From assembly GCA_004794655.1 (NCBI GenBank), contig SMMW01000191.1, positions 62,001 to 126,000 of the forward strand: a stretch of 64,000 nucleotides of DNA, in the 5' to 3' direction. Numbering within the stretch: the stretch's first letter is position 1; each line of letters opens with the position of its first letter. The notes beneath the pieces were generated by a model. It had not been told where the DNA came from, did no database searches, and saw only the letters and a list, made by a program, of their open reading frames with translations. Of this stretch, positions 1 to 64,000 are shown one piece after another. The DNA is from Marisa cornuarietis (taxonomy: Eukaryota; Mollusca; Gastropoda; Architaenioglossa; Ampullariidae). The position numbers and the translations under genes are program-made.

Positions 1-445
1 AATACGTTAATTGGTTTACACAACTGACATAATAGGTTAGTTGGGTTATATAACTGATATAATTTACACAACTGACATAATACGTTAGTTGGGTTATATA
101 ACGGATATAATTTACACAACTGACATAATACGTTAGTTGGTTTTTCTAACGGATATAATACGATAATTGGTTTACACAACTGACATAATACTTAAGTTGG
201 TTTATATAACGGATATAATACGTTAATTGGTTTACACAACTGACATAATATGTTACTTGCTTTATACCACTGACATAATACGTTAGTTGGTTTATACAAC
301 TGACATAATACGTTAATAGGTCTATACAACTGACATAATAGGTTGATCGTTCTATACAACTGACATAATACGTTGATTGTTCTATACAACTGACATAATA
401 CGTTAATAGGTGTATACAACTGACATAATAGGTTGATCGTTCATC
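1..445. repeat. 30-bp minisatellite
   Basis: About 15 copies of a 30-bp unit built around ATACGTTAGTTGG and CAACTGACATA, with substitutions between copies. Because 30 is a multiple of three, the minus strand reads as a decapeptide repeat (YYVSCINQLT-like). This is a by-product of the period and not evidence for a protein. The array runs off the left edge of the window and ends in a short (CAT)n tract. Confidence 0.93.
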
Positions 446-1024
446 ATCATCATCATCATCCAGGTAGCGTGAAGACACGTGATTTTAGGAGAGGACAGGG
501 TAGTGTGACTGTCGGTGTCAAAGATGACGGACAGCGCATGCTGTGGCCATATTGACGGACACTAGTGAGTGAGTGAGTTAATCAACTCAAGTGGCTGTAC
601 AGTAGCCGGAGATATTGACGGTCACTAGTGAGTTAATCAACTCAAGTGGCTGTACGATGGGCGGAGACACCAATCAGGCAGCGCTCAAGTGCCTCATAAA
701 GGATTATCTGTCATTTCATTTGATACCAGGGTTAGAAGGTCGCCAGAGATTTATATCCGGGTATCTTGCTATTTTTTCCTTTATCTCTCTCTCAATTTCT
801 TTCTTTTTCGATCGCTCTCTCTCTCACACAGACACGCGCACACACACACACACACATCTACCTGTACGCACTCACTTTGGGAGGACATAAAGAAGGCCAC
901 CAAAGCGCATGTGAATTTGAAAAAGACTCACCTGATGTCCGAAAATTAACTACCTGAGTAATTTGTTTAACATTCACTTAGTAAAACACGTAGACACCTA
1001 ACTCCCCTTTAACAATAAAAGTCC
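446..1024. other. Unassigned spacer with a local direct duplication
   Basis: No gene is recognised. A segment of about 50 bp ending in CAAGTGGCTGTAC occurs twice in direct orientation (about 551-605 and 611-655). A (CA)n tract lies near 838-857. Confidence 0.6.
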
Positions 1025-1425
1025 TTGTAAGTCACTTCTGTAGACAGTCTATTGTTACAGTCATTTCTGTAGACAGTCTATCACTACAGTCATTTCTGTA
1101 GACAGTCTATTGTTACAGTCACTTCTATAGACAGTCTATTGTTACAGTCATTTCTGTAGACAGTTTGTCACTACAGTCATTTCTGTAGACAGTCTATTGT
1201 TACAGTCATTTCTATAGACAGTCTATTGTTACAGTCACTTCTGTAGGCAGTCTATTGTTACAGTCACTTCTATAGACAGTCTGTTGCTACAGTCATTTCT
1301 TGAGACAGTCTATTGTTACAGTCATTTCTGTAGACAGTCTATTGCTAAAGTCACTTCTATATACGTCTATTGTTACAGTCATTTCTGTAGACAGTCTATT
1401 ATAATAGTCACTTCTGTAGAAATCT
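1025..1425. repeat. 29-bp minisatellite
   Basis: About 14 copies of a 29-bp unit containing CATTTCTGTAGACAGTCTAT, with C/T and G/A variation between copies. The edges decay into unique sequence. No coding potential is evident. Confidence 0.92.
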
Positions 1426-1937
1426 TCTTTGAAGCCACTGCCGTCAGGTGAGAAGGTGAAAGATGAAAGAAGACGACACAACAGTCGTGTCCCGGTTACC
1501 GCCTCTCACAGTCCAGCCATGGAGTGAAGAAAACAGATACAAGACAGACAGAAAAAACTGGACAGAAAAACACAATCCTTAAAATCCAACAATCATTCAG
1601 CTTAAATACACTACGAAAATGGAATATTCCCTGATTAATAAGCTACGCTGGGGCAAAGCTTACTCACTCACAAAGATTCACAAATACTGACAAAACTCAA
1701 GAGATTTGTAACGAGTCTAACAACACAACACCGAGGAGAACTGTGTGGTGGTAGGAAAAGTCGTCAGGTATTTGTCTATGTTTTCTAAGAACATTTATTT
1801 ATATAAACAACAAAAATCAATCAATGATGTATTGTCCGTGTTTTTTCGAAAGCCTTTTGCCATCTGTCAGTGATATTTATAATTCCTCATTCATAGAAGT
1901 TCCTGTCTTTATCGGCGACAAGCTGAGCAAGGTGCTC
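1426..1937. other. Unassigned spacer
   Basis: Unique-looking AT-rich sequence. I see no gene, RNA gene or recognisable repeat in it. Confidence 0.5.
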
Positions 1938-2212
1938 GCCCCAGATAGCATTCAAACCTTTTATAAATGTTTTATAAATGTTCTCACGAAACGTTTGACT
2001 AATGTTTGCACAAAAATGTTTAAAAATGTTTATTTTGCACATCTGAAAAATGTTTTCCAAACGTTTGCATTCAAACTATACTGAAACTTATTTTCTACCT
2101 TTTTAAAATGTTTTAGAAACATTTTTTGTAAATCATTTGTACAACATTTAATAGTTGTTCTGACTTAAACGTTTACCAAAAAATGTTTTCTAAATGTAAT
2201 TTAAATGTTCAC
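1938..2212 (+). mobile_element. Non-autonomous element with CCCAGATAGC end and AAACGTTT motifs
   Basis: The segment starts with CCCAGATAGCATTCAAACC and is then dense in AAACGTTT and AAAATGTTT motifs in both orientations. The same terminal motif in reverse (TTGCTATCTGGG) closes a similar tract at 5030-5213. This looks like a MITE-type repeat with clustered subterminal motifs. The right boundary is unclear and I found no target-site duplication, so class and exact limits are open. Confidence 0.5.
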
Positions 2213-2464
2213 CAAGTCACACATACTCTTTGCAGTTGCACTCCAACATGACAGGAATGACATACACAGAAGATTAAAACTTTCATTTTCATTAAAATAT
2301 ATTTTATTGTGTATGAACCCATGTGTCACAACCCCGGGAAGCGTGACTCGCACTCTCTCTTTCTCTCTTCCAATTGACATGCACGGGCCAGACAAACACA
2401 GGTTCTTCAGCACAAAATAAATTGTTATCTACAGATAATGTCTGCCACTCCAATTCAGCCCCTT

Positions 2465-2600
2465 TTTTTCCCCTGATTGTCTCACGTCACACATCTCTTG
2501 ACATCATCCATACGCATTCAGGCAAACTGACGTCTCACGTTACACGTCTTTTGACGTCATCCGTACACATTCAGACAAACTGACGTCATTCACGCTTCTT
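2465..2600. repeat. Two-copy ~60-bp duplication carrying CRE-like sites
   Basis: A unit of about 60 bp is present twice, including CTCACGT, TTGACGTCATCC and CATTCAGACAAACTGACGTC-like segments. It carries several matches to the CREB/ATF palindrome TGACGTCA or its half site. Binding is not demonstrated. Confidence 0.5.
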
Positions 2601-2789
2601 CATCCTCACCTCAGCTAAAGCTCTGACAAGTTCTTCTGAACCAACAACTAAGGCTGCATCATGGAGAGACATTTACAAGCCAGAAAGAAGACTGAGCTGG
2701 TAACAGAGTGGGGCAGACACATGTCATACAGGGCAAGACGTATAAAGAGAATTTCCGACATAAGATCCGAACTCACCTGCTCACTGGAG

Positions 2790-2990
2790 GTTGTTGTTGT
2801 TGTTGTTTATTTAGGACTATGGGGGGAAAGGGAGGGTGAGGAAACCGGAGTACCCGGAGAAAACCCCCGCCGCCCAGCCCTGCCAACAGAGAGTGTCCCG
2901 AGACGAGATCTGAACCCTGAGCCGCTCACTGCAGTGGTGACAAGCGAGTGTTTTAACCACTACACTACCGGGGGCCCTTTCTCACTGGAG
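2790..2990 (-). mobile_element. tRNA-derived SINE, family with the ACCGGAGTACCCGG core
   Basis: On the minus strand the element begins with a tRNA-like head: an A-box-like TAGTGTAGTGGTTAAAACAC and a B-box-like GGGTTCAGATCTCG (near 2908-2975). A conserved core follows, seen on the + strand as GGAAACCGGAGTACCCGG. It ends in a simple tail, (GTT)n on the + strand at 2790-2808. Core fragments recur near 56690-56745 and 59147-59210. Internal pol III promoter boxes are the family signature; activity is not implied. Confidence 0.75.
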
Positions 2991-3119
2991 GCCAAACAAG
3001 CGCGATTTTTAAGTACTACACTATAGTAGCATCTAGCAATCAGGTGCGGCAACATCAAGTGACTTTTAATTTAGAATGGCGCCATCTGTTTAAGGACTCA
3101 CTTGATATTCTGACTGTAG

Positions 3120-3330
3120 TTGTTATCTTATTATTATTATTAAAGTAGATTTATATAGCGCAATTTTCAACCCCAGAGTCGACTCAATGCGCTTTCAAAA
3201 AAAAAAAAAAGAGACCATGTTCAAACAAAGACCAAACTTATTAACAAACAATTATACAGAGACATTGCAACAAACAAAAATACAAGGTAGAAAAAGAAAA
3301 TACCGGACACAAGCATGAACATAACATCTA
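3120..3330 (-). mobile_element. Interspersed repeat end with TATATAGCGC motif
   Basis: A (TTA)n microsatellite leads into TTTATATAGCGCAATTTTC and CTCAATGCGCTTTC, followed by poly(A). This motif pair is a recurrent retroelement tail in invertebrate genomes, known from general resemblance. A related arrangement, (GAT)n followed by TTATAATGCGC and CTCAGTGCGC, occurs at 39467-39545. Confidence 0.45.
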
Positions 3331-4062
3331 AAGGATAACATTGAGAGTCATGGTGTGGCGGAGTCTACAGCTGTGAGCAAACCATTCGACGACTGTCAGC
3401 AGACACAGTCACAGTGAGTGAACTCAATACGCCCAGAGCACGCAGTGAGGGTGAGCAGTGTTGCCTCCTTCAAGAAATACGATGAATTGAAATCAGTCGT
3501 GTGGTAAAGTGCATGGCCTCACATGTCGGCGACCGCACGTGGGCAGTATTTGCGCGCTTGCTGCACAGAATCGTTTTGTTTGTTGTTTGTTTTTTTTGAA
3601 GATCACATGCTCCATCTCTCTGGAGGTTGAGAAGGGCTAGTCTTGTCCTTGACTCGGCTAAACTAAATCTGATGACGGTTGACAGCGCGGCCATTAGGCT
3701 GCCGATGGACAGGTGTAATAGCAGTTTTCCGATGGCTTTGACATCTGATGACCGCAGCGGAACTGTTTATCTTAGGATCTTAGTTGTTCAGCTTTTAACG
3801 ACTGTTTGTCTCTTTGTTAATCTTTTTTCTGTTTAATTTTTATTGCGAAATAATTATTCCTTGCTTTAATTTTTTTGCTGCGGATCCAGTGTCGTATTTC
3901 TAAGGTGTAGAGCTGGAGTTAGCCCTGATCATTTAATCACTGTCAATGAACATTTCTATCGCTGTTAGTCAAAATATCATGGACCATGATGTCGTAAGAA
4001 AACTTCTCTACACAGATGTCGCCGTGGAGAGAGTGGCAGTTGTCGCTAAGGACCAGCAGTTG
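3331..4062. other. Unassigned spacer
   Basis: No gene recognised. Short open frames exist on both strands but none shows a familiar domain or splice context. Confidence 0.45.
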
Positions 4063-4189
4063 TTAAATGCCCAGCCCCAGTTTGCCGGAAGCTTTCGTAT
4101 CCAGCGTGGCCATCGCCGTCACCAGGCTGAACAGGATCAAGGGCAGGATGAGCAGCTTGAGCATGTTGAGCAACAAATCCCCAGGAAAC
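4063..4189 (-). pseudogene. SLC1/EAAT glutamate-transporter-like exon, isolated and stop-terminated
   Basis: Read on the minus strand, an acceptor (TTTCTAAG) is followed by a frame containing FPGDLLLNMLKLLILPLI and then TAMATLDTKASGKLG. This matches the conserved FPGELLMRML...LPLI..SL.T..A.LD.KASG.(L/M)G segment of excitatory amino acid transporters (SLC1 family, sodium-coupled glutamate uptake at the plasma membrane). In the family the chain continues (RAVVYY-type sequence). Here it runs GLGI and meets TAA at 4063-4065, and no good GT donor is visible. No other SLC1 exon was seen in the window. It may be a decayed gene fragment, a transduplicated exon, or an exon of a minus-strand gene extending beyond the left edge with an unusual donor. 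Confidence 0.7.
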
Positions 4190-5029
4190 CTTAGAAAGAA
4201 GATCTTGATCAAAGATCTACATGATGGCGTAGGAATACAAAGTCTGTAGTTGATAGATCAAGCAATAGATCTGGGAACATGAACGACGGAGTTGGAAAAA
4301 AAAAAGACACAGTGAAACCAGAATAATTGTCCTGTACAACAGTGTCAGTCATAATTAAAATAACTACACTCTAGCAAAATATTGGAAGAAGAGGTTGGCG
4401 TGGTTTCCGTACATACTGAACGGTGAAGCTGACCAGTAATGGCTGACATGGCACCGCTCACAAACATTGGTGAAGAACAAAAGTCTGCGTGATTCCTACG
4501 GTCGACCACAAAACACAGCAGAAACTAAAGAAACTAAAACTCAGTCAGTGACGAAAATACTGGCACAAACTGGATATCAACTGCAGTTACTCACAACCAA
4601 GTATAACAAGAAATGTGGAGCACGAGAGCTGTCAAGCCGGTTAGGCTCAGATCTTCAACGTTTTACCGTATTTCTACGAAGGTTCAGTAAGAAAACGCTG
4701 ATGAAAATCTTGTTTTTAAAACGAAAATCATCTCCCAGTGTTAGCAAGGGAAACAATTCAACATTGCATCAATACCAAGTGCATGGTGTGTAACTGTGTT
4801 TTGAGATGACTGATGTTACAACAGTTTTCAAATCTACAAATGTATAGTACCAAACAAACATAGATTTTATTAGAATACACAATAGAGTTTGAATATTACT
4901 TAATAGTAAGCGTCTTTATTCTGTTCTATAGCTTACACCCTCTGTGGTTTCTCTCATTCAACAATCCCTTACTACGTCATACATTCTACGTCATACTCAC
5001 TACATCATAATCCTACGTCATACATCTTA
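4190..5029. other. Unassigned spacer
   Basis: An open frame of 108 codons (4467-4793, +) has no recognisable domain. Repeated TACGTCATAC-type motifs occur near 4973-5025. No gene called. Confidence 0.45.
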
Positions 5030-5213
5030 AGAAGGTTTCTGCAAATGTTTCCTATCATTTTAAAATGTTTGCAAAATGTTTCAGTTTTAAATGTTTTTTC
5101 GGTAAACGTTTCTAAAATGTTTCTAAAATGTTTAAAATCAAACTTTTACATTATTACAACTATGTTAGCGTTTTAAAAACGTTTATAAAATATTTCATTG
5201 CTATCTGGGTCAC
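5030..5213 (-). mobile_element. Reverse-oriented end of the AAACGTTT / CCCAGATAGC element
   Basis: Dense in AAATGTTT, AAACGTTT and TAAAATGTTT, ending in ATTGCTATCTGGG at 5201-5213. This is the reverse complement of the start motif at 1938. It abuts the mariner fossil on its right, so one element probably inserted into or truncated the other. Confidence 0.5.
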
Positions 5214-5720
5214 TCACAGCTGAAGTTTTACCACACAAGGAGTTTGAAGAGAGCGGAACACGTGGAAGTCTGAGGGTGCGAGGTGAGGTGAGTGTGGTGG
5301 GTGTGGTAACACATCTCATGCAGACTCCAATGACTGTTGACGGGTGATCAGACTTGTCTGTCTTCTCACGTTGATGTGAGTGAACACAACTCCTTTACGA
5401 TTAACGAGCGCTGGACGTTTGTGGATGATGGATTCGTTCAAAGTGTCCAACTGCCGACAGTCCACATTCCAACCGATTGTTTGCTGAATTGGTAGGTGCT
5501 GGAAAAATCCCCCCCCCTGAAATCTCAGCACAGTGAGAGCATAACTTGACTCTCTGCTGTCCATGTCACTTGAGATCAATCATCATGTCGGGACTGAGAC
5601 CGTTTGTAGACGACATTGTTGTACACAATGCCCTGCTCATCACCAGTTATCAGTCGCTTCAAAAAACGATCATTTTCCTCGCGTTTAATGAACATGTCGC
5701 AGATGTTTACACCCGCCGTC
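5214..5720 (-). pseudogene. Mariner-family (Tc1/mariner) transposase fossil
   Basis: On the minus strand from about 5720 the frame reads KREENDRFLKRLITGDEQ then VYNNVVYKRSQSR. This corresponds to the mariner hallmark ITGDEKW with the first catalytic Asp and YNN..RK.SW. After a stop and frame change, QLDTLNESIIHKRPALVNRK and TRQQSLE appear (5579-5316), then HPPHSPHLAPSDFHVFRSLQ (about 5302-5240), matching the HPPYSPDLAPSDFHLF motif. In the last motif the catalytic Asp position of SPD reads His. Stops, at least two frameshifts and the missing N-terminal DNA-binding half show a dead copy. No terminal inverted repeats were found. Confidence 0.85.
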
Positions 5721-6000
5721 AACTGAACTTCAATGTTTGTTTCAGAATGAAGCTGGAACTGTCAGCTGTCACGTGAGATGGAATAACATTGATGCAAATG
5801 ACTCTCGTACTTCCACAAATGAACTAGCGCCATCTATTGCAACAGTACATCATGACTTTCCCGACAAGCCAACATTAGGTCCCTCCCCCCAGTCAGCAAC
5901 ACGAAACAGCTGCAACAATCAGTTTTCTCTAATTTCTTCTTCACAATTTATGCTCCTGGAACTTCTCGATACCCCGTTACATGATGTGGTCGGCATGAAA
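5721..6000. other. Unassigned spacer
   Basis: Unique-looking sequence between the mariner fossil and a CA-rich array. No feature supported. Confidence 0.4.
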
Positions 6001-6385
6001 CGCTCACACCCACGTACACACCCACTATCCCTCCCACGTAGGCACCACGCACACACCCATGCACACACCCACACCCTCCCACGCACACCCACACACCTAT
6101 ACCCTCCCATGCACACACCTACACCCTCCCACTTACACACCCACGCACACACCTACACCCTCCCACGTACACACCCACGCACACACCTACACCCAGCCCT
6201 GCACATACCTACAACCTCCCATGCACACACCCACACCTTCCCACACTCACCCCATACACACTCCCACGCACTCCTCACGCTCACACCCGTGCACTCCCAC
6301 GTACTCCCCACGTACACACCAGCACACTTCCATCCACGTACTCACGCACACACCCAGGCACTCCCCCGCACTCCCCTGCTAGTCA
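6001..6385. repeat. Degenerate ACACCCACGC / CACCCTCCCACG array
   Basis: Low-complexity C/A-rich repeat of short CACACCCACGCACACACC and CTACACCCTCCCACG modules. Open frames through it encode His/Thr/Pro runs and are compositional artefacts. Confidence 0.85.
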
Positions 6386-7454
6386 CTCGCCATCACTCTA
6401 CCTTTCCTTTCGTCCCAATGATTTAAAAAAAATGAGCACGTGACAGAGGAAGAGAGAGCACGTGAGACACAGAGGGAGAGAGAGAAAGAGAGAGAGAAAG
6501 AAAGAGAGATCCCAGTTGAAAGTGTCAGATAACTAAACCAGTGATGTTTGAAGTTTTTCAAGATACAGGTGTAAAGTACTGCACACACGATCACAGACTA
6601 TTTTTACCTGTGGGGTGAGGCTGCTGACGTAGCAGACAGGGTGGGACAGAGAAGAGAATTTTCTCGGCGGTGCGCAAGGGGCTGCGGGGGCTGCAGGGGC
6701 TGAGTGGATGGTGCACGAGGCTACACACACCATCCTCACCACTTGCTGCAGCTGCCCTCAATCATTTCCTCAATCATTGAAGCAAGCAGCCAAAGAAATT
6801 TATGAGGCTGCACGTGCGTTTGCGTGCATTTAGATTTGTCAGAGTACGTGTGTGTATGCGCGCACGTGTTCCTGCGCCTACGTTTGTGAGCGGAGAGGCG
6901 GATGCTGGTGTGCAACCTCCAGAAGACAATCCACAAACATTCAGCAGCGACACAGAGTCGATGAGAGGAGGGCGACTGTAGCCAGTGCACGCAAGGCCCA
7001 CCCCCACCCACCCCACATTGTACTCATTAAAGAAATAGTAATCCTGTTAATCACGATCACCCATTTCGGGGGGTGGGGTGTAGGGCGGGGAGGGGTGCGC
7101 GTCTGCCACGCGAGAGGACTAGAGGGCGCTGTGGTTGTTGAAACGATGAGCCGGCACGCACCTGCCCTCGACCTGCCGTACCCCCGGGGTTGATGGCACT
7201 TGTCCGCCTTTTACCACAGGCTGGGGGGGGGACATATGTCACACAATCACACCGAGCAGGGAAGGGAGGAAGAACTGGGATGAACTCAAGGCGTCTGTTT
7301 CTTCTCAGTTTTCACTCAGTCACTTCCCACCTTCTGTGCTTCTCTCTCTCTCTCAGTGACCAACATTCAGGCTTCACTCACAAATCATCGTCTGGTGACA
7401 GGACAGATGATGGCGGTGGAGGGGATCAGTGTCGGCGATCATCTGTTCACTTTC
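6386..7454. other. Spacer with GAGA tract and CpG-containing stretches
   Basis: A purine tract (GAGAGA/AGAAAG) spans about 6470-6512. Runs of G/C occur near 6665-6700 and 7069-7110. No exon or RNA gene could be supported. Confidence 0.45.
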
Positions 7455-7955
7455 TGTACTCACACACACTCACACACACACTCACTCACACTCACTCACT
7501 CACACACACTAACACACTCACACACATTCACACTTCACACACTCACTCACGCTCACACATACACACTCACACACACACTTCACACACTCATTCACACACA
7601 TTCACACACATTCACACTTTACACACTCACACACACATACTCATATTCACACACCACACACACACTCACACTCACTCACACACACGCGCTCACACATACT
7701 CACACAAACACTCACAAACACTCACACTTCACACTCACACACACTCACACACTCACTCACACACCACACACACTCACTCTCACTCACACACACACGCTCA
7801 CACATACTCACACACTCACACAAACACTCACAAACACTCACACCACACTCACACACACTCACACCACACACACTCACACACTCGCACCACACACACCACA
7901 CACACTCACACATACTTATATATTATACACACTCACTCACTCACTCACTCCGTCT
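7455..7955. repeat. (ACACTC)n-type microsatellite block
   Basis: About 500 bp of interrupted CACACACTCACACTCAC repeats. All three forward frames stay open over long distances (HTHTHS-type translations), expected from the composition. Not a gene. Confidence 0.93.
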
Positions 7956-8694
7956 TGCACTGAAAAGCAAGATGGCGCCATGACAAAACTAACGCTGACC
8001 TCAGTTGTTTTTCCTTTTGCAAAGGCACAGGTGCCGTGACCTTTTGTTTGACCCCATTCCTATTCCTTTCCTTGACGAGACTCAAAGCTGTTGACAGAAA
8101 TCAAAGCTGGTGGATAGCTGGTGGATAGCTGGTGGATAGCTGGCTCACTTGGCTAAAATGGAATGACCTGCAGGCCAGGATGACGAGAAGAAGGCGAGCT
8201 TGAGGTGGCGGGATGGCAGGAGGAAGGCAGGTGAGACTCAACTCTCTAAACGAGTATCTAGTCATCTTGACGACAATGGCTGCTGTTGTTTCCCTAGGCA
8301 GGCAGACCACTCAGCTGATGAAATTCCTTTAATCTGTAGAGGAGCTCGTGCGCATGCTGCTATAACGACGCGCGCACACCTTTCAAATCATCCGGCGAGG
8401 GCGGTGACTACCAGCCATTGAGATGCTGCACACAACTATTACAAAAACTTATGTCACTGGCTTCGAACCGGGCGGCAAGGATTAAACCTCTGGTAACGAT
8501 GCTGGGCCACGTCCCGCTACCAATGGCAGGCAATAGCCTGTGGACATCCAACTTTCACTTAAAGACCACCTGACTTCCGGTGAGCAGTTATCCCTCAAGT
8601 CAAATCACCATCATTCGTCTCTTGTCCCGGTGAGTGGCACATCAGGAAGCTGGCCTTGTGATGAACGTGAGCTTCCATATAACAAGCAATCACT
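7956..8694. other. Unassigned spacer
   Basis: Contains a short tandem of GCTGGTGGATA (about 8108-8143). No gene recognised. Confidence 0.45.
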
Positions 8695-9290
8695 TTACTT
8701 ACCTCCCCGTCTGTAGTGTGACTTACCTCCCCGTCTGTAATGTGACTTACCTCCCCGTCTGTAATGTGACTTACCTCCTCGTCTGTAGTGTGACTTACCT
8801 CCTCGTCTGTAGTGTGACTTACCTTCTCGTCTGCACTTTTTTTACCTCCTTGTCTGTAGTGTGACTTACCTCCTCGTCTGTAGTGTGACTTACCTCCCCG
8901 TCTGTAGTGTGACTTACCTCCCCGTCTGTAGTGTGACTTACCTCCCCGTCTGTAATGTGACTTACCTCCCGGTCTGTAGTGTGACTTACCTCCCCGTCTG
9001 TAATGTGACTTACCTCCTCGTCTGTAGTATGACTTACCTCCCCGTCTGTAGTGTGACTTATCTCCCCGTCTGTAGTGTGACTTACCTCCCCGTCTGTAGT
9101 GTGACTTACCTCCCCGTCTGTAGTGTGACTTACCTTCTCGTCTGCACTTTTTTTACCTCCTTGTCTGTAGTGTGACTTACCTCCTCATCTGTAGTGTGAC
9201 TTACCTCCCCGTCTGTAGTGTGACTTACCTCCCCGTCTGTACTTTTTTTTACTTTCTTGTCTGTACTGTTTTACCTCCCCGTCTGTACTG
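8695..9290. repeat. 24-bp minisatellite carrying antisense splice-donor motifs
   Basis: About 24 copies of a 24-bp unit, GTGACTTACCTCCCCGTCTG plus TAGT, with C/T and G/A variants and a few shortened units ending in poly(T). The unit contains ACTTACCT, the reverse complement of the ideal 5' splice donor AGGTAAGT. On the minus strand each unit therefore reads CTACAG-ACGGGGAG-GTAAGT. Being a multiple of three, it keeps a forward frame open (VTYLPVCS repeat), which I regard as non-coding. Confidence 0.93.
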
Positions 9291-9314
9291 TGTTTTTTTT
9301 TCGCTGTGACAATC

Positions 9315-9355
9315 ATGGCAAAGTTTGTTCCCGGACCATCAAACTTTGGCTCAGG
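9315..9355 (+). CDS. Candidate short first coding exon (MAKFVPGPSNFGS), alternative start
   Basis: An ATG in good context (A at -3, G at +4) opens a 13-codon frame ending TCAGG|GTAAGT, a near-perfect donor, in phase 2. The proposed PRDM14 first exon at 14341-14396 has the same design: short, ends ...TCAGG|GTAAGA, phase 2. Both could splice in frame to the exon at 18841. It may be an alternative 5' exon of PRDM14 or chance. No TATA box is obvious upstream, only a T-rich tract after the minisatellite. Confidence 0.25.
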
Positions 9356-10284
9356 GTAAGTATTCCGGTGACCTGATGTCCTGGTGACTTTCTGAAGCTG
9401 ACTGCAAGCGGCTGGAGGAAGCTGAGGTGAACCTGGTGTCGTGATTCAGTTTAAGTCGAAAAGATTCCTTCACTGCGATCTCGGACGACTCGGAGGCAGG
9501 TAGAACAAATCTTTGTCTACATCACAGAAGACAACTGTTGCTTTCTGAGAGGTGGGGGAGGGGGTTAGAGGCCAGTAGATTAGTTTTAGTCCACTCAGTG
9601 TTAGTTTCCTCAGATTAGCGTTAGTCTACTAAGATTAGTGTTAGTCCACTCAGATTAGTGTTAGTCCACTCAGGATTAACAGTATCATTTTCTACCTTCA
9701 GCATCTTCTACTCCTGTACCTATGATTGTATTACTTGTGTAAAAGAATTGTTTCTAAAAAAATGCAGAATCTGATTTCGTCTCCTTTAGCTTTCTTCAAG
9801 TGGACTTTTGCTTCCTGTCGTGTTTGTCACAGACATGGGAAATAATAAAGGTGATTGTGTGAGGAGTTTGGTGATTAAACACATTTTGAGGAAGTCAGAC
9901 TCTAACAAACTCTAATCTTCGACGTGTTCCTTTGGTTTTAATTAAAAAAAATATGAGTCTGATGAGTTACCTGAATGCCATGTCTGGAAACTATCTTTAA
10001 ACAACAAAGTTAATGCGACATTCTTGTTACGCCGTCACAAAGAAAGATGTAAAACAAACGCAGGTAAATTAATTTTCTGCTTTAATATAAGTTTCGGATT
10101 TATCATTTTGTTACTTTCACGATGCAGAGTCTTTTTTTCTGTCACTTACTAAGAAAAGTCGTTGTGTCGCTAAGGAACAGAAACAAATTTCTTGTCTACA
10201 GAAAACTTTCTCTTGTTGAAAAATTAAGAAATTGCAGAGAGGCATTTTATTATTTCACTTTCACTGCAAATGTCCAAACACCCA
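9356..10284. other. Unassigned spacer
   Basis: A small tandem of TTAGTCCACTCAGATTAGTG occurs near 9583-9675. The remainder is AT-rich with no recognised gene. Confidence 0.45.
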
Positions 10285-12740
10285 ATTTGGTCACCAACTG
10301 CTATCATACACGTCCGCCATGTCACCAACAGCTCGTATCAATCACGTCCGCCATGTCGTCAGCAACTACTATCATACACGTCCGCCATGTCACCATCAAC
10401 TGATATCATACACGTCAGCCACTTCACCACAACTGATATCATACACGTCCGCCATGTCACCACCAACTGATATCATACACGTCCGCCATGTCACCACCAA
10501 CTGATATCATACACGTCCGCCATGTCGTCACCAACTGATATCATACACGTCCGCCATGTCGTCACCAACTGATATCATACACGTCCGACATGTCACCACA
10601 GCTGATATCATACACCTCCGCCATGTCGTCATCAACTGATATCATACACGCCCGCCATGTCACCACCAACTGATATCATACACGTCAGCCACTTCACCAC
10701 AACTGATATCATACACGTCCGCCATGTCACCACCAACTGATATCATACACGTCCGCCATGTCACCACCAACTGATATCATACACGTCCGCCATGTCGTCA
10801 CCAACTGATATCATACACGTCCGCCATGTCGTCACCGATATCATACACGTCCGCCATGTCACCACAACTGATATCATACACGTCCGCCATGTCGTCATCA
10901 ACTGATATCATACACGTCAGCCACTTCACCACAACTGATATCATACACGTCCGCCACGTCACCACCAAATGGTATCATACACGTCCGCCATGTCGTCACC
11001 AACTGATATCATACACGTCCGCCATGTCGTCACCAACTGATATCATACACGTCCGCCATGTCACCACCAACTAATGTCATACACGTCCGCCATGTCACAA
11101 CAACTGATATCATACACGTCCGCCATGTCGTCACCAACTGGTATCATACACGTCCGCCATGCCGTCACCAACTGGTATCATACACTCCGCCATGTCGTCA
11201 CCAGCTGATATCATACACGTCCGCCATGTCGTCACCAACTGGTATCATACACCTCCGCCATGTCGTCACCAACTGATATCATACACTCCGCCATGTCGTC
11301 ACCAGCTGATATCATACACGTCCGCCATGTCGTCACCAACTGGTATCATACACGTCCGCCATGTCGTCACCAACTGATATCATACACGTCCGCCATGTCG
11401 TCACCAACTGGCATCAATCACGTCCGCCATGTCGTCACCAACTGGTATCATACACGTCCGCCATGTCGTCACCAACTGGTATCATACACGTCCGCCATGT
11501 CGTCACCAACTGGTATCATACACGTCCGCCATGTTGTCACCAACTGGTATCATACACGTCCGCCATGTTGTCACCAACTGGTATCATACACTCCGCCATG
11601 TCGTCACCAACTAGTATCATACACGTCCGCCATGTCGTCACCAACTGGTATCATACACTCCGCCATGCCGTCACCAACTGGTATCATACACTCCGCCATG
11701 TCGTCACCAACTGGTATCATACACGTCCGCCATGTCGTCACCAACTGGTATCATACACTCCGCCATGCCGTCACCAACTGGTATCATACACTCCGCCATG
11801 TCGTCACCAACTGGTATCATACACGTCCGCCATGTCGTCACCAACTGATATCATACACGTCCGCCATGTCGTCACCAACTGGCATCAATCACGTCCGCCA
11901 TGTCGTCACCAACTGGTATCATACACGTCCGCCATGTCGTCACCAACTGGTATCATACACGTCCGCCATGTCGTCACCAACTGGTATCATACACGTCCGC
12001 CATGTTGTCACCAACTGGTATCATACACTCCGCCATGTCGTCACCAACTGGTATCATACACGTCCGCCATGTCGTCACCAACTGGTATCATACACTCCGC
12101 CATGCCGTCACCAACTGGTATCATACACTCCGCCATGTCGTCACCAACTGGTATCATACACGTCCGCCATGTCGTCACCAACTGGTATCATACACGTCCG
12201 CCATGTCGTCACCAACTGATATCATACACGTCCGCCATGCCGTCACCAACTGGTATCATACACGTCCGCCATGTCACCAACAGCTCGTATCAATCACGTC
12301 CGCCATGTCGTCAGCAACTACTATCATACACGTCCGCCATGTCACCATCAACTGATATCATACACGTCAGCCACTTCACCACAACTGATGTCATACACGT
12401 CCGCCATGTCACCAACAGCTCGTATCAATCACGTCCGCCATGTCGTCAGCAACTACTATCATACACGTCCGCCATGTCACCATCAACTGATATCATACAC
12501 GTCCGCCACTTCACCACAACTGATATCATACACGTCCGCCATGTCACCACCAACTGATATCATACACGTCCGCCATGTCACCACCAACTGATATCATACA
12601 CGTCCGCCATGTCGTCACCAACTGATATCATACACTCCGCCATGTCACCAACAACTGGTATCATACACGTCTGCCATGTCGTCACCAACTGGTATCATAC
12701 ACGTCCGCCATGTCGTCACCAACTGATATCATACTCCCCG
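10285..12740. repeat. Large 34-bp minisatellite (~2.4 kb)
   Basis: Around 70 copies of a 34-bp unit containing CGTCCGCCATGTCGTCACCA followed by ACTGGTATCATACA. Variants include CCACTTCACCACAACTGATA and a 32-bp form lacking GT of CGTCC. Distinctive variant blocks recur: GGCATCAATCACG near 11410 and 11881, and an AGCTCGTATCAATCACG block near 10331, 12281 and 12418. This indicates higher-order duplication. The unit has no stop in any forward frame, so frames up to 398 codons result. I do not call these genes. Confidence 0.95.
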
Positions 12741-13860
12741 TCATGTCACCGTCCCGTCAGGTCTAACGGCAAATACCTGGCGCACCGTCGTTGTAGCTGT
12801 AGTCGATTTTTCAAGTCGTCTACATCTTTGAGGTCTGAGCCTGAGAAACATTTTCATGGAGTTTATGAAAAGCCACCATTTTGCTGGCAGTTTCCCCGAT
12901 ATCAGGATCTTGTGTCTAGTGCTAGGGGTCAGGTGTGTGGCCAGGTGTGTGGCTGGCAGTGTTAAGTGTAACACATGATATCTGAGGCAGTAATGAGGTG
13001 ATGAGTGCATGTCGAGGGGGTAGACTTTCCTTACATCTCAAGTTGGATTTTCATCAGCACGGTCTGTTGTAAGTCGTGTCTCTACCTCGCACCACCGTCA
13101 GTGAATTCCTTTCTTTATGTTCCACTAAATTATGGTCTCTTGTATTTTTATCTTTCATCGCCATCATACCATCATACCATCGCCCGTCATATCATCAATT
13201 TTCACAGTTTCATGTACTCATTCATGTTTGAAGTGCATGTAGATTCCATTAGCACTAGTGAGGAAATGGTAAATGTATTACCAATTATTCATGTATTTAT
13301 CAAGTCCCAGATAGTTGTTGGCGAGAGCTAAGGAGAAGTAAAATACAGCCATTGTGAGCAGGCAGATGTTGAGAGGAAGCAGCAATCTCTTTCCATCTCA
13401 ATTCTTCCAACTCTCCAATTTCCTCGTTTCGATTAGCTTTAATTTTTTTCAAAACGTCCTGATTAATGGATTCTCAATGACAAATATTCTTTCATCCGAG
13501 TGGATTATTAAAAGGTGTAGTAAGAAAAGTATCCGCATGTGTTAAAAAAATTCTTTTGTGTGACCATCGTTTCCAACACTTAATTTTATTCCAAGACGGC
13601 AATTGTTGATGCATGTCTAATCAAGAAGCTCGATTAACCCTCCTGCCATGTGGCTACTGAAGCCTAAAGTTATAATTGTCCTCATTTCATCGCCGCCTTT
13701 TGTACGACCAGTCTTTTCGGCTGCTCACAACCTTCAGATAGTCACGTGTCACTAGGTAGTCACGTGTTGCCAGTCAATGCCATCGTCATTTCCATCTGTT
13801 TTCTCATCAGTTTCTTGTCTCTGCGTGGCAATCGCTGTTCTTGTTCCTTTCTTTGCATCA
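12741..13860. other. Unassigned spacer
   Basis: About 1.1 kb without recognised exons, RNA genes or repeats, upstream of the PRDM14 promoter region. Confidence 0.45.
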
Positions 13861-13863
13861 TTG

Positions 13864-13891
13864 CCCCGCCCCGCCCCGCCCCGCCCCGCCC
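13864..13891 (+). promoter_or_regulatory. CCCCG tandem / GC-box-like cluster
   Basis: Five to six tandem CCCCG units give overlapping Sp1/KLF-like GC boxes (CCCCGCCCC) about 370 bp upstream of the predicted PRDM14 transcription start. It could equally be a simple repeat. Confidence 0.35.
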
Positions 13892-14040
13892 TCCACCCTT
13901 GGTGATGTATCGTGACACACCCCTCGCTTGGCCCTCGTTTCCTGCAGCCAGCAGGGACCAGCATCTCCTGCAGTGAGGAGTGGTTCATCGATCACCACCA
14001 TGCCATGTCAACTTGTGTTTCTCATCCCACGCTACCTCCT

Positions 14041-14238
14041 ATTGGCTGCTCGGCAGCAGAAGCCCGGGATTGGTATCGACCCTCCGCGCCCAGGCTCCTC
14101 CCGAGGTGGCGCGGACTTTACCGAGCGTCTCCGAGGTCTAGTGGCAGCGACTCTGCTGTCAGCGACTGTGATTTGGGGGGGAGGGGACAAACCTTAATCA
14201 TGCATGCATAGTTACATCACACACTGTTTCTATAAAAG
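14041..14238 (+). promoter_or_regulatory. Putative PRDM14 core promoter (CCAAT and TATA)
   Basis: ATTGGCT (inverted CCAAT box) lies at 14041 and GC-rich sequence follows. TATAAAAG lies at 14231-14238, placing transcription start near 14260. The ATG at 14341 has a good context (AAGG before, G after) and opens the short first exon. An upstream in-frame ATG at 14257 would coincide with the predicted start site and is less likely to be used. Confidence 0.5.
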
Positions 14239-14340
14239 CAAAGCCCGTGGAAAGAAATGGTCGTAGAGGTTGTAGGAAGTAAACATTGGTGTCAAGACCG
14301 GGCATGTGACTTGAGTCACAGGTCAACACAGCCGTCAAGG

Positions 14341-17300
14341 ATGGAACCTTGGAGACCAGCGTTCTTACCTCGACCACAGTTCGTCAACTTCTCAGGGTAA
14401 GAATAAACGGAAACTCATTCAATCTGTTTTAAATCGCGTGCAAGATTTAATTTGTGTATTAATTACTGGCCTGAAAGGAGATGACTGTGTAGCCGATGGT
14501 AAGAGGGAGGCAGGGAGGCTATTGACGAGAAATCATCTCAAGCCTTCGTCAAAGCTCGTCGATGTCTGGTCTCAGAGAAGAAGAACGAGAGAGGAAGAAG
14601 AAAGATAAGTTGCCGTAACATGTGATCATCATTGTAAAAGGAAAGACCTGGATGATCTCAAAAGTCTCATACTGAGGTAGAGTCAGCTGTCAGTTACAGT
14701 TGAATGTCGCCCAAACATGGCGTGTGTGTACAAACTAGTTTACTGGCTCACAGACCTTCTACAAGACACAGAAACTGAATGTCTGGTCATCACAAGCTTA
14801 GTGATGATTATGGGCTATGACTGACATTTTATTCTATTAATAGACTTGTACAAGACACAGAAACTGAATGTCTGGTCCTCACAAGCTTAGTGATGATTAT
14901 GGGCTATGACTGACATTTTATTCTATTAATAGACTTGTACAAGACAGAAACTGAATGTCTGGTCATGACAAGCTTAGTGATGATTATGGGCTATGACTGG
15001 CTTTCTATTCTATTAATAGACTTGTACAAGACAGAAACTGAATGTCTGGTCATCACAACATGATCATGACTATGACTGGCTTTCTATTCTATTAATAGAC
15101 TTGTACAAACGACGGGACATTTTGTCAGAGGCTGAGCTGTTGAGCTTTAGTCTCTGGCCCCCAAACTGTGTTTAGTTTAAAATTGTTTAAAATGTCTCCG
15201 CATTGTATTGTCGAAAGATCCTGTGAATGGAGGTCGTAGTCACGCAGTTGTCGTCTCCGTTGTCGTGGAGAGAAAAGTGGTAGTCACATTATATTATACC
15301 ACACTTTGTGTAGTTGTTATCATCCGCATCCTCTAGTCCTCCCTCAGGCTTTCTTCTCTTCTTCCTGCTGAAGTGATGAGGAAGGTTTTATTGCTGCTGA
15401 GGTGGTGATGATGATATTGTTGTTGTTGTTAGTAATGATGACGATGTTGTTGTTTGAGGTGTTAGTAATGATGACGATATTGTTGTTGTTGGTGACGATA
15501 TTGTTGTCGGTGTTAGTAATGATGATATTGTTGTTGTTGGTGACGATGTTGTTGTTTGAGGTGTTAGTAATGATGACGATATTGTTGTTGTTGGTGACGA
15601 TATTGTTGTCGGTGTTAGTAATGATGATATTGTTGTTGGTGGTGACGATATTGTTGTTGTCGGTGTTAGTTATGATGACGATATTGTTGTTGTTGGTGAC
15701 GATATTGTTTTTGTTGGTGTTAGTAATGATGACAATATTGTTGTTGTTGATGACGATATTGCTGTTGTCGGTATTAGTAATGATGACAATATTGTTGTTG
15801 ATGACGATATTGTTGTTGTCGGTGTTAGTAATGATGACATTATTGTTGGTGTTGATGACAATATTGTTTTGTTGCTGTTAGTAATAATGACTATATTGTT
15901 GTTGTTGATGACAATATTGTTGTTGTCGGTGTTAGTAATGATGACGATATTGTTGTTCTTGTTGTTAGTAATAAGGACAATATTGTTGTTGGTGACAATA
16001 TTGTTGTTGATGTTAGTAATAATGACAATATTATTGTTGATGTTAGTAATAATGACAATATTGTTGTTGGTGACAATATTGTTGTTGATGTTAGTAATAA
16101 TGACAATATTGTTGTTGATGACAATATTGTTGTTGTTGCTGTTAGTAATAATGACTATATTGTTGTTGTTGATGACAATATTGTTGTTGTCGGTGTTAGT
16201 AATGATGACGATATTGTTGTTGTTGATGACAATATTGTTGTCGTCGGTGTTAGTAATGATGACGATATTGTTGTTGTTGATGACAATATTGTTGTCGTCG
16301 ATGTTAGTAATGATGACGATATTGTTGTCCTTGTTGTTAGTAATAAGGACAATATTGTTGTTGGTGACAATATTGTTGTTGATGTTAGTAATAATGAAAA
16401 TATTGCTGTTGATGACAATATTGTTTTTGTTGGTGTTAGTAATGATGACGATATTGTTGTTCTTGTTGTTAGTAATAATGACAATATTGTTGTTGATGAC
16501 AATATTGTTGTTGATGTTAGTAATAATGACAATATTGTTGTTGGTGTTAGTAATAATGACAAAATTGTTGTTGGTGACAATATTGTTTTTATTGGTGTTA
16601 GTAATGATGACGATGTTTTTGTTGGTGTTAGTAATAATGACAATATTGTTGTTGGTGACAATATTGTTTTTATTGGTGTTAGTAATGATGACGATGTTTT
16701 TGTTGGTGTTAGTAATGATGACAATATTGTTGTCGTTGGTGTTAGTAATGATGACAATATTGTTGTCGTTGGTGTTAGTAATGATGACAATATTGTTGTC
16801 GTTGGTGTTAGTAATGATGACAATATTGTTGTCGTTGGTGTTAGTGAATTTAGTTTCAAGCTGTACACGAGGAAGACGTGGAAAGGACACTTGATGCCAT
16901 TCACTGGGGTGACATGACTGTCGTAACGTGAGTGACATGACTATCATGACTATCGTATCGCGAGTGACATGACTATCATGACTGTCGTAACGCGAGTGAC
17001 ATGACTGTCGTAACGCGAGTGACATGACTGTCGTAACGCGAGTGACATGACTGTCGTAACGCGAGGACCTTCAAGATGTTGTCCAACTTGTTAGTTAGAG
17101 ACGCCTTGGAGCAAGTGTACACCAACTGTTACATACATCAGGTGTATAGCAGACCACGTGACACGTGATATCGTCTGGACTTCTGTCTCTCAAGACGACT
17201 GGGCGACACCAGAGGGCGTCAGTGGTTTGCCGGATATGAGCTGGTGTTTGTGTTTAGGGTAGTCCGTTAGTAAGAACATGGAGACTGCTTATCCAGCAAC

Positions 17301-20300
17301 AGTCGGCGATTGCCTCGACTTCAGTTTCCACTTGACTGATTCTTTTCGCTGGTGACTGATGGTGTGCATGGCTTCTGACAGTCGGCAAGTGGAGGTTGCT
17401 GTAAAATACTTCATCTTCTGAAAGTCTTTCTTCTATCTCGCTTCTCCAAATTCCTTTTAGCGACTGATTGTAATTTTAGACAAAATTTCTAAAATTGTCA
17501 CTCTTATCTTATAAAAAAAATGATGAAATTTTAAAAAATCACAAAATAAATAATTTCATTTCTTTCTGAAGAGATTTCAGCATCCATGTTTGTCTCCCCT
17601 TGTACTTGTCTATCCTACTTAGCGACTAAAATGTCGAGATAGCAGACGATGGTAATGCCCTCATTGTCATCTGACTTATTGTTAACCACATTCTTTCTCC
17701 AGTCTCGTAGTCTGGTAGTTCAGTCGACAGCCAAGCACAAGTCTGTAGGGTGGAGGCAGGTCCGGCCTGTGACTAGAAATCCTCTCCCCCTCACCCAGCG
17801 GCCCTACAGACACGGGTATGTCATTATCAGAGAAAGTAAAGGTGGCAAAGGAGACAATTGGACTCCGCCTTCAACATGCTGAGCTTTAGACAAAGTGAAC
17901 CACTTACACTGCTCTACCGCCACTAGTAGTCTTTACCTTTGTTCTTGATGTTCATCCTTACCTGCCATGCAGTTAGTGTTCGCCATGAACATGAACACAT
18001 TTGACTTTATTAGCCTCGACAAGGCGAGGGCGTGTTAACCCCCATACAACTGGCAGACGTGTGAGAAGAAGGCAACTAGTCATCAAACACTTCATCTCTG
18101 TTTAATGTTTTGCCACTACGACAAATCCCACAACTTTGTCTGCTTCCGACGAGAGAAAAGACAGAAAGAAAATGGAGAAAGAAAAAGAGAGAGTGTGATG
18201 GAGGTAGTGGTGGAGAGAAGGCTGTAAAACCCCGGATGTGTACAGGGTGGACGGCTGTCTGTCTACCGAGACTCACTCTCAGCCTTTTGCAAAGTCCTCC
18301 GCTGTTAGTCTCGGCGAGCTTGAACAGTGAATGTCAATGAACCGGAAGTAAAGTCGTCCAAAGCCTCGTTCTATAACTTAACTGAAAAAAATCGTCTGCA
18401 AGCAGTCGAGTAATACAAGTTCCTGGTAAAACTGTCTGGTCAGCAGACGACAGATGTTTCATCATCTTTGTGGGCGAAGTGCACTATGGGTAGGGTGGCG
18501 AGAGGAACAAAGGTGTTGATCAACTAACGGGCTCTGCAAGGACATAGAAACTATTTTTATACCTGACCCCAGCAAGACAACCTCTGGGCTCTTTGGCTTC
18601 CTCACCATATTGTTTCTCACTCACTCACTCACTCACTCACTCACTCACTCACTCACTCACTCACTCACTCACTCACTTGTAAATCTACATTCATATTTAC
18701 AAAGTGCAGTAACAACATTATGACATATATATATATATATATCTATTATATCGTCTTCACCTTTCACTGACATAATTTATCTCCATAACTAAGGCCACTG
18801 ACGCATCACGTGACCAACCTCTGTTTTGTAATTGTCACAGCTTCCCGCCTCGCCCCAACCCACCTCACAGCTACGTGCCATGTTTTCCTGGACTCAGGCC
18901 TCCAGTCATGACGTCACAGATCCTCCCGGAAGTAAACCCCCGGATGTTGTTGTGTCCACCCACAGCGCCTGTGCACACATTTTGCTTTTCACGTGCTAAC
19001 CTCGAGTTGGCGCTGTACGGCTACAGCAGCGCCACCTCGTCTCCATACAGGCGCCGCCATGCTATATCCGGTCTGCGTGTGGGTGAGATTGGTCAGGGTA
19101 TGTATATCCGGTCTGTGTGTGGGTGACATTAGCCAGGGTATGTATATCCGGTCTGTGTGTGGGAGACATTAGCCAGGGTATGTATATCCGGTCTGTGTGT
19201 GGGTGACATTAGCCAGGGTATGTATATCCGGTCTGTGTGTGGGAGACATTAGCCAGGGTATGTATATCCGGTCTGTGTGTGGGTGACATTAGCCAGGGTA
19301 TGTATATCCGGTCTGTGTGTGGGAGACATTAGCCAGGGTATGTATATCCGGTCTGTGTGTGGGTGACATTAGCCAGGGTATGTATATCCGGTCTGTGTGT
19401 GGGAGACATTAGCCAGGGTATGTATATCCGGTCTGTGTGTGGGTGACATTAGCCAGGGTATGTATATCCGGTCTGTGTGTGGGAGACATTAGCCAGGGTA
19501 TGTATATCCGGTCTGTGTGTGGGTGACATTAGCCAGGGTATGTATATCCGGTCTGTGTGTGGGAGACATTAGCCAGGGTATGTATATCCGGTCTGTGTGT
19601 GGGTGACATTAGCCAGGGTATGTATATCCGGTCTGTGTGTGGGTGACATTAGCCAGGGTATGTATATCCGGTCTGTGTGTGGGAGACATTAGCCAGGGTA
19701 TGTATATCCGGTCTGTGTGTGGGTGAGATTGGCCAGGGTATGTATTTCCGGTCTGTGTGTGGGTGAGATTGGCCAGGGTATGTATATCCGGTCTGTGTGT
19801 GGGAGACATTAGTCAGGGTATGTATATCCGGTCTGTGTGTGGGAGACATTAGCCAGGGTATGTATATCCGGTCTGTGTGTGGGTGAGATTGGCCAGGGTA
19901 TGTATATCCGGTCTGTGTGTGGGAGACATTAGCCAGGGTATGTATATCCGGTCTGTGTGTGGGTGAGATTGGTCAGGGTATGTATATCCGGTCTGTGTGT
20001 GGGAGACATTAGCCAGGGTATGTATATCCTGTCTGTGTGTGGGAGAGATTGGCCAGGGTATGTATATCCGGTCTGTGTGTGGGAGACATTAGCCAGGGTA
20101 TGTATATCTGGTCTGTGTGTGGGAGACATTAGTCAGGGTATGTATATCCGGTCTGTGTGTGGGAGACATTAGCCAGGGTATGTATATCCGGTCTGTGTGT
20201 GGGTGAGATTGGTCAGGGTATGTATATCCGGTCTGTGTGTGGGAGACATTAGCCAGGGTATGTATATCCTGTCTGTGTGTGGGAGAGATTGGCCAGGGTA

Positions 20301-23300
20301 TGTATATCTGGTCTGTGTGTGGGAGACATTAGCCAGGGTATGTATATCTGGTCTGTGTGTGGGAGACATTAGCCAGGGTATGTATATCCGGTCTGTGTGT
20401 GGGAGACATTAGCCAGGGTATGTATATCCGGTCTGTGTGTGGGAGACATTGCATATATTAAGTTTTAGAAAGATTCCGGACACCATGACCGGAGATACAG
20501 AGTAAATGTTTTCCTCTTGTAGGGTGGAGGGGAAGCAGAAGTGACCCACCCGCCCATGACCTCCCAGAAGGTGAGTCCTTTCTGAACTCGTCCTTCAACT
20601 TTATGTCAGTACCAACATGTTTTATAATAATAATAATAATAACGATGAGAACCAAGTTTACAAGGATAGAACTTAACGATGACAAAGAGGTTTTGTAGAG
20701 AATAATAACGATAATAATAACAATAACAACAACGTGTGAGTTGAAGAACACACACGCTCGTGCGGAAGGATAAACAATTGTACTGAGTACATGAAAGACA
20801 AACAGAAAACACAGGAGGAATCTGGTGACAAGATCTGAGAGTTTCATGAATCTCCTCAGGAAGACGAGCAGGTAAATAGCAAAAAAAAAAAGGGGGGGGA
20901 GGGAGGGTTAAAGACGGACTAGCGTTGTGTGGACTGTTGTCAGGAGTAACGAGTGCTGCTCGAGGAAGATGTGTAATAATTAGTCAGATTGGCTAGTTCA
21001 TTAATTGCAAGTCTTTGCTGTACTTACTGCTAATATCTGCCTGTCATTATATCCACACTCCAGGGAGTAGTGTGACAATACAAACAACTCGCACTTCAAG
21101 ACTTGGACACTGAGGGTAGCCTCCCTTTGGTCCACTTAATGTAGTGAAGATTGTCTAGACGAGAGAGCTCCTCGTCTTTCTTACACAGGATGAAGTGCGC
21201 CAAGTATTTTCTGACTTACACACAAACATTGCGCCAAGTCTGTCGACATTTTCTTCTTTTTCTTCGTTTTTTTTTTCTTCTTTACAGTCAGCAAAGTATA
21301 CATGTAGGCCAGCAGTCATGGTGGATGAGGCGATGTCTTTACACAGTGTGTGTGGGTGCGTGTGTGTGTGTGACTTGGTGGTGGGTGGGGGCCATGTCCC
21401 GCCTGTCTTGTGTCTGTAACTGAGCTTGCTTTTTCTTCTGTCACGTGGTGTAAAGAACTTACCATCGCCCAGACGAGCCTCTCGGGTCTCATCCACTTCG
21501 GGGTCTTCAACCGCAGTGACGTCATTAGGAGGGGAGTGAAGTACGGGCCCTTCAAAGGGAAGGTAGTCAACACAAGCGAGATAAAGACTTTCGACGACAA
21601 CAGCTACATGTGGGAGGTAACTCTTTACCCTGTACTCCTATATATTCGCCTCCTCAACCTGTTCTTCTCTCTCTCTCCTAACATTCTCGCAGTATAAAAA
21701 GGTAACAGTTATTCTCCCTTAACTTTTTTCCTTGGATTGTGGGAGGTGGGTGAGGTGGGTGAGGTGTGTGAAGTGTGCGAGGTGTGTGAAGTCTAAGGGA
21801 ACAGATTTTTCTCGGGAGTAGTTTTTTTTTAATGAGGGCGATGCCTAACTCGCCAACCCTCTATAGAGTCAGGTGGTCATTCTCGACAGCTTGTCACTAG
21901 GGGGAAAGTTCACTGCCCAACAAAGTATCCGATCGGCAGGGCAGGTGGTGGAACCACTTGTTTAGGAGGCAGTGGCTGAAATAATGGACACAATCACTGG
22001 TTTCACACAAACAGCTGGAGAAACTGCTCGCAGGAGAAGCAAGGCGGTTTCAGAGCCGGCAAGGACCACAGGTGAACAAAATGTTAAACACCTTCGGCTC
22101 TGTAAAGATCTGTACCATCACTTTCTTGACTTCAAGAAGGCTTTCAGCAGAGTCTGACACGTGATGTGGAAATTCAAGATGGAGGAGGGTTTAGTCCAAA
22201 CCATTCAGTCGCTATATGCCAGTTCTGGGAGCTCTGTGCTGCTCAGGAGAAAAGTGAGAGAGCGCTTACCTACGACAGTGAAGTCCGCCATGATGTCTGT
22301 GTGTCCGGTGCTCTTCAATATCTGTCTGGAAAGGACATTGCCAGAGACGCTGCATGAGCACCACTCACCCGTGTCCATCAGGGGAAGAAAGCCAAGTAAC
22401 CTTTGCTGACGACATCGATGTGATGTCACTGATGAGTTGCAGGATGAAAGATTCAGGCATTGGAAATAAAATGCTTCCCAAGAGTGGTCCAAATGTGAAT
22501 TTGTTCGCAATGCAGTCGCCGCCCTGGTCGGTCCTCAGGAAGTTGGTTTGATTCGGGTATGTCCCTCGGCATGTCACTCGGTATGTCCCTCGGCATGTCA
22601 CTCGGTATGTCCCTTGGTGTGACACTCGGCATGTCACTCGGTGTGACACTCGGTATGTCACTCGGCATGTCACTCGGTGTGACACTTGGCATGACACACT
22701 CCCCAAGACAGTCCTTCAGGGACCCAGAGTAGACCCGACTGACAGACTTCACTACTGCTGCAACTCCTGTCCCTCCAGCGACTGGACGCAGAAGAGAGAG
22801 AGAGACCTCTAACCACTCGGCTATTCGCTCCTCCAAAGTAAAGAAGTCTCTCTCTCTCTCTCTGTCTCTCTCTCTGTCTCTCTATCTCTCTTTGTCTATA
22901 TAGTTATATATATATATCGAAATAATGTATTTGACGATTCCTCTGCTTAATAATAATTGCTGTATGCTTTCCGTTTGTGTGATGTGCATATTTCAAACCC
23001 TGTCGGTTGTTGTTGTCGCCCTCTATCCACGCCATCTTGTGTTGGTGTTTTCATGGCCTATGTTGCTTTTCTCGTCGATCGTTGTTGTCGAATGATGACG
23101 ACGATGATAAGCAGACCTGTTGACAACAAAGCACTAAACATCTCTCAATCCTCTTTCCCCCCCCCCGAAGGTGTTTGTGGACGGCCGCCTCAGCCACTTC
23201 ATCGATGGACGCGGGGCGTCGGGAAACTGGATGTCGTACGTCAACTGCGCGCGCAGCCCGCGGGAGCAGAACCTGGTGGTGGTGCAGGAGGGCGAGCAGT

Positions 23301-25237
23301 TGTTCTACGAGGTGCTGCACGACATCCCCCCGGGGGGCGAGCTGCTGGTGTGGTACGGCAGCCAGTACCTGCAGTTTATGGGCATCCCCGTCACGGTGCG
23401 CACCACCACCACACACGGCGCCGGCGACCGAGGCGAACGCGAAAGTGAGTGCAGCTCACCCTTCTTGCCGCACGCACTCCGCACACATGCACCCACGCAC
23501 GCACGCACGTTCAGCTGATGTCAGACCAAGTCGTCTTGACTGACTCGTCATGCACACAGGCACTCACATCATTCACCTGTCTAGATGAGCTGACTCTACT
23601 CTGGCCAGGTGCACTCTGGGTAAAGTGGGTGTGAAACACAAAGTACAAGAGCGTTGAGTGATAATCACGTGACACGACGACTACACGATGATGATAAACG
23701 AATTATTATAGACTAAACCCTTCGGAATTTGTGTTCACAGTCATACTTGTTCTACAAGGCAGTGAGAAAGTCAAGTCAACTGACAAGAAAGTAAATTGAC
23801 ATGAATAAATAAACTGGACTGATGGGGTAGTGCAATAGTGGCGGTGATGGTCACCTCAGGCTGGTCGTCGTTTTCTTGAATCGAAATCATGAAACATTTA
23901 TGATGATGATGATGAGGAGGAGGAGGAGGAGAAAGTTTTATTTAGCATTTTTCGGGAAAAGACCTGTTCATGGGTAGCTTACTAAACATGTTTGTGGGTG
24001 TTCAGGTTTGCGTGCGTGTGTGTGTGTGTGTGTGCGTGAGAGAGTCTGCAGGTTGCGGGGGATTGCGTGGTGACTGTGTTTTTGTCGTGTGTCAGATTAA
24101 GGAAGGGGCGCGGAGGTGCACGGGCCCTGCTGCCATTCTCCCTGTTAACTGTCTTCTGCGGCTTGCTTGATCCACCACAAAATCCCCGCCATTCGCCCAG
24201 CCGCTTGCTGCCTGTCCTTCTGCCTTTTATATTTGCCTGACGGTGCCGGTGCGTAAGGGACAGCCTTATGTTTTATTGTCCCCAATCCCCAGCCTCGTAA
24301 ACTCTAGCCTCACCATCGCCAACACCACCGTCGTCCGGAAGACGTTCGTGGCGAGGGTATTGAGATCAGTTTCCAAATAGGACCCCGGGGACCCCCCGCA
24401 AGACCCTCTAGCGGGATGCCCGGCATCTGATCTGGCCGCGCATAAAACTTGCTGTTTTCGTTAGTTGCCTCAGACAGGTCTTTTTGCCGCACCCAACTCT
24501 GACTTCTACGCATGCGCAAGAGAGGCTCTTGTCGAGGGTTTTATTGGAGGATTTCATCATTAGTCTTCGGATATCAGATTTTCCAGGGGAAGGGTTCATG
24601 ATGGGGAAGGTTTTTTTTCCCCCCATCGGATCTCTTTCTGATTCAGCCTTAACTAAGCCCACAGAGACTTGGCTAGAAAAATGATGTTGCTAGCTTTCCT
24701 TGCCGAAAAAAAAGTTAGTTCTTGCCGGCAAACTTTGTCGACATGGTCTTAATTAATTCGTTTCTACAACCCCGACCTCATTTCCTGCTGTACTTTCGAG
24801 AGAAAGAAATTAAGCAGTATGGTTCTTTTCCATTACAACGACACATTAATAAACTAAAAGAATGTCATATATTTTCTTCCCACTCAGAACAGTTGAGTTT
24901 CTTTAGTAAGAAGATAATTGAAAATCGGTTTGACGAATCGGTTTCTGCTGAGGCTCTTTAAAGGAAAAGGCAACTGAAGGCCAAGTGGGGTTTAAATGGT
25001 GGAGACAGATTTCTTAATCATTTCTACTCCATGTTAATGGCTAACCCCAAAAATCACTTACTTACACTCGTCTTTAGACACGGGTCTGGAGGAGAGACAA
25101 GAAGGCTGCCATCTTGTGCTGTGCAGTGAATTATTTGATTACACACCCACACAGACACTAAGGGGCTCGAAGAAGGAAAGATTGAGTGATACAGAAAATT
25201 ACTTTTTAATATATTAACTGTTATAAATTGAGCACTG

Positions 25238-25279
<42 letters not shown>

Positions 25280-26061
25280 ATATTGTAATATCTCAACACC
25301 GATTAGAGGATTAATAAAGGATCTGGACTGTGTGTGGACTGTGTGTGGACTGTGTGTGTGGACTGTGTGTGGACTGTGTGTGTGGACTGTGTGTTTGAGA
25401 TTATAAGTCAATGGGTTGTTAGAAATCACAAGCTAAATTGTGAAAGCAAATGATTGAGAAGATGAGTATTATCTATCATTTAATGTCGGCGCTGTTTCCA
25501 CTGCCCTTACCCCTAACACCTGTGTGAAAGTGGTTTAATGTCTCTAATAAGAGGCCCAATGACAATGACAATGACAATGACCAACTTTATTTGTCCCAGT
25601 GGGCAATTTGAATATGGGCATGTGCTCTAGTACAACAGTGAATGGAAAAAAAGTGGGCAAGTAACATGCATCATATAACATGTATCTGTGGTGAGACTGA
25701 GCAGCCCTGGTCTCCATATTGACTTATGCTTTGCTTCATTTCTTATTCCAACTTTAAATAAATTGAAACACAAAGACTGTTTACTGTTGAGAGGTCAGTC
25801 TACCTGTTCCTAGCAATTCTGGTGATTGAGGACTAAATAATACTTCTACGAGTTTATCACAAGTGAAAGCTCAATGTCTTGATAAGAACATGTATGAATC
25901 GTAAATAATGTATGTACAAATATCCTACTTAAACAAATGTCTTACACAGCTTGCACAGGTGCTAAATGAAATAACAAAGTTATCAGTCCTTACTGAAACT
26001 AAAAGCTAGCAGTGCGACAAATATATGGGACAAATTTGAGAAAAATGTAATGATAGATTTA

Positions 26062-26132
<71 letters not shown>

Positions 26133-27483
26133 AAGAACTATAGAAAGGACTTGTACAGGTTTAGTATTTTTCTCCATTCTTTTTCTTCATTACCCCATTA
26201 TTCTTAGTTTAGTTTTCTTCACTACACTCATTATTCTTAGTTTATAAAAAAACTTATTTATTTTTTGTTTCGAATGATATTTTTACTTGTAAAGTTTGAA
26301 AGAGGAAGACTTGTGAATGATGGAGTGGATGTGTTTGCTGTTCAGACAGCGAGGGTTACCACTGTGAAAGATGCGGGAAGGTGTTTGCATACAGATACTA
26401 CCGCGACAAACACCTCAAGTACACCAGGTGTGTCGACCAAGGGGACAGGAAGTTCCCATGTCACCTGTGTGCCAGGTAAGTCTGCAGAAAAAACATTGCA
26501 ACAGTTTCATAAATAGATAGGCTTTCCACATTTACAGTCACCATCTGTGTGAGCATGACTGCCAGATGTGTGTTCCTGGTTGGAAAGTATTGAGAGATTG
26601 CTGGAGCACCAGGTGTTTTATCTGCGGGGCAGAAGAAACAAAATCCACTGCTCAGGTCGAGTCCAGAGCTCCAGGCAGGTAGATAACTCTTGCGCTGACT
26701 CGCTTTTTCTCGCATATTCACGCAGGTCCTTCGAGAAGCGAGATCGTCTTCGTATCCACGTGCTGCACGTGCACGAGAAGCATCGCCCTCACAAGTGTGC
26801 CGTGTGCAACAAGTCCTTCAGTCAGTCGTCCTCCCTCAACAAGCACATGAGGGTAAGAGAGATGCCACCCGTACCCCCTTTATAATCTCCCGACACTCCC
26901 TGCAAAACCCTCAAGATGTCCCAGACTTTAATAAACCGAAATTAAATAATTTTATGACTAACATTTTGAAGCCTTTTCTTATTATAAAACATTAAATAAT
27001 AATAATAATAATAACTAATAATAATAATAATAATAATAATAGTTTGCTTGTATTCATTATTCAACAAGTGAAGACGAGGCAGGTAGGAGCGAGACAGACG
27101 GGTTAACCGTTAATTAACCGTTAGCTACGCATCCCGTAGGAGACGTGTTTTGTTGGTTGTTGTTTGTCAAGAACAAAATGTCTGTGTGACTACAAGAAGC
27201 AGTCTTCGTGAGCAGCACGTGGCAGTAATCACAGTGATGTGATGTGAATGGTGTTCAGGTGCACAGTGGTGAGCGGCCGTACAAATGTGTCTACTGCAGC
27301 AAATCCTTCACTGCATCCAGCATCCTGCGCACGCACATCCGCCAGCACTCGGGGGAGCGACCTTTCAAGGTACATGCAGCACGTGCACATACTGTATATA
27401 CATGGGGCAGTTGATAACATAGTGTGTGTACAGCGCAGTCACCTCCCTTTGTGTGGGCAATTGCACTCCATAAATTTTATTAT

Positions 27484-27518
<35 letters not shown>

Positions 27519-28741
27519 CTTTAACCTGAAGGATGGTATGACATAGAGTGTGAGTTGTATCTGTATAACATAACAATGGAGATGTTCATCTCTCTGACCG
27601 AGTTTACATTTATAATTTACTCTCTCTCTCTCTCTCGCTGTTCGCTGTAATAGTCACAGTAACAAGATACAGTCAGGGAATCCAGAATAGTCACAGTAAC
27701 AAGATACAGTCACGGAATCCAGAATAGTCACAGTAACAAGATACAGTCACGGAATCCAGAATAGTCACAGTAACAAGATACAGTCACGGAATCCAGAATA
27801 GTCACAGTAACAAGATACAGTCACGGAATCCAGAATAGTCACAGTAACAAGATACAGTCACGGAATCCAGAATAGTCACAGTAACAAGATACAGAATAGT
27901 CACAATAACAAGATACAGTCACAGAATAGTCACAGTAACAAGATACAGTCACGGAATAGTCACAGTAACAAGATACAGAATAGTCACAATAACAAGATAC
28001 AGTCACAGAATAGTCACAGTAACAAGATACAGTCACGGAATAGTCACAGTAACAAGATACAGAATAGTCACAATAACAAGATACAGTCACAGAATAGTCA
28101 CAGTAACAAGATACAGTCACGGAATAGTCACAGTAACAAGATACAGAATAGTCACAATAACAAGATACAGTCACAGAATAGTCACAGTAACAAGATACAG
28201 AATAGTCACAGTAACAAGATACAGTCACGGAATTGTCACAGTAACAAGATACAGTCACGGAATAGTCACAGTAACAAGATACAGTCACGGAATTGTCACA
28301 GTAACAAGATACAGTCATGGAATAGTCACAGTAACAAGATACAGTCACGGAATAGTCACAGTAACAAGATGCAGTCACGGAATAGTCACAGTAACAAGAT
28401 AGCCTGAAATAAAGCAGTGGATGAAAGAAAGAAGACTTGAGGGATGAGAAGTTAGTAACTAAGTGAATGTCTTCATGTTTGTCATTTCTCCCGTGGACGG
28501 AACTGAAGCTCGGAAACAACTGGAAGCAGCAGACTGGCAATGTTTGATCTCTCTCTCTCTCTTTATTTCTCTTTCTCTTTTTCCATCTGTTCTCCTACTG
28601 CTGCAGTGCTACACTGTACTAGTAATGTTTGATGTGTCTGTCTCTCTGTCTCTTCATCTGTCTGTCTGTCTGTCTGTTCTCCTAACTACTGCTGCAGTGC
28701 TACACTGTACTAACAGTGTTTGATGTATCTCTGTCTCTTCA

Positions 28742-28775
<34 letters not shown>

Positions 28776-29241
28776 AATCTGTGTTTCTAACGACTGTTGC
28801 AGTGTAAATTTTGCGGTAAGGCCTTCGCGTCTCACGCAGCGCACGACAGTCACGTGAGACGCACGCACGCGCGGGAGAAGCCGCTCACCTGCAAGCTGTG
28901 CTTCAAGGACTTCGCTCACCAGCTGGACATGAACGTGCACCTGAGGTCATCGCACACAGGTGAGAAAGCTGCACTGGAGGCCTCAATTGTTGGACTCAAT
29001 GTCTCACCTGCATTGTCTTGAGAAATGTTTGTTAGCTGAGACTTTAACCACCGCAAACATTCAGTTGTGAAGTTGTTAGCCTCGTCATCATCCAGAATTA
29101 CTCGCTTCCTTCACACTTGTTCCAATGATCGTCTTTCATATTTTGTCAGAATCGGCTTCACCGAGCAACACTTCCTGGACTGAAGCAACACCAGAGTCTG
29201 CAGCTGCACCTTCAGTGAGGTCGTCAACAAACCACCAGTGA
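14341..29241 (+). CDS. PRDM14: PRDM14 orthologue: PR-domain zinc finger protein, multi-exon
   Basis: Proposed coding exons, all GT-AG with matching phases: 14341-14396, 18841-19082, 20523-20570, 21456-21616, 23171-23444, 26346-26475, 26726-26852, 27259-27369, 28803-28959 and 29150-29241. They sum to 1,398 bp (465 codons before the stop). An optional exon lies at 17703-17815. Exon 2 ends in [20 protein letters not shown], which resembles the FVLYG...HHAISGL segment before the PR domain of vertebrate PRDM14. A PR/SET domain (residues ~128-245) and six zinc fingers (~263-436) follow, in the vertebrate order. Mammalian PRDM14 is a nuclear transcriptional regulator of pluripotency and primordial germ cells that acts with CBFA2T2-type partners. 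The function in this animal is inferred from orthology only. The first and last exons are the least certain. Introns hold large minisatellites and a LINE fossil. Confidence 0.88.
14745..15110. repeat. ~88-bp tandem repeat in PRDM14 intron 1
   Basis: Four copies of a unit of about 88 bp containing GACTTGTACAAGACA, CTGAATGTCTGGTCATCACA and TCTATTAATAGACTTGTAC. The last copy is shortened. No coding potential. Confidence 0.85.
15395..16850. repeat. TTG/ATGA-rich minisatellite (~1.45 kb) in PRDM14 intron 1
   Basis: Interleaved modules ATATTGTTGTTGATGACA and GGTGTTAGTAATGATGACGA form an irregular array with units of roughly 24-51 bp. Both strands stay open for hundreds of codons: [12 protein letters not shown] repeats on + and [12 protein letters not shown] repeats on -. 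These follow from the repeat and are not called as genes. Confidence 0.93.
16905..17065. repeat. 23-bp tandem repeat
   Basis: About seven copies of a unit containing GTGACATGACTGTCGTAACG followed by CGA, directly after the TTG-rich array. Confidence 0.85.
17703..17815 (+). CDS. PRDM14: Optional PRDM14 coding exon
   Basis: A pyrimidine-rich acceptor (TTCTTTCTCCAG) opens a frame ending TACAGACACGG|GTATGT, a good donor in phase 2. It joins in frame to the exon at 18841 (Gly-Phe-Pro-Pro). With a downstream acceptor (CTCGTAG, exon start 17711) it also accepts the phase-2 exon at 14396, adding 35 codons. The sequence ([15 protein letters not shown]...LTQRPYRHG) has no known domain. Skipping it also leaves the gene in frame, so it may be alternative or spurious. 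Confidence 0.4.
17816..18840. other. Intron / spacer with (CTCA)n
   Basis: Contains a (CTCA)n microsatellite at about 18615-18676 and a short (AT)n at 18724-18742. No exon recognised before the acceptor at 18840. Confidence 0.5.
19061..20455. repeat. 40-bp minisatellite continuous with a PRDM14 exon end
   Basis: About 34-35 copies of an exact 40-bp unit (TATATCCGGTCTGTGTGTGG plus GAGACATTAGCCAGGGTATG) with almost no length variation. The first unit coincides with the 3' end of the PRDM14 coding exon (ATATCCGGTCTGCGTGTGG, encoding ISGLRV) and its donor GTGAGA at 19083. Early copies alternate GGGTGACATT and GGGAGACATT, an 80-bp higher-order unit. A 240-bp block is duplicated near 19957/20197. 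The homogeneity suggests recent expansion. Confidence 0.95.
20571..21455. other. PRDM14 intron 3 sequence
   Basis: Contains (TAA)n near 20624-20643, AATAATAACGA repeats near 20700, and a GT-rich tract at 21345-21372. No additional exon supported. Confidence 0.5.
21456..23444 (+). CDS. PRDM14: PRDM14 PR-domain exons (21456-21616 and 23171-23444)
   Basis: The first exon encodes [20 protein letters not shown] and [18 protein letters not shown]. It ends GAG|GTAACT in phase 0. The next starts after CCCCCGAAG with [15 protein letters not shown] and continues [20 protein letters not shown] then [13 protein letters not shown]. It ends GAAA|GTGAGT in phase 1. This is the full PR (SET-like) fold with the NW-YVNCAR and LLVWYG blocks. 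The second exon is markedly GC-richer than the surrounding intron. Human PRDM14 shares the MWE/IFEDG junction and the SHFIDGKGG-like turn. PRDM14 has no well established methyltransferase activity, so I call this a protein-interaction domain. Confidence 0.92.
21815..21975 (-). mobile_element. SINE tail fragment
   Basis: CCAACCCTCTATAGAGTCAGG and GGGGGAAAGTTCACTGC are close to segments of the tRNA-headed SINE at 57700-57942 (CCAACCCTCTAAGGAGTCAG, GGGGGAAGTTTGCTGCGC). The tRNA-like head is missing here. It lies immediately before the LINE fossil within the PRDM14 intron. Confidence 0.5.
21976..22560 (+). pseudogene. LINE reverse-transcriptase fossil in PRDM14 intron
   Basis: Three pieces of a non-LTR reverse transcriptase appear in shifting frames. 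First is [13 protein letters not shown] at about 22118-22157. Second is [20 protein letters not shown] with VLLRRK and [14 protein letters not shown] at 22164-22345. Third is the catalytic box FADDIDVM at about 22398-22425. The order matches fingers and palm of the enzyme. Stops and frameshifts make it inactive. It is of the same general type as the fragments at 36835-38480 and 62280-62640. Confidence 0.8.
22555..22700. repeat. CTCGGCATGTCA short tandem repeat
   Basis: About a dozen imperfect copies of 11-12-bp units (CTCGGCATGTCA, CTCGGTGTGACA, CTCGGTATGTCC). Confidence 0.85.
22705..22915 (-). mobile_element. Possible SINE remnant followed by (TC)n
   Basis: CTAACCACTCGGCTATTCGC at 22809-22829 is the reverse of a tRNA-like A-box region (GCCGAGTGGTTAG), as in the SINE at 57700-57942. 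No clear B box is visible. A (TC)n/(TCTG)n tract and (TA)n follow to 22917. Confidence 0.4.
23445..26345. other. PRDM14 intron 5
   Basis: About 2.9 kb of intron. It contains (GT)n at 24009-24036, (GT)n at 25228-25275, a GGACTGTGTGT tandem at 25325-25393, (AACT)n at 26066-26131, and a LINE-tail-like segment at 25558-25620. Open frames near 24310-24960 have no recognisable domain. Confidence 0.55.
25558..25620 (-). mobile_element. Retroelement 3' end ((ATGACA)n-ACTTTATTTGTCCCA)
   Basis: A (CAATGA)n microsatellite is followed by CCAACTTTATTTGTCCCAGT and GGGCAATTTG. Read on the minus strand this is a LINE-type 3' terminus that ends in a simple repeat. The pattern is recalled from general experience with animal LINE tails. 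Confidence 0.4.
26346..28959 (+). CDS. PRDM14: PRDM14 zinc-finger exons (six fingers)
   Basis: Exons 26346-26475, 26726-26852, 27259-27369 and 28803-28959 join in phase. ZF1 is [20 protein letters not shown]...C, an atypical C2HC finger. ZF2 is [23 protein letters not shown]3 is [20 protein letters not shown].. across a splice junction. ZF4 is [24 protein letters not shown]5 is [24 protein letters not shown]6 is [22 protein letters not shown]. Linkers of the HSGERP type occur between fingers 3-4 and 4-5. The DNA-contacting helices of ZF2-ZF5 are nearly those I recall for vertebrate PRDM14, implying a conserved recognition sequence. Confidence 0.93.
26997..27045. repeat. (AAT)n microsatellite
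   Basis: Interrupted AATAATAAT tract inside the intron between the ZF3 and ZF4 exons. Confidence 0.85.
27652..28405. repeat. 24/30/37-bp minisatellite in PRDM14 intron
   Basis: About 25 copies of AATAGTCACAGTAACAAGAT plus ACAGTCACGG (30 bp). The first copies carry an extra AATCCAG (37 bp) and others lose the last six bases (24 bp). On the minus strand it yields a [10 protein letters not shown] repeat open frame, not called as a gene. Confidence 0.93.
28535..28800. repeat. Pyrimidine-rich tract with duplicated acceptor-like segments
   Basis: A (CTGT)n/(CT)n-rich tract contains two ~90-bp copies of a segment with CTGCTGCAG|TGCTACACTGTACT (near 28598 and 28690). They lie just upstream of the real acceptor GACTGTTGCAG|TGTAAA at 28802. 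The copies retain a polypyrimidine tract and AG, and so look like decoy 3' splice sites. Confidence 0.7.
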
Positions 29242-29873
29242 GAGTCATCTCTCATCTCATCTCTCATCTCATCTCTCATCTCATCGTGCACATCGCTGGG
29301 TCAGCGCTAAAATGATGAGAGAAGGAGGAGAGAGGGGGAGGGGCAAAGTGTGTGTGTGTGCGTGTGTGTGCGTGTGTGTGTGTGCGTGTGTGTGTGTATC
29401 GTCCTCATACAGTCGCTCACCCTCTCCTTACTTGTGGTCTCCCTGTCTTTGGCGAAGTTCTTTTGTCCAGAACCGTCCGCCTATCATCCATGGAGGTGTC
29501 TCCTGTTTCCTGTACATTTCATCCACGTTCTCGTGTCTGTGGTACACGTGGATGGTCTTTGCATGTTTGTCAGCTGTTATATTTAATGTTTCATCAATAT
29601 TCCTGTCTATTTTATGAATGGTTGATGTTTACTATGTCTGCTTTATGGATGGTTCCAATCACAGTGTCCTCTTCATCGGTGACGAGTTCCAATGTTTCAG
29701 ACAATCTTGTCGGCAGTCGACAGACGGAGTTTGTCTGCAAATCTTTGACCTACTTCTGATTGTTCTTGACCTCGTGTTAACCCACTTTACTTGTTCACTC
29801 AAACGATGATGAGCATTATTTTCGAAATTTTCTGAGTCATTAAAGCAGTTCCTTGCGCATACATGTGTCTGAA

Positions 29874-29926
<53 letters not shown>

Positions 29927-30484
29927 AGAGAGAGAGAGACAGAGAAAAACAGAGCGATTAATGGGTTAACAATTTGATTTCCCAACAACAATTTGACTGA
30001 TGGGTCTACAACAACAATTTAATTGATGGATCACTAACAGTTTAATTGAAAAGTCAACAGCAACTTGTTTGATGGGTCAACAACCATTTGACTGAAAGGT
30101 CAATAACTATTTTATTGACTCATCAATAACAATTAGATTAATTTATATATATATATATAGGCATATAGCAGTTTGATTGATGGACACTGAGCCTCATCTC
30201 ACGGAAAAGAAGCAGACAATAATCATGATGGTGACAAAGAGTGGAACATGTTATTATGAGAAAGAAGGATGCTACCCTCTTTATTGACCAGCACTAGTTA
30301 TTGTGTTTGTAGTGTCGGGTGGATCATTTCGTACCCGTTACTGTAGATTCCATGTCATCACTAAGGTAGGCCTTCAAGAAGCGGTAATGGACTAATCAAG
30401 CAGCAGATCCTCAAGAAGCGGTTTTGTTACTTCGGTGAGAGTCGAGGAGGTTCATCATGTCAACAACTGGTGATACTTTCTCCT
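29242..30484. other. Downstream flank of PRDM14
   Basis: Holds GT-rich tracts at 29349-29398 and (GT)n at 29876-29925. A minus-strand stretch (about 29430-29830) gives protein-like fragments (ITADKHAKTIHVYHRHENVD) broken by stops, which I could not assign. No tidy polyadenylation signal was identified directly after the stop at 29241. Confidence 0.4.
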
Positions 30485-32812
30485 AACATTGAATGAATGT
30501 AGTTTTCACCACAAGTCAACACGCAGTACATAATCACCACAAGTCAACTTGCAGTACATAATCACCACAAGTCAACTTGTAGTACATAATCCCAAGTCAA
30601 CATGCAGTACATAATCACCACAAGTCAACTTGCAGTACATAATCACCACAAGTCAACTTGCAGTACATAATCACCACAAGTCAACTTGCAGTACATAATC
30701 ACCACACGTCAACTTGTAGTACATAATCACAAGTCAACTTGCAGTACATAATCACCACAAGTCAACTTGCAGTACATAATTACCACAAGTCAACTTGCAG
30801 TACATAATCACCACAAGTCAACTTCCAGTACATAATCACAAGTCAACTTGTAGTACATAATCACAAGTCAACTTGCAGTACATAATCACCACAAGTCAAC
30901 AATCAGTACATAATCACCACAAGTCAACTTGTAGTACATAATCACAAGTCAACATGCAGTACATAATCACAAGTCAACTTGCAGTACATAATCACAAGTC
31001 AATTTGCAGTACATAATTACCACAAGTCAACTTGCAGTACATAATCACCATAAGTCAACTTGCAGTACATAATCACCACAAGTATATTGCAGTACATAAT
31101 CACCACAAGTCAACTTGTAGTACATAATCACAAGTCAACATGCAGTACATAATCACAAGTCAACATGCAGTACATAATAACTACAAGTCAACTTGTAGTA
31201 CATAATCACCACAAGTCAACATGCAGTACATAACCACCACAAGTCAACTTGCAGTACATAATCACCACAAGTCAACAATCAGTACATAATTACGACAAGT
31301 CAACTTGCAGTACATAATCACCACAAGTCAACATGCAGTACATAATCACCACAAGTCAACTTGCAGTACATAATTACCACAAGTCAACTTGCAGTACATA
31401 ATCACCACAAGTCAACTTGTAGTACATAATCACAAGTCAACTTGCAGTACATAATCACCAAAAGTCAACTTGCAGTACATAATCACCACAAGTCAACTTG
31501 TAGTACATAATCACCACAAGTCAACTTGTAGTACATAATCACAAGTCAACTTGCAGTACATAATCACAAGTCGACTTGTAGTACATAATCACAAGTCAAC
31601 TTGCAGTACATAATCACCACAAGTCAACTTGTAGTACATAATCACAAGTCAACTTGCAGTACATAATCACAAGTCAACTTGTAGTACATAATCACCACAA
31701 GTCAACTTGCAGTACATAATCACAAGTCAACTTGTAGTACATAATCACAAGTCAACTTGCAGTACATAATCACAAGTCAACTTGTAGTACATAATCACTA
31801 CAAGTCAACTTGCAGTACATAATCACAAGTCAACTTGTAGTACATAATCACTACAAGTCAACTTGCAGTACATAATCACAAGTTAACTTGTAGTACATAA
31901 TCACCACAAGTCAACTTCCAGTACATAATCACAAGTCAACTTGTAGTACATAATCACAAGTCAACTTGCAGTACATAATCACCACAAGTCAACAATCAGT
32001 ACATAATCACCACAAGTCAACTTGTAGTACATAATCACCACAAGTCAACTTGTAGTACATAATCACAAGTCAACTTGCAGTACATAATCACAAATCGACT
32101 TGTAGTACATAATCACAAGTCAACTTGTTGTACATAATCACAAGTCAACTTGTAGAACATAATCACCACAAGTCAGTACATAATCACCACAAGTCAGTAC
32201 ATAATCACAAGTCAACTTGTAGTACATAATCACTACAAGTCAACTTGCAGTACATAATCACCACAAGTTAACTTGCAGTACATAATCACCACAAGTCAGT
32301 ACATAATCACCACAAGTCAACTTGCAGTACATAATCACCACAAGTCAACTTGTAGTACATAATCACCACAAGTCAACTAGTAGTACATAATCACAAGTCA
32401 ACTTGCAGTACATAATCACCACAAGTCAACTTGCAGTACATAATCACCACAAGTCAACTTGTAGTACATAATCACAAGTCAACTTGCAGTACATTATCAC
32501 CACAAGTCAACTTGCAGTACATAATCACCACAAGTCAACTTGTAGTACATAATCACCACAAGTCAACTTGTAGTACATAATCACAAGTCAACTTGCAGTA
32601 CATAATCACAAGTCGACTTGTAGTACATAATCACCACAAGTCAACTTGCAGTACATAATCACCACAAGTCAACTTGCAGTACATAATCACAAGTCAACTT
32701 GCAGTACATAATCACTAGTCAACTTGTAGTACATAATCTACAAGTCAGCACATAATCACCACAAGTCAGTACATAATCACCACAAGTCAACTTGCAGTAC
32801 ATAAAATTGTTT
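30485..32812. repeat. Large 28/25-bp minisatellite (~2.3 kb)
   Basis: Around 85 copies of AAGTCAACTTGCAGTACATA plus ATCACCAC (28 bp). Many units lack three bases (ATCAC, 25 bp) and a few are deleted to 15-18 bp (AAGTCAGTACATAATCACC). TTGCAG/TTGTAG alternate. The long and short units are interspersed rather than blocked. Confidence 0.95.
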
Positions 32813-33099
32813 TGTAGGAGCAACCAATCTGTCTTCATAGCAAGTGCCGGCAGTTTGTACCTACTGGTCTCACCTTTCATTGCTCCACCACGTGCAGGTC
32901 ACTTCACGTCAGTTATGTCAGTTCATCGAACTCTTTGGCTTTATTTGGAAAAAAAATCCTGACATCGACCATCATCACCTTCATGAGAAGATCGTGTGAA
33001 CAACACAACGTCTCAGTTACAAAGGGGCCATCGCCTACCTTCTCCTCTTCTAGTCTAAACAAGAAACAACTGCTGCTCTTCAACAGTTATTTTGATAAT

Positions 33100-33265
33100 G
33101 AGGTGAGAGTGAAGACAGGATGAACACCACACTACACATCACCTTCAATATACTCTACATGAGGTGACAGGATGAACACAACACTACACATCACCTCCAA
33201 TATACTCTACATGAGGTGACAGGATGAACACAACACTACACATCACCTCCAATATACTTTACATG
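33100..33265. repeat. ~52-bp tandem repeat, three copies
   Basis: Three copies of a unit containing GAGGTGACAGGATGAACACA and ACTACACATCACCTCCAATA. Confidence 0.85.
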
Positions 33266-33279
33266 TCCTCAGACTGAAG

Positions 33280-34128
33280 ACACTATATTACGTGTTCACA
33301 CTATCTCACATTATCACACTATATTACATGCTCACACAATGTCATACTGTAACACTATATTACCTGTTCACACTATCTTACATTATCACACTATATTACC
33401 TGTTCACACTATGTCACATTGTCACACTATATTACCTATTCACACTATGTCATACTGTAACACTATATTACCTGTTCACACTATGACACATTGTCACACT
33501 ATATTACCTATTCACACTATGTCGTACTGTAACACTATATTACCTGTTCACACTATGACACATTGTCACACTATATTACCTATTCACACTATGTCATACT
33601 GTAACACTATATTACCTGTTCACACTATGACACATTGTCACACTATATTACCTATTCACACTATGTCATACTGTAACACTATATTACCTGTTCACACTAT
33701 GACACATTGTCACACTATATTACCTATTCACACTATGTCATACTGTAACACTATATTACCTGTTCACACTATGTGACATTGCCACACTATATTACCTGTT
33801 CACACTATGTCACATTGTCACTCTATATATTACCTGTTCACACTATGTGACACTGTCACACTATATTACCTGTTCACACTGTGTGACATTGTCACACTAT
33901 ATTACCTGTTCACACTATGTGACACTGTCACACAATATTACCTGTTCACACTGTGTGACATTGTCACAGTATATTACCTGTTTACACTATGTGACATTGT
34001 CACAGTATATTACCTGTTTACACTATGTGACATTGTCACACTATATTACCTGTTCACACTATGTGACATTGTCACACTATATATTACCTGTTCACACTAT
34101 GTCACACTATATTACGTGTTCACATCAC
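33280..34128. repeat. 36-bp minisatellite with 72-bp higher-order unit
   Basis: About 23 copies of CACTATATTACCTGTTCACA plus CTATGTCACATTGTCA. In the first half, CTGTT/CTATT and GACACATTG/GTCATACTG variants alternate, giving a 72-bp dimer. Forward open frames here are repeat artefacts. Confidence 0.94.
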
Positions 34129-35635
34129 ACGTTCATTCCCTATATATTTTGTGTGAACGCTGTGTTTATCAGCAAGTCTCTGGACCTGTTTGCCTCTCCT
34201 CCTTTCTCTCTCTCCATTGCTTCCTGTAGTCTAGGCACGTGCACGTGTACACATTGCAGGCGCTTGGTGGCGCTGTTTGGGACCCACTCCGGCAAACTTT
34301 GAGCACAAAGAGAAATAAGTTTGAAACTGGAGCCTCTCCTGGTATTCTCATCAGTCGCTGCGTGTCATGACAAGATGGGCGCCGTGGCTAATAGGTTTGT
34401 GCCTGTATGCACTCGGTCGCGCGAGCTTGGCGCTGGTGCACCCCAGTGTGACACACGACACCGCCTGAGGCGCCCCCTCTCGTCCCTGAAGGAAAGCCCA
34501 CTTTCAGCTTCCTTAACTAACTGTCCAAGACGCTATCTCGCGCCTGGCGCAAGAATTACGAGCGAGGGCTATCCCAGAGGGAGCAGTGCTTACCCTTTGC
34601 TGTCGTGATTCCTCATTTAACCTTTGATTGAGCGAGAAGACAGGGACGACATGATGATTACGCCCTGGGAGACAAGGCTGTCGATAGATGGCCCCCCCCC
34701 CCATCTTAACCTGCGCTCACCACACCATTTCCTTGCTTGCGTCCTCTCCGCTCCGCGCGCTCGTTTCGTCTCGTGTTTATCCCCTCGCTCGTGATCGCCC
34801 ATTCCTGGCACGTTCTGCAAAAGGCGCGTGCAATCGGGATCCGAGAGTTAACAAGGGGCGGCCGGTAAGTCGGTAATGCGGAGTTACGGCCCCTGGAGGA
34901 ACTCTTCTTTCCAACCTCCTATTCCCGCCATTTTATGAGGCGGCAGGGCCAGCGGCGGCGGGCGAGAGTTCGCTGTCAAAACTATTAAGTTAAGGCCAGG
35001 CGCTTGATGAATGAAGCTGTTTCTTGCTCTCGCCACAATCTGCGGCGTATGAGACTCATCGACATGATGGCCACGCAAAACCCAGATTACAACGAATTTC
35101 CTTTACTCCATCGCTCTTGCTCAGTCGCATCCCAAATTGTTGTCCGAGTGGATTTCTGAGAATATTTGGATTTGGGTTCCATAGACTGCTTCTGTCCTGT
35201 AAAGCGATGAGTGCAATGGGTAATGAGTAGGACTTGACCCCAGTTTACAAACACTCGTCACATAAAATGTGGACAACAATACTTGAATATATACCCGTCA
35301 TGCCTGGCTCCTCCCTGTCATGGTGAATTGTTAATTGCCTTTGTTGTCTTGATTCAAGTAATTCATTCACTGGTTAATTCATATTTCTGAAATTCAATCC
35401 CAACGCAATATGTTTGCAGTTTTACCCACACGCGCGCGCACGCACAGAGCCCACCTTTTATAAGAAAAATGCACAAAAAACCCCGCCCGTCGGCCGTTTA
35501 AATTAAACAGTCTCTGCCTGTCTACTACTATCATATGATCTCCATCACTGAACTCCACTGATGCTGGTTCATTCATTCATTCATTCATTCATTCATTCGT
35601 AAGCAGACACAGCGGTTGGCACGACTGATACTGAT
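34129..35635. other. Unassigned, partly CpG-containing stretch
   Basis: About 34360-34960 is relatively GC- and CpG-rich (GGCGCC, CGCGCG, CTCCGCTCCGCGCGC), as at some promoters. I find no exon or core-promoter layout I trust. An (ATTC)n microsatellite lies at 35569-35598. Confidence 0.45.
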
Positions 35636-35699
35636 GTGGATGTATTAAATGTATCTCCCGTCTCTGTAAAGTGTGGCGCTCAAGTATCTATTACTGTTC

Positions 35700-36615
35700 A
35701 CTCCTCAAGCTGTACCCCAGTCATGTACATCTCTGTTGTACCTATTGCTATTCACCTCAAGCTGTACCTCAGTCATGTACATCTCTGCTGTACCTCAGTC
35801 ATGTACATCTCTGTTGTACCTATTGCTATTCACCTCAAGCTGTACCTCAGTCATGTGCATCTCTGCTGTACCTATTGCTATTCACCTCAAGCTGTACCTC
35901 AGTCATGTACATCTCTGCTATACCTCAGTCATGTACATCTCTGCTGTACCTCAGTCATGTCCATCTCTACTGTACCCCAGTCATGTAGTCTCTGCTGTAC
36001 CTCAGTCATGTACATCTCTGCTGTACCTCAGTCATGTACATCTCTACTGTACCCCAGTCATGTAGTCTCTGCTGTACCTCAGTCATGTACATCTCTGCTG
36101 TACCTCAGTCATGTACATCTCTACTGTACCTCAGTCATGTCCATCTCTACTGTACCCCAGTCATGTAGTCTCTGCTGTACCTCAGTCATGTACATCTCTG
36201 CTGTACCTCAGTCATGTACATCTCTACTGTACCTCAGTCATGTAGTCTCTGCTGTACCTCAGTCATGTACATCTCTGCTGTACCTCAGTCATGTACATCT
36301 CTGCTGTACCTATTGCTATTCACCTCAAGCTGTACCTCAGTCATGTACATCTCTACTGTACCTCAGTCATGTAGTCTCTGCTGTACCTCAGTCATGTACA
36401 TCTCTGCTATACCTCAGTCATGTACATCTCTACTGTACCTCAGTCATGTAGTCTCTACTGTACCTCAGTCATGTCCATCTCTACTGTACCTCAGTCATGT
36501 ACATCTCTACTGTACCTCAGTCATGTACATCTCTGCTATACCTCAGTCATGTATATCTCTGCTGTACCTCTTGGTATTCACCTCAAACTGTACCTCAGTC
36601 ATGTACATCTCTGCT
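35700..36615. repeat. 26-bp minisatellite with longer variant units
   Basis: About 30 copies of TGTACCTCAGTCATGTACAT plus CTCTGC. Some units carry an insert of about 20 bp (TATTGCTATTCACCTCAAGC) that is itself repeated several times. All three forward frames remain open; not called coding. Confidence 0.94.
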
Positions 36616-36795
36616 GTGGCGGCCCGTTACCGTTAACTATAACTTTGCTCTTGTCAACGGGCGGTCGGGTAGCACTGGCTGTCCTGGGTTCAGATCTCAT
36701 CTCGGGCACCTGTTCTTTCTCTGCACGTGGCACCTGTTTACCGGGCCGGCGGCGTCCCCGTGATATACATTAGTTGCTGGCTCGACCTGTATTCT
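36616..36795 (+). mobile_element. tRNA-derived SINE, family with TAGTTGCTGGC tail
   Basis: A tRNA-like head includes GGGTTCAGATCTCATCTCGG (B box, 36688-36708). The tail CACCTGTTTACCGGGCCGGC ... GTGATATACATTAGTTGCTG follows. The same tail recurs at 38957-39185 (minus), 39890-40010 (plus) and 61672-61725 (plus). The head resembles that of the SINE at 2790-2990, but the tail differs. Confidence 0.65.
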
Positions 36796-36834
36796 ACCTG
36801 CCTCCTGCTCTTGGCCTTCATTCCATATGCAGTT

Positions 36835-38205
36835 AGTCACGTGTGCTGATGAGGTCTTGACTGTTAGTGTCTAGCACATCGCTGTCGTCTGTAAAGCGCA
36901 GGCTGCAGATGGACCTTCCACCCATGGAAATGGACGTGTGATGGTCATGCACGGTATCTCGGTGATGTTCTCGAGCAGGATGTTGAATACTGCCGGCGAT
37001 AGGGGAGGGGGGTACCTTGGTGGACGCCTACTGTTGTGCTCGCTAAGGCTTTGTACGGCACTTCGATAATTTGAACGGGGTCCTCGTCGATGCTGAATTT
37101 TCGCATCACATCTACGGCCCCTCGTGCCAGACTCAACTCTGCCAAATACTCTTTTAAAGTCAATGAAGTGGTGGAAATGTCTCTGGTGATAAAGATACTT
37201 ATCTATCAGGATGCGACCGTTAAAGATCTGCTTAGCTGTGGTCTGAACCAGCCTGTTCTGTGCTGGCAGATCGTCGGCGTTGGTGTTGATGTGATTGTGT
37301 TAGCTTCTGTTAGCTTCAGTTTGCTTGGGTGGCTAATCAGGCTTATAGTTGTGTAGTCGTGGCCATGTTTACTTTTTGCTTTGGAAGGAGTATGTCTAGT
37401 CATTCCGTCCATTCTTTGGATCATTCTTTGGCATAGAGTGGTAAATATCTTTGTTGGTTCCCCACCCCCATATTTCTTGAGAAGTTAGTAGAGAAGCTAT
37501 TGACCCCTGATGACTTCCCTTTCTTGAGACTGCGTAACCTCTCTCCACCTCGTCCAGTAGGACCGGTAGGTCTGGAGAATCGCTGGTTCGAGTCTAATTG
37601 TTTTGAAGGATGTTAGCGTCTCTCTTCATCTAGATGATATACATGTCCCTGCAACGCTTAGTCCATCGGTATGGTATTCAATGTTTTGGCTGAGAAATTG
37701 GCTGCTTTTAGCTTCGATGGCTGATGTCTGGTGTTGTCCTATCTCGGTGATGTTCAGTAGTCGCTACACCTTTTGCTGTCACCTTGTGCCTCTGTCCAGT
37801 TCTCAGTCGCTGCCTTCATCTTCTTCCTGATAGCTTACTGCTTTGTACTTGGAAACTGATTCAGGGATACTTTTCCCTCTTTTTCTTCAAGGCCTTCCTT
37901 CGGTCACTTAAGATGCCATTCTAGGATGAGTTGTTTCTTCTTTCTTTGTCGCCCTAGGATGTTGAAAGTAGCACTTCTTTGATGTTTCCAGCGAGGATGT
38001 CTACATCACTGTCCACCATGTTAAGGGCGGCAAATTTCCCTCAACTTGAGCCGTAAACATCTCCAAAACTTGCAAAATCTCTAAGTCAAAGTCCTTACTG
38101 CTTGTTCCCTGATTCCTCTTTGCGTCTTCTGTGTTTGTCTTTTCTTACTTGTCTGCACGATTGTTTCTCCTTCCATCCATCTTATGCTGACAGCATGTTT
38201 CTTTG

Positions 38206-38282
<77 letters not shown>

Positions 38283-38480
38283 GCGCAGTGTTCAGTTCCA
38301 GGCTCTTGAGAAAGAGGGTATGGCCATTGCCAATGTCGGTTCCTGGGTCTGGCCTTGTTGTGGATTTGTTAAAGCTCGATTTGAAACGCCTTAGCGCAAG
38401 GTCAAAGTCGATTTGGTTATGGACTAAATCATCCGGAAAATCCCAAGTTGCCTTCATGGATTCCTTGTAAGGGTGGAGGG
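36835..38480 (-). pseudogene. Decayed LINE: endonuclease end, linker and reverse transcriptase
   Basis: On the minus strand, 38457-38290 reads TWDFPDDLVHNQIDF and TRPDPGTDIGNGH. These match the C-terminal part of an AP-like endonuclease (TW.SPDG..RNQIDYI and T..GAD..SDH). Further along come LKKGKSSGV- and KIFTTLCQR-like segments (about 37560-37440). Next is RKFSIDEDPVQIIEVPYKAL with TTVGVHQG (about 37110-37010), then SISMGGRSICSLRFTDDSDV (about 36925-36860), the RT catalytic region with FADD altered to FTDD. Multiple frameshifts and stops make it inactive. A (GAT)n microsatellite interrupts it at 38207-38282. Confidence 0.8.
38207..38282. repeat. (GAT)n microsatellite
   Basis: About 25 uninterrupted GAT/ATG units inside the decayed LINE. 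Confidence 0.97.
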
Positions 38481-38956
38481 TATTGGCTAAAGTAAGTCAG
38501 TCTCTTTGTGAAAACTCTAGGAATCTTAGGCCCTTGCCATTGGTTTCACCTGTGGACTATATCTATCTACCGTTTTTTCCCTTTGCTGCTAGCATGGGAG
38601 GCTTGGATGAGACGTGAAGGGATATCTGATGTAATATGTCCACGTTCCAATGGATGTTAGTTCTCTGTTGTTTTTTTCAGACTCCATCAACACACTTTTC
38701 GCTGTCCCCTTACAGAATCTGATGGGGGCCCGGTCGTTGCTAAAATGGGTCTCGAACGATTCGGCATTAAGTTTCGTCAGGGAAGATTATCCAGTCCTTT
38801 CTCTATGCCTGTTGAAAGCCTTCGCCCAGTGATTTCCTTTTAGCGTCAGTGTTTACTACCTTAGCTTTTATCTATCCCAAGATTACCTACAAAACAGTGG
38901 GATCATTTACCTTGGTTAGGGTGAAGGTACTGTGTGTGTATGTGTGTCGGGGGGGG

Positions 38957-39185
38957 GGGTGTTTTACGCCGAGTCAGCAACTAAGGCTATATCACAGCAA
39001 GGCAGCCAGCCCTGTAAACAGATGCCACAGAAAGAACAGCTTGTCCGAGACGAGATCTGAACCCAAGACAGGATGGGAGGAGGGGGTACGGGGTGGATTG
39101 GTGTTTTACGCCGAGCCAGCAACTCAGGCTATATATCACGGCCAGGCAACCAGCCCTGTAAACAGATGAACTCAAGACAGCCAAC
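38957..39185 (-). mobile_element. SINE copies, tandemly placed (TAGTTGCTGGC-tail family)
   Basis: GTGTTTTACGCCGAGTCAGC ... AACTAAGGCTATATCACAGC and CCAGCCCTGTAAACAGATGC lie at 38960-39025, followed by GTCCGAGACGAGATCTGAAC, the reverse of the tRNA-like B-box region. A second copy (39100-39170) repeats the tail and lacks the head. Orientation is minus. Confidence 0.65.
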
Positions 39186-39465
39186 CCTCAGAAGGTACAA
39201 TGGGGGAAGAGTAGCGTGCACCTTTCTCACTCTGGCTCGCGTTACACCATGAGGGACGGCTGCCACTCTGATGACAACAACAGAACAAACAGTGTCCTTG
39301 AGCACGGTGATGTCACTGTCACCAACTCGCCCATCTGTCACCGGCATGTTACCAAGACTGATTTTAGTTCTGGTGGTAACAACTAGAGTGTTCCATTGCT
39401 TATGTCCTTGTTCACCGCTTGCTGTCCCTGGAGCTTGGCATACCAGGCTTACCTCTCAACACCCA

Positions 39466-39466
<1 letters not shown>

Positions 39467-39517
<51 letters not shown>

Positions 39518-39890
39518 TCCATTTATAATGCGCAGGTATCCATTCAGAAGAATGCTCAGTGCGCAACAAAAACAGAAGAGAAGAAACAAATAAAACAACA
39601 TGAAAATAAAAAATAAAGACAGAAATGTTGCTTGGTTGTTGAAGTCCGTCCTAAATAAACAAATGAATCCTCAGTCTTTTCCGTGGTTGCTGAGGTGATG
39701 GTGGAGAGTGACGATGGCAGAGCATTCCACAGTTTAGGTGCCGTGTTTGTGAAGGCCCTGGCTCCAGTGTCTTCTTGTTTGTGTCTTCCACTGCAGGGAG
39801 ACAGAAGCGTGACTGGGAGCCAGAGCGCAGACCACGTGACGGCTGAAGGAGGAACTATCTCTTGTCAGGAGCAGTTTTGAACACTTTCTT
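39467..39890 (-). mobile_element. Interspersed retroelement fragment with (GAT)n end
   Basis: (GAT)n at 39469-39516 is followed by CCATTTATAATGCGCAGG and GCTCAGTGCGCAACAA. This is the same layout as the TATATAGCGC element at 3120-3330. Downstream sequence (GAGCATTCCACAGTTTAGG) resembles a repeat often seen in invertebrate genomes, from memory. No intact coding region. Confidence 0.4.
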
Positions 39891-40012
39891 GCAGGTGAAT
39901 CTCTTTGATATAGCCTTAGTTGCTGGCACGGTGTACAACACAAACTTTGTGGCAGGTGAATCACCGTGATACAGCCGTAGTTGCTGGCACGGCGTAAAAC
40001 ACAAACTTTCTT
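39890..40012 (+). mobile_element. Two tandem SINE tails
   Basis: Two copies of GATATAGCCTTAGTTGCTGG / GATACAGCCGTAGTTGCTGG followed by CACGGCGTAAAACACAAAC, separated by GTGGCAGGTGAATC. This is the tail of the SINE family at 36616-36795. Confidence 0.6.
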
Positions 40013-40722
40013 GCAGGTGAGCGACGGAGCGTCCTCAAAGAGAACCACATCCTTATTTTGCACAATTTTTCAAACTGCTTGTTGCTGTCCGGTGACGACT
40101 CATACGTGATACTAATCAAATAAAGTAGTTATTTGCCATTTCTGTTCGAACAATCACCTATACTATACGATACGAGCTTTCTATTGCACAAAAAAAGAAA
40201 AAGTAAAAATTGCCACTAGAAAAAGTCAAATTTGCCATTGAGATAACTTGATGTGATCGGCTTACTTCTTATCCCCAAAATAACCGTTCATTTGATTTGA
40301 GCGGGGATGCCAGATAGCTGGCCACCGTCTCGATGCACAAGCGTGGAGCAGGAAGATACAGGCGTCCGTGAAGATACAGGCTTCACGAGGACACACTTGT
40401 CCTACTTAATGGTACTAGTGGCTTTGTCGTCATAGAGCAACTGGCTAAGTCTGCTTTACTGCATTATTTATAAAATGCGGTCTTATAAAACTGTTTTACT
40501 GTACTTTAACGTCACAACATAAAACCTTGATGGAGTTGGTAAGATCGTGGCTTGCTTGCTTTGTTTTGGTCTTTTTTTTTAATTTTTGCAAAGCGTTGCA
40601 GTTTTTCTAAGTCGTTACCATCATAGTTGTTATTGAATAAAGCGTTGCATGAATCAAGGCAATAATCAGAATATGTATCGCATAACAGTAGGCTGTTTAT
40701 TATCTGCTCTTCTGCATTTTAG
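40013..40722. other. Unassigned spacer upstream of SGF29
   Basis: AT-rich sequence with no recognised exon. The SGF29 promoter may lie here or further downstream, but no convincing core elements were found. Confidence 0.4.
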
Positions 40723-41068
40723 GGAATAGTTGTAGAAAGCAGACCTCACAGCTTCATGTAACATTTTAGGGAATAGTTGTAGAGAGCTGACCTCACAGCT
40801 TCATGTCACATTTTAGGGAATACTTGTAGAGAGCTGACCTCACAGCTTCATGTCACATTTTAGGGAATAGTTGTAGAAAGCTGACCTCACAGCTTCACAT
40901 CACAATTAAGAGAATAGTTGTAATGTAGAAAGCTGACCACACAGTCTCATGTCTCATTTTAGGGAATACTTGTAATGTAGACAGCTTACCTCACAGTCTC
41001 ATCTCTCATTTAATTTAGGGAATAGTTGTAATATAGAAAGCTGACCTCATAGCTTCATGTCACATTCA
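40723..41068. repeat. ~47-bp tandem repeat
   Basis: Six to seven diverged copies of CATTTTAGGGAATAGTTGTA plus GAGAGCTGACCTCACAGCTTCATGTCA-like sequence, lengthening to about 60 bp in the distal copies. Confidence 0.88.
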
Positions 41069-41547
41069 ATCTCCAGGGCTTAGCCCTTTCTAATCTGTTT
41101 CTGTAGATTTCTTTTGACTGGTCACAATCTTATTTATTTTTAAAAGGTCTGTGATTTCAATTCCATTAAAGACTTTGAGGCTGAATGACACTGCTACCTT
41201 GATACAAGCCAATGTGACAGAAAACAGCCATAAGGCATAAGCCCATTAAATCACCCTTGTAGATTTCACCTGAGATAAATTGTGATGTCATTTTATTCTT
41301 AATTGGTTAAGAGGTATTTGGAGTAGCTTGGGTTTTTAAAAAAATTAGTTAAGAGAAAATAATGAATTGCTATGAGTAAGCAGGCATCTAATCAGAATTT
41401 GTGAAATGCATGAATAGATTCAGCAAAATCAACAAATGTTAAAGTGAACAGGTTCTAGGAGTCTGTCCTGTGATAAACATTTATATTTTTGTGGCTGTTA
41501 CACAGAATTGGGGTTAGAGAAAGTGTCAACAGGTTGGAGGCTGGAAT

Positions 41548-44500
41548 ATGGGCCGTACAAAGTCTGGGAAGAATGATACTGGACTAGGAGGTGCTGGAAG
41601 CAGCAGTTTAAGTCCATCCACCAATGACAACAGCAATGGTGCTATAAGTACAGCCCAGCCAGAAACACGTATCAGAGAACTGCTTAAGGAACTTTTTGGT
41701 TTGGTCAGAGATGTTCAGGTATGTGCAACATTAGAGACTAAATTGCTTTTTCAACCATTTGATTGGTCAATTTTAATTTTCATGCGACATCTACATTCAT
41801 TAAACACTTAATCCAATCAACGTTTGTTGAAGTCGATAATTTCAGGCATGCTTCACAAGAAAGTCTTCAGAGTTTATTATCAAGTTGGTGAGGCAGTTTT
41901 AACTACAATCAAGATGATTTCTTCACACTGCACATTTAATGTAACCTTTGCTAAAAGTCGGAGATGGTTTATCTGATACTGGCACACTGTTTTTGCTACT
42001 GAGGCACTCTGCATCCTTTGTGCTGATAACAGAAACATGCATAATGTGAAGGGGTGGAATCTTGCAGTAGAATAGATGCTTGAACTACTTTGTCAGTCAC
42101 CTCTTTCTACAATGCTAAGTTTAAAGGTCTAGTAGGGTGCAGGTTTGTTTTCTAGTGGCCAGGTAAAGCTTAATGCGAGATACTGTTTCTCAAACTCTGG
42201 ATGAAAAGAGTAATATGATGTTTGTACTGCTATACTTCGAGCATGCGGTCCCAGCTCTGCCACTGGCTGTGAACTTTCGATGTAGATGTAGCTATGTACA
42301 ACAATGACTTGTTTCTTTTGACTTCTTGGTGTGCCTGGTGATGTTTGTGGCAGTATCTCGAGAATGGACAGGAGATATTTACCCATATTTAAGGAAATAA
42401 CATTTTGCACTGAGCTTTACTCAGTCATTAGAAAAACAAATGTGTGCCCCATTAGACCTTTAAGATAACTTTGTAAAGTTGTAACATCATAAATTCATAA
42501 AATTTGAACACATGGTTTCCTTTGGGCAGGAGGAAAGGTCAAGGGGAGAGCATAACTTGATCAATATTTCCAAAACACATGAAAGAATGCAACAAGAGTC
42601 AAGAAGTAAGTTATCATGTATGACGCTTACAATTCAAATATTACATTTAAACCATTAGAACCATGAACTCTTCCTATACAGTTCACACCCACAGAAGTGA
42701 GTGTCTTCATAGCTACAGCTCAATTGCATGGATTCATCTTTATTGATTCACTTAAGCCTTGACAAGGAGAAAGGGGTGGCAGGTCTTCGTTAAACAGCAG
42801 ACAAACAATAGTCATGCACACAAACAGATTTAAGCATTCCAAACTAATTTGGATAGATTGTATACTAATGTGTAGCAAATGTGTTAAACATTGATCTGTA
42901 CCTATGATATGATGTTTATATTGCATCATTGCAGTCACTCCTTACTACAAAAACAAGCTTCGAGGATTATACCATACAGCAATGCAAGACGCGGAGACAG
43001 AGGCTGAGTAAGTCTCTCTGTGGTACAACTGTTTGCTTTATCTTATCTCTTGTATACTTCTGTTCGCAAGTTGCATTTTTTCTTTCATTTATTTTCTTTT
43101 TTGATTGGTATTTGTACTTGTTTAATACTTCGTCATTTCACATAATTTGTGTTTGTGCTGTTTTAGTACTGTCTTGCTTGTTTATTGTTTGAAATATGCT
43201 GTATCTTGTAAACTGAAGGATGATTTGCTGTTTGTTAGTATGTTTTAGTGTTTGCTTGTGTTAAATTGATGTGTTTTTTGTTTGGTCAAGATGAATATCG
43301 AGAATAACAGAGGGCGGCTTGCTTTTCTCGCATTTGCATTTGCTTGCTCTACTTTCAGACTTCTCCGAAAAGCATTGGATAAGATCACAGAGATCAAGTC
43401 CATCCGAGAAAATAGACGACATGGTAATGAGCATTTCCCATTATTAAACCTGAAATATAGAACTCCCAAGCTAAAAACAAAAGATGAATAAAAACTGGTG
43501 TCTTCACATTAGCTTTAAACTTGCATAAATGAATTGCAGTAATCTAAAGAAAATTCTTTGGTCAAGAGATGGATACATGCTGAAAGATTTAATACTAATT
43601 ATTTTTTCCTACCACAGACAGAAGCATACATGAATCGATAAATTTTTCATTTAGGTCCCACGCCTGTTATAAAATTCAGTACAAAGCTTTCATTTATTAA
43701 ATGTCTGTGTATTTGTTTTATGAACAAAATAACAAAAGCGGAGATTTTATTTTGATGACAGGCAAAGTAATTGTCACAAGGTTGATTATGGTTATTATGT
43801 GGCTTGTCAAGTCTTAAGGTTTTTAGAGTTTTACAGCAAGAATTAATTATATTCTTGGCTAAATAATTTCTTTGACCAGAATCGGACAGACCAAAGCAGA
43901 TTATGCGACGGGGTGTTCTAATGACAATGTTGCAACAAAATGCTGTGACACTTCCTCTCTGGGTCAGCAAGCCAGGAGAAAAGTAAGCATCAGCAACTGA
44001 ATCTTTCCAGCATCCCATACGCAGACAATTTTGGCAAAAGCAGATAAAATCAAAACAATTCCAACAAACTTTTTGAGACAGTGACTGCTCTTAGCCTCTA
44101 TTGGAGCAATATATTAACAATTTGTGGCAAAAATCTTGTAATATGCAGAGGTGGGCAACGGTGAAGTTACATAAATTACCTCTGAAGATTATCTGACAAA
44201 AGCTCTTTCTGGAAACTTTTACTTGTATTGCAGACAGCATGAAAATACAGATGTAAATAGTAAATATTGGTGCTGGTATAATCAAAAGGATTCTGTCTTG
44301 GCACAATGACAGACTGACACTAACTTTTGTCATTGATAATGGGCTAACAAAAAAGTAAAAAAAATATTTGTCTTAAAATTATTGGTGCCTTACTACACTG
44401 ATACCAAAAGAAAATAAGAAAACTATTTGTTTTAAAAATGCAAACATCAGTAATGTGAGTCTAACTTGCTTACAGACCACCACCTCTGTGTGGTGCCGTT

Positions 44501-46257
44501 CCTGCAGACAGCAACTACATCTGCAGAACAGGTGACAAGGTGGCAGCCCGAGTACGGAGCCAAGATGGAGAGGAGAACTGGATTTTGGCAGAGGTGGTCT
44601 CCTTCAGTCCTCAGACAAACAAGTACGATGTGGATGACATTGATGCTGAAGAGGGCAAAGAGTAAGTTTTTTTGTCTTCACTCTATATCAAATTGTGACA
44701 TGATGCTTGGGCCTTCCCAACAAGAGAGATGATTAATTTCAACTTGTATGAGCAGTGCAGTTCCTAAAGGTGACCGTGCTCTTTACCCATTCTTTACTAT
44801 CAAAAGGTTACTGCCAGCAGACAACCTTGCTTGTCTAATTATGTGCACTGTGCACAAGCACAGTGTGGACCTGTAGGGGCAGTGACAATAGGACAAAGGC
44901 TGTTTGTACATTTTGAGAAAAACTGGACAAGAAGAAAGGATAAAAGTGAAGGCTGTGAATGTACTACACTCCATGATCTGATCCTTCCTGTACTTTTTGC
45001 TGTCACCTACACAACTGCACGTGCAATGCTTATGCAGCTTATGATCATAAATGCAGCTTGGATGGGTTTAACTTGAGTTTCTTGTCACAGACGTCACTCT
45101 ATCAGCCGAAGGCGAGTAGTTCCACTTCCTATCTGGAAGGCAAACCCAGAGACAGATCCTGAGGCTCTCTTTGCAAAGGGCACGGTGAGTGACTCTTGTC
45201 ATGACCTTCTTGCTGCTGGTGGCGGAACAATACCTTGATCTTCTTCACCTCATTCTTGCGCTACACACAACTTCAACTGTCTTTCTCTCACAGTACATTT
45301 TTCAGTAGCTACACACAACTTCAACTGTCTTTCTCTCACAGTACATTTTTCAGTAGCTCAGCCATCCTCTTCTTTAAAACCTCTTCCTCATCCTGTGGCT
45401 TATTTCATACTGATCAAATTTTTTTTCTGTGTGTTTTAGTTGGTGTTGGCACTGTACCCTCAGACAACCTGTTTTTACCGGGCACTTATTGATAGCCCAC
45501 CAGCAGGGGTAAGTTCATAAAGGTTAAAAGTTAAATAACAACAAAGAGTGAGCAGTGTCAGATCTGTAGAGGAATACTTTCACATTTTGGGCCAGATAAT
45601 ACTACAGTTTTATGAGGCTGGTTATGCTTGTTTATGGTTTATGTCATAATTTGTATCAGCTAATGAATAGTAAAGTTAATAAAGTAGTGTGGTCAGTGAA
45701 GTGATGTATCTTATAGTACGTGCTGGGTTTGTGATAAATGTCTCAGTTGAATGGTAGATCTTTTGTGGTATATTTTGAATGTATTTGTTACAGAGTGACT
45801 GATCTTAAAAAAAATTCTTTTTTCAAGTAAACTGCAATATTATTTTCAGTTTTCTTTATTATTATTATTACTGTTCAGGCATTTTCTGATGGTTATGAAA
45901 CAAGCAAAGAAATTTTACATTTTAACATTCTTCCTTCGGTGTTCTTCCTCCATTAATATATAACCTATCAACTGTCCACTAAAACCTTTTTTTTCTTGTC
46001 GCTGTTATTGGAAGGTATGTTATTCACATGATCATGGGATAAATTTCAGAAAAATAAATTTCAGGTCTTAGAAGCCATAATAAATCTGGAATGAACCAAA
46101 AGTATTGAAGTCTCTATGTCATTTCTTTTGTGTTTTGCAGCCACAGGATGACTACTCTGTATTATTTGAAGACACTTCGTATTTAGAAGGGTACTCTCCC
46201 CCTCTCAGTGTTGCACAACGTTATTTGATTGCCTGCAAGGATGATAAGAAAAAGTGA
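41548..46257 (+). CDS. SGF29: SGF29 (CCDC101): tandem-Tudor subunit of SAGA/ATAC
   Basis: Nine coding exons with consistent phases: 41548-41718, 42530-42605, 42935-43007, 43359-43423, 43880-43982, 44476-44661, 45091-45184, 45440-45508 and 46141-46257. They give 317 residues (human about 293). The N-terminus is a Ser/Asn-rich leader then a predicted helical segment. RRGVLMTMLQQNAVTLPLWV leads into PPPLCGAVPA and the C-terminal tandem Tudor domain (about 163-317), with GDKVAARV, WILAEVVSF, KYDVDDIDAEE, RRVVPLPIWKANPETDPEAL, LALYPQTTCFYRALI and DDYSVLFEDTSY. In known SGF29 proteins, Asp residues in the VDDID region and the Tyr/Tyr/Phe cage (ALYPQTT, FYRA, VLFED) bind H3K4me2/3 and recruit SAGA; these residues are present. 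The ATG lies 42 bp after a possible 5' UTR acceptor (CACAG at 41505), so an upstream non-coding exon is likely. Confidence 0.95.
45246..45357. repeat. 49-bp direct duplication in SGF29 intron
   Basis: Two near-identical copies of CTACACACAACTTCAACTGT ... CTCACAGTACATTTTTCAGT, just upstream of the penultimate coding exon. Each copy has a CACAG and a TTTTCAG that resemble acceptors. Confidence 0.8.
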
Positions 46258-48290
46258 GGCAGGTTTTGCATACGCTGGACATGAACATAAAGTTCATTCA
46301 TGAGAAACTTTTGGCACCGATTCAGCAAGACATCAGAGAAGTATGCTTTGTCAGCTTTGTGCCTCACTTTTATAGGCTGCAGGAAAGGCTTGAGAACAAT
46401 GCAAAGAAAATCTTCAAAGCATTTGTCTAGTTTTTGGCACAGTTTTCCTGGATGCTGTTATCACTTAAATTGAGCGCTTTCATGAACAGATACCAATTTT
46501 CTGTACTGTCTAAGGAGAGAAAGGTTGTCTGAGTCTCCCATATCATGCAGCATTGTATTGGATCAGTTAGTTTCCAAAAGACCATTGCAAAGACATTGGT
46601 GAACATTTTTTATCAGTAAAGGCCAAACGATATCTTTTTCTCCTCTTTCCATCTCTTCTTCTAGCCATCATATCGCCTATCTTCTCTAACTTTTGTTTAT
46701 ACTGGCTCCTTACCTGTCTAACCCACTCTACCCTACTCTGTCCCCTCCCTTTGCTGTCCTATGACCTGTTACCTGTCTTTCAACTGTCGCTGTCCGTCCC
46801 TTTTGCACTGCTATGTTACCTGCCTGCCATATTCCCATTTTTGCAAAAGTGTGATCATGAAGTTGTGGTGACCATGCTGTCTCTACAGGGGTAATCACAA
46901 TTTAAAACCGAATGTCTTGATAGCTATAGCTGATTTGATACACCAGTCTTGAATGAGTTAAGAGAGAATCTTTATTGAGGTCAGAAAGGAGGTTCCTCTT
47001 GCTTGCCTCAATTTTCTTCAAGCTTGACGGGTGATTTGAGGCACCCATATCTGTCACCACAAAGCTCTTGTGATTTGTAAATGAAGAGTGGACTAAAACC
47101 TTTTTCTTCTTTCAAAAGATTGGTATGATGGCCACCTGCTTAAATACCTTTAACAAAACAATCTGTAGGTAAGTAATGTTTGATTTGTGGATTTTCTCCT
47201 ATCCAGTCTTGGGATTTTCTTCTTTTGTTTCCATTTTACAGTGCCTAACCCAGAGATACTGTGTGCATATACTGAAGTGTGCAGAATAAGAATCTGCTCT
47301 TGAGATGGTTCGTGTGTAGTTTATCTGTGATGAAAAAGAAAAAAAATTTGGATAGCTGTAAGAGGATGTTGTGACAAATGAGGTTAACAAAAACAGTATT
47401 GGGCCAGACAGCAAGAGGACAAATCCGTAACTTTGGTTCTTAAATTTACATGACACCATCATAGGACACATGGCATGTTCATTTTGGGCTTTTGATCATG
47501 CATGCTTGGCCATGCTCTAGACAAGTCATGCTGTTGTGGCCTCCCTTTTACACCCTGGCAGTGGGACACCAACAGCTTTGTCTGTACATGCAGGTTTACT
47601 CTTCGTGTGGGAATAGTGAATGGTGCTCTGGCAGTTAAGTTATATCTGGGGCCGTAAACCATACTTTACCAGTCATTTCATTCTTATTATTTAATAAAGT
47701 GCATTGGTTGTCTACATTCATCTGTGTCGCACAGTACAGTTATTGTCATCTGTAAAACTGTTGTAAAGTGCACTTAGGCAGTGATGTAACACCCTTGCTA
47801 ACCTCCATAGAAGGTGCAACAGATGGTAGTGCAACTTTGAATAATAGTCGTTAAATGTTTGACTTGACATATCCTGTCCTAAGAACTATTTGCAGAAGCA
47901 GAATGGTGTATATGAATACTAAAGGCCAGATTGTTTATACTGTAATGAACGCTTGTTAATGAACTTACTGAGCACATTTAAGGAAAGCGGTGGGATTACT
48001 GTCTATTTGCTAGTGATGAAGAGGATGCGTGAGCTATACCGGCAGCTGCATTTATCATCTGTAAGAGTGTGACAGGTCTATCATCACTGCAAAACAAGGA
48101 ATCACACTCTACAGAACACTGAATTGGTGCTGACTATGCAGCCATATGTATGCAGTGATAAAAGTATATTTACATAGTAACAATACTTCATACCTACACA
48201 AATCGTGAGTGTGGTTTTCTGTATACTTTTTTGGGAAATGGAAAGTATACTTGTATGTTAGTCTGTAAATATTATTAATAAAAGCAGTTT
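46258..48290 (+). other. SGF29: SGF29 3' UTR and candidate polyadenylation signals
   Basis: No other gene is recognised directly after the stop. Candidate AATAAA signals occur at about 47692-47697 (TTTAATAAAGTGC) and 48276-48281 (TTAATAAAAGC). Which is used cannot be judged from the sequence alone. Confidence 0.5.
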
Positions 48291-50142
48291 TTTTATTGAT
48301 TAAAGTGTGCTTATTGAGGGTTCTTGTCTGTTTGCTGGTCCATCTTCAAATCCCCTTCAATTCTTGTTACTTGATTCGTCTTTACATTTTCTATATTTGT
48401 CTTTTATTGATCATCAGTGCTGTTGTTTATCCTTCTGTCTTTTGTTTGTTGTCCATGTCTCATTCTTGTCTCAAGTACTAAGAACATGGTCCTTAGAGTG
48501 TGAATATGCCCTATATAAATCATGTGTTTATTATTATTTTTTTGTTGTGGTCTTTCAAGTGTAGTGCTTGGAGCAAGTCATGGAGGTTCCAAAGGCTGTT
48601 TTAAACATTTCTAGTCTTATCTCTGTACCCATCTGCACAAAATTATACACACACTTTATCTTACTCGTTACATTTCTGTTCTCACATTTTACATCTCTCT
48701 CTCTCTCAACAAAGTTTTACGCACACATTATCTTACTATTTATGCACCTACCTGCATCACAATTATCAAAAACAGATAACTGGCTCTGTCAGCAATCTAC
48801 ATTGTTTCAGCTTATGTATGTTGTGTTTGATTGTGCTGTCCACAATTAGTAATATGATTTTAAAATTTTCTTTCTGTACGAGAACCAGGAGGTTGAACTA
48901 GGGGAGATAGGTAGCTTCTCCTCTAGGACAAGCAAACTATAGGTTACCTCCCCTAAATTGACCTTTAAGAAGGGAACAAAGTCACGAGAAAATAAAATCG
49001 ATAACAAAATTCAAAAAGACTACAAAGCTTAAAATAAGTATAAAAAAATTGTAACACTTTTATTTGAAGTGCACAAAAAAGATTGTCCTTAGGTCTCAGG
49101 GTTTTTTAAAATATAAAATAAAACTGAAGGGGCCAGGATCAAATGTTCTAAAGTCCAAAGATGTCCCTCACATTTTTATATTTTAAGTTATATGTATTAA
49201 AGAAAATCCTAAGACTTATGGAGAAAATTATTCTATCCTTTGTAGTGCATTTCAAATAGAGTATGTTTAAACAAATTTTTTTTACTTATTTTATCATTAG
49301 TTTATGTCACCAATTGGCTGAAGAAAATAAAAACTTGCCAAGCATCTGGCAAGAAGATATGGCAGAACTATGCAAACAACGGCCAGATGATTTCTGTTGC
49401 ACCATTTAAAATAAGAACATTAAGAAAGTTGCCCTACTGGTAAATTTCGAAACTTCACTTTAACAATTAAGCTCCAAACATGAATACGAATCTACAAGTA
49501 GTCCAGGAGTCTGCATGTTGATGCTGTTTGTAGTGTTTTTGTACCTATTATATAGTCAGTCAGTCGTGTCGGTAGTGGACAATGAGCGATCATGTGTCAG
49601 ACTGGCGCGCAACAAGTTGCTGGACTTGCTTTCATTTAAGATGTGTAATGGTCCACAGAGGAGAGCTATATATATATATATATAAGTAACGTGTAAATAA
49701 TAAAGTCAGACAATCTTTCGCTTTCTTTGTTGGTCCTTACAATCCAAATTGCGTACATGGCAGCAGTACACTTAAACTCTTCAAACATGTTAACATTTCT
49801 TGACTAATTTCGAATTTAAACTTTAAATCCTGATCACCTTTGTCAACAACAACAGCAGCAGCAGCACATCCTGGCTTCTGAAACGTTTGTGTGCAATGTT
49901 TCCAGCAGCCGTATGTCCATGACTCACCCACATACACACAGATCGACCATGCAGTGTGTGCACCAGTACACAGACACAGCTAAACTCACACAAACACGCA
50001 CAAGTATCTGTATCTGAGAGCCTGAAAGTATTTGACTATAGCATTAGTTCGCCGGAGCTTGACTTGATCCATTATTCATGCTGGCACCGATGCTCAGTTT
50101 CTGTGACGGCTTTGAAAATATCTCACGGGGCCAACACACACG

Positions 50143-50181
<39 letters not shown>

Positions 50182-51029
50182 GTACAGACTCGCTGACACG
50201 CATCGCTTCCCACGGGCTGCTCACCAACAACATGTCATTTCAACTGATCTGTCTACAGTAATTACTGGACATGAATTAATAACCGTGCGCTCGATCTGCT
50301 CTCAACTGCATTGTCCCTCTACAAGTTCATTTACACTTGTATATATATATATAGGTTCTGTTAGAACATGTTGGCACTAACCTTTAATACCCACCTCCCT
50401 TGACTGCCAGATCTTGTTCCTATGGTTTGTAAAGTCGATTTTCACTACTTTCCAGTGGGGAAATGAGCTGTAAAAACATGATAGATGATGATGATGATGA
50501 TAATTATTATTATTATTATTATTATTATACATTAGCCGATGTCAACAAGATTTGTCTGTGTAGGTTTTGTAAGGAAATAATTGACTAGAACCCTCAAACA
50601 GAGAGACTGAGATCCTCATTGAGGCTGTCTACATGTGATGTGTGACCTGCACACAAACAGTCGACACAATGCACAGTCTCACCAAAAGCCCCGACGCTGA
50701 GCGGTTCGTACAACTGCATATCACAACTCTTTTCTGCATAGCTTCTGAAATTTGTGGGCATTCAACAATTTACATAAAAGGGAATATGACTACTCCTGCA
50801 ACTTAATTTGAATTTCAGGCTTTTGTCTGAACTCAGTCACACGCAGCCGTTCTCATTGTTTCCTGATGAGGTACAGAGAAAAAAAAACAAAGTGTTCGAT
50901 GTTGGTGAACAGCACTGAGAATCCTTACAAATAAACGAAACATGACGATTTTCATTGTCATAGCCATTCTTCCATCTCCCGTCAGTCAGTGTGATTGACA
51001 GTCTGTCACACCTCCCACCAGACCCACAT
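48291..51029. other. AT-rich spacer without recognised gene
   Basis: Contains a retroelement-like tail near 48500-48545 (CCCTATATAAATCATGTGTT then ATT repeats), (TA)n at 49667-49685, (CA)n at 50142-50179, and (ATT)n with (GATGAT)n at 50486-50530. No exon supported. Confidence 0.5.
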
Positions 51030-51755
51030 GTATGAGTGGAATTAGGAAGATCCATAGGTATGAGTGGAATTAGGAAGTGACACAGGTATGAGTGGAATTA
51101 GAAAGATCCACAGGTATGAGTGGAATTTGGAAGATCCACAGGTATGAGTGGAATTAGAAAGTGACACAGGTATGAGTGGAATTAGAAAGATCCACAGGTA
51201 TGAGTGGAATTAGAAAGATCCACAGGTATGAGTGGAATTAGAAAGATCCACAGGTATGAGTGGAATTAGAAAGTGACACAGGTATGAGGGGAATTAGAAA
51301 GATCCACAGGTATGAGTGGAATTAGAAAGATCCACAGGTATGAGTGGAATTAGAAAGATCCACAGGTATGAGTGGAATTAGGAAGTGACACAGGCAGTGG
51401 CGTAGGAAGATGCTCGGCTTGGGGGGGGGGGGGTTTCATGCTGACAATGAATGACGTTCACATTCTTGCCTTCCCAGCATCTTTTTTTTTTTGGGGGGGG
51501 CTGCCCCCCTTTTCTTACGCCACTGACAGGTATGAGTGGAATTAGGAAGATCCACAGGTATGAGTGGAATTAGTAAGTGACACAGGTATGAGTAGAATTA
51601 GGAAGATCCACAGGTATGAGTGTAATTAGTAAGTGACACAGGTATGAGTAGAATTAGGAAGATCCACAGGTATGAGTGGAATTAGTAAGTGACACAGGTA
51701 TGAGTAGAATTAGGAAGATCCACAGGTATGAGTGGAATTAGGAAGTGACACCCAA
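51030..51755. repeat. 28-bp minisatellite with two alternating unit types
   Basis: About 21 units of TATGAGTGGAATTAGAAAG followed by either ATCCACAGG or TGACACAGG. The two types alternate irregularly. The array is split by a 131-bp MITE at 51395-51525. Confidence 0.93.
51395..51525. mobile_element. 131-bp MITE with CAGTGGCGTA inverted ends, inserted in a minisatellite
   Basis: Starts CAGTGGCGTAGGAAGATGC and ends GCATC...TTCTTACGCCACTG, forming inverted terminal repeats. It is flanked on both sides by ACAGG (51390-51394 and 51526-51530), as expected for a 5-bp target-site duplication. Because ACAGG is also a minisatellite junction the duplication length is not fully certain. The centre is poly(G) and poly(T). 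The parent family is not identified. Confidence 0.8.
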
Positions 51756-52011
51756 TGCGGCTTACTCCTCATATTACTTCGGCTCAAATTTTATGTAGAA
51801 ATGGCTTCCGCCCGAGTATTACTGGAGTAGCCGGAGTTACCCCACGTGTAGTGCTCAGCCAGCAGTCAAATACTGAGACAGGACATCAACCATATACCAT
51901 GAACGTTGATCTACGTTCATGCATTGATGCATATAATGTAGTTAGTGTTGTAGGTTGTCGTAGTACCTAGCCAAAGAATCAGGGGAATACTGTACCATAG
52001 AGTACAGGGAC

Positions 52012-52755
52012 CAGGCCTGACCAGACGGGGGGACGGGGGGGGGTCTGGTACTAGGCCCCGGGGCAAACGATCTCTTCGGGCCCCTTGTAATTGTAATCGT
52101 AAATTATTTTCCCAGTATATAATAATATGTTTACAACTTGATTGTCAATATCTACATTTCATTAAGTTACGAAATATAGACTGCAAACATTAGGACAAGT
52201 GCACTAGGATCTACATGACTACTTGAACATAGAGTGTTTACACCTGAGTGGTTAGTAAATGAGGGAAAATGGTCTTAAAAGATCAGACTTGTAGGACCCC
52301 ACTCCATAGAAAAAATGCTGAGAGTGAGGAATGCTACGTCAACCTTTCTTTAAAAGAAAAAGAAAAGGAAAAGAAGGAAACAAATCCACTGACCAAGGTC
52401 AGGCGCCCTCTTCCTTCTGTTCCTTTTATTTTAACTACAGAAAGGTTGACATAATCAAAATTCCTCACTCTCGGGATTTTTTTCTATGGAGTGGGGTCCT
52501 ACAGGTTTGATCCTCTGCCGTCAGTTTGCCTCATTTACTAGCCACTCGATGAGGTGTCAACAAGTTTGGTCAAGTAGCTGCTATAGTCCTCGTGCATTAA
52601 TGTCTTGATGTTTGCAGTCTACACTACTGACTGACAGGTAGATATTGACAAGTGACTTGTAAGCATGTTATTATGTACTAGCACAATAATTTATGATTAC
52701 AAGGGGCCGGCGAGGTCGTGTGCCCCGGGGCACGTGCTGGCTCTCGGCGGCCCTG
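52012..52755. mobile_element. 744-bp foldback transposon with 8-bp target-site duplication (hAT-like)
   Basis: The left arm (52012 to about 52350) and right arm (about 52435-52755) are inverted copies of each other, with a spacer of about 90 bp. Shared blocks include CCCCTTGTAAT...TAAATTATT, TAGACTGCAAACAT, TAGTAAATGAGG and TGTAGGACCCCACTCCATAG. Ends are CAGGCCTGACC on the left and ...GGCGGCCCTG on the right. The element is flanked by identical ACAGGGAC (52004-52011 and 52756-52763). Eight-bp duplications and CAGGG-type ends are typical of hAT elements. No transposase is encoded, so it would be non-autonomous. Confidence 0.88.
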
Positions 52756-52826
52756 ACAGGGACTCGGCTTATAGGGCTTACAGGGCTTACAGGAGAGACA
52801 GAGACAAAAGTCCAACTGATGTCAGG

Positions 52827-53265
52827 TATGGGGCGCCAAGAGGGGAATTTTCTCAAATTTGCTATTTCTAGCTATACATTGCAATGTATAATTATAGAAT
52901 GCAATGTATAGCTATACATTGAAATATATAATTATACATTGCAATGTATAGCTAGAGAGAGAAAAACTCGGTAAAAACCGAAGTGTTTCATTTATATTAT
53001 ACTCAGAAGTTGCTATCCAATTCATTTTATATATACCTTTCAATTCTTTAGCTATAGAATGCATTCTAGCTATACATGTGAAATCTATATTTATACATTG
53101 CATTCTATAACTTCTGACTTGCAATGTATACGGAACGAGGCTGGCTCATTTGCATATGGGAAAAGAAGGTCAAAGACCAACCAATCAGTGCGCTCGTAGC
53201 AATGGCCTTCGTTCTTGTTTTTACGCGCTCAAGAGAGAGTCGTCTGCTGTGTGTTTTTACGCGCA
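52827..53265. repeat. Left terminal inverted repeat
   Basis: Matches 58498-58977 in reverse, with indels. The outer ~280 bp is built of palindromic modules (GCTATACATTGCAATGTATA, ATAATTATA). The inner part holds ATTTGCATAT (octamer-like), ACCAACCAATCAG (CCAAT box) and GCGCTCAAGAGAGAGTCGTC. The transposase ATG lies 55 bp inside it, so the TIR probably carries the promoter. Confidence 0.88.
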
Positions 53266-53319
53266 AAATAGAAGAACAACTGGTCTCTTACGCATCGGCT
53301 TTCCTGTTGTGCTTGCATT

Positions 53320-55437
53320 ATGGCTGAACGAGAACTTCGTGACTCTGATGAGGTACGTTTGTTTATTTTAATTTGAGGTACATGTGAATACTGACCACTA
53401 TTTAGTAAGAGCATCCATTGTAACTATAGTTACGTGGGGAAAAATCAAACGCACCTGGTGTTCGCAGTGGAGGCATGGAACTATATGTATGGTTAAAGCG
53501 CTGTAAAATTAACAAACAGAAATGCCATTTGAATGAGTAAAATCGAAATCTACAACAGCGAATAGCTACGAATGGTTAACTTACAGAGAGAAAGAAAGAC
53601 AGCGATCAGGAGATAGAGTCTTGAAAATATGAAGAGTATTAATTAGAGTGTCACGCCCCTATGGCTGAACAGAATACCGGAAACAGAGAGAAAGTATATA
53701 TACGAGATCCATATCATTTACCATGGAACCGATATGTATTTTCGGCATGTAACAGCGTTTTGCCAACTGCTGTTTTACACTTGGTTTGCACTTTAAAGTG
53801 TTTGTTATTTACAAAAGATGTAACAAAAGTTTTTTGAATTCTATAATGAATACATTTACACAGAGTTCAACAACACGAAAAAGAAAAGATGTGGACCTCG
53901 AGTATGCATCAGAACTTTTGTTTGATCTCCATCTACCAGTGAAGAGGCTGGCCAGCATGGTTGGAGTTTCCCATAAAACTCTTTATAAAAGATTTGAAAA
54001 AGAAGGTAAGATAAATTAATAAATTGCTTTGGACAGGTTTTCATTGCTTAAATGTTTTCGTGTGCATAAATTGCTTAGAAAGATTTTAGAAAAAGATGCC
54101 ATATGGCCACATATTGGCCATAAAGCAAATCTGCAGTTAGACTCTGCTACTCTTGCCTGTTGTATTTTCATATTTTACAATACATCCTACGGTCTGCCAA
54201 CTATAGATGCTAAACAATGTTAAATTTTTACTACAGTAATACAATAACTTTGTCAAAGTAATGTATAATCTGTTAATAACCCCACAAACCAAGTTTAGGA
54301 CATAATATTGTAGCTGATATTTTTAAAAGCATCTTTAGCAAAAATTTTAAGACTAGTTTTAAAATGATCTTTACAATAAAGTTTTGGTGTTGTGTGCCTG
54401 ACTTTTTTGACGTGTGCATATTATTTTTGTTAACAGGACTGGATATTCGAAGTCACAGGTATACAGACATTAATGATGAAGACCTGGAAAAAGAATTAAA
54501 AGACATAAAAGACCAGTTTCCAAATGCAGGAGAAGTCTACATAACTGGCCACTTAAGAAGCAGGGGAATATATATACAGAGGAGAAGAATCCAAGAGATG
54601 TTGCATCAAGTTGATCCGAAAGGTTGTGTTGAGCGCCTGACACATACAGTATGCAGACGTGTGTACTCTGTGCCATGTCCCAATTTTTTATGGCACATTG
54701 ATGGTGCCCATAAACTAATCATGTGGAAATTTGTTGTGCATGCAGCAATAGATGGATTTTCCAGAACAATTTTATATCTACAATGTTCCAACAGCAATAA
54801 TTCAATTGTGGTCACCAGATTGTTTTTAAGTGCCACGGAGCAGTATGGGTGGCCTATACGTGTCAGGACTGACTATGGAGGTGAGAATGTTGGGGTATGG
54901 AATGAGATGGCGTCTCAAAGAGGTAATAGGTCTGTGATTGCAGGATCATCTGTACATAATAATCGTGTTATACGTCTCCACAGAGATGTCAATCTGCAGG
55001 TAGGTCAAACATTTAAAAGTATTTTTTTGCAAATGGAACAGGATGGTATTTTAGATAGAGCTAATGAGACAGACCTTTTTTGTTTACACTATGTTTTTAA
55101 GCCACGAATAAATCAGACATTAGCAGAATTCAGAAGTGCACACAATCATCACTCAATTTTTACAGAAGGCAACCACACACCCATCCAGCTATTTCATTTA
55201 AATCAACACCTAATTTGTCAATATGAGAATGATACCAGTTTCCATAACCCTGGTATATCCATAGATGAACTACAACGCTGCGAGCTTTCACAGGTCAGTG
55301 TGTTGCCTATTTCATGCCCACTGTCCTTTGAAGACTTTCAAACTTTAAAAAGAACGGTTGACCCACTGTCAAGTGATCATCCAGTTACTGTATATAAGAA
55401 AGTTGCTGAGTTTGTACTTCAGCACTTAAACCAATAA
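53320..55437 (+). CDS. Integrase-like (rve/DDE) transposase, three exons
   Basis: Exons 53320-53352 (MAERELRDSDE), 53864-54005 and 54437-55437 are joined in phases 0 and 1, giving 391 residues. Exon 2 encodes a basic stretch (TRKRKDVD) and a helix-turn-helix-like KRLASMVGVSHKTLYKRFEK. Exon 3 has a second DNA-binding-like region (LRSRGIYIQRRRIQEML, ~98-114). The integrase core has WHIDGAHKL (Asp147), HAAIDGFSR and RVRTDYGGENV (Asp204). The family motif HNQRIERLWRDV is represented by VHNNRVIRLHRDV, so the expected catalytic Glu is Ile237. A C-terminal TLAEFRSAHNHHS block follows. It would cut and join element ends. The full open frame contrasts with the apparent loss of one catalytic acid. Confidence 0.88.
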
Positions 55438-56500
55438 TTTATTATAGCATTTTCAGTCTAGATTTAAGCAAATGGTGGGAGGTTGGGGGAGGTAAATATG
55501 TCAAAACTGAAAGTTGTTCTCTGTAGTACATCTGGATAATCTATAATTACATGCCTTGGTACTTTTCTTTCACAGTGTGTGTGTATATATATGTATATAT
55601 ATTCAGATAACTCATATGTACATGTCTTGCTTCTTTTCTTTACCATGTATAATGATAAAAAGTGGTCCTGCAAGGCATTTTCAGACCTTTAACCTCTGCC
55701 AGTCGAATTCTTCTGTATTATTTACTATGATTAATATCACAGTAATTACTCATTGATTGATGTGCAACATCATCATAAATCACAATCCTTGACTGGTACC
55801 AGGTGATGATTGACTTATGTTTGTCTGCTGGTTCTGATCATTGAAAATAACTAGATGGATGCAGTGGTTGACGAGATTTGTCACTCAGGCCTGTCCTGAG
55901 CAGTGGTGAACAGGTCTTGTGTGGAACCACCCGTTCTTTTATGTCCTAAGCCAGTTCTTCCTCTGTTCAATATGGGGTCCCCCTGATGTGTATTAACATA
56001 GAGTGTCATGCCAGGTAACATGGCCAAACATAACAAATGGGCTGTTAAATTGTCATTATTATGTTCTTGATTTTGTTACTTTTAATGCACTTACATGTTT
56101 GAAAAAATATGCATCTCTTTCTCATTGATGAACACAGTCAGTTTTGAATGTATCTTAACTTTGTCAACTTTTATCCATTTTATTTTAAATCACTAATATA
56201 GTTCTTAGGTACATTGTGTCATGTAAGAATCCAAAGCTTCATGTACATAAGTGTTGTTTCATTTGAAATGTTGACACATTTTAAATTATTGATACACCCG
56301 GTATTATTTGCTGGTGCATTGTCACATATTTTAATATATCATGCTCTGTAATTTTCTGATGTTGATTTTATTTTGTTACTGTTTAAAAATTACTTTTTTG
56401 TCCCCACACTTCATTATATAAGCTTCTTTTATTCAATGTGATACTGAACTATATAAGACGATGGTGACCATGATCATTACAAATAAAATAGTTTAATGCA
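55438..56500 (+). other. Transposase 3' UTR with AATAAA
   Basis: AT-rich, no further conserved coding. AATAAA at about 56482-56487 (TTACAAATAAAATAG) is the first good polyadenylation signal after the transposase stop. Confidence 0.5.
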
Positions 56501-56689
56501 AGAAACAACTTCTTCTTTGTTTCCCTCAAATATCTACTCTGTCTTGGCTGTTCTACAGTCTTTGCAGATCTCAATTGTTCACTATCTAATCAAAATTTTT
56601 AAAAAGATAATGTTTGTTTCTGGGGTGCCTTTTTTAGTCTATTGTACACACACACACACACACATATCAATGGTCTATGGCACAGAGTA

Positions 56690-56745
56690 GAGGAAACTGG
56701 AGTACCCAGAGAAAACCACCGACAGTCAGCCCTGTAAGCAGGTGT
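56690..56745 (-). mobile_element. SINE core fragment inside the transposon
   Basis: GAGGAAACTGGAGTACCCAG, AGAAAACCACCG and CAGCCCTGTAAGCAGGTGTC match the core of the SINE at 2790-2990 in the same orientation. Confidence 0.6.
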
Positions 56746-57699
56746 CATATTTAGAGATAGGTACGTTGGAGCCAAAATACAAACACAACATTCATGGAAT
56801 TCTCACTGGCTTGGTTACGGGCGCCACCAATCCCAAAATGTGGCCTACTTCATGTTGTGAACTTTTAAAAGTAATAAGGAGTAATATTAAAGCTCCGGTG
56901 ATTGTGGAGAATACAAAACAACTTGGCAGATTGGCAGACACACACATCAATAGTTGTTGACGCTGTGAAAATGGAACAGTTGGTTTATTTGACGGAAAAG
57001 TGTTTCAAGGTTGACTTTGCATTATGAGGGATAAGAAAAGTAAAATTGATTGCTAAGTTACTATGAGATTATTATTAGACATCCACATTCCATTGTATGG
57101 AATCATCAAAGTGTTGTAAAAAATACATGACAAATTATTTACAGGATCAGGATCTACTAAAACAAATTTCAGCAAAATATGTTTGGTCACATGGTCACAT
57201 GGTCCCAAAGGAGGCATAAGCACTAAAGAATATATTGTATTAATGCATGAACAATTAAAATCAAGACTTTCAGAATTATCAGATTTAAAAATATTACAAA
57301 GTACTACAAAAAATTCATCTGAGATGAATAATGGAGACATTGTACACTGGGATCTAGCCTCTATGTTTGCATAGTAAGCATCCACAACTTCTTGTACTCA
57401 TAACCATTCAACGCCACCTATAGGGTTACTCCTCTTGGTTTCCCATAAATATTGATCATTACATGTTGTCTATAACAACCGATCTTTTGACGGCTTCCAC
57501 CATAATTTCTGAAAAAGTCTCTCCCAGTGGAAGCTGCCGAGGTAAATCAATCCTGATAGCCATCTTCATTAAAAGTGATGACTGGACTAAGACCTGCTCG
57601 ATGGAGTCCTCCAGGAGGGATTGTTCGATATATATAAACGTCTAAAAGACTGGTCTGGGCTATCGAGGTGAGACGTTCTCTGGACACTTAACGCTGGCG
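56746..57699. other. Transposon interior with small unassigned open frames
   Basis: Two short + strand frames (56742-56960, 72 codons; 57183-57374, 63 codons) have ordinary amino-acid composition, for example KEYIVLMHEQLKSRLSELSD. I recognise no domain and they may be remnants of a second element gene or captured DNA. Confidence 0.35.
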
Positions 57700-57942
57700 G
57701 TCACTTTAGTCTAGACTTTCTTTTGACGGTCCTTGGGTTTTCTTTAAAGGTAAAGGTCATCCAACATCCTTTTTCAGGTCGTTGGGGAGTGAGGTGTTAG
57801 AGACCTTACCTTCCCCAACCCTCTAAGGAGTCAGGTACCCATTCCCGTCAGCTGGGGGAAGTTTGCTGCGCTTATCGGGAATTGAACTAACGCGCTCTCG
57901 GTTCGGATGCCAGCGCTCTAACCACTCGGCCATCCGCTTTTC
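57700..57942 (-). mobile_element. tRNA-derived SINE (Leu/Ser-like head) inside the transposon
   Basis: On the minus strand the element starts GCGGATGGCCGAGTGGTTAG (A box) and has a B box GTTCAATTCCC about 50 bp later. A body follows with CAAACTTCCCCCAGCTGACG, CTGACTCCTTAGAGGGTTGG and AAGGTAAGGTCTCTAACACC. A head of the type TGGCCGAGTGGTTA is characteristic of class II tRNAs (Leu/Ser). It is not a functional tRNA: no cloverleaf 3' half could be completed. Confidence 0.8.
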
Positions 57943-58299
57943 TTTAGCTTTGTTCATCCCCACCACAATATCATAAGTCAACCATCACTCCCTCTCATAC
58001 ACTCGTAGCATGCACTTAGCACGAACGCCTACTAAAGAACTCCCACATCCTCCCCACAGAAAGAAACATTCCCGCACCTTCAAGTTGACCATAACGCAAT
58101 ACTATTAACATACATGTATGTCAACATGTCAAATGCTGACATGTTGTGGAAGAAAATCTTCTTCGTCCAAAACGTCTCTAACCGCTTCGCGGAAGCCAGA
58201 AACGGTCTCCATCAGGGCCCGAACTGTTCCAATCACATTATTGGTTGACATTTTTTTTTGGGGGGGGGAGGGGCGATTGCTTTAAGTCTAAGACGACAC

Positions 58300-58497
58300 A
58301 GCAGACGACTCTCTCTTGAGCGCGTAAATACACACAGCAGACGACTCTCTTGAGCGCGTAAATACACACAGCAGACGACTCTCTCTTGAGTGTGTAAATA
58401 CACACAGCAGACGACTCTCTCTTGAGTGTGTAAATACACACAGCAGACGACTCTCTCTTGAGCGCGTAAATACACACAGCAGACGACTCTCTCTTGA
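58300..58497. repeat. 36-bp minisatellite on the inner edge of the right TIR
   Basis: Five to six units of ACACACAGCAGACGACTCTC plus TCTTGAGCGCGTAAAT, one with a 2-bp deletion and two with TGTG for CGCG. The left TIR carries only one and a partial unit at the equivalent position. Confidence 0.9.
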
Positions 58498-58977
58498 GCG
58501 CGTAAATACACACAGCAGACGACTCTCTCTTGAGCGCGTAAAAACAAGAACGAAGGCCATTGCTACGAGCGCACTGATTGGTTGGTCTTTGACCTTCTTT
58601 TCCCATATGCAAATGAGCCAGCCTCGTTCCGTATACATTGCAAGTCAGAAGTTATAGAATGCAATGTATAAATATAGATTTCACATGTATAGCTAGAATG
58701 CATTCTATAGCTAAAGAATTGAAAGGTATATATAAAATGAATTGGATAGCAACTTCTGAGTATAATATAAATGAAACACTTCGGTTTTTACCGAGTTTTC
58801 TCTCTCTAGCTATACATTGCGATCTATAAGTATATAAAATGCAATGTATAGCTATACATTGCATTCTATAATTATACATTATACATGTATAGCTATACAT
58901 TGCATTCTATAATTATACATTGCAATGTATAGCTAGAAATAGCAAATTTGAGAAAATTCCCCTCTTGGCGCCCCATA
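58498..58977. repeat. Right terminal inverted repeat
   Basis: Reverse-complement partner of 52827-53265. It contains additional copies of the palindromic module GCTATACATTGCATTCTATA compared with the left arm, so it is longer. It ends CCCCATA next to the GTCAGG duplication. Confidence 0.88.
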
Positions 58978-59146
58978 GTCAGGCGACATCTCTAGTTCAG
59001 CTGTGTGAAAGTATAACAACCCCGGGTGTTGTGTAAACCAGGGACTTGGGGTGTGAATATAGTTGGTTGACTGGTTTCTTTGACATGAAAGCACTTCCAA
59101 CAATAGGGACGATGTCGCACTTTAAAAGAGAAGGAGTGATGAAGGG

Positions 59147-59212
59147 GGAGAGGGGGGAACCTGAGTACCCGTAGAAAAACTCCGAGGGCCAGAATTGCGA
59201 ACAGGTGTCACA
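59147..59212 (-). mobile_element. SINE core fragment
   Basis: GGGGAACCTGAGTACCCGTA, GAAAAACTCCGAGGGCCAG and GCGAACAGGTGTCACA correspond to the core of the SINE family at 2790-2990. Confidence 0.55.
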
Positions 59213-59614
59213 TGATGAGGAGAAGTGCGTGTGTACCCGGGGTGGAGGGGTAGCGGTGATAGGCGTTTTACCGGACTACTCATTGCCAGGGTCTGGCACA
59301 AAGCGAATCGTGCAAATGGGGTGGGGGGTGGGGGTGCCTGTAGTTCTGCGGTTGTCAGAAGGTGGGCGGAGCACAGGCAGGCAATGTCAGCAGCTGGGGA
59401 CTTGCGCCAACCACTGCCATGTAAAGCGGTTTACACACAAAAAACTGTCTTTACAAACGTAATTGTAGTCCGGTTGACTGCGCGGTCACGGTTCGTTGCC
59501 ACAACTGCTCTCCCTGTACTACACCTGTCAGCTGTCCATTGGGAAGACAGCAACAGCTCGAGACAAGTCAGACTTTTCTACACGAGGTGCAGGTTTCCCA
59601 GTCTCAGGTGAGGC
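59213..59614. other. Unassigned spacer
   Basis: Moderately GC-rich unique sequence. Open frames here continue into the downstream minisatellite and show no domain. Confidence 0.4.
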
Positions 59615-60735
59615 CCTTGTTTACAGTCTGTTAGTGTCTATATACAGTCTAACAGTGTCTACAGTCTGTCAGTGTCTACAGTCTGTGTCTACAGTCTATC
59701 ATTGTGTCTATCAGTGTGTACAGTCTGTGTATACAGTCTATCAGTGTGTACAGTCTGTGTATACAGTCTATCAGTGTCTACAGTCTATCTATCAGTGTGT
59801 ACAGTCTGTATACAGTCTATCAGTGTCTACAGTCTATCAGTGTGTACAGTCTGTATACAGTCTATCAGTGTGTCTATCAGTGTGTACAGTCTGTGTATAC
59901 AGTCTATCAGTGTCTACAGTCTGTGTATACAGTCTATCAGTGTCTACAGTCTATCAGTGTGTACAGTCTGTGTATACAGTCTATCAGTGTGTCTATCAGT
60001 GTGTACAGTCTGTGTCTGTGTATACAGTCTATCAGTGTGTACAGTCTATCTATCAGTGTGTACAGTCTGTATGCAGTCTATCAGTGTATACAGTCTATCA
60101 GTGTGTACAGTCTGTGTCTACAGTCTATCAGTGTGTACAGTCTGTATACAGTCTATCAGTGTGTCTATCAGTGTGTACAGTCTGTGTATACAGTCTATCA
60201 GTGTCTACAGTCTGTGTATACAGTCTATCAGTGTCTACAGTCTATCAGTGTGTACAGTCTGTGTATACAGTCTATCACTGTGTCTATCAGTGTGTACAAT
60301 CTGTGTCTGTGTATACACTCTATCAGTGTGTACAGTCTATCTATCAGTGTGTACAGTCTGTATACAGTCTATCAGTGTATACAGTCTATCAGTGTGTACA
60401 GTCTGTGTATACAGTCTATCAGTGTGTCTATCAGTGTGTACAGTCTGTGTATACAATCTATCAGTGTCTACAGTCTATCAGTGTGTCTATCAGTGTATAC
60501 AGTATATCAGTGTGTACAGTCTGTGTATACAGTCTATCAGTGTGTCTATCAGTGTGTACAGTCTATCAGTGTCTACAGTCTATCAGTGTCTATCAGTGTG
60601 TACAGTCTGTGTATACAGTCTATCAGTGTCTACAGTCTATCAGTGTGTACAGTCTGTGTATACAGTCTATCAGTGTGTACAGTCTGTGTCTACAGTCTGT
60701 CAGTAAATACAGTCTGTCAGTGTCTACAGTCGTGC
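59615..60735. repeat. TACAGTCTATCAGTGTG minisatellite (~1.1 kb)
   Basis: Mosaic of TACAGTCTATCAGTGTG, TACAGTCTGTGTA and TCTATCAGTGTG modules, giving composite units of about 30-42 bp with larger duplicated blocks. For example the block near 59800-60090 recurs near 60140-60390. Three overlapping forward frames of more than 340 codons result; none is called coding. Confidence 0.94.
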
Positions 60736-61479
60736 TCCTCGATCGTTCCTCCTCTATAAACGCTATGAAGTGATCTGGAAATAGGTTCCTAACCCTTTCT
60801 TTGGCATCGTTTGCTAACATGATCAGGAATGTTGCTTCCTATGTGTAGCTAATGAAAGAGAACATGTGGAACTGTGTGAAAGGTTGTCATTGCATCGATC
60901 ATTGAAATTACGAAAGAGACAGTCAGTCAGCTAGTACAGCAGCGGCGATACACTGTTGATACAAATGGTTCATGTCATGTCGTGTGACTCGTGTCTCCTT
61001 CTAAACAACAACAAAAACAAACAGGAAGAAGAAGAAAAAAATCCACGAAGTGTAGACCAACGCAGGTATTTTGTCTCTTCTTTTGTGTTTGGAATGAGAC
61101 TAGAAATAAAATATACTGAACCTTTAATAAAATATAACCGGCGGTTATACTTCAATCGAGCTGCTTATGAAGGGTGTGAAATGGTGCACATGCACGTGTG
61201 AGCTTCAGGCTGACATTCCAAATATTCTCAGCGCCCAGTAAGCATGACTTGCTCTCTCTTCTTGTTGGTCTTGGTTACTGGGGAAGTACAGGTGGAGCAA
61301 TGTGTGTGTGAGTGTGTGTGTGTGTGAGTGTGTGTGTGTGTGAGTGTGTGATAATGAGTTGAAGCCTCTCCACTTGTGAGCACAATGAGCGGTCTTTACA
61401 TTCAGGACATACAGTCACTCATCCGCTGTAATGACAAACATTGTGTAGAGGTGGGTGAGATACCGACCGTCTCTATAGG
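60736..61479. other. Unassigned spacer with GT-rich tract
   Basis: (GT)n/(GTGA) tract at about 61300-61348. No gene recognised. Confidence 0.45.
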
Positions 61480-61670
61480 TTCTTGTACAGCCTGCAGTTG
61501 GTAGTCAACCTGATGGCGCTGCTTGTTCAGATCATCACCCGCATGGTCATTGCTGCTGTCGTTGTTGCCATCCTAATGTGGACATCTGCAGCACAGCTGC
61601 CATCGTTAGAAAGAGTGACTCCCAGCTACTTAAATCTGTTAAATTCCTCCAGCTGTACACAGTGAGGGCT
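61480..61670 (-). pseudogene. LINE post-RT (thumb region) fragment
   Basis: Read on the minus strand from about 61665, the sequence gives LEEFNRFKYLGVTLSNDGSC then AADVHIRMATTTAAMTM. This matches the FKYLG.TLS.DG.C..D...R...A..AM segment that follows the RT palm in many animal non-LTR retrotransposons. It is orientated opposite to the LINE fragment at 62280-62640, so they are separate insertions or rearranged. Confidence 0.75.
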
Positions 61671-61726
61671 GGCTGCCTTGCCATGATATAGTCTCAGCTG
61701 CTGGCTCGGCGTAAAACACAAATTCC
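61671..61726 (+). mobile_element. SINE tail fragment (TAGTTGCTGGC family)
   Basis: GGGCTGGCTGCCTTGCCATG, ATATAGTCTCAGCTGCTGGC and TCGGCGTAAAACACAAATT match the SINE tails at 36616-36795 and 39890-40012. Confidence 0.6.
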
Positions 61727-62204
61727 CTCCCCCTCCCTTTCCCTTTAAATCAGTTGGACTGAGAGGGACCGACTAACTGACATAAAACACTTGGCAAGGA
61801 GTCGTCTGAAATAACGGGACTCAATCTTAGTCGAAATAGGATCTTTTTTTCTTTTTTCAGGCGCTGGCTTTTGTTAGCCTCAGTGCAATATGGCGAGAAT
61901 GACTGCACTCAGAAAGAAGGCCATAGAGTTGAGACAGGTAACAGGGTGCAGTAGCTGGTCAGGTGCTGCGTTTGACACTGTCAACATTTAGACTTTGATC
62001 ACACATGATGTGGCTGGTCTGTCATTTGTGAATATGACTGCTGGTCACAGGATATTCAACCACTCCCATGAAGTAGCAGAGCTACAAAGTCTGTAATTAT
62101 TAGAATCGTATGTATACAGCCCCTTACCCTCCCCGACTTGGAGCCATAGTGGAGTCCCGGGGTAAGATGAGAAAATCCACAGCAAGTGTCTTGACTCCGT
62201 CGTT

Positions 62205-62627
62205 ATGAGGCGGTGTCCAGACCCCCGGATACTTCTGTCCCCTCAGGCTGTGGTTATTTTACTTCTATCCCATGGGGATGTAGTTATGCGCCACATTTTC
62301 AACATCAGATGGCCCGAGAAGATCTCCAATGCATACCTGTGGGAGAGAGCCAACCAGAAACCTGCCAGCCAAGACATCAAGAAGCGAAAGTGGGGCTGGA
62401 TCGGTCACACCCTGCGAAAGCCGGCCAACAATCTAACACGACAAGCTCTGGACTGGAACCCACAGGGGAGGCGCAGGGTTGGGAGACCCAGACAGACGTG
62501 GAGAAGATCGGTCCACAGTGGAGGCAGCTGGAATGACATGGACCAACTGAGGAGGGAGGCCCACAACCGGGTTCGATGGCGTGGTGTAGCTGCGGCCCTA
62601 TGCTCCACTGGGGGCGAAAAGGAATAA
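62205..62627 (+). pseudogene. C-terminal end of a LINE ORF2
   Basis: An open frame contains HIFNIRWPEKISNAYLWERA, KKRKWGWIGHTLRKPANNLT, RQALDWNPQGRRRVGRPRQT and WRRSVHS. This is the conserved tail of endonuclease-reverse-transcriptase proteins of animal LINEs (W.WIGH.LR....TR.AL.W.PQG.R..GRP..TWRR). It ends with TAA at 62625-62627, followed by AAGAAGAAGAAATAAGG, which looks like the A-rich 3' tail. The RT core is missing, so this is a 5'-truncated copy. Confidence 0.85.
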
Positions 62628-62811
62628 GAAGAAGAAATAAGGATTATAAATGTAACGGTCTTTGCTCTAACATCAACCACGAATCCCATCGCTTTCTCTC
62701 AGGGACGTCAGTTGTATGTATGACTGGTTAACTTTATGCATGCTATGTGATTTATCACTCTCATTTACATGTGTTCTTGCTGAAAGAGTCTGTACTCGCA
62801 CACACGTGTAG

Positions 62812-63095
62812 TCCCATTCTCTTGTCATTCCGTTTAGTTATTTAATCCCGTTCTCTTGTCATTCCTTATTTACTTTCCTTATTTAGTTCTTTAGTCCCAT
62901 TCTCTTGTCATTCCTTATTTACTTTCCTTATTTAGTTCTTTAGTCCCATTCTCTTGTCATTCCCTGTTTAGTTATTTAGTCCCGTTCTCTTGTCATTCCT
63001 TATTTAGTTCTTTAGTCCCATTCTCTTGTCATTCCTTATTTACTTTCCTTATTTAGTCCTTTAGTCCCATTCTCTTGTCATTCCTTATTTAGAAG
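62812..63095. repeat. TTAGTCCCATTCTCTTGTCATTCC tandem repeat
   Basis: Six copies of AGTCCCATTCTCTTGTCATT followed by CCTTATTTACTTTCCTTATT or shorter forms. Unit length varies between about 40 and 58 bp. Confidence 0.9.
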
Positions 63096-64000
63096 GCGGG
63101 AGGATAAGCTGGTGGGGTGACAGTCACAGCCAGCTAGGTAACCCCTGATGTAGTACTTACTGCACAGGCGCCAACAACAAGAGGTCCATAATTTTTCCTG
63201 TTAGTTTGGTCAACTCTACCTGTCGCATAACTCCTCGATCCCTTTATTCTGCTTTTTCTTTCAATCGTCACTGCAACGCGTTCGTCTCGCATGCAGACAA
63301 GCAGATGACGGACAGTGCCTCGCATAGGGTGTGACACACGTGTGCACTTTGTTAAAATATTACAAAAAAATTTAAAAAAAGCCAAAGCTAAGGCCTTATG
63401 AGGACGCGTAGCATCCGTCACTCATGTGGACTCACAGCGCCGCGCGCACAAACGCTAAGAAACACGCGCTGAATGGTCTTAGGGGAGGGGGCTGCTCTGT
63501 CTTCTTGATGTCGTTGTCCTTGGATTTTCGTCGAGTTTGCTCGGTTGATGGACAACTATATACTTGGTCGTTGTCGCCGTTGCCATTAGGACGCATTAAC
63601 GCTGGGAGTGAGCGTGTTTAATTGCTCACTCTAACTGCTGTCTCCTCGAGCAATGTCCCTCCCGAGATCACCTTTTCCCGCCTCGCCACGATTATTTTGA
63701 TTGTGGCATGTTTTGTCTGCATGATTATTCTTGCCTGCCTTGTTCTGCCGAACATCTTTTAACATGGCTGTTAACATGTGTGTATATTTGCTGATATGCT
63801 TGCCGTGTGTCCGGACGTGTACTCGGTGCACTGTGAGCTGTGAGGTGTGAGCCTGTGATCTTGTCTTTGTGTGAACGGCGCATTCAATCTGTTGTCAAGT
63901 CAAAATAGGCGACATAACTCTGGATTACTATTATTATTCCGCCACCACGCTGACAGCGATTCAAATGTCATAACACTTGGACAATTATTTCCTCATTAAA
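63096..64000. other. Unassigned right-hand edge
   Basis: No exon, RNA gene or recognised repeat. Some CpG-containing sequence occurs near 63420-63480. Confidence 0.45.

Follow-up and report, generated by a model that had tools for sequence, protein, structure and literature searches.

The question raised by this locus is whether a transposon whose boundaries can all be fixed also encodes an enzyme able to move it and, if not, how the element came to its present site. Within the 64-kb window (the whole stretch of DNA that was analysed), the transposon extends from 52827 to 58977 (6,151 bp, by inspection of the sequence of one copy), carries the termini TATGGGGCGCC and GGCGCCCCATA (TATGGGG..CCCCATA), and is bordered by a target site duplication (TSD) of GTCAGG (Table 1). 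The bases preceding the two GTCAGG copies are unlike (T at the left, A at the right), as are the bases following them, and the TSD is therefore exactly 6 bp long; both the ends and the TSD are called from this one copy. Similarity between the two inverted repeat arms is beyond chance match: alignment without gaps recovered arms of 93 nt at 100% and 310 nt at 99% identity, two ungapped core blocks of 93 and 301 columns hold 0 and 1 mismatch (1 in 394), and a gapped local alignment of the arms contains 439 matches and 6 mismatches, plus gaps. The arms are of unequal length internally, their repeat units differing near 52920-52962; this difference, the 36-bp array and the missing catalytic glutamate described below did not figure in the first-pass annotation. 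The termini, coordinates, 6-bp duplication and long inverted repeats reported in the first-pass annotation were all present in the sequence, and the element is confirmed as structurally full-length with the boundaries first noted. Its ends also look competent to move.

Table 1. Coordinates of the features of the element in the 64-kb window, with the basis of each call.
Feature	Position	Strand	Basis
TSD, left copy, GTCAGG	52821..52826		exact repeat
Left terminal inverted repeat, ~437 nt, with palindromes related to TATACATTGCAATGTATA	52827..53263	+	self-alignment
Transposase exon 1 (predicted)	53320..53352	+	splice/frame reconstruction
Transposase exon 2 (predicted), helix-turn-helix-like region	53864..54005	+	frame reconstruction; HTH_23 E=0.029, below cut-off
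Transposase exon 3, integrase core and stop codon	54437..55437	+	frame, Pfam, structure model
Asp147 codon, first acid	54700..54702	+	D in 118/120 listed homologs (of 274)
Asp204 codon, second acid	54871..54873	+	D in 119/120 listed homologs (of 274)
Ile237 codon ATA, at third-acid position	54970..54972	+	E in 117/120 listed homologs (of 274)
Right interior, no second gene detected	55438..58295		ORF, Pfam and homology scans
A-box/B-box pair, tRNA-type, SINE-like head inside element	57879..57932	-	promoter-motif match; 4/100 shuffles also match
Tandem array, 36-bp unit x 7.0 copies, overlapping inner edge of right repeat	58296..58546		repeat detection
Right terminal inverted repeat, ~479 nt	58499..58977	-	self-alignment
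TSD, right copy, GTCAGG	58978..58983		exact repeat

The assignment of the element to IS3EU, a name already proposed for it, is supported by published descriptions of the superfamily. As excerpted, PMC10045372 ascribes TA..TA ends and a TSD of usually 6 bp to IS3EU / GingerRoot elements, and the excerpt of PMC12730594 gives the ends of rust-fungal IS3EU as TAYGG..CCRTA. The ends TATGGGG..CCCCATA agree with both patterns, the TSD of this one copy has the IS3EU / GingerRoot length, and the integrase (rve-like) core typical of the group is represented by a Pfam match of the encoded protein to rva_4 (E=8.8e-66) and by its predicted fold. A single integrase-core transposase is a further likeness to IS3EU / GingerRoot as excerpted (PMC10045372), from which the copy differs in having Ile for the catalytic Glu. 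The group is also characterised by an N-terminal DNA-binding region and by the lack of an HHCC motif ahead of the core; in the present protein Pfam matched no zinc-finger family at E<=1. In this comparison with published descriptions, ends, TSD and transposase match IS3EU. Ginger1 and Ginger2 were rejected on their published TSDs of 4 bp and 4-5 bp, as against 6 bp here (PMC10045372, in excerpt), and IS481EU on its published description, which lists TNT..AYA ends (T. vaginalis families) and TSDs of about 4, 15 or 25 bp, both different from those found here.

Two fungal systems offer closer comparisons, each from excerpted accounts. The TET+ IS3EU elements share the TAYGG..CCRTA ends, repeats of more than 30 bp and a 6-bp TSD, but carry TET/JBP and alpha-kinase genes (PMC12730594), whereas the present element yielded no second gene in a Pfam scan of six of the 24 right-half ORFs of at least 45 aa and in the other scans reported below. 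Styx of Zymoseptoria is IS3EU-related, has a 6-bp TSD and is reported to include a degenerate copy that transposed; it differs in being fungal, about 7.9 kb long, and equipped with 36-bp repeats and four coding sequences (PMC10853768). The group had been called sparsely described, in keeping with the 45 Repbase IS3EU families, 17 of them autonomous, counted as of May 2022 in the excerpt of PMC10045372, and a copy with all boundaries fixed aids annotation of so thinly described a superfamily.

The transposase gene is predicted to consist of three exons separated by GT..AG introns, which together encode 391 aa without an internal stop; the spliced 391-residue frame claimed earlier was recovered in this form, its splicing being predicted, and comparison with Pfam families returned the integrase-core family named above. 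The N-terminal region matched HTH_23 weakly, below the cut-off of that family. An AlphaFold model of exon 3 confidently predicts an integrase-type core; exon 3 together with 49 of the 120 listed homologs served as input to the model and to a PDB profile alignment.

DDE enzymes use three catalytic acids, one of which is glutamate. Working transposases have the complete triad; decayed copies may lack it and still count as members of their family. Glutamate is also counted among the catalytic acids in the excerpt of PMC10045372. In an alignment of the query protein with 120 listed of the 274 homologs found, both aspartates are kept and the third position is occupied by Ile237. The PDB profile alignment spans the first two acids only, and the third is therefore assigned from conservation within the family and from the model. 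The ATA codon is two base changes from any Glu codon. Glu is also absent from three of the 120 listed homologs, P0005 (G), P0008 (V) and P0036 (K), of which P0008 represents a 98-sequence cluster. The spacing in the query is D-56-D-32-I, and 56/34 is found in 87 and 56/32 in 11 of the 121 rows, query included. Positions 111, 178 and 183 are also changed in the query, bringing the total with I237 to 4 of 56 near-invariant positions; an equal or higher fraction occurs in 6 of the 120 listed homologs and at least four changes in 8 (median 1). Four of the five nearest relatives have zero such changes, and the fifth, P0003, has five yet retains Glu.

Judged from these substitutions, the encoded enzyme is probably inactive despite its open frame, with the missing Glu as the weightiest apparent sign of inactivity and the other near-invariant changes as supporting signs only. 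What the first-pass annotation called a full transposase open frame is indeed open, but it specifies isoleucine in place of the DDE glutamate and is altered at three other near-invariant positions. Likewise, the copy recommended there as a good reference element has every boundary fixed but is unsuitable as an autonomous reference, and the absent glutamate is a warning against its use as an active one. No paper on mutated catalytic residues in IS3EU was found in the open-licence literature.

When placed in a tree with the 120 listed homologs, the query pairs with P0001 (support 0.884) inside a six-member group that includes the gastropod Littorina P0024 (support 0.945). With D147, D204 and I237, it still groups among E-bearing relatives. 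This position is consistent with a mollusc host without demonstrating one. The rva_4 proteins of Anneissia japonica (P0002), Lineus longissimus (P0007) and Littorina saxatilis (P0024), together with P0001, are 48-66% identical to the query; all four keep the catalytic Glu where the query has Ile. The element had been termed mollusc-type, a label that its relatives do not establish: those with names in the list of 120 come from a crinoid, a nemertean, a gastropod, a coral and fishes, with identities of 43-55%.

The four altered codons require at least six base changes. If repeat divergence is taken as an insertion clock, the near-invariant codons (168 nt) should since have gained 0.2 to 1.1 changes, depending on the columns counted, and the probability of at least six is 1e-7 to 1e-3. 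The observed changes exceed this expectation. Either, therefore, they are older than the insertion, or homogenisation of the repeats followed it. Older changes and a dead protein would together mean that the transposase of another copy moved this one; if an active lineage shares the changes, the protein may still be functional. The former is favoured, and we consider it likely that this is a full-length IS3EU element with competent-looking ends and a probably dead DDI transposase, most probably mobilised in trans. In that account the ends, the TSD, the reading frame, the fold class (as a predicted model) and the missing Glu are seen in the data; splicing, loss of activity, mobilisation in trans and repeat binding are inferred. 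A transposase supplied in trans by another copy would most likely have brought the element to its present site by binding the long palindrome-rich inverted repeats and cutting at the TA/TA ends, after which the cut ends would be joined to the target strands with a 6-bp stagger to yield the GTCAGG duplication. Mobilisation in trans has a reported precedent in Styx, where a copy whose integrase does not function yielded a new insertion, from which its authors infer that intact copies are able to mobilise degenerate ones (PMC10853768, in excerpt). If it is true here, the fungal precedent of IS3EU ends moved by the enzyme of another copy would extend to an animal genome.

As a counterpoint, the changes could be old and common to a whole lineage on a long branch, and if active copies share I237, the usual Glu may be dispensable to the enzyme. 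In the tree described above, which holds 120 of the 274 homologs besides the query, the terminal branch of the query measures 0.22 and ranks 31 of 121. Relative-rate tests of the query against P0001 were significant with outgroup P0006 only (36 v 19, chi2 5.25), and not with P0004, P0024 or P0003 (chi2 0.53, 0.24 and 0.21).

A jump does not renew the inverted repeats of a DNA transposon, and the age argument for mobilisation in trans therefore fails if the arms were homogenised after insertion. Repeat identity is no insertion clock for DNA transposons, and the element could be an old, inert insertion that arrived by its own enzyme, the transposase decaying in place while gene conversion kept the arms alike. 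The arm blocks of 93 and 301 columns, with their 0 and 1 mismatch, suit this history, but the arms are not fully homogenised, being set apart by the 36-bp array and by the repeat units inside them, and with a perfect TSD and a frame without a stop we regard it as unlikely. There is far less to be said for a DDI protein kept as a regulator or as a non-catalytic subunit of a mixed transposase complex, a very improbable outcome. The frame is still open, the predicted core is modelled with confidence, and only the inner subunits of retroviral integrase tetramers act on DNA according to the excerpt of PMC10045372; loss of constraint, however, accounts for the same data. By analogy, such a protein might serve as a brake that folds, binds the repeats, and fills a non-catalytic seat or poisons the tetramer. 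We give this version a very slight chance; if it were true, a full-length copy would encode a regulator of its own family. Equally hard to credit is an autonomous, active IS3EU element whose frame functions even with Ile as the third catalytic residue. Although the 391-codon open frame, the near-perfect repeats, the perfect TSD and the absence of Glu from three of the 120 listed homologs speak for it, Glu is one of the three DDE catalytic acids (general knowledge; PMC10045372, in excerpt) and is kept in 117 of those 120 (of 274), and three additional near-invariant positions have changed.

The arms on which a trans-acting enzyme would have to act contain a recurrent motif: palindromes related to TATACATTGCAATGTATA, with at most 3 mismatches, have 11 matches in the 64-kb window where 0.08 are expected, and all 11 lie inside the two arms. 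These palindromes may represent candidate binding sites. The 36-bp array was rejected as coding sequence; several of its frames are open merely because the unit is without stops, and no gene was called.

A second gene in the right interior was likewise rejected, the longest stop-free frame there (114 aa) being matched by 34 of 200 first-order Markov randomisations. Pfam scans of two sets of stretches (three and five), which together covered six of the 24 ORFs of at least 45 aa in this interval, gave no match, and a protein homology search with 57123-57371 produced one candidate and no homolog at E<=0.1. At the SINE-like head, neither ARAGORN nor Rfam called a tRNA. Searches for relatives in other contigs produced 16 matches to the protein-alignment pattern in viral contigs, none of them a relative, and no viral match to the terminal 21-mer; in genome contigs, there were 26 pattern matches and four loci, all in sponge-symbiont MAGs, which are read as sponge host DNA. 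At one of these, L003:3337-6111, on a contig that is probably sponge DNA, an IS3EU-like transposase and an ORF on the minus strand (4996-6111) are convergent, the latter encoding a HECT ubiquitin-ligase domain (Pfam E=1.5e-6). Matching element ends were looked for at this locus and not found, and the HECT ORF may therefore be a mere neighbour of the transposase. With the L003 protein as query, no HECT remnant was found in the right half of the present element (best E 1.1), and no paper linking IS3EU with HECT was found in the open-licence literature. In fungal TET+ IS3EU, the alpha-kinase gene is oriented opposite to the transposase (PMC12730594, in excerpt).

Several features of the window lie partly or wholly outside the element. 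The motif GGAGTACCCRGAGAAAACC occurs at 2847-2865, 56699-56717 and 59162-59180 with 0, 0 and 3 mismatches, where 0.02 occurrences are expected, and is perhaps a piece of a SINE or another dispersed repeat. On the plus strand, 23150-23440 is an exon with a PRDM2-type PR/SET domain (Pfam PRDM2_PR E=1.8e-27) and therefore belongs to an animal host gene. The frame at 62166-62627, which had no Pfam match, we take by eye to resemble the C-terminal end of a non-LTR retrotransposon polyprotein. Many long minisatellite arrays are also present, at 10290-12734, 19063-20450, 30509-32804, 33280-34106, 35703-36617 and 59641-60731.
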